Source: Dastarcus helophoroides
Lineage: Eukaryota; Arthropoda; Insecta; Coleoptera; Bothrideridae
Assembly: GCA_028583605.1 (NCBI GenBank)
Contig: CM053327.1
Span: 29,810,626-29,874,625, forward strand
DNA length: 64,000 nucleotides
Direction of reading: 5' to 3'
The notes beneath the pieces were generated by a model. It was not told where the DNA came from. It searched no databases and saw only the letters and a program-made list of their open reading frames with translations. Shown piece by piece: positions 1-64,000 of this stretch. The translations under genes and the position numbers were made by a program. The number at the start of each line of letters is the position of its first letter. Positions within the stretch are counted from its first letter, which is position 1.

Positions 1-837
1 ATAGAATCAATGACTGTTTCCTTGTTGAACTAATTTTTAATCTCCAACACAGTTGACATAATTTGCAATGTAAATACTGTCTTTAAGGATCATCCATCAC
101 AATTTATCAAATTGTTCGAAAAATTCTTTTAGATAGATATATGGACATAGATTTGTTTTCAATAATTGATGGAAAAAAGATGCAGAAAATCTCCCGGCTG
201 AATATATCTCTTCGTTCGTTCCTTCAAATTTTGTAAAAAAAGTTGAAATTTCCAAAAATATTTATTTCGGCATTTTCACTTTTTTATATTATTTGCATTA
301 ACAGAAAAAAATTAATATTTCTAAAAAATGCTCTTCTCGAAATTAAAAAAAAATCCTGAAATCATAGCTGCTTGTCCGGCCCCTAATGTTGAGGAAGTAC
401 AGGAATTGTTGAGAATAAAGACGTAACTTATTAGAAAATAAAGTGAATTTTGACAAGAGTCGAAAATTCGAAAATCACTTTTCTTTTAATGTTTTCTGTT
501 TTATTTAAATATTGACATAGTCTTGACAGACAAAAGGGTAAGATTCCCAAAAAATAATGTTCTTCAAAGAGAGGTAGATATTTTAGGCGAGATTTTTGAC
601 TTCTTTCTTATTAAAATGTTGACACATTTTAAACAAAATAAAGGAATTTAAAAAAGCCAAATTTTCAAAAAACAAAAATATCGAATCCTCATCTTAAATT
701 TGGCCTTTTTCAAAAGAAAAGCCAAACCTTGAGAAAAATGGAGGAAAGAAGACCAGCACTGAAAATACAAAATCAAAATTTTATGTCAAAATTCAACATC
801 CTGAAAAATTTTATGTCAAAATTAAACATCCTGAAAA
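1..837. other. AT-rich intergenic filler
   Basis: No convincing exon or structured element is seen. The stretch is built of short permuted A/T-rich words such as gaaatttt and aaaattcgaaa, the same low-complexity texture that fills most gene-free parts of this window. Confidence 0.6.
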
Positions 838-962
838 ATCTTGTCCCCTGAAACCAAGAAAGATTAAAAATCTCTCTGAAGATGATAACTTGGCTATCGA
901 AACGCGTTAGAGCAACCTTTGTTGTGTTTTTTAATCTTTCTTGGTTTCAAGGGACGAGATTT
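838..962 (+). ncRNA. Hairpin repeat with hammerhead-like core, copy 1
   Basis: The outer arms (about 842-870 and 926-956) are complementary and form a long stem. At the tip are CTGAAGA (876-882), an extra T, a 6-nt stem II with one mismatch, GAAA (899-902), a self-complementary ACGCGT (902-907), T908 as the nucleotide at the cleavage position, and AGAG (909-912), which pairs with CTCT (872-875). This order matches a hammerhead ribozyme. The extra base before stem II and the GUU triplet are unfavourable, so activity is uncertain. Other copies are near 3345-3470 (minus), 9190-9300, and in both orientations at 10236-10560. Confidence 0.45.
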
Positions 963-1010
963 GTATTTCAATTTTTGAAGATAACCAAGAACCAGTCCAT
1001 TTCACCAACA

Positions 1011-1654
1011 ACAAAAAAATCTACATTCTAATAAAAAAAGTTGAATTTTCCAATAAACAATAAAATTTTGGGAAAAAATCAAATGGGAATAATGTCACTT
1101 TGAAAAATCGTGTTAAAAAGAATTTTGGCAAAGAGCATTTAGAGCAGAACAGTTTTCGAAAATCATCGAATTTTGAGAAAAAATGAACAATTCTTGAAAA
1201 AATGTCTAAATTTATGCAAACAAAAGTTCAAACCTAAAAAAAAGATTTTTAATGATAAAGTCAAATTTTGAAAATTTGACCAATTTGGAGAACAAGGTCA
1301 AACGTTCGACAAATAAAAGACGAATTTTGAGGAAAAAGCGAAAATTTGAGGACATATAAAAGGTTGCAGATTAAGAGAAGTTTTGAAATTTTGGGAAAAC
1401 TTTGAGAAAAAAATTGTCTGCTGCAATTTGAATTTAAAAATATCGATTTTCAAAAAACACCAAATACTTAGAAAATTGTCAACATTTAAAAAAATGAATT
1501 TTTAAGTGAAAGTCGGAATTTAAAGAAAAATCAAAATTTCGAAAGTCGAACATTAGAAACTAGTTGAAATATGATAATAATACCCAGTTTATTTGTCAAT
1601 TAACATATTAAATATTGTAAGTTATTATGCCTACATGTACAAGTTGTTGTTATA
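1011..1654. other. AT-rich intergenic filler
   Basis: Permuted A/T-rich words only. No coding exon, RNA or element boundary is recognised. Confidence 0.55.
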
Positions 1655-2059
1655 CAGGGTGAGAGAAACTCGATGCCTCAGCTCTACTATGAGAAAAGGT
1701 AAAACATTATAAAATATCTGAAGAGAGGTTCTCAAATGGGATTGAGAAGGTCCACTTTAAGCCAAATCTATATTTTTCCATACTTGAAAACCGAAGTTTT
1801 TTACACTAAGGTTGCTTATAACTTTTTAACCAAAAAAGATACAAATTTTTTTTAATAAAACTTGTTTAGAACAATTAGCTCTTTTTAAATATGTAACAAT
1901 GTGGGTGTTTTTTCTGGAAAAAGCTCAATGATGTCATTACTTCAGTTTCTAAATATGGAAAAAGCTGCAATCCTATTTAAGAACGTCTTTTTAGATTTGT
2001 TATATCGTTTTTCTTGCCTTTCTTATAATAGAGCTGGGACATGAGTTTTGCTCACCCTG
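1655..2059. mobile_element. MITE with CAGGGTGAG termini
   Basis: The element starts CAGGGTGAG and ends CTCACCCTG, with TA on both sides as the likely target duplication. Similarity between the ends continues inward for about 45 bp, including the words AGCTCTA and TATGAGAAA or its relative. No open reading frame for a transposase is present, so this is a roughly 405-bp non-autonomous element of the Tc1/mariner kind. Isolated copies of the CACCCTGTA end also occur near 5325 and 28415. Confidence 0.7.
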
Positions 2060-2099
2060 TACATTTCTTTTTCAATTAACATTATTACTATTATTATAA

Positions 2100-2440
2100 A
2101 GATTACTACTATGCAAGAAGAATGCAACCTAGACTACAAATTCATGCAGCCCTCCAGGCGTGTATAGTGAATCATAGGTAGCTGAACTACCAACAATTGA
2201 AACACTGCCACCTAGCGAAGCGGTTGCTCTCTAGGAGAGTTCCCAGAAGACAAGCATTCTATAATGCACAGACCAATAGGTTTGAATATTTATTAGATTC
2301 GAAGTTTGGAAACCAAATACCGGTTTCGATCTTGGTAGATCTCGTCAGCTTGGTATATCCAACTCGAATGCTAACAAATGTTCCGACATGTAAGCACTGT
2401 GAATGTTTTAGTACTTACTTGCCTCTTGGTCTGTGCATTA
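2100..2440 (-). repeat. Dispersed repeat carrying hammerhead A
   Basis: This interval shares blocks with 5040-5400, with the three tandem units at 6609-7600 and with 41578-41870. Shared words include a TATAGTGRATCATAGGTAGC-like segment and a block with AGCGAAGCGG/TTAGCAAGCGG. On the minus strand it contains a complete hammerhead ribozyme (2302-2365). No open reading frame of note is present. It could be a retrozyme-like element or a relic of a larger retroelement. Confidence 0.6.
2302..2365 (-). ncRNA. Hammerhead ribozyme A (type I)
   Basis: Read on the minus strand, CTGACGA (2348-2342) is followed by stem II GATC/GATC (2341-2338, 2331-2328) with loop TACCAA, then GAAA (2327-2324). Next come C2323, a 2-nt loop, and GTA (2320-2318), the cleavage triplet, with A2318 as the nucleotide before the cut. 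The inner part of stem I pairs ACCAAG (2354-2349) with TTTGGT (2317-2312). After a 3/1-nt internal loop, TTGGA (2362-2358) pairs with TCCAA (2310-2306). Every conserved core nucleotide of the hammerhead family is present. Cleavage activity is inferred, not shown. Confidence 0.85.
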
Positions 2441-2469
2441 TAGAAAGATTATTACTATTATAATTAAAT

Positions 2470-2700
2470 TGAAAAATTAACACATTCGACTGTAGTGTTT
2501 CACGAAGTTCTTCTTCTTGCTTGTTTTTCTTGCTTTTGTTTAGCTTTTCCTTGTCCTTGTTCTTGCTGTAAGCACAAGACAAGAAATTTGTGAGCAAGAA
2601 TAATAAAAGACAAGAAGTTCTTTTAGCAAGAGCAAGATTTCTTGTTAAGAAATTAGCACGAAGCAAGATTTCTTACTTTTTCCATTTTCTTACAATAAGC
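2470..2700. repeat. CAAGA-rich simple sequence
   Basis: Imperfect short repeats of CAAGA, CAAGAAAT and their complement CTTG fill this stretch. A similar patch lies at 5630-5760. The right half belongs to the outer end of the large inverted duplication. Confidence 0.6.
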
Positions 2701-3344
2701 GATGCTCTGGAAATTTTTTTGAACAAACAACCCCCTTGCAAGTAAAAATCCCCCCTTAAATTTTAACAAAAAAAGTTAATACCCCTAACCTTTTAACCGC
2801 AGTATTAAAAAAATTCAATATTGAGTTTTAGAAATTCAATCAATTAAAAGAGATAAAATTTTTCCCTAAATTTTCAATCTCTTGAGAAATTTTGAATGTT
2901 TCTGAAACTTTTATTGTTATTTTCGAAATTTCAGTTTTCTTCCTCATGGAAGACACTTATGGGTCAGAAACATTATGTTCATTAATTTTATTTAACATTT
3001 ATGCGACCATTTTTTTTTCAACTTTCATTACTAAAAATTTAAATATTTCCAAACTAAAATTAATAAACGTTCAGTTTTCTTCTCAATATTTCAACTTTTT
3101 TCTCGCGATTATAATTTTAACCACAAAATTTTGAATTTGGCTTTTTCTTAAAATTCGTACTCAATTTTTTCTAAACATTTCGATTTTAATTACGAAATTT
3201 ACACATAAACTTAACTCAAAATTTCGATGATTCATTTCAAAGACTTTGAGTTTTAATCTGGAGAGTTCCAATTTGAACTCTAAATTTGGGAAAACATTAT
3301 TTTTGAGGTTTTTTTATTCGGTGGAACGAACTGTTCCTCGGTTA

Positions 3345-3470
3345 TCTTCAAAAATTGAAATACAAATCTTGTCCCCTGAAACCAAGAAAGATTAAAAAAC
3401 ACAACCGAGGTTGCTTTAACGCGTTTCGATATCAAATCTATCATCTTCAGAGAGATTCTTGATATTTTTC
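3345..3470 (-). ncRNA. Hairpin repeat with hammerhead-like core, copy 2
   Basis: On the minus strand CTGAAGA (3450-3444) is followed by a weak hairpin and GAAACGCGTT. The four bases after the putative cleavage site (AAAG) pair poorly with CTCT, so this copy looks weaker than copy 1. It is the palindrome partner of the copy at 9190-9300. Confidence 0.35.
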
Positions 3471-3519
3471 TTAATTTACGTCAAAGCGTCTACTACCTAG
3501 TGTAACGATAAAGGAGGTA

Positions 3520-3727
3520 TTGACCTTATCTGACAAGTATGCAGATTTGAAATAAGTTCAGCAACCTAAATAATAAAAATAAACTCTCTCCAAAATGCTG
3601 TTACTAGTCCTTAGGTATTTCAGCATGATTATTTGAAGCACCGTTGCACTTAAGGACCACTAAACTGATGATTTTTAACAGCTTTATCTGACATCTTTTA
3701 CATTCTAAAGATAAAAATATATATAAA
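3520..3727 (+). promoter_or_regulatory. Conserved upstream block and TATA box of peptide gene 1
   Basis: A TATA box (TATATATAAA, 3718-3727) lies 60 bp before the ATG. Upstream, 3520-3660 resembles the region upstream of the other copies: CTTATCTGACAAG, a GGTATTTCAGCATGATTATT-like word and a TGCACTTAAGGA-like word. TTATCT, the reverse complement of AGATAA, occurs at about 3528 and 3684 and fits the WGATAR consensus for GATA factors. In insects GATA factors often control gut and fat-body genes, so expression there is only a suggestion. Confidence 0.55.
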
Positions 3728-3786
3728 CCAATGGAAAAACTAAGAGTGACATAGTTCCACTAAACTACCAACATCTAGGAGCAACG

Positions 3787-4537
3787 ATGAAGGCTATCTA
3801 TTTAGCTATCGCTTTAATATCCTTATTGGTTGCTTATGCGGCATCCAACCCTGTTGGTGATGCAGGTAAGAGCCTAACATTCTTTTTCTTTAATACTTAA
3901 TTTTAGCACTCTCTTCTTAAACATTTATTTAAAATCCTTTTTTTTTGCTTACGCTAAAATTGAATAATTTTATTTTCAATATCCAGAAGAAAAACTTTCA
4001 TCATTATCACTTTTGTAATTAATGGTAATGTATAAGTAAATGAACTTATTAAAACCACTATGTTTAGTTCAGGGCTTTAGTCATTATATTCTAGAATCGT
4101 TATATTTTAGGGTCATTATAGTCTGGAGTCATTACATTCTAGCCTCATTATATTCTGGTGTTATTATATTTAAGCAGATGCTCTCTACACTGTTCTAAGT
4201 TTGAAGAGTTCATGTAAATTTTTTTTGGCCAGTCTAAATACAAAGAGTAGATGTGATTTTTTTCAAAATTTCTCCCATTCGTCTATTTTAAACAATTAAT
4301 TACATTCGTTATTACTGACATAATTTTGCTCTAACGATACTAACTTTTAGTCTTCCAATTGTATTGTACAAGTTGTCCTTGTTTCCAGATCTGGAAGAAC
4401 TGAACACTTTGGAGGCCAAAGGACTGAAAATCGAACCAACAGAGTCATGTCCTAAACCAACTTGCACTAAAAAATGCAAATCCTACAAATGCAGGTTTAA
4501 CAACATTTGCGTATACTGCTGGTGTGAAAACTGTTAA
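3787..4537 (+). CDS. Secreted 8-cysteine peptide, paralog 1
   Basis: Two exons, 3787-3865 and 4389-4537, with a GTAAG donor and a TTTCCAG acceptor. The intron is phase 1. The product has 75 residues: a signal peptide (about 1-19, MKAIYLAIALISLLVAYA), a short acidic linker with the word LEELNTLEAKGLKIEP (28-43), and a basic cysteine-rich domain (46-75). Cysteines are at 47, 52, 56, 61, 67, 70, 72 and 75, and the C-terminal residue is cysteine. The CxxxC and CxC pair with eight cysteines recalls cystine-stabilised alpha-beta peptides such as drosomycin, but the loops are unusually short and I do not recognise a named family. An AATAAA lies at 4594-4599. Function is unknown; an antimicrobial, venom-like or signalling role is possible. 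Confidence 0.88.
4081..4176 (+). repeat. 16-bp minisatellite in intron of peptide gene 1
   Basis: Six consecutive 16-bp units of the form TCATTATATTCTAGAA fill this part of the intron. The same unit recurs, with more copies and reverse-complemented, inside the intron of the palindromic partner (8438-8573). Confidence 0.8.
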
Positions 4538-5399
4538 GATCTTGTTAATACACTTTTATTCAGTATTAAATAATTCAATAATTAAACTATTTGAATAAAA
4601 ATAAGTTTAATATTTTTTAATCCTAAAAATGCACACCTCTTGAGTTGATTTCAGAACTCAAATTTGTAATTGAAACATTAAAACTACAAAATTCGAGGAA
4701 AAATTGAAAGTTAGATTTAAATTCGACTTTTCTGCCTTCTACCAAGATTTAGATTTTTCAACCAAAATTTTAAATTAAGCTTTGAAATTTCTACGAAAGT
4801 CAATTTTAATACAAAAATATAAACGGTGAGTTATTAGTAAGGTAAAACCTTGTAGTCTGTAGCTCCTACAATGTCTTCGGTAAAAATCTTGGTTACAAAT
4901 ATGCATGAGAGATTTTAAAATTATTTTTCACTATAGAACTTAAACATACACAGAATGGTGCACCAGACTTTCCTTTTATCAAAAAATTTCGTCTTAAATG
5001 TCAAAATTAAAAAAAATAATAACCAATTTCAAGTTTTAAATATGATAAATGTTCAATCTATTGCGCTGTGCATTAGAATCAAATATTCTGGGGCGTTCCC
5101 CAGAGAGCGACCACTTGCTAAGCGTTTGTGGCTCAACTGTTCGTAGTTCGGTTACCTATAAACCGCTATACACATTTAGGGGGTACCTACTGTAGCCTAA
5201 GTTGCATTCCATTTGCAACATACACATAAAACATAAAAACTAAGGCAGTTATGATGAATTTGACAGCAGAATTGATTGGTTTAAAAAGTAGGACAGTAAA
5301 GTGAAAACCGCAACATTCAATGTGACACCCTGTACGGTTATCAAAGAAATCAATTAAGAGAAACCAAAAAAAAATGAGGCATTGCAAACGATGTAATTA

Positions 5400-6608
5400 A
5401 CGTCGCAACAGTCACAAGTAATTCGGTAACTATCCTGTATTATGGGTTGTGGAGCAACATCCCTTAAATACAAGAATCCTCGACGTGGCACGCGTTTAGG
5501 TAATTAAACTTAATAAATAATGTAAAAAATTGAAATACAAATAAGAAAATAAACAAGGACCAGTCAGTTCCACCAAAATAATACAAACTAAATATTTTGT
5601 AATGAAACAGTCAAATAATAATCCACAAAGATTTCTTGTTGTGCTTGTTAACTTCTTCCCTTGTCTTTCGTAACAAGACAAGAAATTGTTTTACTTCTGT
5701 CTTAAGAATTTTTGCTGGTTCAATTCTTGTCTTGTTAGCTGGCTTGTTTTGCAAATGAGTAACAACAACAACAAAAGAGCTTCAAAAATGATTGGGGCAC
5801 AATCAGTAATTTAAAATCCAAATCATTTATAAAAAATGTAAAGACAAAATAAAATGAAAAACGGGAGACCTTGACTTTCGATACGAAAACACAACCACTT
5901 ATAAATAAAAATCGAGAGTTCGAAATGAAAATCGGGAAATAATGGAAATTAAAAAATAATCTTTTTAAATTCAAAGATTCTAATGCACACTGGAAATTTC
6001 AAGAAAAAAAGTTAATAAATTACAGAAAAAATTCAAAAATTAAAAACATTTTTTTAGCAATTTCGGGTTCTTTCCTGGAATATTTCCTTATTCGTGAAAT
6101 CTCAAGTTTAAATTTTGGTTCCTACTTAACGTTTTGATTTTAAAGCCAAAATGTTTGACTTTTCGGGAAAAATCCAAATTTTTTTAATAAAAATTGCAAG
6201 GAAACACTCTACGTCTAAACACTTTTTTTTTAATTTTAATTTTTTCCGGAGTTCGTAATTTTCTTTTAAAAATTCGATGATTGAATTTAAAAATTAATTT
6301 TTTACTTATAATTTATGAAATTAGGGTCAAATTTTTCGTTCTTAATCTCAAATTTTGGATTCTGTACTTCAAGTATAATTGACATTTTTACTTTAGTTAA
6401 TATGTTGATTTGAAAATTTTGGAAAAATCGAAATACAAAAATATGGGCATTAACTAAAGACTTCTGGAAAAAAATTAAAATTTTTGGAAAATTTGACATG
6501 CTTTAAAATCAGTTAAAAGCGTAAAATCACTTTAAAGTTGAATTTACTTTTGACTTTGCTTCCGAAATTTCTTAAAAATAATTGAAATATAAATCTTGTC
6601 CCCGGAAA
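5400..6608. other. Spacer of the inverted duplication
   Basis: This AT-rich stretch lies between the two arms. It holds a CAAGA-rich patch (5630-5760) and permuted AT words. A short GTCCCC(T/G)GAAACC word near 6598, typical of the hairpin repeat family, abuts the first tandem unit at 6609. No gene is seen. Confidence 0.55.
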
Positions 6609-7600
6609 CCTCTGGGGAAAGCCCCAGAATACTCAATACTAATGCACAGCGCAACAGGTTGAACATTTATCAGATTCAGAGATCGAAACCGGTCTTTAGT
6701 ATGTATAAATTTCATTATTTGCAATTTAAATCTTGAAATTAGTTATTAGTTTTTTAAATTTTAACATTTAAGACGAAATTTTTTGATCAAAGGAAAGTTT
6801 GGTGCCCATTCTGGGTATGTTTAACTTCTATTCTAGATAGAATGTTGCGGTTTTCACTTTTAATGAAATCAAAAATTCTGGTATTAAGTGTCTTAGGTTT
6901 TATACTTTATGTGTATGTTGCAAGTGGATGCAAATTAGACTGCAGTATGTAGCTGTCTAAACGTCACAGGTAGCCGAACTACCAACAGTTAACCCCCAAA
7001 CGCTTAGCAAGCGGTCGCTCTCTGAGAAAAGCCCCAGAATACTTGATTCTAAAACACAGATCAATAGGTTTGAACATTTATCAGATTTAGAGATCGAAAC
7101 CGATCTTTGGTATGTATGAATTTTATTATTCGCAATTTAAATCTTGAAATTAGTTATTAGTTTTTTAAATTTTAACATTTTAGACGAAATTTTTTGATTG
7201 AAGGAAAGTTTGGTGCCCATTCTGTGTATGTTCAACTTCTATTCTAGATAAAATGTTGCGGTTTTCACTTTATTGTCCATCTTTTAATGAAATCAAAAAT
7301 TTTAGTATTAAGGGTCTTAGGTTTTATACTTTATGTGTATTTTGCAAATGGATGCAACTTAGACTACAGTATGTAGCTGTCTAAACGTGTATAGTGGATC
7401 ATAGGTAGCCTAACTATCAACAGTTAACCCCCAAACGCTTAGCAAGTGGTCGCTCTCTGGGAAAAGTTACAGAAGACTTGATTCTAATACACAGGTCAAT
7501 AGGTTTGAACATTTATCAGATTTAGAGATCGAAACCAATCTTTGGTATGTATGAATCTTATTATTTGCAATTAAAACTTGAAATTACCTTCTGCTTTTTT
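6609..7600 (+). repeat. Tandem units of about 410-435 bp
   Basis: Three direct copies begin at about 6609, 7018 and 7452, each with a CTCT(G/C)-rich AAAGCCCCAGAATAC-like start and a following GATCGAAACC word (6681, 7092, 7527). The units belong to the same family as the hammerhead A repeat and contain only the 3' half of its core: GAAAC, then a GGTC or GATC version of the cleavage triplet. The CTGANGA box is missing, so they are not complete ribozymes. The last unit runs into the right arm of the inverted duplication, and its reverse complement is present in the left arm. Confidence 0.7.
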
Positions 7601-8063
7601 AATTTTAAAATTTAACATAAAATTTTATGATTAAAGATAAGTTTGATGCACCATTCTGTGTATGTTCAACTTCTATAGTGAAACATAATTTTAAAATCTC
7701 TCATACACATTTGTAACAAAGATTTTTACCAAAGACATTGTAGGAGCTACAAACTACAATTTTTGCCCTACCAATAACTCACCGTTTATATTTTTTATTT
7801 TTGTACTAAAATTGACTTTCGTAGAAATTTCAAAGATTAATTTAAGATTTTGATTGAAAAATCTAAATCTTGGTAGAAAGCAAAAAAGTCAACTTTAGGT
7901 CTAACTTTCAATTTTACCTCGAATTTTGGAGTTTCAATGTTTCAATTACAAGTTTGAGTGAAACCAACTCAAGAGGTGTGCATTTTTAGGATAGAAAAAT
8001 ATTAAAATTAATTGTATTCAGATAGTTTTATTATTGAATTATTTAATATTGTATAAAAGTTTA

Positions 8064-8871
8064 TTAACAGTTTTCACACCAACAGTACACGCAAATGTTG
8101 TTAAATCTGCATTTATAGGATTTGCATTTTTTAGTGCAAGTTGGTTTAGGGCATGACTCTGTTGGTTCAATCTTCAGTCCTCTGGCCTCCAAAGTGTTTA
8201 GTTCTTCCAAATCTGGAAAAAAAGCGTAATTTGTACCATGCAATTGGGAGACTAAAGATTAGTATCGTTAGAGCAAAATTATTGCCAGTAGTAACCAGTA
8301 TAATTAATTGTTTAAAACAGACGAATGAGAGAAATGTTGGCAAACATTTCATCTACGCTTTGTACTTAGGCTGGTCCAATAAGAATTTGACATGGTCACT
8401 TGAAGAAACTTAGAACAGTGTAGAGAGCAACTTCTTAAATATAATAACCCTTGAATATAATGATCCTAGAATATAATGACCCTAGAATATAATAACTCTA
8501 GAATGTAATAATCCTAGAATACTGATGTATTCTGTAATAACGGATGAATGTAATGACCCTAGAATATAATAACTAAAGCACTGAACTAAATAAACACTGT
8601 GGTTTTTAATAAAGTTCATTTACTTATACATTATCATTAATTACCTAAGTGATAATAAGGAAAGTTCTTCTTCTGGATATTGAAAATAAAATTATTCAAT
8701 TTTAGCGTAAGCAAAAAAAAAGATTTTAAATAAATGTTTAAGAAGAGAGTGCTAAAATTAAGTATTAAAGAAAAAGAATGTTAGGCTCTTACCTGCATCA
8801 CCAACAGGGTTGGATGCCGCATAAGCAACCAATAAGGATATTAAAGCGATAGCGAAATAGATAGTCTTCAT
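8064..8871 (-). CDS. Secreted 8-cysteine peptide, paralog 2
   Basis: Exons 8793-8871 and 8064-8212 on the minus strand, joined across a 580-nt phase-1 intron. The donor reads G/GTAAGAG and the acceptor TTTCCAG. The 75-residue product differs from paralog 1 only at residues 3 (T for A), 6 (F for L) and 37 (R for K), and has the same eight cysteines (47, 52, 56, 61, 67, 70, 72, 75). A TTTATT at 8027-8032 is AATAAA on the coding strand. It faces paralog 1 tail to tail within the inverted duplication, so the two genes converge on the spacer. The intact frame and splice sites suggest both copies are functional. Confidence 0.88.
8438..8573 (-). repeat. 16-bp minisatellite in intron of peptide gene 2
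   Basis: About eight units of the form ATAATGACCCTAGAAT are present, some degraded. The partner intron on the left arm has six. The copy-number difference helps explain the longer intron here. Confidence 0.75.
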
Positions 8872-8930
8872 CGTTGCTTCTAGATGTTTGTAGTTTAGTG
8901 GAACTATGTCACTCTTAGTTTTTCCATTGG

Positions 8931-9140
8931 TTTATATATATTTTTATTATCTCCAGAATGTGAAAGATGTCAGATAAAGCTGTTAAAAATCATCAATTTA
9001 GTGGTTCTTAAGTGCAACGGTGCTTTAAATAATCATGCTGAAATACCTAAGGACTATTAACAGCATTTTGGAGAGAGTTTATTTTTATTATTTAGGTTGC
9101 TGAACTTATTTAAAATCTGCATATTTGTCAGATAAGGTCA
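8931..9140 (-). promoter_or_regulatory. Promoter block of peptide gene 2
   Basis: The TATA sequence TTTATATATA (8931-8940, near-palindromic) lies 60 bp upstream of the ATG. The block up to about 9140 is the palindrome partner of 3520-3727, with the same AGATAA motifs (near 8971 and 9130). Confidence 0.5.
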
Positions 9141-9189
9141 ATACCTGCTTTATCGTTACACTAGGTAGTAGACCATTTGACGTAAATTA

Positions 9190-9300
9190 AGAAAAATATC
9201 AAGTATCTCTCTAAAGATGATAGCTTGGCTATCGAAACGCGTTAGAGCAACCTCCGTTGTATTTTTTAACATTTTTCGGTTTCAGGGGACAAGATTTGTA
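9190..9300 (+). ncRNA. Hairpin repeat with hammerhead-like core, copy 3 (damaged)
   Basis: The core reads CTAAAGA (9211-9217), with the third conserved base of the CTGANGA box changed. A good 6-bp stem II and GAAACGCGTTAGAG follow. The change at that position should abolish activity if the family is ever active. Confidence 0.4.
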
Positions 9301-10235
9301 TTTCAATTTTTGAAGATAACCAAGAAACAGTCCGTTCCACCAAATAAAAAAACCTCAAAAATAATGTTTTCCGAAATTTAGAGTTCAAATTTGAACTCTC
9401 CAGATCAAAACTCAAAGTTTTAAGAATTAATTGAAATTTTGAGTTAAGTTTAGTGGGTAAATTTTGTAATTAAAATCGAAATGTTTAGAAAAAAATTGAG
9501 ATTACGAATTTTAAAAAAAATTACACATTTTTTTAATAGAAATTCCAAATTTTAAAGCCAAAGTCAAAATTTTGTGGTTAAAATTATAATCGCGAGAAAA
9601 AAAGTTGAAATAAATATTGAGAGGAAAACTGAATGTTTATTAATTTTAGTTTGGAAATATTAAAATTTTAAGTAATGAAAGTTGAAAAAAAATGGTCGCA
9701 GAAATGTTAAATAGAATTAATAGACATAATGTTTCCTACCAATAAGCGTTTTCCATGAAATAAAAGTTTCAAAAACATTTAAAATTTCTGAAGAGATTCA
9801 AAATTTAGGGAGAAATTTGATTTCTTTTAATCGATTCAATTTCTAAAACTCAAAATTGATTTTTTTTTAATTCTGCGGTTAGAAGGTTAGGAACATCATC
9901 TTTTTTTGTTGAAATTTAAGGGGGGTTGCCAGAATTTTTTACTTGTAAGGGTGTTATTTGTTCAAAAGAAGTGTTCCAGAGCATCGCTTATTGTAAGAAA
10001 TGTAAGAAATGGAAAAAAGTAAGAAATCTTGCTTCTTGCTAATTTCTTAACAAGAAATCTCACTCTCGCTAAAGGAACTTCTTGTCTTGTCAGAATTTCC
10101 TTTTTTCAAAATTTTGACTTTTTTTAAAAATTTCAACCTTTTCTTTTGAAATTTAAACCATTTTTAAAAATTTTCACTTTTTCAAAAATTCAATCTTATA
10201 AAATTTCATCCTTTTTTTTTGTTTTTTTTGTGGAA

Positions 10236-10560
10236 CGGACTAGTCCTTGGTTATCTTCAAAAATTGAAATACAAAAATTGTCCCCTGAAACCAAGAAAGA
10301 TTAAGAAACACAACAAAGGTTGCCCTAACGCGTTTCGACAGCCAAGCTATCATCTTCAGAGAGATACTGTACAGTTTCGACAGCCAAAAGATTTTTAAAG
10401 ATACTGTACAGTATCTCTCTGATAGTTTGGCTGTCGAAACTGTACAGTATCTCTCTGAAGATGATAGCTTGGCTGTCGAAACGCATTAGAGCAACATTTG
10501 TTGTGTTTTTTAATCTTTCTTGGTTTCAGGGGACAATATTTGTATTTCAATTTTTGAAAT
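10236..10560. repeat. Foldback pair of hairpin repeats, copies 4 and 5
   Basis: A minus-strand copy (core CTGAAGA at 10360-10354) and a plus-strand copy (core at 10455-10461) face each other and make a near-palindrome of about 325 bp. The centre contains repeated CTGTACAGTATCTCTCT words. Both cores have a 6-bp stem II with a TTG loop (GATAGC with GCTGTC, one G-U pair). The minus copy keeps GAAACGCGTT and AGGG, which can pair with CTCT through one wobble. Confidence 0.6.
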
Positions 10561-11199
10561 TTCATCTTTTTTTTAAAATCCGGCTTTTAATGAATGCTTC
10601 GATATGTCAAAAATAATCCGTTTTTTTCAAAATTGTTCTCGAAATTCCAATTTACTGTATTGAAAATTTCGATCTCTTTAAAAGTAAAATTTTAAGAAAT
10701 TAAAAAAAAGGTACACTTTTTAAAATTGTGATGTTATGAACATTCTCGGATCTTTATGTCGAAGATATTCCTATCTTTTATGTGGAAATTTCAAGTTTTT
10801 TGAAAAATTCGACTTCTGTGGAAAATTTGAACATTTTTCAAAAATTTAGGATTTTAAAAATGTTGACCATTTCTCAAAAAATTGTATAATTTTGAATATT
10901 CTGAAAATATTGACCTGCAAATTCAAAAACAATTGGAATTCTGACTGAAAATTTGTACTTTTTCAAAATATTAACTTTTTTTTTAATTTTTGACTTTTTC
11001 TCCAATTTCGACTTTTTGTAAATTAAAACTTTTTTTAAAAAATTACTCTGTTAAATTTGAGCCAATTTCTTGAAATATTTAAAATTTTTTAAAATATCTA
11101 CTTTTTCTCAAAATTATATAAAAAATGTCTTTTCTGAAATGTTTTTACTATAAATCTTAACTTTTTTGAAAATTAAGACCAAAAAATTGAAAATTTCGG
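10561..11199. other. AT-rich filler
   Basis: Permuted words such as TTTTTGAAAATTT and TTCGACTTTT, with no coding potential or element boundary. Confidence 0.55.
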
Positions 11200-12290
11200 C
11201 TTCTTTCTGAAACTCCGGAAATTTTTCCGAAAATTTCAATTGTTTAAATCTTGATATTTTAAAATATAAGTTACACTTCTGTTCAAAATTATTACCTATG
11301 TTAAAAAATTCGATTTTTTTGAAAATTACACTTTTTCCTAAAATCAACTCACCTTCCTCGTAACATTTTGGTCATTTTCTAAAAGTATTTAAATTTTTCT
11401 AAAATTCAGCTTTTGGAATTTTTAATTATTTTTGAAAATATTGATTTAAACGTTTCGAAATTTTTGAAAATTGGATCTACTTCTGTCCAAAATGTTTACC
11501 CATGTTGAAAAATTCGATTTTTTTGAAAATTACATTTTTTCCTGAAATCAACTTACTTTCCTCGTAACATTTTGGCCACTTTTTAGAAGTATTTAAATTT
11601 TTCTAAAATGCAGCTTTTGGAATTTTTAATTATTTTCGAAAATATTGATTTAAACGTTTCGAAATTTTTAAAAATTGGGTCTACTTCCGTTCAAAATGTT
11701 TACCCATGTTAAAAAATTCGATTTTTTTTGAAAATTACATTTTTTCCTAAAATCAACTTACTTTCCTCGTAACATTTTGGCCACTTTTTAAAAGTATTTA
11801 AATTTTTCTAAAATGCAGCTTTTGGAATTTTTAATTATGTTCGAAAATATTCACTTAAACGTTTCGAAATTTTTAAAAATTGGGTCTACTTCTGTTCAAA
11901 ATGTTTACTCATGTTGAAAATTTCGATTTTTTTGAAAATTGGATTTTTTCCTGAAATCAACTTACTTTTCTCGTAACATATTGGCCACTTTTTAAAAGTA
12001 TTTAAATTTTTCTAAAATTCAGTTTTTGGAATTTTTAATTATTTTTGAAAATCTTAATTTAAACGTTTCGAAATTTTTCAAAATTGGTCTACTTCTGTTC
12101 AAAATGTTTACCCATGTTGAAAATTTCGATTTTTTTGAAAATTAGATTTTTTTCTAAAATCAACTTACTTTCTTCGTAACATTTTAATCACTTTTTAAAA
12201 ATGTTTAAGTTTTTCTAAGATTCAACTCATGGAATTTTAAATTATTTTTGAAAATATTGATTTAAATATTTCTAAATTTTTTAAAATTGG
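11200..12290. repeat. Tandem array, unit about 204 bp
   Basis: The word CTCGTAACATTTTGG or a close variant recurs at about 11357, 11561, 11766, 11970 and 12173, a spacing of 203-205 bp. Each unit also holds ATGCAGCTTTTGGAATTTTT-like and AAATGTTTACCCATGTT-like words. Roughly five units are recognisable, with degenerate edges. No gene is inside. It is a short satellite-like array made from the local AT-rich filler. Confidence 0.8.
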
Positions 12291-13490
12291 GCTTTTTTTT
12301 GCAAAATTGCAATTTTTTCTTAAAATTTTAAAATTTTCTCAAAATTTCGATCACTTTGTTATTTTTAACTTTTTTGAAAAATTTCATTTTTATTGAAAAT
12401 TTTTTAAATTTCGATTTATTATTGAAAATATCAATTTTTTTGACAATTTAAACTTTGTAACATATTAACTTTTCAAAACTTTCACTTTTTCTCATAATTT
12501 CGACTTTTTTGATTGGAAATTTCGATTTTTTAAAGTTTTCATTTTTTAAACATTTTGAGAATTTTTTGAAATATTTAATTATGTTGCAAGTTTCGACTTT
12601 TGTGGAATCTTGATTTTCTCTAAAATTTAGATTTTTTTCCCAAAATTTTGACCATTATCTGAAAAATGTCAACTTTTTTCAAGATATCAACTTTTTGTGG
12701 AAATTTGAACTTTTTTCAAATTTTGATTTAAAAATTTCGAATTTTTGGAAAAAATCCAAGTTTTTAAACTTGTACTTTTTGTAAAAGTTCAAATTTTTCG
12801 AATTTTCAACTATTTCGCAAAATTTTCACTTTTATAATTTCTTTTGAAAATTTCTACCTTTTCAAAAAATTGGAACTTTTCAAAATTGTGACATGAAAGT
12901 TTCGACTTATTTCAGAATTTCTACTTTTTTTTAGAAATTCCATTTGTTTGATAATGTGGACTTTTAAATTTATATTTTCTTAAAATTTCGATTTTTTTAA
13001 TTTACATTTTCTTAAAATTTCGATTTTTTTTAAAGGTTGAAGTTTCAAAGTGCATCTCAGTGACAAAAGTATATTCTTACTTAAGTTCCATTTAGTGATT
13101 GAAATGATCTTTGTAACTTTTTAACATATATTTTGAGTTTATTTTTGGAGTTTCTCTTTTAATCTATAATTTTAATTCAAAATTTTGAGTAAAGATCCAG
13201 TTTTAAAGGAAAAACTTTAAAAATAAAATTAAAGTAATTAAAGAAATAATATTGAGAGTTTAACTTATATTTGAAAATTTGGATTTCTTTAAAATAAATT
13301 TGAACAGATATCTGGATTTAGATTAAAAATCGAAAAATGTTTTTCCAATATTTCGATCATCTTCTCGAAAGCTAAATTTTCTATTGAAATTCTGAATTTA
13401 AATTGACATTTCAATCAAAAGACGACAAAAAGAAATATCAAATCAGTTATCAGTTGAAAGTAGAATTGTAATTAATCTTTTAAAAGGGTT
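12291..13490. other. AT-rich filler
   Basis: Dense in words such as TTTCAAAATTTCGAC and TTTTTTGAAAATT, with strong T/A strand asymmetry. No gene or element is identified. Confidence 0.55.
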
Positions 13491-13494
13491 TCCA

Positions 13495-13640
13495 GTCAGC
13501 TTCCCCCTTCAAAAAAGTCACGACATGCCCCTGCTGAAAGTAAGGCCGAAAACGGACTATGGTTTTTGGTTATAAATATTTTCAGCTGTAGTATGTCCTA
13601 TTGTTTCATTACAGAATATTTAATTGACAAAAATGAATAG
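13495..13640 (+). repeat. Decayed copy of hammerhead B/C repeat
   Basis: CTGAAAG, TAAGGCC, GAAAACGGAC and TATGG at 13534-13562 line up with the core of the copies at 19.8 and 48.9 kb, and the downstream TTACAGAATATTTAATTGAC end is also shared. Stem II and the last base of the CTGANGA box are broken, so this copy should be inactive. Confidence 0.6.
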
Positions 13641-13950
13641 GTTTGGTCAATTTCCATATTTTAAGCATAGGGCCGTAGAAGAGCGTTGTGCTAGTGCGTT
13701 ATTTATTGTAAAACCATGTAGAGGTATTTCCTAGAGAAAATATTAAGATTTCACTAATATTTCGTATTTAAAAATGTTCTGTAAATGGCCTTTCATGTTT
13801 ATCAAACAAATCGTTGGTGTGCTTGTAGTAACTGAACCAAGTAAGGACCCTGATAGATTTTGTTGGAATAAACGTATTTTTATTAAACTAGTTTTATTAG
13901 TTATAAGTGAAATTATTTAATATTATACATATAAAGGTTTGTTAATATCA

Positions 13951-14674
13951 TTAGCAGTGTTCACACCAACAGTGTAAACAAATATTATTAAATTTGCATT
14001 TGTAGGATCTGCACTTTTTGATGCAAGATGGTTTTGGGCATCGCTCTGTTGGTTCAATCTTCAGTCCTCTGTTTTCCAAAGTTTCCAATTCTTCCAAATC
14101 TGTGAAAAACGATTTAATAAGCAACTTGTCACGTGTATTTCAAACAAATTATGTTACTTATTTTTGAGAATTTTCTTTTTTAATTTTTCCTAACTAGTAA
14201 CCGAAAAAATGTCATGTAAAAACTACTAAGCCAGCAGTTATCATCTAAATCTAAATTATAGGGAAATATACATTTTTTAAACAAATAAATATGGGGAAAT
14301 GGGGCATTTATTATACCATCTTTTTTTAGGTAAATTAGAAAAAGTTAATTATATAAAAAGTTCTAAAAGGTCTTAATAAAAAATCATGCTACATTTTTTG
14401 TACCTAACAGTAACAAATCAGAACAAGTTAAAAGACAATCTGTAAATTATGTCATGTAAATTCCAATAACAAAAAAGTTGAGGCAATTGAAATGTGTTTG
14501 ATGACCACACACCTATAAACAGCACCATTGGTACCAGAAAAACGCAAAAATAAAAGTTGGTCTTCAAGAAGTTTAAATAAATGCCCATGTCTTACCAGCA
14601 TCGTCAATAGGATTAGCTGCTGCATAAACAACCAATAAGGATATTAAGGCAAGGGCGACGTAAATGGTCTTCAT
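13951..14674 (-). CDS. Secreted 8-cysteine peptide, paralog 3
   Basis: Exons 14596-14674 and 13951-14099 on the minus strand, with a 496-nt phase-1 intron, GGTAAG donor and TTCACAG acceptor. The 75-residue product has a signal peptide (MKTIYVALALISLLVVYA), an acidic linker and cysteines at 47, 52, 56, 61, 67, 70, 72 and 75. It is more diverged than paralogs 1 and 2: R46, S51, I53, R57, K62, L68, H69 and H74 replace other residues, while cysteine spacing and the WCE motif near the C-terminus are kept. AATAAA on the coding strand is at 13884-13879. No lesion is seen. Confidence 0.87.
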
Positions 14675-14728
14675 TTTTGCTCGTTTCGGTAGTTTAATGA
14701 AACTATGGCATTTTAGTTTTTTCGTTCG

Positions 14729-14925
14729 TTTATATATTAGTTTAGAACAAGTAAGTTGTTAGATAAAGAAATTGAAAGCGTCATTTCAGGGATGTTTAGC
14801 TATAACATGGCGCTTCAAATCATTTGGAGTACCTACTTAAGGATAAAAACTACGAAGAGTCTCTTGGATACAGTTTATTTAAAGTTTGCAAATTTGCATA
14901 CTTATTAGATAAGGTCAAGAATTGT
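14729..14925 (-). promoter_or_regulatory. Promoter block of peptide gene 3
   Basis: TTTATATA (14729-14736) lies about 55 bp upstream of the ATG. Farther upstream are TTAGATAAAG (about 14759) and TTAGATAAGG (about 14908), plus words similar to those before genes 1, 2 and 4: GCGCTTCAAAT, TACCTACTTAAGGA and TTTGCATACTTATTAG. Confidence 0.5.
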
Positions 14926-14939
14926 TTTACGGCTTTCTT

Positions 14940-16055
14940 GAGAAGCTAATATGTTTGTACAAGTATCTTGTAAAATTTGGGATTTTATAAAATTTTCTTT
15001 GAGTGTTTAGATCCCCAAATGAGGTTTGGTAATAATTGAACACCTCAGATGCTTCTTCTTCGTTTTCTTAAATACTTAATCTTAAAAATGTTTCTTTATC
15101 AAGTTAGGACTCTTATTATTAAGAGTCTACAAAAGACTAAATTATTTTAGTAATTTGCTCCATGACATTTATGGTTCTAAAACTTGGAGAATTATAATTC
15201 TAAACCTAAATAAGTTTTGCTAAAAATTTATACGTAAGACATTGCTTCTAGTTCTTTAGAAGGCGTCATCCTAACAAAAGTCCTAAGTTAAGTTGAAAAT
15301 TTTAGCTGACTTTCCTTGCTTATTTAGTGCTCTAAACCAAAATCCTTGGCAATCCAAAACTCTAAATTTTTCTTGATAATTTTAACGTATTAAATTTTCT
15401 TGGATTTGCAAAATTTAAACCAAAGTTTTTGAGCCTTCGCAAATTCCTAAAGCTCTGCCTCCTTCAGCTTTTGGAATTTCTTCGAAATGTTAGAGCTACA
15501 CTTTAAATGTTCCTTTTTTCTTGAGATTGATAAAGTTTCATAAATAAGTTGATGTTAGAAGTTTAAAGCAGTATAAAAGTGTGGAATTTTAACGCTAAAT
15601 GAATTTACTTAAAAGGTTAGAGTTCCAGCAGCATAATTTCGATTTTCACATTGGGGTAAAGGTTACTTGGTGGAAAATTTAAAAAGATTGGATAGTCTTG
15701 CCGACAGAAGTGAAAACTTAAAACTGCGGCGTCGTGGTCTAAAATTTTCTTCTCGGGAGATATGAGCATCATCAACAAATTAAATTTTCCCAAAAAATCG
15801 AATGCTGATTCAAACATGATTTCAGTTATCTGTATCTAGGTATCATTTCAATACTAAAAACATTTTTGGCCTGCTAACGTACAGAAATATGGCATCGAAA
15901 GTGTAAAAGTGCAAAATAAATAACAATCAGAAGGCTAACTATCATCATGTGAGTCCCGTGATCTTCAAACCCGTCTATGTTGAAGATATATGTTAAAAGT
16001 GCCAGTGCAGTAGAGATGGCAAGGTCCGAGATTTTAAAGGAATAGAGTCCGGTTA
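14940..16055. other. Intergenic, nothing recognised
   Basis: Composition is more mixed than the AT filler, with repeated TCTAAA and TTTTGAGC-like words. No conserved protein or RNA is seen on either strand. Confidence 0.5.
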
Positions 16056-17326
16056 TACGAGGGCTCCGATAAGTACTTAGCCTCACCACTGTCGCAAGAG
16101 AAATTTACTATCGTGTAGTACATTCTCGTAGACAGCTACTAATTTCAGCCGAATCGGACTCGTAGTTTTGTTTTCACCGCGTGTGGAAGCGGGCGTGCCC
16201 ACGGATTTTATAAAAATGGAAAAAGAGTAATACCGGTCGATGATTCGATTCTTGTTTTTGGAAGGGAAATCGGGTAGCGAAATCAAAGAGCGCTTGGATG
16301 CTGTATACGGTGACTCTTCTCCTTCGAGGACGACCTTCAAAAATTGGTTTAACGAGTTTCAGCGTGGTCGCACGTAGGTTTTTGATGAGCCACGTCCAGG
16401 TGCCCCGAAAACGGCTACTACGGAGGATAACGTGACAAAAACCCACGATCTCGTATTGGCAGACCGCCGATTGAAGCTACGCGAGATAGCTGAGACAGTA
16501 GGCATCTCAAAAGACCGCGTGGGTCACATCCTGCATGAAATTTTGGTCATGAGAAAGCTGTCGGCCCGATGGGTGCCGCGTTTGCTCACTCCGGACAACA
16601 AGCGCAACCGTGAGACCACTTCAGAGTAGGGTTTGACGCTGTTTAAGCCCAATTCGAAGGAGTTTCTGCGTCGTTTCGTGACCGTCTACGAAACATGGAT
16701 CAACTGGTACATGCCAGAGACCAAGAAAGAGTCGAAACAGTGGATTTCACCCGGTGAACGTGCTCCGAAGAAGGCGAAGACTGTCCTATCGGCCGGAAAG
16801 GTGATGGTCACCGTTTTCTGGGATTCACAAGGTGTGACTACCTGGAGAAGGGCAAAACGATTACAGGGCTGTACTATGCCGAATTATTGGGCTGATTCGA
16901 TGCCGAATTGCAGAAAAAACGGCCCCATTTGGCGAAGAAAAAAGTGCTCTTTCACCATGACAACGCACCGGTTCACACCTCCGCCCTCGCCTCGGCCAAA
17001 TTGGTCGAATTTGGGCTACGAACTTTTGCCCCATCCACCGTATTCTCCAGATTTGGTCCCGTGCGGCTTCTATTTATTTCCAAACTTGAAAAAGTCACTC
17101 GCCGAGCAGAAATTTGAGTCGAATGAGAAGGTCATCGCCGCCAAGGAGCGGAGGCCTACTTTGCAAACCTTGAGAAAACGTATTTTTCAGACCGGTTAAA
17201 GAAGTTGGAGCATCGCTGGGTCAGGTGTATCCAAATAAAAGGAGACTACGTTAAGAAATAAATCACCACTTTTCCAAAATTTTCTTTTTTTTTTGTAGGC
17301 TCAGTACTTATCAGACTACACTCGTA
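16056..17326 (+). mobile_element. Mariner transposon, full length but inactive
   Basis: Terminal inverted repeats begin TACGAGGG (16056) and end CACTCGTA (17326) and share GATAAGTACTTAGCC or GATAAGTACTGAGCC inside. TA dinucleotides flank both. The reading frame has the N-terminal helix-turn-helix region (16230-16440 and on, with LREIAETVGISKDRVGHIL), the catalytic stretch with VTVYETW where mariners have an aspartate, HHDNAPVHTS in another frame, and PPYSPDLVPCGFYLF where the third aspartate is glycine. At least two stops and a frameshift break it. It cannot encode an active transposase. Confidence 0.9.
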
Positions 17327-18089
17327 TATCCAATTCTTGCACCCTTTTCATTAGAATTGAAGTATCATATTTCGCTGTACCCAATGTTTGTGTAGGATTT
17401 AATTTTTGAAAAAAATTCCTAGAATTACTCAAATATTATCAAAAAACAAGAATTGAAATAATGTACGGTATACCTATATAAAAAAGCTGTTTATAACAAT
17501 TACAGGTTACAGGTTGTCGGCATCGACTACAAAGAGATAAGGCGAGAGTTACCCTTCTGGTTGTTACTTATTTTGTGACGAAATGATCATTTTACGTTAT
17601 TTTGAAATGTATTTTTCTTTACCTTTTGTTTAAAACTTTAAATTGAACCCGCTTCAGGGAGTTAGCTTGTCGATGTTGGAATGATTCCTTAGTTGGATTA
17701 GGTTGGGGTATTGAATTATATTTAGCATTTCAAAATAAAACAAATTTATATTTTGCCTTCTAGGGCTGCCTGTATGGTTTATGAATGAATCAAAAATTTA
17801 ATCTATATTAATTCGAAACTCCGTTGTTTCCTTATTTCCTTTCCTAGACATGCAGATCTGCACGATTCTAGGATTAATAAATCTTATCAGATTTTCACAA
17901 AACGACAAAACTCGTTATCAGCACACAATTTACATCTCACTTATGACTAACAATAAATATATTGACTCATTTTATCTAAATGGATATCGCACTTTCCAGA
18001 AGACTCACATTATTCATATTTTACAATTTTTATCTACAGTATTGACATGCACCTCAAGTTGCTTTGTTTAAACAAACATGGTTTAGCGC
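17327..18089. other. Intergenic, nothing recognised
   Basis: Only short chance open frames. A duplicated TTACAGGTTACAGGTT word lies near 17500. Confidence 0.5.
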
Positions 18090-19082
18090 AAGGGTCGGTA
18101 AACTTTTAAGACGGAAGAGCCAGCCACAATAAAAAAAACTTGATTTTGTGAATTTTTATTTTTTTTAAGTTCAATCGCTTTCGCAAAGGATAGCCCCATT
18201 ATGCCTTCAAAGCATCGCTAGTAGGATACGGAAACAAGGATAGATGGCGATGAACTGCTTTCTTAAACAAGGATAGGTTGTAATTTTTTGAGAAAATTCC
18301 GTTTGGTAACGAGTCCCATAGCTTGGAAGTTCTGCCTATTGTATTTTTATGTAGAACCTCCATACAAGCATGTTGCCAGGAGGATGCTAATCGGGCTTGG
18401 GTTATTTGTAATTGTAATAATTTTTGAACATTATAACTTAAACTTTTTTCTTAAATTGTCAAAACTTTTCATTTCGAGCTTTCCTAAATATATACAGAAT
18501 TTTTCCAAATTTAGACTTTACATTCTTGCCTTTAACTGTTTCCTCAAAATTGGCGAGCTTTTTCAACAAATTTTAATACTGAGTTGATTTTTTTTAATTC
18601 CATTTTTTCTATATTTTATCTTTTTCCCAAAATTAATTATATTTTCGAAGTTAATACTTAACTCTCGAAATTTGGACCCTTTCCTCAAAAATCCGTGTTT
18701 AAATTCGAGTTTGGGATTTCTTTTGATAAATTTCGAGTGTTTTATTGTCATCTTTTTCCTTTAAATTGCCAAATTATACTTTCAAAGTTTGCTTTTTCCT
18801 AAGAATTCTAGAAATTTAGATTTAATGTCAAAATGTTTAATTTTGAAATTTCAACTTTTGTCTCGAAATATTTAATTCTATTCTTGAAAAAGTGTACTGT
18901 AATTTTGACTCGAAACCCAAAAAATCTAACAATTTTGTAACTGTAGATTTCTTTTTTGCAACTTCCCTTTTAATTTTTACTTTTTTCAATTTCGATTCAA
19001 TTCCAACATCCAAAAACATTGAAAAAAATTGTCTCTTGAAAGAGCCGCATGTGGCCAGTGAGCAGCAGTTGGTCAGTCCCTG
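18090..19082. mobile_element. Non-autonomous hAT-like element
   Basis: The left end reads CAAGGGTCGGTAAACTTTT and the right end, reversed, reads CAGGGACTGACCAACTG with an inner GCCACATGCGGCTCT. This GGTCGGCAAACTTTT plus GAGCCGCATG pattern is typical of hAT family termini. The interior is AT-rich filler plus a retrotransposon fragment. Possible 8-bp target duplications match at only about five positions. No transposase is present. Confidence 0.6.
18165..18400 (-). mobile_element. 3' end of a CR1/jockey-like retrotransposon
   Basis: On the minus strand this matches 57690-57886, including the words CTTCCAAGCTATGG, TTACAACCTATCCTTG and GCATAATGGGGCTA, then an AAAAAAAATAAAAA tail. It is the last part of the reverse transcriptase reading frame and the 3' tail of the same non-LTR family that inserted into the mariner at 57 kb. 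Here it lies inside the hAT-like element. Confidence 0.75.
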
Positions 19083-19674
19083 ATTTAACAGAACATTGAA
19101 CTGAAACACTGTAGCTGTGTAGCTTATTAATAAATCCAATTTCTCCAAAAGAGGTTTTTTTCTTTTACCACGTTAGCAATTACGTATTTCTCCAGCAAGA
19201 CTGGCATTGTCAAGTATCCTAATCTAATTAATAAGCAAAAGAAAGTATTGAATTGATCTACGTTGATATTTATATCGATATAGGCCGCTGTTTACTTTCT
19301 AATTTCAAATTTTTACTTTCTGTAGGTGTGAGCCCAAATTTCAAACAGGGTAGTCGAGTCTAGAAAAAAAAAATGAATTAAGGTGCATACTTCTGACAAA
19401 AAATTCGAAATTTAAAATCGAATTAATCTAAATTTCAAGAAAATACTCAAAATGTATTTTAAAAATTTTTTGAAATTTTAAACTTTAAATTCAATACCAA
19501 ATTTAACATAGAAATGTGACAAGTGAAAGCCAAAAATGTGAATTTAAAATCACAATTTTATGAAAAAATCGCGAGAATCGCAAGTAGAAATTTTAAGATG
19601 GTCAAAAAATAGAGAAGTCTTGAGATTTGCAAAAATAGGCAGAACATTAATGCTGTATGTATACGAATACATAC
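19083..19674. other. AT-rich intergenic stretch
   Basis: No gene or element boundary is recognised. Confidence 0.5.
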
Positions 19675-19885
19675 AAGTCAGTTACAAGTCACCCAATGGA
19701 GGTTAACTCTCTTGGATACTTATACGACTGACTAACGGCTTTAAGTTGAAAGTGTATACAGCCACCTTACCATACTGATGAGGCCAAGGAAGGCCGAAAC
19801 TAGTCTATGGTTGCGGTTGTACATATTTTCAATTTTAAGCACGTTTAACTGCTTAATTACAGAACATTTAATTGTTCATATGTCG
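19675..19885 (+). repeat. Dispersed repeat carrying hammerhead B
   Basis: About 210 bp match 48752-48969 closely from AAGTCAGTTACAAGTCACCC to ACAGAACATTTAATTG. A decayed relative is at 13495-13640, and a short piece (GCAGAACATTTAATT) is near 43127. The unit holds one complete hammerhead ribozyme and no open frame. Its size and composition fit a retrozyme monomer piece or the ribozyme-bearing end of a Penelope-like element. Confidence 0.75.
19757..19821 (+). ncRNA. Hammerhead ribozyme B (type I)
   Basis: CTGATGA (19775-19781), stem II GGCC/GGCC (19782-19785, 19792-19795) with loop AAGGAA, then GAAA (19796-19799). Stem III is A19799-T19804 and C19800-G19803 closed by a 2-nt loop, and the cleavage triplet is GTC (19803-19805). 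Stem I pairs ACCATA (19769-19774) with TATGGT (19806-19811). After an internal loop, TACAGCC (19757-19763) pairs with GGTTGTA (19815-19821), with one G-U pair. All conserved core positions are present and the triplet is the optimal one. Confidence 0.9.
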
Positions 19886-20250
19886 AACATTAATAACAAT
19901 GATAAAAACTAGAATTTATAATTAAACATTTTCAGAATAAATTTTTAAAGTTTTAAGTTGGTGGTTAGGAAAATATCAGCTGCTTTATTTAAAAAGACAA
20001 CGGATTAGATCAAAATGACTTGGAACCCCATTTATTTATGTATCAGAAAAAAACTCAGACGATGATAGTGTCACAACCATTAATGTATGCAAACCGTGTC
20101 AACTTTCAACTATTAATGTATGCAAACCTAGTTTTTTAACAATCCGTTGTGCTGTAAAAAGTGGATTTTTTAAAATAAACATATTTTTGCTAAAATATTT
20201 TTATTAACAAGTTAATGGGTATATAAATTCATGTTTCTTAAAAAAAAATC
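19886..20250. other. Intergenic with a small direct repeat
   Basis: The 17-bp word ATTAATGTATGCAAACC occurs twice (about 20080 and 20112). The 3' region of peptide gene 4, with AATAAA on the minus strand at 20205-20200, lies at the right end. Confidence 0.6.
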
Positions 20251-20722
20251 TTAGCAGTTTTCACACCAGCAATACACACAAATATTGTTAAAACTACATT
20301 TGTAGGATCTGCATTTTTTAGTGCATGTTGGTTTTGGGCATGATTCTGTTGGTTCGATCTTCAGTCCTCTGGTTTGAACGCTCTTCAAATCTGCGGAAAA
20401 ACAAATTTAATCAGCCTTCAATTAAACATATTTAGGTACAAATTTATAAGGAAAAACTTAACCAATAATAGCTGAAAATAAAGAAAGATAAAAATTATTT
20501 CCTATAAATGATTTATTTTGTCTTTGAGAATTATACCTAAATAATACAGATAATAGAATTTTCTGTACAAACGAAAATTTACTAGAAAAGATAGTTTTCA
20601 AACAATTTAAGATAAATGTTAGAGAAATTAAACGGTCTCGTACCTGCACCTTCGATGGGGTTGGAAGCTGCGTAAACAACTAATAAGGACATTAGGGCAA
20701 TAGCGAAGTAGATGGCCTTCAT
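20251..20722 (-). CDS. Secreted 8-cysteine peptide, paralog 4
   Basis: Exons 20644-20722 and 20251-20390 on the minus strand, with a 253-nt phase-1 intron, GGTACGAG donor and CCGCAG acceptor. The product has 72 residues: signal peptide MKAIYFAIALMSLLVVYA, a linker three residues shorter than in paralogs 1-3 (DLKSVQTRGLK), and cysteines at 44, 49, 53, 58, 64, 67, 69 and 72 with unchanged spacing. The cysteine-rich part is nearly the same as paralog 1 (R for K and S for R). No lesion is seen. Confidence 0.87.
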
Positions 20723-20780
20723 TTTTGATTGTAAGTGTTGACTGCTTAATGAAACTATGCGATTTTACCTTTTTTGTTTC

Positions 20781-20975
20781 TTTATATACTCGTTCATTAT
20801 CTTTACAACGTATAAGATGTTAGATAAGAAGCTAAAAAATTAAGCTTAACAGTGACTTAAGTGCGCTTCACATAATTCAGGTAAAATACCTACTTATGTG
20901 CAAAAAGTATTTATAATCTTTTGAATATAGTTTATTAGACAGATGAAAGTATGTTAAATCAGGTCAAGGTTTGAT
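20781..20975 (-). promoter_or_regulatory. Promoter block of peptide gene 4
   Basis: TTTATATA (20781-20788) lies about 59 bp upstream of the ATG. TTAGATAAG (about 20821) and GCGCTTCACATAATTCAGG with TACCTACTTATG (20868-20900) correspond to words before genes 1-3. Confidence 0.5.
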
Positions 20976-21239
20976 TGTTACTTATAACCATATATTTTAC
21001 CTATTTAAATAAATATGTTATCAATGGTGTAAGTGATGTTAGGTGCGTTGACACTAATTAAGCCTTAAAACTAAAGCTCTTAATTAAACACTGTACATTT
21101 TATTAAAGTTCCAAATAAGCTTCTTTCTTTTGACCATATCGTTAATCAATGGCAAGATTTAGGCGATACTATTGTACCCACAGGACAGTATCGATTCAAT
21201 CGTAATGGTGATGAATCGATCCTTCTTTTGCTAATCACA

Positions 21240-21480
21240 ATCAATTAGATTGATATGCCTGATAATGCTAGTGCTGCTGGGGAAATACGCCTAATTTACC
21301 GTGCGCTTATCAGCCTGTCTTGTGCAAATTCTAAAATAATGTCCCCTCAAAAACAACTCCAATAACAGTTTTGGGACCCTTTTTCACGAAATTTCAAATT
21401 TTTTCTGAGACTTCTACTTTTTTTTCGATTTTAGTTTAGAAATTTTAGATTTGACCACAACATTCTGACCTAAGATTTCA
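21240..21480 (+). repeat. Direct repeat, left copy, beside the Penelope-like element
   Basis: GCCTGATAATGCTAGTGCTG, GAAATACGCCTAATTTA and ATTTCAAATTTTTTCTGAG-like words recur in the same order at 23010-23230. The two copies bracket the Penelope-like element at a distance of about 1.76 kb. Confidence 0.75.
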
Positions 21481-21573
21481 GAGGTTAAGTTTGATTTGAA
21501 ATTTCTCTCGAGATTCTAGTTTTATTGCTCGACTTTTTTCCAAGTTTGGACCCTGTCAAAGAACTACTAAAAG

Positions 21574-22890
21574 TATTCTACGTTTTGCCCACCATCAGCA
21601 GCTTCTATAAACGAGTGTCCGGCCCCCCAAATCGGTTTCCCCTTATCCCCAGCCGTAGCAAATATTTTCATGGAATCATCTTTTAAAAATACTGCCTTGG
21701 AAACTGCCTAAGGTATGGCTTCGTTTTGTAAATGACACATTTATTGTATGGCCACATGGCAAGGATTCAATAAATATATTTTTGGAACACCTAAAGAGTT
21801 TACATTCTTCCCTTAGCTTCACTATGGAAATCGAAAACAACGGTTTTCTTCCTTTTCTTGACGTACTGGTCACCCGTTTACCAAATAGTCGCGTCTCCCA
21901 TTCCGTTTATCGAAAACCCCCGCATATTAATCGTTATTTGCATGCCTAGACCCATCATCACCCTTCCCAAAAAAGTTCTACTATAAATTCACAGGTTTCA
22001 CGAGCTGTAGCAATTTCACAGCCAATAAATCTTTCAGACGAATTAAACAAAATTCGTTTTAACCTCCGCAACAATGGTTACAAATCGCACGACATTGAAA
22101 CTGTCATTAAACGACATCTTCACCCTACCCCTCGTCCTTCACAAAATTCAATAATTTTTTTTAAAGCCTTTCTTCCTTATGCTCACGGAGTAACAAATCA
22201 AATCGGAGAACTATTGAGAAAACACAACATTAAACCCATATTTTCATCATCCTCAAAAATCCAACAGCTCCTTCCATCTTCCAAAGATAAAATTTCATCC
22301 TTTCGTTCTAATGGTGTGAACAGGGTTCCTTGTTCTTGCGGTTCAGTGTACAACAGAGAAACGGGGCGATCATTTAAGACGCGAATATCCGAGCACCAAA
22401 GATGTCTTAAGTCTGGTTTATTTTCGCAGTCAGCCATTGCGAAACATCAACATGAGACCGGACATAAGATTCTTTTTGATAATATTTCAATTATATCCAA
22501 TATTCCCAATTACTATAATAGGAAGATACGCGAGGCCATTGAAATCCAAAAGTTCCCCAAAAACATCAACAGAGACGACATGCTTCCTCCATCTGGAAAC
22601 CAACCATCGGAAATCTTCGGGAGTGATCGCGCAGACGAATGCTATTCAAAGTTTCCCTTTCTTTCTTTCCTCTCAAAAGAGTTTTGCCTCTGGTATGGTG
22701 GACATACTGAGTTACCGCGCTCTTCTGTCTAAACTTTCTTATCCTTTCTACCAATTTTCAATTCAGAAGAGTTTCGCCTCTGGTATGGTGGACATACCAT
22801 ATACATACCATATATTTCCTTGTATTTTCATTTATTGTTTCTTTGTTGATGAAGAAGTCCCCTAGGATGGTGGGCGAAACGTTGAACAGT
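21574..22890 (+). mobile_element. Penelope-like retroelement, 5' truncated
   Basis: The translated frame runs from 21625 to about 22620 with few breaks. Reverse transcriptase motifs are FPLSPAVANIFME (about 21628), LRFVNDTFIVWPHG (21720; aspartate of the usual VDD replaced by asparagine) and NNGFLPFLDVLV. An in-frame stop lies near 21947. The C-terminal GIY-YIG endonuclease region is seen as VPCSCGSVYNRETGRSFKTR and HQHETGHKI, with the usual YIG changed to YNR. Small direct repeats with TTTGCCTCTGGTATGGTGGACA or its variant lie at 22680-22800. A GATGGTGGGCGAAACGTTG end word is at 22867, and an inverted relative is at 21574-21594. Confidence 0.85.
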
Positions 22891-23009
22891 TTCAAATTTT
22901 TTCTCGAAATTTCGACTTCGTTTACAAATTTTGCACCTAAAATTTCAGAAACAAAGTTGAAAGTTTGAATTTGTCATCAAAAGTTTTACTTAAAAGTTGA
23001 AATTAAAAA

Positions 23010-23230
23010 GATACGCCTGATAATGCTAGTGCTGCTGGAGAAATACGCCTAATTTATGAGTGCTGCCTGCCTTTAAAATAATTTCCCCTCAAAATCAACT
23101 ACATCAACTTTGAGCCCTTCCCGAAATTTCAAATTTTTCCTGAGATTTCTAATTTTTTTATGATTGTCGATTTTAATCTCAAATTTCAGATTTGGCCACA
23201 GCATTCTGACCTAACATTTCGGAAATCGAG
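23010..23230 (+). repeat. Direct repeat, right copy, beside the Penelope-like element
   Basis: Second copy of the 21240-21480 block. Penelope-like elements can carry terminal direct repeats (pseudo-LTRs), so these copies may be part of the element rather than host flank. Confidence 0.7.
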
Positions 23231-26091
23231 TTTAACCGAAGTTCGAAAATTTAACCATAACACTGGATTTTAATAAAATTGAAAATTTGAAACTCAAATT
23301 TCAAATTTCGGGAAGAAGGTATCCTATCTTAAAAAAGTGAGAATATGTTCAAATTTTTCATAAAAATCCGATTTTTTCCTCAATGAAATATTGTGTGAAG
23401 ATTTTACTTTTATTGTTCGACTTTTTTCCAAATTTCAAATTTCGTCTCGAAATTTCTACCTTATTTCGATTTAGTTTATAAATTTTGCGCCCAAAATTTC
23501 AAAGTTGAAAGTTTGAATTTATCATTGAAAGTTTTACTCAAAAGTTGAAATTAAAAAGATCGGAAGTAGTTATTTTTGTAATAAGTGCGCGAAATACTTT
23601 AGTGTTTTTTTAATGGAACATGAAAACTCGAATGTCGCGTTAAACACGAATTTCGTGCACAAAATACAAACAATAATATGGGTACCACTGTTGTATTCAA
23701 AAATTAACAACAATAATAATAATATTATTGTTTTACAGGGCCGGGCTTAATGTTCGATGGGCTGAGGTGGTTGAGATAGAAATTGACAAAATTATTCCAT
23801 CAAAAAATCAATGAAGTTTTTAGTTTAGAAACATATCTCTTTTTTGCGTTTTCTTATTTCGTATCTGTTAAAATTGTCAAAAAATCGTATGATCAGTAAT
23901 TTAAAGTAACCTCTCTTAAAACAAACCTACGCAGAAGTTAGAATTTCGAGTTCAAAATAGAATATGAAATAAAAGTTCCGATATCATTCGACCTTTTTCA
24001 AAGTTATGACTTAAGGCAGTTCAACGCTCACCGGTCAATTGCTTTTTTATAGATTTTCTTCAAATTTCTGTCAAATGTTACTAACGATGTTGCCTCTGCG
24101 CTTGCAAAATTAAAAGCCCCATGCCGGTGCCTAACCCGAGATATTCAAATTTAAACTTTCAATGTTTAACATGTAACAAAGAAAAATGTTTTCAAAGAGA
24201 TTTTAATTTTTTGCGGCTAAAGTTGTCTAAAGATTTTCATAAAAAAGTAATATATTATGTAAAATGATTTTGTGGATAAAATAATAAAATATGAAAAATT
24301 CTAGCGGTGCCGTTTTTACGTAATCTCAATCTAAAATTACACATCTCACGGCATTTCGATGCTTCATTCGGCACGTTAGGGAAACAATTTGAAGTAATGA
24401 CAAACCTACTCTTTTTAGATGTGTTGGGCGAAAACTTTGTTGCGCACATTTTTCGCATATGCAGTTGTCGGCTCAGAAAATCTTCTGCAAAGCGGTTTGG
24501 ATATACACGCATACAATCTATGCTAAAAATCGAGGGGTGGTTGCAGTCGTTTTACATTTTTACATTGCATCGTTTACATCTTGCTCTATGCAACGCAGAT
24601 CTAATGTTATAAAAACTTTTAGCCAAGAGTTTTCTCTCGGTGAACTGCAATAAGCTCGGAAAAAAGTAGAAATATCAATTTTAATGTCAAACCTACAGAA
24701 TGCAAATTACAAGCACAAGTTTGAATAGAAATATTTGCCAAAAAAATGAAAATTTCAATTAACAAACCTAGAATTTATATAAACAATTTCTTGAATTTTC
24801 GAATTAAAAGGTTCAAAAATAAATTTTGATAAAAACTTCGAAATTTATTTTGAATTTCAACGATTGAAATGAGATTTTTTCGAGAATTCTGAGGTAAGTT
24901 TTTCAAGGGTTAATATTTTTATCTTAAAAACGCAAAATATGAAAAATGCAAGTTTAATTCGGGATTGTAATAAAAAGTTTTAAATGTTTCAATAAATGTA
25001 GATCTTGATATTTTATTTATTTAATTTTATTTTTTACTTTCATCGCAAACTTTCATCATGTTTGGTTGCAAACAAAAATAGTGAATTTTTTTTCAAGTTT
25101 TAAAATTTAACCTAAAACTTCAAACTTCAAAAATTCTTGAAAAATTTATTAATCTAATCGAAATCTGATGATTACTTGAAAGCTCTTGAACAAATTCCTT
25201 TTGGAAAAAACTCGAAATTCGAGAAACATTCAAAATAACCCATTATATTCGGTGTTTTTTTAATTTCTTCATTTCTCTCAAGATAAGTCTTCAATTTTTT
25301 TTATTTTTTCTTAAAATTTCAAATTCTGAATTAAATTTTTGACCCCAAATAAAAACTTACAACTCCATTCTTGAAATTTTGAAAACAAAATCAAAATTTT
25401 GACTCTATACTTAAAATCATGAGGTTAACATTAACAGTTTGACTTTGGAACCGTAAATTCGATCTTAAAATTAAAATTATAAAAAAAACTTTAAATATGG
25501 ACAATCAGAAAAGTAGAAATTAGTAAAAACTGGCGTTTTACAAAAAAATTTGGACATTTTAAGGAGTTTCTCGTAACTTCCTGACGAAACAAATTTAAAC
25601 TAACTTTTTTTTTAATTTCGACTTCAAATTCAAATGAAGAAAAACCTGAGATTTAAAAGTAACTATTTTCTTCGAAACACTTAGTTTTTATCCGAGATTT
25701 TCATTTTTTTCTCGCAATATACCCTAAGTTTAAAATTAAAATGTAGAAACTTAAAAATTCATCTTAATTCAGAAATTTTCAGTTTAATTAAAAATTCTGC
25801 TTTTATAATGAATGAATATATTGAAGAAAGTATTAAAATGTATTTTTTAAATTAATTTGTTTTTATTATTTCAAAAATAGCTATATAATTACTTTCTAAA
25901 TCAAGAAAATTATAAAAAATATAACTCATTAAACACCAACCTGAAAATATGAATATTTTGTCACAACTAGATTATTATTATCTCAAAAAATAGAATTAGC
26001 ATTTTTGAAATAAAAAAATGTTATAATTAATAAGTAATTATGGAAAATTTGTTGTTGGCATTAAATTTGGTGTTTAATTTTCAGTATAGTA
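23231..26091. other. AT-rich stretch with a less AT-rich island
   Basis: Mostly permuted AT words. The island 24300-24650 has more balanced composition and open frames on both strands, for example the plus frame with KQFEVMTNLLFLDVLGENF, but I recognise no protein and see no splice pattern. It may be an exon remnant or old transposon. Confidence 0.45.
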
Positions 26092-27921
26092 TACCGGGTC
26101 TTTTTTTTAGTTGGGAGGTTACCTTTATATGGAATACTACTTATTATAAAGGCAAACTGATTTTGTCGATGGGACTAATCGGGGTTAAACTATCTTCTAA
26201 AAATATTTTCAACTTCCCCCCACTACCGATTATACCGGAAGTAGACATCAACTTTCTTATTTTAAATGGCAACCCACAAATTTTATGTTTTATTTGGATT
26301 TTACGTAAAAAAATAAGGTGAGTTTATGTATACATGTTTATCGCTACTTTTGATTGTTTTAAAGATATTTCAATTTTTCGAAAAAAAATGACAGAAAAGA
26401 GGGTTATTTTGACTCTTTGTATCTTTTTTATTATTTGCAGTAAAAACATGAAATTTGGGTTAAAGTCAGAAAATATTATAAAGACTATAATAACGTAAAC
26501 AGATTTTACATTTATTATACAGAGTGATGGAAAATTTATAATCTTTGCTGTTTTTGTTTTATTCAAAAAAACTCTGTTTTTTTAAATGGGAACTATATGT
26601 TTTTTAATCATTTTTGAATTCTTCATATAAAAAGAAGAAAAAAGTTATATTACTTATTTTTTAAAATTTTGTGCCGTTACAGAGGTATTTTACATAAATC
26701 TCAAAATAAAAAAAATCAAACATTTCTTGTTTGTTCAAGTAGGAAATTAACTGTGTGCAATAAAAGCTTAAATAATTAATCATAATAAGTAATTGGAAAC
26801 AAAAATAATTGACAAAAAATTTATATCAAGTACAACAAGGGCGATATTCTCTTTCAATACATTTAAAGACATATTTTAAGATTTCGAATCGAGTAACATT
26901 TTTAAGCACATCCGATTGTTCCTAGCAATACTCTTGTCATGCAGTAGTCGTAAAAAAAATTGCTAAAAAATTTCCATTTTAATTTTCATTGTAAAATTTA
27001 ACGCTTAAAAATCCTGAGTTATAATCTAACAGCATAACAGTTAAAGGACGAATTTTCTTGAACATTTGTTGTTGATTTTGATTACTCCAAAAATGAGAAG
27101 TCTGTTTAACAAACCATTTTTACATTCATGGCTACCTAAACATTTTTCAGTAAGTATTCTAACAATTAGCCAAACACTTATTTGTCTTGTATGGCTATCG
27201 TTGAAATGTTATTTAGCCTAAAATTTTTAAGCCTTGTGGTTGTGTTTTTTTTTGAAAATTTTGTTGACTACTACCAAGTTGCTACTAAAAAAAAAAGATA
27301 TATTTTTCTTTTTCATTTTGCATTATATCTCTGTAAAGGTGCAGAATTTTAAAAAATTAGTCATATAACTTTTTTCTTCTTTTTACGTGAGGAATTCAAA
27401 AATGTTTAAAAAACACATAGTTCCTATTTAAAAAAACAGAGTTTTTTTGAATAAAACAAAAACAATAAAGATCACAAAATTTCCATCACCCTGTGTAATA
27501 AATGTAAAACTTGATTACGTTATTACAGTCTCCATAATAGTTTATGACTTCAACCCAAATTTCATGTTTTTATTGCAAATAATAAAAAAGATACAAAGAG
27601 TCAAAATAACCCTCTTTTCTGTCAGTTTTTTCCGAAAAATTGAAATATCTTAAAAACTACCAAAGATAGCAATAAATATGTATACATAAACTCATCTTAT
27701 TTTTCTACGTAGAATCCAAATAAAATATAAAATTTGGGGGTTGCCATTTAAAATAAGAAAGTTGATGTCTACTTCCAGTATAACCGGAAGTGGGAGGAAG
27801 TTAAAAATATTTTTGAAAGATAGTTTAGTTCCGATTAGCCATATCGACAAAATCAGTTTACCTTTATAATGAGTGATACTCCATATAAAGGTAACCTCCC
27901 AACTAAAAAAAACACCCGGTA
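26092..27921. mobile_element. Foldback element with long inverted repeats
   Basis: The arms 26092-26720 and 27290-27921 are reverse complements with modest divergence. Both ends read TACCGGGT followed by T-rich sequence and AGTTGGGAGGTTACC, and TA is duplicated on each side. The central part is unique AT-rich sequence without a transposase. Similar small open frames in the two arms are the same inverted sequence read twice and are not genes. Confidence 0.8.
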
Positions 27922-28959
27922 TAAAAAAGGTTCAGGTTAACCAAGTAGGGCATTTAAAAATGTCTAATTCAAATAATAGCCTTCAAAATGGTTAAATATT
28001 GTTTATAAATTGCATTCATTTTTTCTTTAGCACGGCTTTCATCCGACAGACTTATATACCTATATCTGGGTAAATATTTACATCCTTGGTGCATGAGATG
28101 GTTTTGTTATTGTATTTACTTCGTTTTATTTTAAAATAACTTATCTTTATGATAGGAAATTCCAAGTATGAATTCTTCTTTTCCCAGAATTGTACAACAA
28201 ATCTAGGAAGGGCGTCAATTAGCGATTTTTTTTACGAATTAAACCTTAAATTCTTGTTATTTTTGAATCTAAATTTAAAATTTCAAAAAGAATATCCTAA
28301 TGGATAAAATGAGAAAAAGTTGTAACATCCTCTGACTTCCTTGTTAAGCTTTGAACCAAATATTATTATTTGACAAAGCCCAATATTTTTAATCGATAGA
28401 ATATGTATCGTTAACACCCTGTATAATTAAAATCTAAATTTCGAATCTAAAAACATGGTTTGGAACTTCGAGACAAAATTTTAAATTTTGTCGAAATATT
28501 AAACTTTCCAGAAAAATTATTTCGCATTTAATTTTAAAGTCAAAATCGCCATTTCCAGTTTCATTAAAAAAACAATAGTCAAAATGTTTAGTTTGTTAAA
28601 ATTTCAAATTTATAACGAACTAGTCGTTAACCACACTTCGTTGACTTGAATAAATAATTGCAATGCAATTGAATGGAAATTTTAAAATAAGTTTACATTG
28701 AAATGAAATTTAAAATTAATTGTCAGTTCAAATTGCAAGCCGGTAACGTAATATTGCTAAAATAGATAACGTAGATGCCTATTTTTTTGGTAATAGTTTG
28801 AGGACCTAAAAAAAGAGTCAACTATCAAAATCAAGATCATAGGATGACACAGGATTGACACTCTTACCTTTCTGCATGATTGTTTGCATCGTGTAAAAGG
28901 TAATTTAAACTTTCTGGGTATAATATAAGAAGAAATAGGCCCAGGAGGAGGTTAGACTA
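27922..28959. other. Intergenic with one dispersed repeat
   Basis: The piece 28720-28830 (CAGTTCAAATTG, GGTAACGTAATATT, GAGGACCTAA) recurs at 35110-35225. A CACCCTGTATAATTA word near 28417 looks like a MITE end. Nothing else is recognised. Confidence 0.5.
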
Positions 28960-30272
28960 TCTATGTAAATAGAAGCTTAATCCATTTTGCTGCAGGCATA
29001 CCGGAGTCGGACAGGCTGGAAGGAACGGGAATAACAGTACAAATGGCGCAGGGCCCTCTGACGCTGCTGTCCTGTTATTCCAGATCCAACACTTTCACGA
29101 ACACAGCTTTGGCACGCATCTTCGAAATAAGCAATAACAATGCTATTGTAGTTGGAGACCTTAATGCCAAAAACGTCGAGTGGGGCAGTCAAAGGAACAA
29201 CTAGAAGGCCAGGATACTTCAGGGTTAGTGTCACAGAATGTTATTGATATATTGGCTTCAGAAGCACCAACCCTTCATCACTGCACTATAGAATTACCAG
29301 ATATCATGGACGTAAGTAGCACTGATGAAGGATGCTCAATACACTGTTGAGCTGACATCTGACACTGAGCTCAGCTCGGACCACAATCCAGTGTTGACGA
29401 CCATCGTAGATGATCACGGACCCAAGCCTCCCAAGCCCTGCAAGTAACACACTGGACAATGTTTGGGGAATATCTAGCTGCAAACTGGAAAGAGCTCGGA
29501 GATATCAACACAATCAATGACTTTAACTCGGCGGTGGAAAAGTTCGAAAGTACTAGATTCCATAATGGCAGCAACCAAAACTTTCCGGCGTAAGGAAGGA
29601 AGGGGACCACTGCCAAATCACTTGGTGGAGTTGATTAAAAGAAAAAATCGTGCCAGCAAGAGGGTAAGACGAACCAATCTGCAAGGAGATAAGGCGGAAG
29701 TCAATAAACTCATCCACGAGCTCAGGTATAAACTCAAAGAGCACCAAATTTCTAAGTTTCAGGAACACCTAAGAAGTTGACACCTCACAAACTCATCTGA
29801 CTTTTGACGTACAGCCAAAATTCTAAGAGGAGATAGGAAACCCATTTCCCTGATTCAGGGACCTCAAGTTATGGCTTCCTCAGATCAGGATAAGGCCGCT
29901 GCATTCGCTGAGACTTTTAAAAAACACTGTGAAGCTACGCTTGAGTAAATTAACATATACTTCTTAGAGGAAACTGAATAAGAACAAGATCTTCAGGAGG
30001 AAGAGCCAAACGTAAAAGACGTCATCCAACTGACCGACATTGAGAAAATCCAAAGCTTTCTGCATAAGTTAAACGTCAAGAAAGTCCCAGATCCAGACGG
30101 AATTACGAACACGCTCTGACGAATCTTCCAGATCAAGTTGCCAAATACTTTGGAGCCATAGTAAATTCAATGTTTAAAACGGTATTTTCCCATAAGGTTG
30201 AAGTCTGCAAACGTTATCTTTATTCCTAAGTCAGGTAAGGCGGGGAATTTTCTTCAAAATTACAGGCCAATA

Positions 30273-30954
30273 CGCTTCTTCTTCTTCTTCTTTTTCTTCT
30301 TCTTCTTCTTCTGTCTGTAGGGCATAGTCCTGTTGTTTCTGCTTATGTTTAGTTGTTTAGATTTTGTGCTTCTTGTGATGTGGAACTCCAACATCTGTAC
30401 TATCTCTTGTACGGCCTGCCAGACAGTCTCTTGGAAATGGGTTTCGATGTTCTGACCCATTTTACTAGACGAATTGGTTCCTTGCGATCGATAAGGTATC
30501 TCCACTGTCTTCGGCGTGTTCTGGCGAACCTTATGACATCCAAAATGCCACAATCTTTTCTGATGTCTGAGCTTCTCAATCTGTCTCTCATGGTGACTTC
30601 TTTGATGGGTCTTAAGGTTCTCATTTCTGTCGCTCTCATAATGCTTTTCGTTTTTGACGTTTCTGCCGCGTACATAAGTATGGGACGTAAGCAAGTTTTG
30701 TAAATCTTCACCTTCCGTTTCTTTGATAAGAACTTATTTCTTCATATGATATCTCGGAGACACCCTGATATTTTGGAAGCCTTGTTCGCCTGTTTTCGTA
30801 CGCTGTTTGTGATGTTTCTACTGGTAGAGATCTCTACGCCAAGATGGTTAACGATCATGACTTACTCGATATTCTTGTTGCATGCGGCGAGTTTCCATCT
30901 TAGAAACTCTCTGGACATTACTATAGAGCCAATAGGTTCTCTAGCCATAGCCAT
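30273..30954 (-). mobile_element. Nested non-LTR retrotransposon fragment
   Basis: Read on the minus strand, this is the C-terminal part of a different reverse transcriptase: EISTSRNITNSVRKQANKAS, then KIYKTCLRPILMYAAETS, RATEMRTLRPIKEVTMRDRL and RKDCGILDVIRFARTRRRQW. Its 3' end is a run of about fourteen GAA-type triplets (TTC on the plus strand, 30275-30312). The flanks AGGCCAATA (30264-30272) and AGGTCAATA (30955-30963) look like a target-site duplication and rejoin the outer element's RPI-SLL motif in frame. Confidence 0.85.
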
Positions 30955-31376
30955 AGGTCAATAAGCCTCTTATCCAACTTGGGGTGGAGTTGGAGTGTCT
31001 GCAGAACATCACCAGCAATACCGACATCACTTTTAAAGAACAATTTGGGTTCCAACCAACGCACTCTATCTCGGACCAGTTGCTACGAGTGGTTGAAAAA
31101 ATCACTTACTGCATGAACTAGATCAGATAGTAGGAGCTATTTTCTTCTATATCTGCAAGTCATTTGAGACTGTTTGGCACCAATAATTGGTCTGCAGGAT
31201 GCATCAGTTCGGGATACCTCTATAGATGATTCAAATGGTAAGCTCGTTCCTGCACCAGCGCTCATTTAGACAGGAACTGTCTAACCAGTATAGGTTGCGA
31301 TGTGGCGTACCTCAATGTCCTGTTTTGTCAGCGCTCCTATACTCTCTCGTCACAGGAGACATTCCAAGAACTGACC

Positions 31377-33100
31377 CGACGACATTAGCAGCTTATGCAG
31401 ACCACACAGCTTTAATGGTTAACTCTCTATGTCCAGAATTGGTCATTAGACGACACAGCTTTAATGGCTAATTCTCTAAGTCCAAAATTGGTTACCAGAT
31501 GATTACAGGCAGCCACAGACGAACTTCTAGAATACTTTGGTCAATGGAGAATTCAAGTCAACGCAGACAAGACCCAAGCAGTCTTCTTCACCAAAAAAAG
31601 GCTCCAACCATTTCGTCACGTTCATGTCCATGGAAAAAACATCGATTGGAGACTTCAGGCAAAGTATCTAGATGTAATACTCGACAAAAGCCCGACATTT
31701 CAGGCTCACATCGACTATGCAGTGTCTAAGGATAGAATGCTAAAGGGAATGTTGGTAGAAATAGCAAACTGCCCATTTGGCTTAAATTGGTGTTATACAC
31801 TTCAATTATAACCCGACGACATAAGCAGCTTATGCAGGCGACACAGCTTTAATGGTTAATCCTCTAAGTCCAGGATTGGTCACCAGACGACTACAGACAG
31901 CCACAGATGAACTTCTAGAATACTTTGGTCAATGTAGAATTCAAGTCAACGCAGACAAGGCCCAAGTAGTCTTCTTCACCAGAAGAAGACTTCAACCATT
32001 TCGTCACGTTCATATCCATGGGCAAAACGTCGATTGGAGACTTCAGGCAAAGTATCTAGGTGTAATAATCGACAAAAGCCCGACATTTCAGGCTCACATC
32101 GACTGTGCAGTGTCCAAGGATATAATGCTAAAGGGACTGTTGCTGGCAATGTTGGTAGAAATAGCAGACTGCCCATTTGGCTTAAATTGGTGCTATACAC
32201 TTCAATTATAACCCGACGACATTAGCAGCTTATGCAGACGACACAGCTTTCATAGTTAATTCTCTATGTCCAGAATTGGTCACCAGACGACACAGCTTTA
32301 ATGGCTAATCCTCTAAGTCCAGGATTGGTCACCAGACGACTACAGACAGCCACAGATGAACTTCTAGAATACTTTGGTCAATGGAGAATTCAAGTCAACG
32401 CAGACAAGACCCAAGTAGTCTTCTTCACCAGAAGAAGACTCCAACCATTTCGTCACGTTCATGTCCATGGGCAAAACGTCGATTGGGGACTTCAGGCAAA
32501 GTATCTAGGTGTAATAATCGACAAAAGCCCGACATTTCAGGCTCACATCGACTGTGCAGTGTCCAAGGATAGAATGCTAAACGGAATGTAAACGGAATGT
32601 TGGTAGAAATAGCAGACTGCCCATTTGGCTTAAATTGGTGCTATACACTTCAAATATAACTCGACGATATTAGCAGCTTATGAAAACGACACAGCTTTAG
32701 TAGTTAATTCTCTATGTCCAGAATTGGTCACCAGGCGACACAGCTTTAATGGTTAATCCTCTAAGTCCAGGATTGGTCACCAGACGACTACAGACGAAGA
32801 GATGAACTTCTAGAATACTTTGGACAATTGAAGTCAACGCAGACAAGACCCAAGTAGTCTTCTTCACCAGAAGAAGACTCCGACCATTTCGTCACGTTCA
32901 TGTCCATGGGCAAAACGTCGATTGGATACTTCAGGCAAAGTATCTAGGTGTAATACTTGACAAAAGCTCGACATTTCAGGCTCACATCGATTATGCAGTG
33001 TCCAAGGGTAGATTGCTAAAGGGAATGTTGCTTGCAATGGTTGGTAGAAATAGCAAGCTGCCCATTTGGCTTAAATTGGTGCTATACACTTTAATCATAA
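31377..33100 (+). repeat. Tandem array of the reverse transcriptase active-site segment
   Basis: The word ACATTAGCAGCTTATGCAGAC or a variant marks unit starts near 31380, 31814, 32217 and 32660. Units are about 400-445 bp. Each encodes the YADD-containing segment (AAYADDTAL or a variant) and then the following part of the RT domain (QTATDELLEYFGQ, RIQVNADKTQVVFFTRRRL, AKYLGVIIDKSPTFQAHIDC). A shorter internal repeat of the DDTALMVN segment also occurs. The first unit is the most diverged. The array arose by repeated duplication within a dead retrotransposon. Confidence 0.85.
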
Positions 33101-33154
33101 GACCAGCGAAGACCTACGCATCTGTAGTCTGGCTACAGGCCTCCGATAGCCACA

Positions 33155-33400
33155 TGAAGAAACTCCAGGTTTCCAGAATTTCTTTCTAAGATAAGCCAAG
33201 GACGCTTCATGGTTTACCAGAAACGAGCAACTCCATAGAGAAGTCGACCTAACTAAGGTTAGAGCTTACCTCCCTGAGGAAATCTCTAACCTTAGGTATG
33301 TCGACTTCTCTATGGAGTTGCTCGTTTCTAGTAAACCATGGAGCATCCTTGGCTTGTATTAGAAGGACATTCCGGAAACCTGGAATTTCTTCATCTGGCA
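33155..33400. repeat. Short-spaced palindrome at the end of the jockey remnant
   Basis: The arms of about 120 bp (33155-33275 and 33285-33400) are reverse complements; the inner 55 bp, around GAGCAACTCCATAGAGAAGTC, are nearly perfect. The loop is about 15-20 nt. The outer part covers the coding segment for the KKLQVSRI motif, so the palindrome is a snap-back duplication of retrotransposon sequence. Confidence 0.8.
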
Positions 33401-33720
33401 ATGTTGTGAGTTGAGAGCTAAAACGCATCCCAACGAACGACGGGCAGTGGATTACGATTCAGACATCCCAACCAGAATCAGAGGACCAAGGATGGTTCTC
33501 TAAGCAGCAACAGCGATTGTCTTCCAATAGGAAATTTGTTGTGTTTTGTTTATTTCAGGCCAAACCGCATACATTAGTGCTTCAGTGCTAATATACTGTT
33601 CCAACGGAGGGATTGGGAGCCAAGAGCCCTGACCGAAGAAGAAGGTGTTTTAGCTGGTACCCACAGTCCAAAGTCCGACACTATCTGGGTTATCTTTCCA
33701 CATGTCCTTAACGGATTTCC

Positions 33721-36017
33721 CTGATTTCCCTGTTTATCAAAAAAAATAATAATAAGCTTGGGATAGATAGCCTACTAACTATTCTGCATCATAATGAATG
33801 TCTGCACCAATGTTCATCAAAACTACTTCAGTAATTGAGCCGTTAAAAGCGAACAAACAAACACTTTCGCATTTAAGGATTGTAGGAATTAATGTCGAAA
33901 AAATTAGGAATTCATAAAAACGGTACTTCTCTAAATTAAGCGTTTTGAGTCGAAATTTGGGGATGACAATTGTAGTTTTGGGATTAATTAAAATACGGAA
34001 TAAATCGAAATTTTGAGCAAAAATTTGAATTTTTTTATTTCTTCTGGGATGTTTTTTAATTTTTTGATATCCAGAAATAGTATTCTGGTTGAAATGTTGG
34101 CAGCAGAAACAAAATGTTCCACCATATTATCGCCAATATTTGCCCGATTTCCCTACTTCTTCCTTTCCATTCTGCTAATTAATAAACCTAAACCTTATTC
34201 TTCTTTTATACTCTTATTGGTCGAAAACATTGCTACTGTCAATTTGATTTTAACTATTTCTTCGACCCAATTTGGAAATATTTAAACTAGTAGTCGCATT
34301 TTAAAAAATGTCTAAGTATGTCATGAATTTGCATTACTTAGAAATTTAAATATTACTAAACTGGGTCGAATTAATGTTAAAACGAAATTGATAATGGTAA
34401 TTATTAAGCCATTTTTGGATTATTCTGGAAATTGAGGTTGACTATGTATCATCATTCTTAAGTGCCTCTCACTTTATTATATGTCGGGAAGCAAGATGTT
34501 TAAAATGATCATTTTTAAAATTTTTATCAGAGCATGTTTAACATCCTATTTAGATATAGATTTAGATAGAAATACAAAGTGTACATTAGATTATAAGGAA
34601 CTTGAAGTGTATCCAACTAGTAACACCATCAATTCTATTTTGAGCGCAAAAGTTTCAACAAATTTGTGGATTAAACCAATTCAACAATTAAAAAATTCCT
34701 GCTATAACTTTTCCTTCAATGGTTGAATAGCATATTGAATATTCATATTTTAGTTGAAATATCTAAAGCACACGCATTTATTTCAAACAGAAGAAGATAT
34801 CCGTCACTGGCTTAGATTCCCTACCAACTGCTCGACTGTGCAACTTCGTCCGCGAACTTAAAAAAATAACTGAATGGAAGTTTCAAAAAAAAATGTAGGT
34901 TTATTAATCTTATTTAACTTTTCTGCGACCCAGTTTGGAAATAAATTTTTATTAATGAAAGTTGACAATATTCTGAAAGATTTTTCGAAAGATAAAGATT
35001 TAAATATTTGGATAGCGGAAATGTTAAATAAAATTAATAAACATAAAGTTTCCGACTAATAAGAGTCTACCATGAAGAATAAAGTTTTACGTTTAAATAA
35101 CATTTGGAATTAATTTTCAGTTCAAATTGTAAGGCGGTAACGTAATATTACTAAAATCGGTAATAGAGACACCTACTTTTATGTTACCAGTTCGAGGACC
35201 TAAGCAGAGAGGGCGCTCTCATAATAAAGATCACATCGTTTATATTATTTTCTTCATTGCTGTTTCTCTTACAAATTTTGATACATTTAATCGAAATTCA
35301 ATTTATCAAAACTTCAAGTTTCCTTCTCACTTTTAACTAATCTAAAGACTTTTAACTAATCCGTTTTAATCGGGAAGTGTTAACTTGTTTTTAGAAATTT
35401 TGAGAAGTGTTTTTTATAGATTTCTAGTTTTTGAAAATTATGGAAGTTCCCAGTATACCTTCAATGCCTCAATGTTGGTTTTTTCAACAGAAATATTAAA
35501 TTTTTCTACCATTTCATTTTTTCCCCAAATTTCAAGTCAATCTTTTTCTCGACATTTCGAAAACAGTTTCTTTTCAAATAATTGACATTTCTAACCTTTA
35601 CTTTGTGGAATTCATCAATATTCATACAGTTAAACTTTATTAACGATTAAAACATCGTGGAATTTTCAATATATGTTGTAAAGTTAGTAAAGTTTAATAG
35701 TTATGGCCAGTTTCTTTTTATAAATCTTATTCTTTTTACAATTTATTTTATCTAAATTTTGAATTATTTAGTGAAATTGGGCTTAAATTCGAATACTTTT
35801 TTTTCAAACGAGGTTCTGTCGAAAGTTGGGTTTTTTTCGTAAATTTTGATTTTACTTTAGTAGTTTCTAGCGATATTTTATAAATTTCGACTTTTTTCTT
35901 CTCCAAGGTTTAAACTTATTTTTAATTTATTTCCCTAAGAAAATACTTCCTTTCCATTATAGATAACTGAATTATCTATTTAAATAGATTAGGTGACAGT
36001 GATGCGCAGTTTGAAGC
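33721..36017. other. AT-rich intergenic with dispersed repeat pieces
   Basis: 34900-35090 is the reverse-complement type of 2920-3040 and matches 9660-9780 directly (words TTAAATAAAATTAATAAACAT and ACCATGAA). 35110-35225 matches 28720-28830. No host gene is recognised. AGATAACTGAATTATCT near 35962, two GATA-like motifs in inverted order, lies about 55 bp upstream of the TATA box of peptide gene 5. Confidence 0.5.
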
Positions 36018-36027
36018 TATATAAAAG
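36018..36027 (+). promoter_or_regulatory. TATA box of peptide gene 5
   Basis: TATATAAAAG lies 50 bp upstream of the ATG, the same position as in the other four genes. The longer conserved block shared by genes 1-4 is not evident here. Confidence 0.6.
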
Positions 36028-36076
36028 ATTTCAAAAAATATTTTTACATTAAGCCGTCAATCAACATCAAAACAAA

Positions 36077-36521
36077 ATGAAATTGGTTATATTTGCTGTT
36101 TTATTAGTAACTGCACTGGTTGCTTCTTCTGCTGCAAGCCCCATAGAAAGCTCCGGTAAGATTTGTATTAAACATAAACAAAATCATTACATAGTAGGAC
36201 GAATATTTAAAATATTTTTGGTTGTGTGTTGTGATTAATAATTTTTTTTCAGATTTAATAAGGTTCTAATATATCAATTTCAAATAATTATATTTCTAAT
36301 AGTTCCAGCCAGTCGTAGTTGCTCATTTATCGTGTTTTGCTTTTACTAATTATCTAATTATCTGTATTGCTTTTTCTATAGACTTGAAGGCTGATTTGGA
36401 AGCAGGACTAAAAATTGAACCATGGGAAAACTGCCCTAAACCAACATGCACGAAGAAATGCAGGTCTTATCCATGTTCTTTTGGAAATATTTGTGTCTAC
36501 TGCTGGTGTGAAAACTGTTAA
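36077..36521 (+). CDS. Secreted 8-cysteine peptide, paralog 5
   Basis: Exons 36077-36155 and 36382-36521 with a 226-nt phase-1 intron, GGTAAG donor and TCTATAG acceptor. The 72-residue product has the most diverged signal peptide (MKLVIFAVLLVTALVASSAA), an acidic linker with LKADLEAGLKIEP, and cysteines at 44, 49, 53, 58, 64, 67, 69 and 72. W41, P57 and G61 are specific to it. Splicing, length of exon 1 (79 nt) and the cysteine framework match the cluster, so it is an older member of the same family. It lies on the plus strand 15 kb from paralog 4. Confidence 0.87.
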
Positions 36522-36763
36522 TATTGATTTCATAAGCAATTAACATGTGATATAATTAACCTTTCATTATGTATGTACGTAAAATATTCATAAGGTGTTT
36601 TCGTCAGTTTTAAATATGTCAGACTTTTCTAATATTCCTTTCTCTACTCTTATCTTTTATTCTTAGGAATCCATTATTGTTATTAAATATTTTTAAATAT
36701 ATTTATTGCTAACCTTCGAAATCACTTATTGCCTATTATTGTAAATGAAAAAATAAAAAGAAA

Positions 36764-38850
36764 TTTTCAAAAAACCAATTACACTTTTCAACAAAAAAAA
36801 TTAAATTACCAAAAAAACCAAAATTTTGAGTAGAAATAAATAAAGAGTGAAAATGCCTAAAAATTCAACATTTTCACGTCTCTGTTAAACAAAATTTTTT
36901 TTGGAAGAAAATGATTTTGCAAAAAATTAAAATTTAAAAAAAACTCCAAATTTTTATAAAGGACAAAATTATAAAAATTCGAAATTTTGAAATAGTCAAA
37001 ACTTCAAAAAGTCACAATTTGCAAAAAAATGTCAAAGTCTTGAAGAAATCGAGCTTTAATAGTTGATATTGTCATCAAAGTCAAAATTTTTCTTTGAACA
37101 TATTTTTTATCAAATTTTAAAAAATCACAACTTTCAAAAAATACAGAATTTTTCAACCAAATCGAAATTTTTCGAAAAAATAAAAATTTCGAAAAAGTAG
37201 AAGTTTTCAAAAAAAAATCAAATTAATATATTGGGTCAAAGTAATCAAAGCAATCGACATTTAAAAAAAAAAGATTTTTTCAGAAGAAATTGCATTTTAA
37301 AAAATCTTTGTTGTAAAATTAAAATTTTTAAAACGTTGAATTTAGCAACAGTTAAATTTACAAAAAAATTTCGAGAATCTGAATTTTCAAAATAAGTTGA
37401 AATCTGAAGAAAAAGATGACATTTTGATAAAAAGTAGAAATATTCAAAAAAAAGACGAAATTTCGGGAAGGGGCGAAATTTATAAACATTTTAAAATTAC
37501 GACAAAATGTCAACTTTTTAAAGAAGCTGAAATTTTCAGTAAAAGGTAGAATTTTTTAAAAAACGTCAAAATTTTTATTCACAATTATGAAAAACGGGAC
37601 GGTTTAAAAAAGCAGAAATGTTTTAAAACTCAAAATTACGAAAAAAACTTAAAATGTTAACAAAACCGAATTTTTAACAAAACCAAAATTTTTAAAGAAA
37701 CTACAATTTCTAACAGTCAAGCTTTTGAAAGAATCAAAACTTCGGAAGAAAGTCTAAATTTTCAAAAAGGGCAAAATGTTAAAACAAGATCGAAATTTTC
37801 AGAGTTAAAATTTTCAAAAAATCAATTACACTTTTCAAAAAAAAATTTAATTACCAAAAAAAAACCAAAATTTTGAATAGAAATAAATAAAGAATGAAAA
37901 TGCTTAAAAACTCAGCATTTTCACGTCTCTGTTAAACAGATTTTTTTTGGAAGAAAATGATTTTACAAAAAATTAAAATTAAAAAAAAAACTCCAAATTT
38001 TTATAAAGGCCAAAGTTTAAAAATTTGAAAATTTGAAATAGTCAAAACTTCGAAAAGTCACAATTTGCAAAAAAAATGTCTTGAAGAAATCGAGCTTTAA
38101 AAGTTGATATTGTCAACACAGTTAGAATTTTTCTTTAAAAATATTTTTGATCAAATTTTAAAAATTCACAACTTTCAAAAAATACAGAATTTTTTAACCA
38201 AATCGAAATTTTTCTAAAAAGTCAAAATTTCGAAATTTTCGAAAAAGAAGTTCCCAAAAAATCAAAACTAAGAGATTGTGTTAAAATTATCGGAGCAGTG
38301 TCATTTTTAAAAAGATTTTTCAGAAAAAATTGCATTTTAAAAAATTTTTTTGTAAAATCAAAATTTTTGAAACGTTGAATTTTGGCAAAAAAGTTAAATT
38401 TACAAAAAAACTTCCAGAATCTGAATTTTCAAAACAAGTTTAAATCTGAAGAAAAAGATGACATTTTGTAAAAAAGTAAAAATATTTTAAAAAAAAGCCG
38501 AAATTTCAGTCGAAACTTTCAAACATTTTAAAATTACGACAAAATGTCAACTTTATAAACAAGCTAAAATTTTCAGCAAAAGGTAGAATTTCTTAAAAAA
38601 AGTCAAAATTTTTCTTCACAATTATGAAAAAGGGAGCGTTTTAAAAAAGCAGAATTGTTTTAAAACTCAAAATTTCGAACCAAAAAACTCCAAATGTTAA
38701 CAAAACCTAAATTTTAACAAAACCAAAATTTTTGAAAAAATATTACAATTTCTAACAAAGTCAAAGCTTTGGAAGAACCAAAACTTTGAAAGAAAGTTTA
38801 AATTTTCAAAAAAGTCAAAATGCTAAAACAAGTTCGACATATTCAGAGCT
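36764..38850. repeat. Tandem duplication of a 1.04-kb AT-rich unit
   Basis: The unit starting AATTTTCAAAAAACCAATTACAC (36764) restarts at about 37809. Landmarks such as CATTTTCACGTCTCTGTTAAAC (36880, 37917), TCACAATTTGCAAAAAAATGTC, and CTTGAAGAAATCGAGCTTTAA keep the same order. No coding content. Confidence 0.8.
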
Positions 38851-39623
38851 AAAATTTTCAAGAAAGTCCAAATTTTCAGAAACTAAAAATTGGAACTTTC
38901 TGAAAGTGTAGGTTTTTAAAAAGCTAAATTCACAAAAAGTTACATTTCGAGGAAAAATCGAAAATTTTATAAAAAATCGATGGTTTCTAAAGAAGTTGAA
39001 ATTTTGAAAAAAATCGAAATTTTCTATTCTTACTAATATTTTTAAATATCTATATATTTTATGGAGCTTATGCACCATTTGACATCAGAAAAATATTGTG
39101 TCACAATTATTTTCAAATATCTCCGCTAAATTGCCTAAAATTTAACACAAGAACTTCGGCTTTTGATGGGAGTGAGATCCGAAAACCCTCTCTGTGGATC
39201 CGCCACTGGTTTATTAATTATGATATAATAATTTTTAGGAACCAAAAATTCGTTTCGCATCAACATCTGTTATAAATAAAAATGTATTTGGAATCCTGCG
39301 CAGTTTTAATTCGAACGGCAACCAATTTTGGCGTTGGTTACTCTTATTCCTGTGTGTAATGTAGCTGTTACGGATTTACAACGATCTAACTAGTCTATGA
39401 TATACAACAATATATGTTTTGTGATCTAACTAGTCTATGATATTAACCTATAAATATGGAATAATACATAACCTATAAATAGCGATAACAATATTATGTT
39501 TTATAATTTGTGTATGTCAAAGATTTTTGTGTTACAAAATAATTATGTTTTAAAGCTTACATTTTTCAAATATAAAATTTACAAATTCAAAATTTCTGAC
39601 GGTGCGGAATGTAATACAATAAC
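38851..39623. other. Upstream region of the SPIDR-like gene
   Basis: GTGATCTAACTAGTCTATGATAT or a variant occurs twice (about 39382 and 39421), followed by two ACCTATAAATA words (about 39447 and 39470). The latter could serve as TATA-like elements. No further gene is seen. Confidence 0.5.
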
Positions 39624-40769
39624 ATGAAAACTACAGGCCGTTGGTTACGAAAAATTTGTGAATCTCAAAGCAATAGCCAGGCTAACTTTATATCATGGAG
39701 TTCCGATTCTGATGAAGATAGACCAATTAAGAAAAGAAGAAATTTGGAAGAAATAGCTTATTCATTTGGTAAAACAACGTGCTGCTTAACAGAAGAAAAT
39801 GAAACGCCTATAAAATTTCAAAATAGTTTCATTTCAACAAAATTTAGCCTTGACAGGGATTTTTCTGATTTAGAAGAATCTCCCTCTCTCAATAACTCTA
39901 AATTTGAAGAGTCGTCTCCGTTGTTATCTCAAAGTTATGGTTACGAAGAGGAGTCGCCCATTATAAGCGAAAGAAACATTTTAAAAGGAATTCGCCTACG
40001 ACATAGAAGAAAATTAAGTAATGTTAGGAAAAACATCACTACAACTAGCATTTCCCCGGATTTATTCCTATCCCAAGAAACCGCTGTGGTAGATAACAAA
40101 TCGCCAAGTGGTGGTTTCAAGTGTAACATTAGTAATATATCTCCATCGAAATCAGAAGTTAGTAATAAATCTCCATCAAAATCAGAAGTTAGTAATACAT
40201 CTCCATCAAAATCAGAATTTAGTAATGTATCTCCATCAAAATCGGAAATTGCAGAAAGTTGTCACATAGAACCTTTCCCCAGTCAGGACAGTTCGTCCGT
40301 GATCATTACCACAAATACAGAAACTTCATCAAATTCAGATCCTGGATTGCTGTTGTACCATCAGCCTCCCCCTCGTCGCAAAAGATATAAAAAGGGAGGT
40401 CTTGCTTCTAAGATACAGAAAGCTCTTCATTTACAGAAAACTCGAACTGCAATATGGCAACATGAAATGTTTACAAAGAAATCTTTTAATGACAATAACT
40501 ACATCAAATTGTATGTTGAAAAGCACGTTACTCAATATAAGTGTAGTGTTGTGGAATGCGTTTGTTTAGAAGATTTATATCATAATGATAATAAATTGGA
40601 CTTTCGGGAAACTGTGATTGTAGTATTAGGTTTTAATATAGTTCCCAATATAATGTGTAAGGTTGGTTCGAATATAAAAATTTTCCCGCCGTTTTGTGAA
40701 CATGAATTTAGTTGTGATCCATCACCAATAAAATGTTTTTTTAATGTTTCTAAAATTTTAATAAACTGA
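39624..40769 (+). CDS. SPIDR-like DNA-repair scaffold protein (N-terminal region type)
   Basis: One uninterrupted 381-codon frame, clearly unlike its AT-rich surroundings. Near the N-terminus is FISWSSDSDED, and residues about 169-209 contain four 10-residue repeats of the form SNxSPSKSEx. A basic stretch (RRKRYKKGGLASKIQKALHL, about 250-270) is followed by TRTAIWQHE and, near 345, VGSNIKIFPPF. The GGLA-IW-HE and IFPP motifs in this order recall the N-terminal (DUF4502-type) part of SPIDR, a scaffold that works with RAD51 and BLM in homologous recombination. Human SPIDR is much longer, so this is either a short insect version, a truncated copy, or the first of several exons. The start is supported by the first in-frame ATG after the AT-rich leader; AATAAA occurs at 40845. 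Confidence 0.6.
   Translation: MKTTGRWLRKICESQSNSQANFISWSSDSDEDRPIKKRRNLEEIAYSFGKTTCCLTEENETPIKFQNSFISTKFSLDRDFSDLEESPSLNNSKFEESSPLLSQSYGYEEESPIISERNILKGIRLRHRRKLSNVRKNITTTSISPDLFLSQETAVVDNKSPSGGFKCNISNISPSKSEVSNKSPSKSEVSNTSPSKSEFSNVSPSKSEIAESCHIEPFPSQDSSSVIITTNTETSSNSDPGLLLYHQPPPRRKRYKKGGLASKIQKALHLQKTRTAIWQHEMFTKKSFNDNNYIKLYVEKHVTQYKCSVVECVCLEDLYHNDNKLDFRETVIVVLGFNIVPNIMCKVGSNIKIFPPFCEHEFSCDPSPIKCFFNVSKILIN
40128..40250 (+). repeat. 30-bp coding repeat, four units
   Basis: Four in-frame units with the DNA word TCTCCATCAAAATCAGAA (one with CG in place of CA) encode SPSKSE. The second to fourth units are nearly identical, which suggests recent expansion by unequal crossing-over or slippage. 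Confidence 0.85.
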
Positions 40770-43683
40770 CATCAGAAAAAAGCGAATGACTTCTATTTTA
40801 ATAACATGGAATATTTTGTCATATTGACTGTAACATAATCCCAAAATAAATTTACGATGTTTTTTAATGAAACTGCAACTTTTAAGTTAAAATTATAGTC
40901 TGCCGGAGGTTTCCTAAAATATTTATTTTTTTCGAAGTTTTGACTGAATTTTGAACACTGAATTTCACAAATAGAGTTCTATGTTCTCTTTAATTTTTGA
41001 AACAAAATCGAAAACTAGTGTCGACATTTTACGATGATTGTAAAATCCAATGAATTTCCAAATTAAACTCGTTATTGAAAAAAATTAGAAATTTTAATTT
41101 TTGGAAATTCTGAATTAAAGTCAAATTTTTAGCTTTAAAGTCAAATATTGTAGAACTTGAGAAGAGAAAGAGTAGCTTTTTAAATGTTATTGGTAACTTC
41201 AATCATTATCAACGCTGTTACAGAGGATTGGAAAGAAAAGTTCACAGGTTTTGTAATTTTTAATTGTTTAATTTCACAAATTGGTTCTTTTTATTGCATT
41301 ATTTTGATTATATAACATATAACATCAATTTTAAAGACAGTATAATTTTTAGTCAATTTCAAACTCCACTGATTGTCTTTTTTTTACTTATTTTTGTAAC
41401 GTTATATATTGCCCATTTTTAATACATTTATTTATCTTCAAACTTTTAAAGAAAGGCTTATATTATGTAGCATAACATTATTTGAATATATTTTATTTGT
41501 TTGTCTATTAATACAGGGTTTTGCCAGTTAATTGACATAGCAAGAACTGGAAAGTAAAAAAATTATGTTCAAAAATAGTTTGGGAACCAAAGACCCATTT
41601 CGATCTTATTATATCAGTTTGGCATACCCAACTCAAATGCTAACAAATATTCTGGTAAGTATGCAAAGGATAATTTAAAAAATTAATGGATTTTGTTAAA
41701 GTGATTCCAAGTGTAGCACTACCTATCAATCTGTGAAAGAAACTGTCAAATAGCTTCAACAAGCAAATAAAATACGACCCAGTTGCAATAATGCAATCCT
41801 TGAAACGTGTGTAGTGGATCATATCTTGCCAAACTATGAACAGGTGGGCTTTCATAAAGCGACCATTTCTACTAAACTTTAGTTTTTAATTTTAAAGTAA
41901 GATTAAGTAAGTCTAATTTTATTAATTATTGGTTATTTAATTCTGTAAATATTTCAATCAACTTAATCTCTGAAGTTGTAGAGCAACATAATAAAAGCCC
42001 TTTCTTTATAACAAATATTTATAGTTCTAATATTACACCGATATTGGTAGGTAATTAAAATGTTCACACAAAGAATCATCACATTAAAAATAAAATATTC
42101 CATTTATTTACAATTTTTGATTGTTCCTCTTAGAAACTAAAATGGGAAAATAATATTTCATATAAACTGATATCATCAAAGGCTCTCAATGTGACATGCC
42201 CTTAGATATTGACAAATGTCAATAAATGGTCCATAATGAAAATATTTGGACACAATTCCCCCTAATATTGTCTAAATCCGACACTGGTATCATTCAAATC
42301 ATATGCAAAAAATTGCATATAACTGATTACTTGAAAACTAAATGGAATATTTTATATTTTTTCAAACTATACTTACTTTTGGTAATAAAGGTACTTAGAT
42401 TAGAATTTTGTCAATATTGGATAAAATTCGGAATGTCAAAATATCACAAAGTTCCTTTATGGATTTTGTGCTAAATTTTAATGAAAATTTCCTTCTGGTA
42501 ACAAATGCGATATGTATATAGTAATTACGGCAGATAATAGAGAATATGTGTACAATGAAAATAATAATTCAATGAGAAAATATTTCATGCCCTTAAAACG
42601 CAAAATAACTTGTAAAACAGACAAATAACTTGTAAAACAGACAAATAAATTGTAAAATGACAATAAATCCTGTACTAATAAATTAAGATCATTTCTTCCT
42701 TCTGAGTTTTTTATATCACGGTCCCATTTTAAAAAAATACCCAGATTTTTGAAAAAAATTAAAACTTGGCAAATTTCTCACTTTTTTAATTCTTAGTTTT
42801 TATCCAACTCATTTATTCCCTAATTATTTCAATTTTTGTTTTTGTATACTGTTGCAAATAAAACTTAATTTATTTATTTGTCAGATGTTAAGGGACATCA
42901 CTTGAAGAATTGTTAAATATCACGTGGTCCTATGGTCAAAAACCAAATTTTTTTCAGAAATTTGCCATAATTGTACCTTAACAACTTAAGACATTTTTTC
43001 AAAACCGAAATAATAACAAAAAATCAAGTAAAATATAAATTGTTTAAATAATTAAAAACTATTGTCAAATTTGTGAATTAAACCAGAAGTATGATGTAAC
43101 CCTAAAGGGTTGGCACGTTCCATTGCAGAACATTTAATTAAAATTCTGAATAAAATCTTCCAAAATTCAAACTTTTTAAATATTAAATCTACTGAGAGTC
43201 AAAATTAAAAATATTTCGGTTTTCAATTATTTTTTTTTAAACAATTTATATTTTTTCACATAGACGTTAACTAATGAAATCAAGACAAAAATAATGGTGT
43301 ATAAATGTAACAACCTAGAATAATTTGGCCAGAAAACAATTTTGCATCTAGAAACTCAAAACATTCTTACTGTATAAATCAGTCTCATAATTTATGCTAA
43401 ATAATAGTTCAATACTTATTCCTATGTTTAAATGGCAACAACAATATAAGCATAGACTTCAGTGTATAAACAGCAATAACAATAGTTTTAAGCTTTAAAA
43501 TCAAAGTTATTAAATTAGGGAATACGTAAAGAATATTTCATTTTCCTAATTAGTCTACACCACAACCTCGATTTTCAATCTAGACATGGATTAATCATTC
43601 ACCAAATAATGACTTATACATTTGACTAGAAAAGTTACAAATGGCTTTCGTCATATTCACCAGAATTAGTTGTTATTTCTGTT
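40770..43683. other. Intergenic, mostly AT-rich
   Basis: Contains the decayed hammerhead A repeat (41578-41870), a 20-bp repeat ATAACTTGTAAAACAGACAA in about two and a half copies (42605-42655) and a piece of the hammerhead B/C repeat end near 43127. No gene is recognised. Confidence 0.5.
41578..41870 (-). repeat. Decayed copy of hammerhead A repeat
   Basis: On the minus strand CTGATAT (41617-41611) replaces the core box CTGANGA, then GATCGAAATGGGTC follows. Inner stem I (GCCAAA with TTTGGT) is preserved. Two core changes should inactivate it. The repeat continues with GTGTGTAGTGGATCATAT-like sequence near 41808, as in the copies at 2160 and 7390. Confidence 0.6.
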
Positions 43684-43844
43684 TATGACGACATTACGTA
43701 CGGAAGTGGTGCAATTGCAAATAGTCGTAAAAACTCTCGAGGCGAAAACTCTCGCCGATGAACGAGCCCGATTCGACCAAGCACCAATGCGCTTAGATCC
43801 ATCTGAAAATGAAAACAATTATTGGATGGTTGCAATGAGTTTAG
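43684..43844 (+). CDS. Possible coding exon, unknown product
   Basis: The ATG frame is open with balanced composition, encodes a charged segment (VVKTLEAKTLADERARFDQA, then MRLDPSENENNYWMVAMSL), and ends at a good donor (G/GTATGT, 43845). Nothing is recognised in it. A MITE begins 16 bp after the donor, so the intron, if real, holds the MITE. It could also be a fragment of an unrecognised mobile element. Confidence 0.3.
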
Positions 43845-43859
43845 GTATGTCTTGAGGTA

Positions 43860-44450
43860 TTGTGCCAGTAGTCGGACACATAACTGAATCTTTCCTATCA
43901 CTGATTGTACACGTAACAGACTACTCCCATGTTTTTACTACATAACAGCTGATCAAAAAATAAAATATCTCTACATAAGTTTGTTGGACACAAATAGAAT
44001 TGTAGTGGCCAACTCCTGGCAGATCTGCCCTATTCTGCGAGGGTCATCTGAAACTGCCAACTAGGGCAGATGCGCCAGTAACCGGCCACCCACTAGTAGT
44101 CAACCACCACAATTTTATTTCTGTCCAACAAACTTATTTATTGAAATATATCTTTTTTTTTTAACAGCGTTATGTAGTAAAAACGTAGATGTTTCTCGAT
44201 GCGAGAGTCTGCTACATTTACAATCAAGATAAAAAGTTAAGAAAGATTAAATTATTTGTCCGACTACTGGACCACTTTTGAAAGAGGCCGGTTACTGGCA
44301 CAATTAATAACAGCGTTATGTAGTAAAAACATAGATGTTTCTCTAGATGAGAGTCTGCTACATTTACAATCAAGATAAAAAGTTAGGGAAGATTAAATTA
44401 TTTGTCCGACTACTGGATCACTTTTGAAAGTGGCCGGTTACTGGCACAAT
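43860..44450. mobile_element. MITE with internal inverted and tandem duplication
   Basis: Ends TTGTGCCAGTA and (reversed) TTGTGCCAGTAAC with TA on both sides. The arms fold back (for example GTTTGTTGGACA at 43980 with TGTCCAACAAAC at 44122). On the right the segment beginning AACAGCGTTATGTAGTAAAAAC is present twice (44165 and 44309), about 145 bp apart, each ending GGCCGGTTACTGGCACAATTA. The extra unit shows one end was duplicated. No transposase. Confidence 0.75.
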
Positions 44451-46473
44451 TACCCCGCATGTTTAATACATAATATGCATTGAAACTGTCTAAATGTATC
44501 GGTTAGTTATTAAAGGGAATGTTAACTTTAAGGAAAATTCCCACTTTTGATAGCACCCTCCAACTTTAAAATAAATGAATTTTTTTGATGAAAATTGCTT
44601 CAAAAATTCACTGATCTAGGAGACGGAGACTTTAAAAAATTCATGTTCTTAGCTTAAATAATTTGATTACCCTCAGTACTACCTTCATAAACAATATTAA
44701 AAATAAATGTTAGAGAAAAACAGTTATCGGATAAATATTGACAAGATTTCAAAAATTTAATTATTATAAAAAAGTAAAATTGATGAAACTGAAACTTTTA
44801 CAATAAATTTAAAATTATTATATTTCGGACGACACCAATACAACCTTAATGTTGAAATGTTATACTTACTCTGTAAGCTAAATGAGTCCTGAAAGAATAA
44901 AAAATAAATTAGTATTATAAAATGCTTTAATTAAGTAATATCATTTTAAACGATTCAAATTATATCTGAATAAATTAATTCAAATTTTTATCAATTTTAT
45001 GGAAAAAATTGGCGATTTTCATAAACATTAAATGTATAAAAAGTTGAACAATTCAATGTCAAACATCGAATTTGAATAACATTTCGACTATTCGACTTTT
45101 TCCAGAGAAACTTCTTTAAATTTAGGGATTAGTTGGGATTTTAAAAACTTAAAAATTCAATTTTTCTTAACATTGACACAAAATATAGATTTTTTTTCGA
45201 ATGTCAAATTAAAACCCGAAATTAAAAAAAATTAAAAATTTCAAGATTAAACTCGACAGAAAATTTTAAAATTCATGTAGAAAATTCCCACCACTAATTT
45301 TCACTGTAATGGAAAAAGATTTACTTTAAATTTAAATATTTGACTCTCATTTGAAATTCTATCGAAACATTTTTTAGAAATCGAAATTTGAGAGAATTTT
45401 TCTTGATGAAATAATTTTTGCAAGACATGTAATTCATAAAATTCAAAAAGTGTTACTTATTTTCTAGAATTTCAATTCCGAACTCGAAATGTTGATTCCT
45501 TTTTTTAAATTTGAATGTTTATTTCTAAAATTTTCTTATTTATAAAATAAATAAATAATAAAAAACTTGGAAAGTTAAAGTCTGAATTCGAATTGACCCA
45601 AAAGTATTAAACATTTCCTTTAATTTTTTCGAGAGTGAAAGTTAGAAAGGTTGTCCAAGAATATTTTTTCAGCTGTTTTTTTCTTTCGGTCATCTAAGTA
45701 ACTACCCATAGAATTGACAAAAAAATAAATGAACAGTATTTATTTTTTATAGTTTTTAGCTGACTTTGCATGGGCACTTTGTCAATTACCACTTTGTTTT
45801 CAAAAGAAAAAGGTGACCTTCCAGAAACTTCCAGAGAATGAACTTTCAAGTAAGTTAACATTTCAAAGCCGAATTTTGGGAAGAATATCGAAGTTTAGAA
45901 AAGATAAGACGATTTTTGAAAGAAAATAGAAATTTATATATAGAAAAATAGAAATTTAAATATGGATTTCCTTGAGGAAGCCGAATTTTGACCAAAAAGT
46001 CGAAATGTAGAAATTTTAAAGTCGAAATGTAGAAATTTTGAAGGTGAAATTTTGAGAAAAAAGTCTCGTAGCTGAATAAATATTTTCGCAAATTTTAGAA
46101 GTATACTTTTAAAACCAAAGCAAACTAGATTTTTAATTGAAATCAAACCCAAATTCTGTTTTCCAGTATTTGGGCTAAAACTTTAAATTTCGAAAAAAAA
46201 GTCGAACTTTACAAGTTAAAACCTAAATTTCCATAAAAAAGTCATATCGAAATTGAAATAAAAATTTTAGAAAATAAGTAGCAGTTTCGAAATTTACAAA
46301 ATGAGAGCAATGTTCAAAAAAATTGTCAACAGTTTTAGCAAACTTTTGACATTAATGTTTAAAATTAATAGGGCATACATATACATTAAAATTGCAATAC
46401 TTATAACTTACTGCTTCAATAGATTCAAATAGCTAGTGAAGCAGCTTACCGATCAAAAACTAAAATAACTTAC
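44451..46473. other. AT-rich stretch; one possible microexon
   Basis: Mostly permuted AT words. On the minus strand, TTTCAG/GACTC (exon start 44888) and ACAGA/GTAAGT (exon end 44870) delimit a 19-nt candidate exon that could belong to the gene starting at 46641. This rests on splice consensus only. Confidence 0.35.
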
Positions 46474-46641
46474 CAATCTTGATTTTGTTTTTGATCCCCT
46501 TCGGATTTCAGCTTCTTTAACAGCTTTTTCTAAAAGCTCTGTTAAGAAATCGTTCACATCTTTCATATTTTGCGGATCACTCTTGAATTGTTCTATCCTC
46601 ACTTCGAGAGATTGATTTATGTCCAAGTTTAACTTTGCCAT
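46474..46641 (-). CDS. First coding exon of an unknown small protein
   Basis: Minus strand, ATG at 46641-46639 in the context ACAATGG. The exon encodes exactly 56 codons and ends at a consensus donor, TTG/GTAAGT (46472-46473). The translated segment is charged and helical: SLEVRIEQFKSDPQNMKDVN, DFLTELLEKAVKEAE, then a basic end (RRGSKTKSRL). The frame is far more protein-like than its surroundings and composition is less AT-rich. I do not recognise the family. Downstream exons are not certain; a 19-nt candidate lies at 44870-44888. A TTTATATAC word lies about 25 bp upstream of the ATG, close for a TATA box. Confidence 0.6.
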
Positions 46642-48751
46642 TGTATAGACTGTTTTGTATATAAATGTGAGCTAAGTTTACGTACTGTTATTTCCACTTT
46701 ACGTACTGTTATTTCCAAAGTCCATAAAAATTATCCAATTTCCTCAATTGTACCTGCAATTTGTTTACGTTGAAAAATTGTAGGTTATATTAAATGCCCA
46801 CAAGCTTACCAGTTCTATCAAATGTGTGTGCGGCACACTGAAATAATGATCAGTTGCATTTCATACCTGAGATTTGTTTTTTTTTCCTTCTACATCACAA
46901 ACGTATTAAAAGATAACGAAAGAATCTGGGTCATTACCTTTAAAAGGCCATAGAATAACACAGCAACTAAATTCCCCTCGACAGTCGCAATCACCCGTTT
47001 AGTATCCATAAGTGGTAGTAAATAGAGGGCGGATTTATATGCAACTTATATATAGGATGACCAGAAATACAGAATAAAATTCATATCTTTGAGTTAATTT
47101 TCTTTAAAACGCCGAAACATGTTAAGGTAGTACCACAAAACATATATGTGTAGTACTGCCGATACTGCTAGAGTCAAAATCATATCAAAAGTATACACTG
47201 TCTCGTTTGATTAACGTAATATTTAAACTAGGCAACGTGGCGATGGATTAAAAAACATAGAAATATTGATATCAGTGACCAATGTCACTGTCAAAATAAT
47301 TCAGTGACAATAAAGAAATATTTCATTGAAAAAGTAACAGAGTTGCATAAAAAACGTTAGAAAACGGGCTCTAGTAGGTTACCTTAACAAATTAATTAAC
47401 GGGCAGTCTGGCAAAGTGCGTAACATAACCTTAAAACCAAAGTAAACAACGATGTAGGATCACAGAATCCTTTATACAAAAACGACGTTGCCATATCTAA
47501 TAAACTACCTATAAAATACGATAAAAAATAGATTTTTTTATGTTTATTCGCTAATTACTTCTATCATACGTTCTAAAGTGGTACTTCCAAGTACCGAAAA
47601 TGTTTTATGTGTTATTTTCCATCGTTTTCTCCCTTTTTACTGAAATCTGAACAGTAGTTTTTGTAAAATATGATAAAACATCTAGTTTCCCGTAAGACTC
47701 AATGTTAAAAGTATGAAATTTAAAATATCAACAGTTTTTTTCTGGTTGTCTGTAGCTCTTCAAAAATTTAACTGGTCCATTATCCTGTTATAATCAATCA
47801 ATATGATGAATTTCATTAAATTCTGAACGGTAATTCTAAACTGACAGTACTACTTTAACTGATTTTAATTTTTTCCCATCTTTCGGTTATATAATAATTA
47901 ATTTTTTTTCAACCCCCTAACCCCCAACTACTCCTACTTTTTTTCTCTCAAATAGAAACATAAGGCATGAGGGGCTCGCCGAAAAGCTTACAAAAAACCG
48001 CATCCAGTCATCATTTTTCAAAATAAACGCGGTCATTAAATGTTTGCTGCTCATTTAATTTCAGAGCATATTTTGTAAAAAAAAAATTATACATCATAAG
48101 CATATTTTATTTTTACATATTTTGCATAGAGTCCGCTCTCTAGTTATAACCGACAACCGAGCTAACGTGAAAGCAAATTGGTAGGGAAAATTGAAAACGC
48201 AAAGGGATAAGGAATTACAGATGTGCGTTCGAAAGCAATGAAGTGTGAACCCCATTTTAGAGCTAAAAGACTCTGAAGTTTTTAATATATCAGAGGCAAA
48301 AAAAACATAGGAGGGACTCGCGTTTTTTTTAAATGCATTGCTTATTAAAAGTTGAAAACAAAAGTGTTATTACATTTTACATTTTTTTTATTAGATAAAA
48401 TAAAAATTATTTAAATATGATTCTGATATACAACATAAAAGGTATAGTTCAATTCACATAAATGTGCTTAAGAGTAGGCCTTGAAATATTAAATTAACTT
48501 TTAGTTACCAAACCGTTAGTTATCAAAGCTACTAAAAAATATCACTAAAGCTGGCTTCACGCGTAAACATTTTGATGTATTAATGTGTTGCCTATATTTC
48601 AGGGGTTGGTTGACAGAAATAATCTAATGAAATTAGATTTCAATTGCATCGTAATAAACTTGCATATATTCGTATATACAAGGCTTATTATCTCAGCAGA
48701 GAGTAATGCTTCAATTAGCATGTAGCGAAAATGTTTGCGTGATAAACAGTT
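46642..48751. other. Intergenic, nothing firm
   Basis: A direct repeat of CGTACTGTTATTTCCA lies at 46681 and 46700, just upstream of the 46641 gene on its 5' side. The rest shows mixed composition with no gene or element that I can name. Confidence 0.5.
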
Positions 48752-48969
48752 AAAAGTCAGTTACAAGTCACCCAATGGAGGTTTGCTCTCTTGGATACTT
48801 ATACCACTGACTAACGGCTTTAAATTGGAAGTGTGTACAACCACCGTACCATGCTGACGAGGCCAAGGAAGGCCGAAACCAGTCTATGGTTGCGGTTGTA
48901 CATATTTTCAATTTTAAGCACGTTTAACTGTTTAATTACAGAACATTTAATTGGTCATTTGTCAAAAGA
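48752..48969 (+). repeat. Dispersed repeat carrying hammerhead C
   Basis: Close relative of 19675-19885 over its whole length, in the same orientation relative to the ribozyme. The 29-kb separation and different flanks show that it moved as a unit. Confidence 0.75.
48834..48902 (+). ncRNA. Hammerhead ribozyme C (type I)
   Basis: CTGACGA (48854-48860), stem II GGCC/GGCC (48861-48864, 48871-48874) with loop AAGGAA, GAAA (48875-48878), stem III A-T and C-G closed by a CA loop, and cleavage triplet GTC (48882-48884). Inner stem I pairs ACCATG (48848-48853) with TATGGT (48885-48890), using one G-U. Outer stem I pairs TGTACAACC (48834-48842) with GGTTGTACA (48894-48902) perfectly. Relative to copy B, differences in the stems keep pairing (A-U for G-U, G-U for A-U), which argues for selection on the structure or recent common origin. 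Confidence 0.9.
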
Positions 48970-49171
48970 AATAATCAGATTACATGTTTTCCATATTATT
49001 TTTACTTCCATTATTGATGATTTAATAATGTTTAGCAGCAATTGACATAAAATATAAAAGAATCACTCTTAAAATAACCGATAACAAATCGAAATATTTA
49101 ATGATATTGTAGGAGACAGCAGATACCGAGAATACGTTATGTGAAGTGAATGAGTAGAGTTAAGAGTAGTG

Positions 49172-49243
49172 GTGGCGATGGCTCCTTGGTTAGGAGTCTG
49201 GCCTGTAACATGAGGGTCCTGGGTTCGACTCCCAGTCGCTGAT
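49172..49243 (+). tRNA. tRNA-like sequence, probably a pseudogene or SINE head
   Basis: The 72-nt span has a perfect T arm (CTGGG/CCCAG around TTCGACT), a perfect B box GGTTCGACTCC, a D-arm-like hairpin with a TGGCTCCTTGGTTAGG A-box-like word, and acceptor strands that pair partly (GCGA with TCGC plus wobbles). The anticodon arm does not form a proper stem, so I do not assign an amino acid. Inverted flanks (GTAGAGTTAAG at 49154 and TCTAACTCTACTAC at 49252) extend the fold. It may be a tRNA-derived repeat. Confidence 0.5.
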
Positions 49244-49484
49244 CACATATTTCTAACTCTACTACAATATTAAGGATTTTAAAGACACAAAACACCATTA
49301 AAAAGTGTCACAGTGCTGCCACACGACCAATATGACTAGTTCTTGTTGCCAATATAAAATTAGTGCCTACTCTGATGCAAATTTAACTACAATGGACATA
49401 CTGTAGATTTTATTTAAAATAGGATGTTATTAGGTTGAATTTTTTTCCAATCCCTCTTCTCCTTTTAATATAGTATTTTAAGGA

Positions 49485-50035
49485 TCAATCAAGTCTCTTC
49501 CGTGACATAAATGCAAATTTTTGCGCCATATCAATAGCTTCTGGACAATTCTTTCTGGAAATAAATCTGCAATCCTTAAATATACCTTCATGTCTTGGAT
49601 ATCCATGCCCACCATCTTTGAAAGTCATGAGACCTTAAATTGATTCTTGAAAGTTGAGACATAGCGGAGAGAACGTAACATTACCTAGTCCATCTATTCT
49701 TCCAGCTAGAAATTCACCTTCGTATCTCATGGAATCAGCTCTCCAAAATGTACCATATCCATGAAACCAACCTTTGTAAAATTCTCCTTCATATCTTTAA
49801 ATCCGAAGAGAAATTAAAGATTAATCAGGTAAATGGTCAATTACCTACATGGCTCCGTCTGAAAAATTGATAACACCAATACCAGAGAATTTTCCATTTT
49901 CAAAAAAACCATCATATCTGGTACCATCCGGAAATATTAAATGACCTTCACCGTGCCTGTGTCCTTGGCTGTTCCAACCTCCGACATAAACTGAGCCATC
50001 CTCATATCGGAAACCACCTCGGGCAGCTATTTGTT
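49485..50035 (-). CDS. MORN4: MORN repeat protein, MORN4/retinophilin type (5' exon missing)
   Basis: Three minus-strand exons: 49849-50035, 49685-49794 and 49485-49633. Donors are AT/GTAGGT and CTAG/GTAATG; acceptors are TTACAG, TTTAAAG and TTTAAG. MORN repeats follow one another: GGFRYEDGSVYVGGW, HGEGHLIFPDGTRYDGFFEN, GKFSGIGVINFSDG, YEGEFYKGWFHGYGTF and RYEGEFLAGRIDGLG. The tail LMTFKDGGHGYPRHEGIF and the final basic segment match the layout of MORN4. In Drosophila the homolog retinophilin works with the myosin III NINAC in photoreceptors. The first exon seen starts in phase and has no ATG, with an in-frame stop upstream, so the start exon lies farther right. A mariner begins about 38 bp beyond. 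Confidence 0.88.
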
Positions 50036-50072
50036 CTGTAACAGAATGATATTCCGTCTACTAAAGTATGTT

Positions 50073-52067
50073 CATCTGCACGTTGCGCAACGCATTATTA
50101 GGGGAGACTGGGGTATTCTGGACCACGGGAATTGCGGACCAGCTTCATATTTTTTTCTCTAATAGTGGTTCATAGCTACAAATAACTGTCGTCAGCTCGC
50201 CTCATGTTAAGCTCATTTTTCCTTCAATACACGAACCGCTACCTCGCTTCGATACCAAATAGAAATGGGATACTTCGAAAAAATTTTTTAACTTTACAGT
50301 TTCCTCTCATTTGACTACACTTTTCGAGAACCAATTCAGGTAAGTATCTTGATAATATTCGCGGAACCTTAAGTCTTCGACAGGAACATGAAGTTTTGCA
50401 TGAAGTTTGTATTGTGTTACTCATATGCTGCCATATTGTAAAAAATGCCTTTCGGGGAATTACGGACCACTTTTGTCGTAGAAAATTATGGATCGCTCGA
50501 TTCTTTACATTTCACAAACTAATTTTGTGTATTTGATGCATACAAGTGATAATTCATGCAAATTTTGAGCAAAGCATTATTTTTCGGCAATTTTTAATAG
50601 TTTTTTGGTTAAATAATAATTTCGTTTCGAACTGAGTTTCATTGCCGTTCGTCACTCCACTTCACTTTGTTCCTCTTTCAAAATAAATCTTCTGCCCTTC
50701 TGAATCAAAAACAAGAAGGTTTTTGTACTACATTTTTTCATTTTTAATCGATTTACAAAGTGGTCCGTAATTTTCCGACATTTTTCAAAATTGCAAAAAT
50801 GCAATTTTTGCGCCAACTGTTATAAGTTGTATAATTTAATACAATTTGACCAAACTGCTGCGACCCAAAGAGAGATTATTAGTTGTACTACAAATTAAAG
50901 TTTGAAATTTTCAGAAAGAAATATTTTTTTACCAGTTTTTAGCCAACATGGAAAGGCGGTCCACAATACCCCAGTCTCCCCTATTAAATTTCTTGCCGTT
51001 GAAATTGTAAAGCCCGCCGAAATTCTTCGTAGACTGGAACCGCAGTTTGGGGATACTTGATTAAAGAAAAAGCAAGTGTATGAATGACAGGAAAAATGTT
51101 TGGAAGGACGAACTCAAGTTGAAAATGAACCCCATGCCCGTCGTCCTCGGACCAGTGTGACTGTGGACAAGATTAACGCTGTTCAACGCTTTTTTGGAAG
51201 GTGAGCACCATTTAACTGTTGGTGAAATTGCAGCTCAAATAGGAATAAGCTTTGGGAATGCTCAATCCATCATTAGAGATGAATTGGAGTTTGGAGAAAT
51301 TTCTGCCAGGTTGGTACCTTCTCTTTTGACTGAAGAACAGAAACAACAACGTCTGGAGATTTGTCAGCTCCATCTTAGACGGTTTCGACGTGAAAGTGAT
51401 GCCTTTTTGCAACCTATCGTTACGTGTGATGAACTTGGGTTCACCATTACACCCCTGAATCTAAACAAGCAAGCTTGGAGTGTAGAAGAAAGGGGAAAGG
51501 TGCACCCATCAAGGTAAAAACTCGCCTCTCAGCTGAAAAGGTTCTTGCGACAGTGTTTTGGGATTTTAAAGGACTTGCGCACGTCGATTTTCTGCATGAA
51601 GTCGTAAGATTAATGCTGCCTATTACTGCCAGCTATTGGATGAAGCAAAACTTCCATATCGGCGGAAGAGGTGCAAATTTTTGGTCAGAAATTTAATTTT
51701 GCTTCCAGAAAATGCCCGCTCCCATTCAGCCAATCTGACACATCAAAAATTAGAGGTAATGCATTGGGTAACATTGGAACACCCTCCTTATAGTCCCCAC
51801 TTATCGCCGTGCGATTATCATATGTTTGGGCCACTGAAAGAAGCTCTAGGAGGTGAGCGATTCCATTATGAAGCTGCTGTTAAGACATTTGTGTTAATTG
51901 GCTGCAAACGCGCTCTTCTGACATTGAAAAAGTCTCAATCCGTAGAGAAAAATGCATAACAAAGTCAAGAGATTATGTAGAAAAACAGCTAATAACTGTC
52001 ACATATGTATCTTGTAGCAATAAATTTTTAAAAACAAATTCCGGTTCATATTTGATTTACCCTCACA
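50073..52067 (+). mobile_element. Mariner, 5' truncated and interrupted
   Basis: The coding part starts at HLHVAQRII (50073), corresponding to MSEQEVHPHVAQRIIINF in the copy at 63.77 kb. It is split by another element (50101-50981), then resumes with FLAVEIVKPAEILRRLEPQF. The HTH is TVGEIAAQIGISFGNAQSII, the first catalytic residue is in VTCDELGF, the second site reads PENARSH (aspartate lost) and the third is PPYSPHLSPCDYHMFG. Stops and frameshifts are present. The 3' end GGTTCATATTTGATTTACCC mirrors the 5' end of the copy at 63.62 kb. The 5' terminal repeat is missing next to the MORN4 exon. Confidence 0.88.
50101..50981. mobile_element. Non-autonomous TIR element nested in the mariner
   Basis: Ends GGGGAGACTGGGGTATTCTG and, reversed, GGGGAGACTGGGGTATTGTG, with TA duplicated on both sides (50099-50100 and 50982-50983). 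Inside are further copies of a TACGGACCACTTT-like word, direct and inverted. No transposase frame. Removing it restores the mariner reading frame order. Confidence 0.88.
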
Positions 52068-53950
52068 TTATCTGTTTTTTTTTTCATATTTTTTGAATAA
52101 TTCTTGCCACTCCAAATATTGATAAAAAAATAATTTTATTGTTTAAATTGTTTTGTCTGATATAATCACGAAATTATAACTTAAAGTTTAAAGAAAAACC
52201 ATTAATGACGATGGTTAAAAATTATTATTTGTTGCTTTAATATGAAAATCGGAATATATTACTGTTTAAAGCTTAACTTTCTTAACTAAATTTATGTTTG
52301 ATTGACATGTATTCAAGCAGTCACACACATAAGTAGGAATATTATCTATGCAAATTAACGTTGGTAAAGTTTTAGTAATCGTTAATCGATTACAATATGT
52401 GGGTATTTGGTCGAGACGTTAAAATAGTATTTAAAAGTATTTGCAACCGTTTTATTCGTGATAATTAACTTTTTTTTGAGAATGTTAGTTTTCTTTTATA
52501 ATTTCGACTTTTTTTAAAACTAAATTTCGGGTTTTATAAAATAATTCTCAAAGCAAGTTTGAAGGAAAAACCTTTTTTCAAAATTTTGTTTTTTTAACTT
52601 TTAATTTTTTTTAATGTTTTTTGAAAAGTTCAGATTTTTTTTTCAGTCGGCCTTATTTCAAAATTTAGACTCTTTTCTTTGGACTTTCTTAAAATATTCG
52701 ACTTTTCCAGGAAATTTGGATATTTTTCAAAATTTCGACTGTTTTAAAAATCTTGACTTTTGAAAGTTTCAATTTTGTAGAAAATGTCGACATTTCTTGA
52801 GAATTTCGATTTTTTATTTGAAAATCCAAACTGTTAATGTCAATATTTTTTCAAAATATCGATTTTTTCCAAATTTTCGCCTTTTTTCAATTTTTTTGCT
52901 TTTTTCTTCCTCAAGTTTCGACATTATTTCAAAATTTCCAAATTTTTTTGTGAATGTTTGCTTTTTCAAAATCTTGACCATTTTTATAAAATTCGAATTA
53001 TTCAAAAATTCGGAGATTTTTTAAAAATCTTTTTTTTTGAAAATTTTTCCATTTCTTATAACTTTGACTATTTTTAAATAAAATAAGTCTGAAAGCAAGT
53101 TTGAAGAAAAAGAGATACAAGTTCAAATTGGAATTTTGTGGAAATGCTCGACATATCGAAAAAGACTAGTAATAAAAAACCACTGCGAGATAAAAAATCA
53201 ATCCAATCTAATGTTGGTGGACGGACTGGTCTGGGTTATCCTTAAAAATGAAATAGAAATACAAATCTTGTCCCCTGAAACCAAGAACGATTAAAAAACA
53301 CAACAGGGGTTGCGAAACGCGTTATAGCAATCTCTGTTGTGTTTTTTAATCTTTCTTGGTTTCAAGGGACAAGATTTGTATTTTAAATCCAAACTCCACC
53401 ATTCCAAAATGTTGCCCGACCTTTTTCGACAAATTGATTTCAAAGTTTCTACCGTACACTAACTACAATTGTATACTTACTGTATTAATTGTATAAAACC
53501 TAAATGACTCTAAATTTTAATATATTTAAAGTTATGTCTTTAAACATTTTGATTTTTTTTTCAATGCTTTTAGTTATATTTTACCTGTTCTCTCCATAAT
53601 ATTTGCACCTCAGATTTTTATTACCAACTAATGTTGCTCATAAAAATACTTGGTGAAATAACTCTAATCTAATTAAAAGAACAAAAGTTATTGATCGAAC
53701 GAATTATGCAGCGCATCTAGGTCTTTTATAACGTTAATTAGATTTATATCTTGGAAATGTTTATTGTAATATGTTCTGTGTTTTACCGTATATTTTTATC
53801 ACTAGATTTACCAGCAATTTAAATATACCTATTTTTGCCAAAACCAGGCAAAATGACTGGTCTTTATGAAAAGTAGGTACTGAGTGAAGCTTTCGGAATT
53901 TATTTGCTTTAAAAAATAACAAATTAAGTTTAATAATACTCATTGTAATA
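52068..53950. other. AT-rich filler with a damaged hairpin repeat
   Basis: 52490-53150 is dense in TTTCAAAATTTCGAC-like words. At 53215-53390 a member of the hairpin repeat family (GTCCCCTGAAACCAAGAACG and its inverted partner) has lost the CTGAAGA part of its tip. No host gene is recognised. Confidence 0.55.
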
Positions 53951-55201
53951 TTGAGGGTACAAATGGAAAACCGCCTTTTTTTTCTCACGATTTGAGGCTT
54001 TATTGTAAAAAACTCGTTACATACTCATTCTTCAAAATAATTTCCATCGTTAGTTACAACTTTTTCCCACCTTTCTGTACTTCTTTTGACGCGATCTACG
54101 AATCGATCCTATTTTTGGCCTCTTCGTAAGAACGAAAGTGCTGTCCGGCCAGGTCATGCGTCATCAATCGAAACAAGTAAAAATCAGAAGGGGCGATGTC
54201 AGGAGAGTACGGCGGATGGGGTAGGACGTCTCATTTCAAAGTTTCCAGGTATGTTTTCACGACCTTGGAAACATGTGGTCGAGCGTTGTTTGCAGAAGTA
54301 TCACCTTGTCGTGCCTTTTCGAGTATTGTGGGCGTTTTTCTTTCAGCGCTCGACTCAAACGTATGAGTTGCGTCCGATAGAGGGCTCCTGTAATGGTTTC
54401 GCCCGGTTGCAATAGCTCATAGTACACTACGCCGAGCTGGTCCCACCAAATACACAGGCATAAGCTTCGAGTCATGAATGTTTGGTTTCGCTGTCGAAGT
54501 TGATGCATGGCCGGGAAGTCCCCACGATTTTTTCCGCTGTGGGTTGTCATAGTGTGTGTATCCACTTTTCATCGCTGGTCACGATGCGATGCAAAAAACC
54601 CTTTCTTTTTTACCGTTAGAGGAGACGTTCGCACGTGAAAAGGCGCCGTTCGATGTCCCTAGGCTTCAGTTCGTACGGCACCCAATGTTCCTGTTTCTGG
54701 ATCATTCCCAAGCATTTTAAGCGATGGAAAACGGCTTGTTGAGTCACGTCTAATGAAGTTGCAGGTTCCTGTTGCGTTCTACAAGAATCTTCATCCAGCA
54801 AAGCTTCCAATTCGGCATCCTCGAACTTTTTCACGGGTCCGAGACGCTCCTTGTCTTCCACGTCATATTCGCCATTTTTTGAAACCATTCTCGACGCGTT
54901 CTTTCACTAATAGAACTCTCACCATAAGTTTCTATAATCATTTGACGCGCTTCAGCTGCATTTTTTCTCGAATTAAATGTAAAACGTATCACTTCCCGCC
55001 AATGACGCTTGTTCGGCTCGAATATCGCCATTTTCACGTACGAACAAAACAAAGCATAGTAAAAATAGACAAACGAGTTGATGTAGAATTGTTGACCGAT
55101 GCCTCAGCTTGCTATATGATGTTTCTGATCGGACTTTTCTAACCATTTTCAACGCTTACGCCACCTCTGGGAAAACGACGGTTTTCTATTTGTACTCTCA
55201 A
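53951..55201 (-). mobile_element. Mariner, near full length, inactive
   Basis: Ends TTGAGGGTACAAATGGAAAA and, reversed, TTGAGAGTACAAATAGAAAA, with TA on both sides. On the minus strand the transposase starts MAIFEPNKRHWREVIRFTFN (55031), continues through a frameshift to KCLGMIQKQEHWVPYELKPR and RIVTSDEKWIH (first aspartate kept), then WWDQLGVVYYELLQPGETIT in another frame. The second catalytic site reads ANNARPHVS (aspartate lost) and the third PPYSPDIAPSDFYLF (kept). Several shifts and stops break the frame. Confidence 0.9.
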
Positions 55202-55230
55202 TACATAAGTAGATTTACTGACATTATCAA

Positions 55231-56184
55231 TTAATCAAAGTTTTAGTGGTTTCTTCTTCATTGGTCACAATTTTTACACACGTAGATTTTTCTTTGAATA
55301 CACTTTCCACATACATTTTTTTGCATATATTGCAAATAATTGTGGTTTTATTATTATTGCAATATTCTATTTGACACCATTTACGCACAGGAATGGTGCC
55401 AGTTGAACTTGGTGTATTAGCTTCTTGTGGTTTTTCCCTTGCAGTCAGATATTCAGAAGCAAGTTCTTCAGCTAAGCGAAGTACAAAGTCTTCCTTGATA
55501 TAGTTTCACCCGTTGTGTTATTCGATAAGTATTGAAGTCTCAAATTTTTTCCTTCGTACGCTCCACGTGCAAACAATATTGCGCCTTCAATTTTGATTGC
55601 GTTAGTGTCCATTTTTCCCCAAAACTCGAGACGCTTCTAACTTTGTACAATTTCTTATATGTTCCAAGATTTGATGGTCAATTAGTAATAAAAATGCGCT
55701 ATTTAGTTTCCCCTTCTTATGAAGGGAATATTATTATTTAATTATGCATATGCAGTAGGCCCGGGTTCATCCTTGAAAATACTTTGAACTGGTAATCTTC
55801 CAGAAACACCCCTTTATCCAATTTTCTTCCAAATAGTTCTGTCTGAAGCAATTTCAGTTTGTTGATTTTGTATTTTATTTTTACCTTTATCTTCGGAGCT
55901 GAAATGCAATCGTATACCTCCTCGTCTACGTTTATTTGGAATATTTTCGTTATCACTGTCACATTGTCTTTATCAGAAATTCCGTTTTCATTACTCTCGA
56001 TAATAATACTGTTATCGCTACTGCTGTGTCGATCACTTTGGTTCTCTAATAATTCACTCTCGCTAACATATAGTTCATCATTTCCACCATCTGAGCATTC
56101 CATAGGTATGTTGGTTTGATTTTCCAAATATGCAGAAGGTTTCATTCGTTTTGCCATTTTCAGGGCCTGACGATAAGCATACAA
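55231..56184 (-). mobile_element. piggyBac-like remnant with core deletion
   Basis: On the minus strand an acidic N-terminal frame (55735-56184; MPYAYR-type start is read as MYAYRQALKMAKRMKPSAYL) is followed by EFWGKMDTNAIKIEGAILFA and YEGKNLRLQYLSNNTTGET (55495-55640), which resemble the start of the piggyBac transposase domain. Near 55495 this jumps out of frame directly to a C-terminal cysteine-rich end (VRKWCQIEYC, IICNICKKMY, STCVKI). The catalytic region is missing, so it is an internally deleted, non-autonomous derivative. Family assignment rests on these short motifs. Confidence 0.55.
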
Positions 56185-56486
56185 ATAAGTTGAAACTGAT
56201 AGTAGAATAGGATCTCTCTCTGTATTTAGTCTTCTTCAAGATCTGAATTAAGAGTTGTCTACAAATAAATACCGACTATGTGATAAACAATTTCGTTTTT
56301 TATAGATACAGTTGGTCGATTTTCGACCAGAAGTGATGCTGCTATTAATATAATCTTCGTGGATGTGACAATAGTAAGTCAGCTTATGGTGCGTATTTAC
56401 TGGCGTTCGCGAACAGCTCGCGAACATCCAATATCTGTCCCCACAATGCTCCCATTACGTTCGCGAACTGTTAACTCGATACATAC
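56185..56486. other. Short stretch with TTCGCGAA words
   Basis: GTTCGCGAAC or GCTCGCGAAC occurs three times (about 56403, 56416 and 56459), two of them abutting as an inverted pair. These are GC-rich islands in AT-rich DNA and might be the end of the piggyBac-like element or protein-binding sites. Confidence 0.4.
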
Positions 56487-58246
56487 GAAGGTGGTCTAAA
56501 AAGTTTCCAACCTTAACGTGAAGATGGCAGCACTCAACAATAGCTAGGGAATTGGCCATCTTTTGGCAGGTACTCACCAAAATTTGAACCATTTTGGAAG
56601 CGTAGTTGTTATGTAACAATCTTTTGAGTGCGTCGATGTGAGTGTTTTTGTGGAAATGGACAAATGGAGTATCGAGCTGTCATTAAATATTTGTTTTTAA
56701 AGGCCAATACGCCTAAGGTGAGTTGGATTCTCTGGGGACTCTGCACCATCATTTACCATAGTGAAATCTTGGGCAGCTGAATTTAAACGTAGCCGTACCA
56801 GCTTGAAAGGCGATAAATGTTCGGGATGTCCAAAAACTGCAACCACTGACGATAACATCCCTAAAGTTCACCAAATGGTGATGACCGTCGAATTAAAGTG
56901 AGAGATAGCAGAGGCTATGAATATGTCCAAAGAACGTGTTTGTCACACATTGAATCAAGATTTAGATGCCTAAAAGCTATCGCGCGTTGAGGGCGACGTT
57001 TGCTCACGTTAGACCAAAAACGTGTTCGAATGAACATTTTAATTACTCTGTTGGCGCAGTTTAGGGGCAATAAATCATAGTTTTGGCGCCAATTAATTAC
57101 TGTAGAAGAAACTTGGATACACCATTATACGCCCGAAACAAAAATACAATCCAAATAGTGGACTGCGAAGGAGGAATCGGCCCCAAAAAAGTTTTTTCGG
57201 TTGGCAAAATGATGGTGACTGCTTTTTTGGGTTAGTCATGGATTTATCTTAATCGATTATTTTCAAACAGGAGAAACCATTACAGGAGCATGCTATGCAT
57301 CATTACTTGACAAGCTGAAGACAGAAATAGCGGAGAAACGGCCACATTTACAGAAGATCTTTAAACATTTGAAGAAAATTAAGTTAGGCCAACACTAGAA
57401 TACTGTTCTCATGTTTGGTGTTCAGCCATAAAACACACTTTAGCTCTCTTGGATTCAATTCAAAGAAGAGCGATTCGCCTAATTGATGATGAGAGTCTGA
57501 CCGATTTTCTCGAAACACTAGAGCACAGGCGTATGGTTGGTGACTTGCCTCTTTTTTACAGGTACTATCATGGAGGATGCTCGCAGGAACTAATAGGATT
57601 GAGCCCCCCAAGGACAAGATTCTTGAGGCGTACTAGACAGTCGAAGATAGCAAATTTCTGTGCGGTCCAGCTTGACACAGTAAGGACTTCTGTCTACGGA
57701 GGCTCTTTTTTTATAGAACTTCCAAGTTATGGAACGTGCTACCTAAAGGAATTTTTCCCAAAAATTACAACCTATCCTTGTTTAAGAGGACGGTTCATCG
57801 CCATCTATCTTTGTTTCCGCATCCTACTCGCAGTGCTTTGAAAGCATAATGGGGTTACCATTTGCGAGTGTATTAAACTTTAAAAAAAATTCTCTTTCAC
57901 CGAGACAATGTGACTCCTCACATCTCCTTGGTTGCCATGGTGAAAAAACTGCTTGACCATCCTTCTTATTTACTAGATCTAGCCCCAGGCACCTTCTGTT
58001 TGTTACCTCATCTAAAAATTGCGCTCGAAAAACAGACATTTTCGTCAAATTAGGAGGCAATCACTTTCCTGAAAAATTATTTTGCAGAGAAAAACACCGA
58101 GTATTATTTGGATGGGTTAAAGAGATGGGAGCATCGCTGGGAGAAGTGTGTAGACTTACAAGGAGATTATCTGAGAAAATAAAACAAAATTTAAAGAAAA
58201 AATGTTATGTATCTTTGTTAGGTCGAAAACTTCTCAGGCCATCTCG
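56487..58246 (+). mobile_element. Mariner interrupted by a retrotransposon
   Basis: Terminal repeats CGAAGGTGGTCTAAAAAGTT and, reversed, CGAGATGGCCTGAGAAGTT, with TA at both sides. Reading-frame pieces include MEYRAVIKYLFLK (56666), WAAEFKRSRTSLKGDKCSG, AEAMNMSKERVCHTLNQDL, ITVEETWIHHYTPETK, KILFHRDNVTPHIS (after the insertion) and LAPGTFCLLPHLKIALEKQ, where glycine replaces the third catalytic aspartate. Many stops. A CR1/jockey-like 3' end sits at 57383-57886. Confidence 0.87.
57383..57886 (+). mobile_element. 3' end of a CR1/jockey-like retrotransposon
   Basis: An open frame from 57386 to 57841 encodes the C-terminal end of a non-LTR reverse transcriptase: RPTLEYCSHVWCSA, LLDSIQRRAIRLIDDESLTD, LEHRRMVGDLPLFYRYYHGG, then the usual variable tail. 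The 3' end reads GGTTACCATTTGCGAG and an A-rich tail. It is 5' truncated, as is common after target-primed reverse transcription, and interrupts the mariner just before its second catalytic motif. The frame has no stop, so the insertion may be fairly young. Confidence 0.85.
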
Positions 58247-58947
58247 TATTATCTTTTTAAGTTACCGACAGCGCAAGAATTTTGGCGAAAACCATGCTAT
58301 CATACTGTCAACGCTACAATTGTTACATGAGATGTTCACGAACCCCGGTGGATACGAGTGGTTTTAAAATAATAATAGCAGCTGCAAACACTTCTATTTG
58401 AAAATTGAGGATGATGAATTGAGGATGATCTATGGATAATAAAAATATTGTTGTTTCAGTTTGAATCCTTACTGCGTGGGATTGTTTGATACGATATTAA
58501 TTTTTTCAAAGCAGAGTTCAATTTTTTTAACTTTGTTTTAATTGGGTTGGGCAAAATTCAAAATTGAACATATTACAATAGAAGTTCTTATTTTATCCAA
58601 TTTTAAAACATGTCAATATAAAAGCACTGAAATTCCGAAAAAGTAATGGCATTTGTCATTCTGAAATACGTCAATGCCACTTGGGGATAATTCGATCAAA
58701 CTACCAGCTGGAAATTCGCCAATGAGGAAACTAAAGCTCGCAGCAATTAAACGTGGGATTTGTTTATTAATCTTATCTAAAAAAGCTCACATACAAGCCC
58801 ATCTAGATGTTAAAGAAAATCCATATTCCACTTTACGTCATAGTGCGCAAGCGTTTTGGAAGTGAATTTTCGCCGCTTGTTTCGTTCATAAAAACCTGCC
58901 CTCGCATTACATTGCTTCAACACAGATTCAGTTCCATCAGCTGAGCC
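58247..58947. promoter_or_regulatory. 5' region of the carboxypeptidase gene
   Basis: 58600-58860 has balanced composition with no recognised product. CATAAAAACC (58887-58896) is a weak TATA-like element about 52 bp before the ATG, and TCAACACAGATTCAGTTCCA likely belongs to the leader. Confidence 0.4.
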
Positions 58948-59167
58948 ATGTGGAACGCAGTTTTTCCGGTGGTTTTTCTCTTGTTTTCCTCATCGCAACA
59001 GTTTCGGTTCAAGCATCACGACAATCATGAGGTTATAAAAATTTTGGATGAAGCGCACAGAAGATGTCCAAATATCACCATGATTTACACTTTAAGTGAA
59101 ACTTCCGTGAATGGAGTACCGCTGTATGTTATAGAGTTTTCGACCAAACCTGGCCACCATGAGATGC
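58948..59167 (+). CDS. Metallocarboxypeptidase D/E/M-like, first coding exon
   Basis: ATG at 58948; exon ends in phase 1 at ATGC/GTAAGT (59168). The N-terminus MWNAVFPVVFLLFSSSQQ is a signal peptide. Then FRFKHHDNHEVIKILDEAHR, CPNITMIYTLSETSVNGVPL and YVIEFSTKPGHHEM follow, the exact layout of the start of the regulatory (N/E) subfamily of M14 carboxypeptidases: YH-N/D-E near the start, IYTLG-S-V-G-L, VIE-S-PG-HE. Members such as carboxypeptidase D (silver in Drosophila) trim basic residues from peptides in the secretory pathway. The zinc-binding HGNE motif is in a later exon that I do not find before the window ends. Confidence 0.8.
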
Positions 59168-59965
59168 GTAAGTAGATTTTATGGGGATGGGTAGAAAAAT
59201 TGAAACTTACCTCTCATATCAAAATCACATTGATTGGGAAAATCGCACACACATGGTAACATTGGTAACAGATGCAACCCAAAAAAGAAATATTTTTTGC
59301 AACTTTAGGGCCGCTTGAAAGAATGTAATATTTTTTTAGTGTAAATCTATATCTGATTTCTGTATTCACAATTTTTGCTGCTTTATCGCTGAATAACTTA
59401 TTAATAAACAAACATTTGCTAAAGTTTAATGTAATTTTACACCCACAGAAACAATTACGTTTATCTGGACTTCAATGCGTTTAGGATGTTTTTAATTTTG
59501 GTTGTGAAAAACCATATTACTGTTTTAATTTACATTATTAAGTTATAGTATTTTGCGAGGTACGGTGATTGATGCTTTAAGCATTTATATGTTCACAACT
59601 GATACATAAATTAAAACAAAATAGTTCTGAAGGGTTTAGATAAAACACATAGCATTTGCTTTTAATATACTATCCTTAAATGAAAGTAACTCCTGGAGTT
59701 TGATTCAAAATTCTTTTAAATTAAAGAAAAAGACTGGTAAAAGGTTTAACCATAATTGGGCTACACACTTGAGATGGAAAGGAAATCAAAGAAACATCAG
59801 CACGTACACGCTCCCTCAGAAGATAAGCCAGTTGAATTAGACCCAAAATGAGGCGTTAGGTGAGATAATTGGGCTCGAAATCGTTTTAATGCCTTTATTT
59901 GATGTTAAATAAAAGTAATCTGACTTTTCAAGGTCTGAGGAGGTTGTAGAACAAAAAAACTAGTA
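59168..59965. other. Intron 1 of the carboxypeptidase gene, start
   Basis: No exon is recognised. A 25-codon ATG frame (about 59773-59850, basic and histidine-rich at its start) is too short to call. Confidence 0.45.
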
Positions 59966-61171
59966 TGGAAAAGGGGGACAGATTCAACCTAGGGGCACAT
60001 TCAACCAAACCCTTTGTAAGGGCACCCTGATTTAAATTTAGCTTCATAAGGCTCCTATGTATCTTTTCATACGTTGGAACACTCACCAGGGAAGTTACAT
60101 TACTCTACATGTTCATTTTTTAGTGTTTAAATAAAATTGAGCAAAAATGAGATCCTAAGTTAATTTTTTGATTTTCAATTTTTTGAGATGAATTTTCTAA
60201 ATTTGATCTGTAACGGGCTGCATTCGATATATATTGAATGGTAGATTGTTAATATTTAAAGTACCCCAAGCGTAAAATTATAGACACTGGAAAAAAATAT
60301 TTTTTCAAAAATTTAACATGGGGCAGATTCGACCAGCGTTGGATGGGACAATTTCAATCACTGGCTTAGTGTGTTCTGACAATATTAGCGTGGTTTCTGT
60401 TCCATGATATAACTTTTTCTTTTACAGGAGTATTGTATTATTTACGATGATTATAAATTATGAAAAAAAAATTGATTTTGAAGTTTGATGGATGTACGTT
60501 TAACAATCCGATTAACGATGTTTTGCTCCATAATAGAATGTGATTTCCAACTAATGACATTTCCGCTAAAAACCTATAAAATGCTGTGCAGGAAAAGAAT
60601 TAAACAAAATTAATTCAAAGGACAAATTAAATTTTTGTGCCAAAAAACACTAAGCTACATATATCCGTTGGTCAGTGATATATCACCAGCTGATCAAGGT
60701 AACATAGTTTTAAATTTCTCAAGTCCAAATTCTGTAGAAAAGGTCATTTTTATTTATGGTTAACCACACATATTACAAGTTTTACTAACACCAACGTTAT
60801 TGTCTTTGAGTATTGTTTTGAATCTTCCTTCAAACATGATTTGCCAATTTTTTATTTCACTTGCAAAATACCTAATGAACTTATTTAAGAAGAAAAACCA
60901 TTTTTGTTTGACTGTTTAAAAAAATATGTATTTATATTTCATGGTTGAAATTACCCTATCATTTGGTTGAATGTACCCTCCTAGTGGGGCAGGTTAAGGT
61001 TTTTTTAAACGTTGATTGCTGGTACTAAAATTACTTTTAAATCGCTGAAAGTTAGTCTTGTAAATAAAGATTTATAGAATACTACCCAGCCCATAGTTAC
61101 CAGATTTTTCTAATACAACTTCAAAAATGGCACATTGAATGAAAAATGGTTGATTCTGCCCTCCTTTCCCC
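59966..61171. mobile_element. Non-autonomous TIR element with internal terminal-like repeats
   Basis: Ends TGGAAAAGGGGGACAGATTC and, reversed, GGGGAAAGGAGGGCAGAATC, both followed by AACC, with TA on both sides. Related words are repeated inside (GGGGCAGATTCGACC at 60320, GGTTGAATGTACCCTCC at 60965, GTGGGGCAGGTT at 60985). No transposase. Its structure resembles the element at 50101-50981: G-rich ends, TA target, and internal copies of end sequence. Confidence 0.65.
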
Positions 61172-63618
61172 TACATGTTTGCACCTTTTCATTTTACAAT
61201 GATAATTCTTAAACGGCGCTTCTTATGAAGAAAAAAGTGATTACAAGAATTGCTAAAAAATGCCTTTTTTTGGCTGTCAATTGCAGTTACACCACTGCCA
61301 CCGAATTTTAAGTCTCGGGTACCCTTTCCAGTCAGAATTTAATGCTTTTCAATTCTCGTAATAAGTATTTTTTCCGTAAGAAGTGCCGTTAAGCCTTATT
61401 ACTGAAAAATAGAAAAAAGTGTAAACATTTTGCAATTTTTTTGGACTAGAAACTTAAGTTCACCTCCTTAGACAGTGCAAACTCATATTGCTCATATTTA
61501 AGATAAAATAAAGGCATTAAAGAGATTTCTAATCTTCTCCAAATTATTTGACCAAAAAATTTTAATTTCACTGGCCCAAGAAAAATATTTTACGAGATTT
61601 CTGAAAACGAATAACAGAAAGAGTTTTACTTTTGTTGAATTTTCTAACTTAATCTCAAAATTTACACTACAAATTTTCAACATTTGAGAGCGGAATGTAA
61701 ACGAGATCAAAGGCGAACTTCGGTATTAATGATGGAATGAAGACATTTAGATCTAAGTTTCCATTTTAATTTGTAATTTCACTTTTTGTCAAACTTCAAA
61801 TTACACAACACAACAAAAAAATAGTTTTTTCTTGTCCTTGAGTTACTTTTATAATTTTTTTTATTCATTATGTTCCAAAATTCAAGAAAAAATATCCCCT
61901 TCCCCTTAAAGTTTGCTTTTATAGCAGTGATATTAATAAAATAGATTTTTTAATTTTTTTAGAAATACTACGTGACACAATTAAAAAAAAAAACAATATT
62001 TTAATGATTAATTTCCTAATTGCTATCGAATAGTGTCAAAAACAGTTGTTTATTTTTTCAGGCACGTTGCTTTTGTTACTTTTACAATAATTATTGGGTT
62101 TTTGTATGAGCGTATAAAGGAAAACGTGTTTTATTGAGAAAAAACCGGAAATATAGTAGAATATTAATTGAAATGTTATGAATGTGATTCATTAGTCAAC
62201 GAGTGAATGCGCAATTGCAACGAAACAATGGGTAGGAACAAAAATGGCGTCTAGAAATTGCAAATACAATATAGACTCATTCTAATATATTCGCGGCAAA
62301 TTTGTCAAAACAAAACAAAATGCTTAGGTGACAAACTTCAAATTTTGTTGTGAGCCTTATCAAACTTATTTTTATTTGCCTAATCTTATCAACATAACAT
62401 ATGAACAAATGGGCCAAAATTCAGACAAGAAAATATAATGTTAGGGATCCTGTTGTGGAACCTAAACACATGTTGATAAATACTTCCATTTAATTAAAAA
62501 CTGGGCTACAAATTAAAAAATATTAATTACTAACATCTCTTCAGTATCTATAAAAATTTAAAATGGTTTATAGTTATCTGGAAAAAAACAGACCCTAAAG
62601 TTATCAAGTTTAAATTACAGCTTGAATACTTTAAACTGATAAGTTATTGAATATTCCTTAAAGTGCTTATGATACTTGATTATTTGGATTAATTTAAACG
62701 CAACAAGGGCATCTATTCAAAAGAACAAAATGAACCCCGTCATCGGGATCAATATAATAAGGAAATGAGGAGAGACCATATTTGAAGAAGACCATACAAT
62801 CACAAAAAAAAATATTTTTAACCTATTTTTATACATTCTGTTGCTATAGTTATTTATTTCAATTTTTTTTATTAAATAAAAGAATTGAAATTAACTGAAA
62901 AAGACTATTTTGCTTTTCACATCGAGTAAAGTGATGAAAATGGGAAATTTTCTTAAAATCGGTAAATTTTTTCTAGCAGCTACAAAAGCAAACTTTTTCA
63001 GGCAAAACTATTTTTTCCTTAGTTAGTAATGTGAGAAGTATAAGAAAAAAATATCCAGAACACAAAGACAAAAATTGCGTTGACCGGTGTTATTCGTGGT
63101 AAATTTTAGGAAGAATAAAATTGAATCTGAAATTTATCAGGAAAAAGAGAAAATTTTGGGAAACAATTTAAAAGAGCCAGAAAGAAAAGAACTCTACGAA
63201 TCAAAACCAAGAAGCTTCGAATTTAGAATCGAGTAGTATACTACAGCGTTGATTGAATTCATTCAACGACTACAGTGACGCTTATTTTCAATTTATACTG
63301 TTTTCCAGAAATTTTTTCTTCAAACTTTGACTTTTTATAGAGTATTACTTTTTTCATAAATTTCGTCTTTTAATCTTGAAATTTCGATTTTTTTTCTCAA
63401 CATTCAGGGTTCACACGTTCAATATTTACTTTTTTATTTGTCAATTTTTAATCTAAACTCAACGGTTTGACCTCCAAGAAAATGTTATTTACTTTTCCAA
63501 CTTTTTAATGTATATTCGAAAACCTTCTACAAATACCAAATTTTCTTTTTAAATATCGACTTGTCCTAGAAATATTCAGTTCCTTTTCGAAATGTCTATT
63601 TTAATGTTATTTAATTAA
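61172..63618. other. AT-rich, nothing recognised
   Basis: If the carboxypeptidase gene continues, this is intron. No exon with the HGNE or other M14 motifs is seen. The usual AT words are dense from 61500 to 61720 and 63290 to 63610. Confidence 0.5.
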
Positions 63619-63838
63619 TACGAGGGTAAATCAAATATGAACCGGAATCTCTATCATGTCGCCATGAGGGCATCGGGACTGTGCGCATACTCTAAGACAT
63701 GTTGGAAATATCACGTGACTTCTTGCGCTCTAGCGAATTCCGTTCTCGCCGTTCGTCAGTTGTAAATACAATGAGTGAGCAAGAGGTTCATCCGCACGTT
63801 GCGCAGCGCATTATTATTAATTTTTTTTGCCGTTGTAG
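63619..63838 (+). mobile_element. 5' end of a mariner, interrupted
   Basis: TA, then CGAGGGTAAATCAAATATGA (the terminal repeat matching the 3' end at 52067), an untranslated leader, and the start of the transposase MSEQEVHPHVAQRIIINF (63771). After GCCGTTG the sequence departs from the related copy at 50.99 kb. This is the 5' part missing from that copy. Confidence 0.85.
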
Positions 63839-64000
63839 GTGTAAATCAGGCACGTAGTCAGGGGGGTCCAAAGGGTCCGGACCCTCCCCCCGAAATAAAT
63901 TGAAATATCAATAGAAAAATGGTTGATTGTATATTTAAGCATGTAAATAATTTCCGAAATTGCCAACTACTAAGTTTATGATAAACAAAATCGCCATGTA
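63839..64000. mobile_element. Start of another inserted element
   Basis: TAGGTGTAAATCAGGCACG, a G-run and GTCCGGACCCTCCCCCCG mark a foreign GC-rich start inside the mariner. The G-run/C-run hairpin is typical of DNA-transposon ends, but the element runs out of the window and cannot be classified. Confidence 0.5.

Follow-up and report, generated by a model that had tools for sequence, protein, structure and literature searches.

A beetle retrozyme whose hammerhead ribozyme has a palindromic stem III, and insertions that suggest copying of circular RNA by Penelope-like machinery

Hammerhead ribozymes in the window

The window analysed here, a 64,000-nucleotide stretch of the Dastarcus helophoroides genome (C3:29810626-29874625), contains hammerhead sites with cores at 19775 (+), 48854 (+) and 2348 (-), two of which are copies of one repeat, so that only two of the three are independent. 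The repeat derives from a 467-bp unit, on which E467 denotes the most frequent right end, GGTCATTTGTC; by this numbering the ribozyme core begins at E358 and the predicted cut falls after E388. Its copies in the window, with their parts, are:

19672-19884 (+): copy B, unit E255-E467, truncated, right end at the E467 start site
19757-19821 (+): type I hammerhead of copy B, core 19775-19805, predicted cut between 19805 and 19806
19734-19845 (+): predicted extension of stem I into a long imperfect hairpin that carries the ribozyme at its tip
19799-19804 (+): stem III ACUAGU, a 6-nt palindrome able to pair two ribozymes
19652-19674 (-): probable opposed left-arm remnant of copy B (inverted hairpin, unit E~161-183), a 19-base match that is weak alone (E = 0.049)
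19642-19651: left target-site duplication of copy B, GAACATTAAT, seen by eye and then checked, missed by the automatic search
19885-19894: right target-site duplication of copy B, GAACATTAAT, seen by eye and then checked
48625-48966 (+): copy A, same element, unit about E128-E467, truncated
48836-48900 (+): hammerhead of copy A (core 48854-48884), whose stem III, ACCAGU, is no longer a palindrome
48615-48624: left target-site duplication of copy A, AGAAATAATC
48967-48976: right target-site duplication of copy A, AGAAATAATC
13538-13626 (+): third copy of the element, decayed to 73-77% identity, with a broken ribozyme

Copies A and B have 216 bp in common, at 92.6% identity. In the left remnant of copy B the hairpin stem appears, by eye, to have changed so as to match on both sides.

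The first-pass annotation had described the copy B hammerhead as complete, with the conserved positions in order, and every core element could indeed be located at 19775-19805, as CTGATGA, GGCC-AAGGAA-GGCC, GAAA, C-TA-G, T and C. The stem I architecture it had proposed, an inner helix of 6 bp, an internal loop and an outer helix of 7 bp, was obtained here as the same helices. Copy B thus shows the CUGANGA, GAAA and UH core, the three stems and the open stem I by which type I hammerheads are recognised. A strict descriptor (stem I of at least 6 bp, stem II of at least 4, stem III of at least 2) finds 3 sites in the window against 131 in 21,019 simulated windows of its composition (0.006 per window), and a looser one 3 sites against 0.061 per window (37 matches in 605 simulated windows).

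The Rfam search that had been proposed as a check gave no hammerhead match at the gathering score in the window, an outcome that would, by the annotation's own terms, refute it. The best match of copy B, to RF02275, scores 27.2 bits against a gathering score of 52, with an E-value of 1.7e-4 for the 801 bp searched and 0.014 for the whole window. This gathering score is a detection threshold rather than a defining trait of type I hammerheads, and we attribute the low score to poor sensitivity for a stem III of 2 bp closed by a 2-nt loop. The sub-threshold score is in our view outweighed, because many genomic copies keep the core and because a second hammerhead family, with unrelated flanks, lies in the same window. 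Judged by its sequence, the ribozyme is real. The second family comprises:

2302-2370 (-): second-family hammerhead, flanks unrelated to the first family, core begins at 2348, palindromic stem III ACCGGU, predicted cut after GTA
41576-41639 (-): decayed copy of the second family

A covariance model built from the three window sites matches the decayed copy at 41576-41639 with E = 7.6e-5. The intact second-family site is enclosed by a 29-nt inverted repeat (arms 2252-2280 and 2422-2450, 90% identity), which may represent an opposed arm like those of the first family, and the adjoining region 2112-2299 recurs at 7343-7522, 6964-7087 and 5217-5039.

A relic of another kind lies close to copy B:

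21551-22892 (+): Penelope-like relic with an ORF piece at 21950-22732, a neighbour of copy B and separate from it

A second copy of the relic's 3' end, inverted, stands on its left. The ORF piece gave no Pfam family above cut-off and matches P0004 (55%); a GIY-YIG domain was found in the related P0005. At 22838-22892 the relic retains, in GGGCGAAACGTT, part of a minimal hammerhead whose stem III is ACGU and whose core starts with TTGATGA instead of CTGATGA. We considered copy B as a part of this relic, which lies 2 kb downstream of copy B, and rejected the idea, as copy B has its own target duplication and a probable gene (by eye) on the opposite strand lies between the two.

The remainder of the window holds an ORF (39624-40769) whose full length aligns to a protein of Zophobas morio at 33% identity, as fits an insect host and probably a beetle, a mariner-type transposase piece (16633-17199, +; Pfam PF01359) and about 2.8 tandem copies of a 449-bp repeat (31835-33091). 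Long hairpins at 832-970 and 53252-53388 have similar arms and match microRNA models below gathering on both strands; they are probably palindromic repeats. A cluster of repeated pieces at 20170-20760 (-) has similar pieces at 4416-4609, 8064-8185, 13856-14075 and 36404-36525, and others at 3612-3872, 8786-8977 and 14590-14742; by eye, the pieces of this cluster resemble genes of small secreted peptides rich in cysteine, with a signal-like start and a last exon rich in Cys.

The 467-bp unit and the anatomy of its insertions

The placing of the ribozyme in a dispersed repeat holds across the 539-Mb genome (538.9 Mb in 50 contigs searched). A 201-bp query gave 1914 first-look candidates, the best 40 of which were scored and, the window's own copy aside, match at 93-97%; a second query with the full unit gave 1922, again with the best 40 scored. 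Comparison of 39 other loci with the two window copies shows that all are pieces or permutations of the 467-bp unit, many of them shorter than one unit, and the full-unit query revealed units repeated in exact tandem period, in several cases as a pair of opposed arrays at one locus. The element is non-coding, a 467-nt unit being too short for a reverse transcriptase with a GIY-YIG endonuclease, and the predicted folding energy of the unit RNA is far below that of shuffled sequences (z about -11; two sequences, 60 shuffles each). A longer version of the element was sought and rejected: five 10-kb loci share the unit and otherwise only a few matches of 58-223 bp at 78-81%. Exact DNA patterns found no match in viral and prokaryote collections. 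With short units that each bear one hammerhead and are repeated as dimers to multimers, and with retrotransposition that leaves target duplications, the element is by its architecture a retrozyme.

Insertion anatomy was examined at 74 high-scoring insertions, made up of 41 from the first query, 20 multi-unit insertions chosen where several full-unit matches lay together, and 13 more, these being the 30 loci excised in the full-unit search minus 17 already covered; the loci are the best-scoring matches (40 of 1914, 40 of 1922) and not a random draw. Target duplications of at least 10 bp, 10-15 bp in length, flank 35/74 insertions. By set, they flank 15/41 (14 by script plus copy B by eye), 15/20 and 5/13, the null draws covering the 41-locus script set only, where one draw reached 10. 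The 28 listed duplications, of 10-15 bp, are 75% A+T. Outer ends lie mainly at E467 or at E~197-211: among the right ends of 61 loci, 43 are at E467, 14 at E~197-211 and 4 elsewhere, two of these in minus-orientation loci. Comparison of the E200 and E467 start sites with each other gave weak matches only. In one copy (L031), unit E162-E185 forms a 10-bp hairpin with a TTCG loop, directly before the E200 start site.

Arms exceed 1.02 units in 39/96 cases, the longest running to 4.45 units, and 36 insertions consist of two opposed arms. Outer ends could be classified in 31 of these (the other 5 were unclassifiable), and in all 31 one arm starts near E200 and the other near E467, where random pairing of arm starts would give about 16/31 mixed (exact P = 4.6e-9). 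The inner junctions of opposed arms overlap by 1-7 bases in 16/30. The predicted ribozyme cut, E388/389, was not seen as an outer end among the examined genomic copies, and inner ends show no clear excess near it (E380, 381, 383 and 391 among 60, in a sample that was picked through the ribozyme region).

The rule of one start per arm (31/31) suggests a single RNA with two enzymes bound to it, one extending each strand of a staggered cut. Self-priming on an antisense template has been favoured for Penelope elements (PMC3846280). For the present element we rejected snap-back self-priming as the origin of opposed arms, since we would expect it to give both arms an identical end, whereas the ends differ in 31/31.

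Template sequence and folding of the ribozyme

Nine diagnostic sites separate subfamilies of the element and were compared in the 20 multi-unit insertions; bases inserted relative to the reference were ignored here, as in the divergence and core counts. Within insertions the sites are fixed in 145/148 insertion-by-site cases and segregate in 3, all at site 228, with one misaligned unit piece of L084 dropped from this count; when units are shuffled among insertions the segregating cases average 80.6, with a minimum of 55 (2000 shuffles). Left and right arms agree at 92/94 sites, compared with 61% for arms of different insertions, and in the 4.45 + 2.95 units of L083 one compared site differs. 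Divergence, in which the L084 piece is included, rises from 0.71% among units of one arm to 1.12% for opposed arms and 1.93% for different insertions. Units of some older insertions are as diverged as those of different insertions (L093 arms 4.4-6.0% against 3.5%, L091 arms 2.2-2.9% against 2.3%); we read the divergence in L091, L093 and L099 as later mutation, and for these three the raw percentages do not separate the hypotheses. Arms of more than one unit with identical units require either a circle or a homogeneous linear multimer as template.

The stem III sequence ACUAGU is found in 45/46 parsable ribozymes of the first sample, the exception being copy A of the window, and in 61/61 ribozymes of the multi-unit insertions; the ribozyme core is intact in 43/49 of the former sample and 60/61 of the latter. 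By pairwise divergence, core positions are not lower than the rest (2.05% vs 1.54%), and site 362, the free N7 position, is among the variable sites.

The first-pass annotation had pointed out that, in elements known to have a very short stem III, dimers are often the active form, and the folding models agree in part with such a reading. In single ribozymes from the three window sites C3, U4 and G5 are predicted to pair with the stem III strand with a probability of about 0.9-0.99, and activity of a single ribozyme alone, with the core paired in all three, is unsupported by folding. ACUAGU is palindromic, and for two molecules of copy B the best predicted fold is a double hammerhead with an intermolecular stem III. 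The folding energies leave out tertiary contacts, and on this basis the open-core fold of the two-molecule dimer lies 1.8 kcal/mol above the best for the second family and 7.4 for copy A, while with two 216-nt repeats in tandem the gap is 3.8 kcal/mol for copy B and 8.6 for copy A. As the open-core folds of tandem dimers lie above the best, folding alone does not prove a switch. In the reading proposed here, the palindromic stem III would let the ribozyme act in multimers but keep it silent once in a circle.

Assembly of a model, and its alternatives

What the genome itself shows is the unit and its tandem period, target duplications around insertions, ends fixed at two places, arms that oppose each other and a single template sequence in each insertion. 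Our preferred reading, to which we give a probability of roughly 0.7, is that copy B is a truncated copy of a 467-nt non-coding retrozyme of the animal type whose circular RNA is copied by Penelope-like machinery; the cleavage, the ligation, the circle and the enzyme are what we infer from that record. Transcription would run through tandem copies, and neighbouring hammerheads would pair via ACUAGU, fold as a double hammerhead and cut the multimer into 467-nt monomers. A host RNA ligase would circularise these, and in the circle a lone hammerhead would take up the off-fold and leave the circle stable. A Penelope-like reverse transcriptase/endonuclease would then make a staggered cut (mostly 12-14 bp) in AT-rich DNA, and both 3' ends would copy the same circle, one from unit position ~200 and the other from ~467, each arm running round it, sometimes for several turns, before the arms join head to head. 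The stronger statement, that the insertions record rolling-circle reverse transcription of single ribozyme-made circles, with a start site for each strand and a palindrome switch, we regard as evenly balanced between true and false. The tandem-dimer folds weigh against parts of this model, as does a result for the Penelope-like element of PMC11167929, whose start sites did not differ between the top and the bottom strand.

The strongest alternative, which we nevertheless judge unlikely, is that the template is a linear multimeric RNA transcribed from a young homogeneous array and that the ribozyme has no role in transposition. Arrays of near-identical units do exist (L083-L085), so that their transcripts would be homogeneous too, and copying from them would leave much the same genomic pattern. 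Moreover, in the part of PMC11167929 consulted, ribozyme mutants inserted unchanged in vitro, uncut RNA was the dominant substrate and no reads fell at the ribozyme cut site. However, working ribozymes would be expected to reduce such a multimer to single units, whereas the longest arms measure 4.45 units and 60/61 ribozymes are intact, which makes the circle the simpler template. Diverged arrays also exist (L091, L093), yet variants segregate within insertions in only 3/148 cases. These points lead us to favour circular RNA.

As for the enzyme, the insertion mode is Penelope-like by its anatomy, with opposed arms and an extension on one of them in 31/31 classifiable insertions, and the enzyme itself would presumably be of that type. 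According to the consulted text of PMC11167929, a Penelope-like protein cuts and extends both strands, starting at two internal RNA sites, and PMC3846280, likewise seen in part, describes Penelope-like elements as having short target duplications and inverted terminal repeats, one of which may bear a tail. In the present genome, 131 Penelope-like protein matches were scored of 4145 candidates; a stop interrupts most of these matches, one that is free of stops lies in a 900-aa open frame, and seven minus-then-plus pairs of neighbours are spaced within 4 kb. Comparison of the unit with one 1.1-kb 3' end of a Penelope-like partner found no shared sequence.

Mobilisation by a LINE-type or other target-primed enzyme is less probable than the linear template and we doubt it. 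LINEs also give target duplications and truncated copies, both of which fit, as does the lack of sequence shared with the one Penelope-like 3' end that was read. Against this, no long poly(A) tail was found at the inspected ends of the first-sample and multi-unit insertions, the Penelope-like matches of this genome themselves form minus-then-plus pairs, and fixed internal starts, extension of one arm and opposed arms are features reported, in the papers as far as consulted, for Penelope-like elements.

That the ribozyme is the dead passenger of a satellite amplified as DNA, by unequal crossing-over or rolling-circle DNA, is very improbable: tandem arrays of exact period exist, but those inspected are short and dispersed, often with target duplications, mainly two fixed ends and opposed arms, while the core is intact in 43/49 and 60/61 and also present in a second family with unrelated flanks. 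A chance motif, for which the lack of an Rfam match at the gathering threshold might speak, was rejected in view of the strict and looser descriptor counts against simulated windows (3 sites where the strict one expects 0.006) and of copies across the genome that keep the core.

Relation to known retrozymes and meaning for their mobility

The papers compared here were consulted in part, and the likenesses and differences refer to that text. The nearest relatives in architecture are the metazoan non-LTR retrozymes (Cervera and de la Pena 2020, PMC7229834; PMC7761336), which likewise have short units of low GC with a type I hammerhead, occur as tandem copies without LTRs, make highly self-paired RNA and coexist with Penelope-like elements; a circle converted to multimers by reverse transcription has already been proposed for them, and a weak helix III active in dimers only is known. 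Their units are ~170-400 nt whereas the present one is 467, many insertions here are truncated or opposed-armed, and efficient monomers are described in most invertebrates, in contrast to this insect with its short palindromic stem III. To these features our data add a pair of start sites, of which each arm uses a different one, and a single template sequence for each insertion. Penelope-like elements (Poseidon of Anolis, PMC11167929; Penelope of Adineta vaga, PMC3846280) resemble our element in tandem or partial-tandem copies, opposed terminal repeats, one-sided extension, short target duplications, an internal start of reverse transcription and a type I hammerhead, but the present element encodes no protein and its extension is ~200 nt against their 30-40.

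The hammerheads of newt and axolotl satellites (PMC7229834, PMC6155905) also have a palindromic stem III and two ribozymes that must pair, although they lie in tandem repeats of 330-350 bp in amphibian hosts; the axolotl type, as presented in the text of PMC7229834 seen, is the closest precedent for the switch. pDo500 of Dolichopoda cave crickets (PMC2837043) is an insect repeat of about 500 bp with a hammerhead and proposed single and double forms, but it is satellite DNA and its double form keeps stem III intramolecular, whereas here stem III is the shared part. The W-elements of Schistosoma mansoni are satellite-like, some with type I hammerheads and one with a suggested target duplication; circular RNA, start sites and opposed arms are unmentioned in the consulted text (PMC8490949). 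Among the titles and abstract openings searched, with subscription journals thinly covered, we found no account of the insertion pattern described here.

For retrozymes, PMC7229834 has already proposed that circles serve as templates and has named Penelope-like elements as strong candidates to supply the enzyme. The insertions of D. helophoroides provide a genomic record that tests both proposals, with one template sequence, several turns and two start sites, one per arm. The palindromic switch suggests an answer to the question, raised in the same text, of what blocks the ribozyme in the circle. If true, the single-circle reading with its palindrome switch would explain how animal retrozymes move and why their circles stay uncut.
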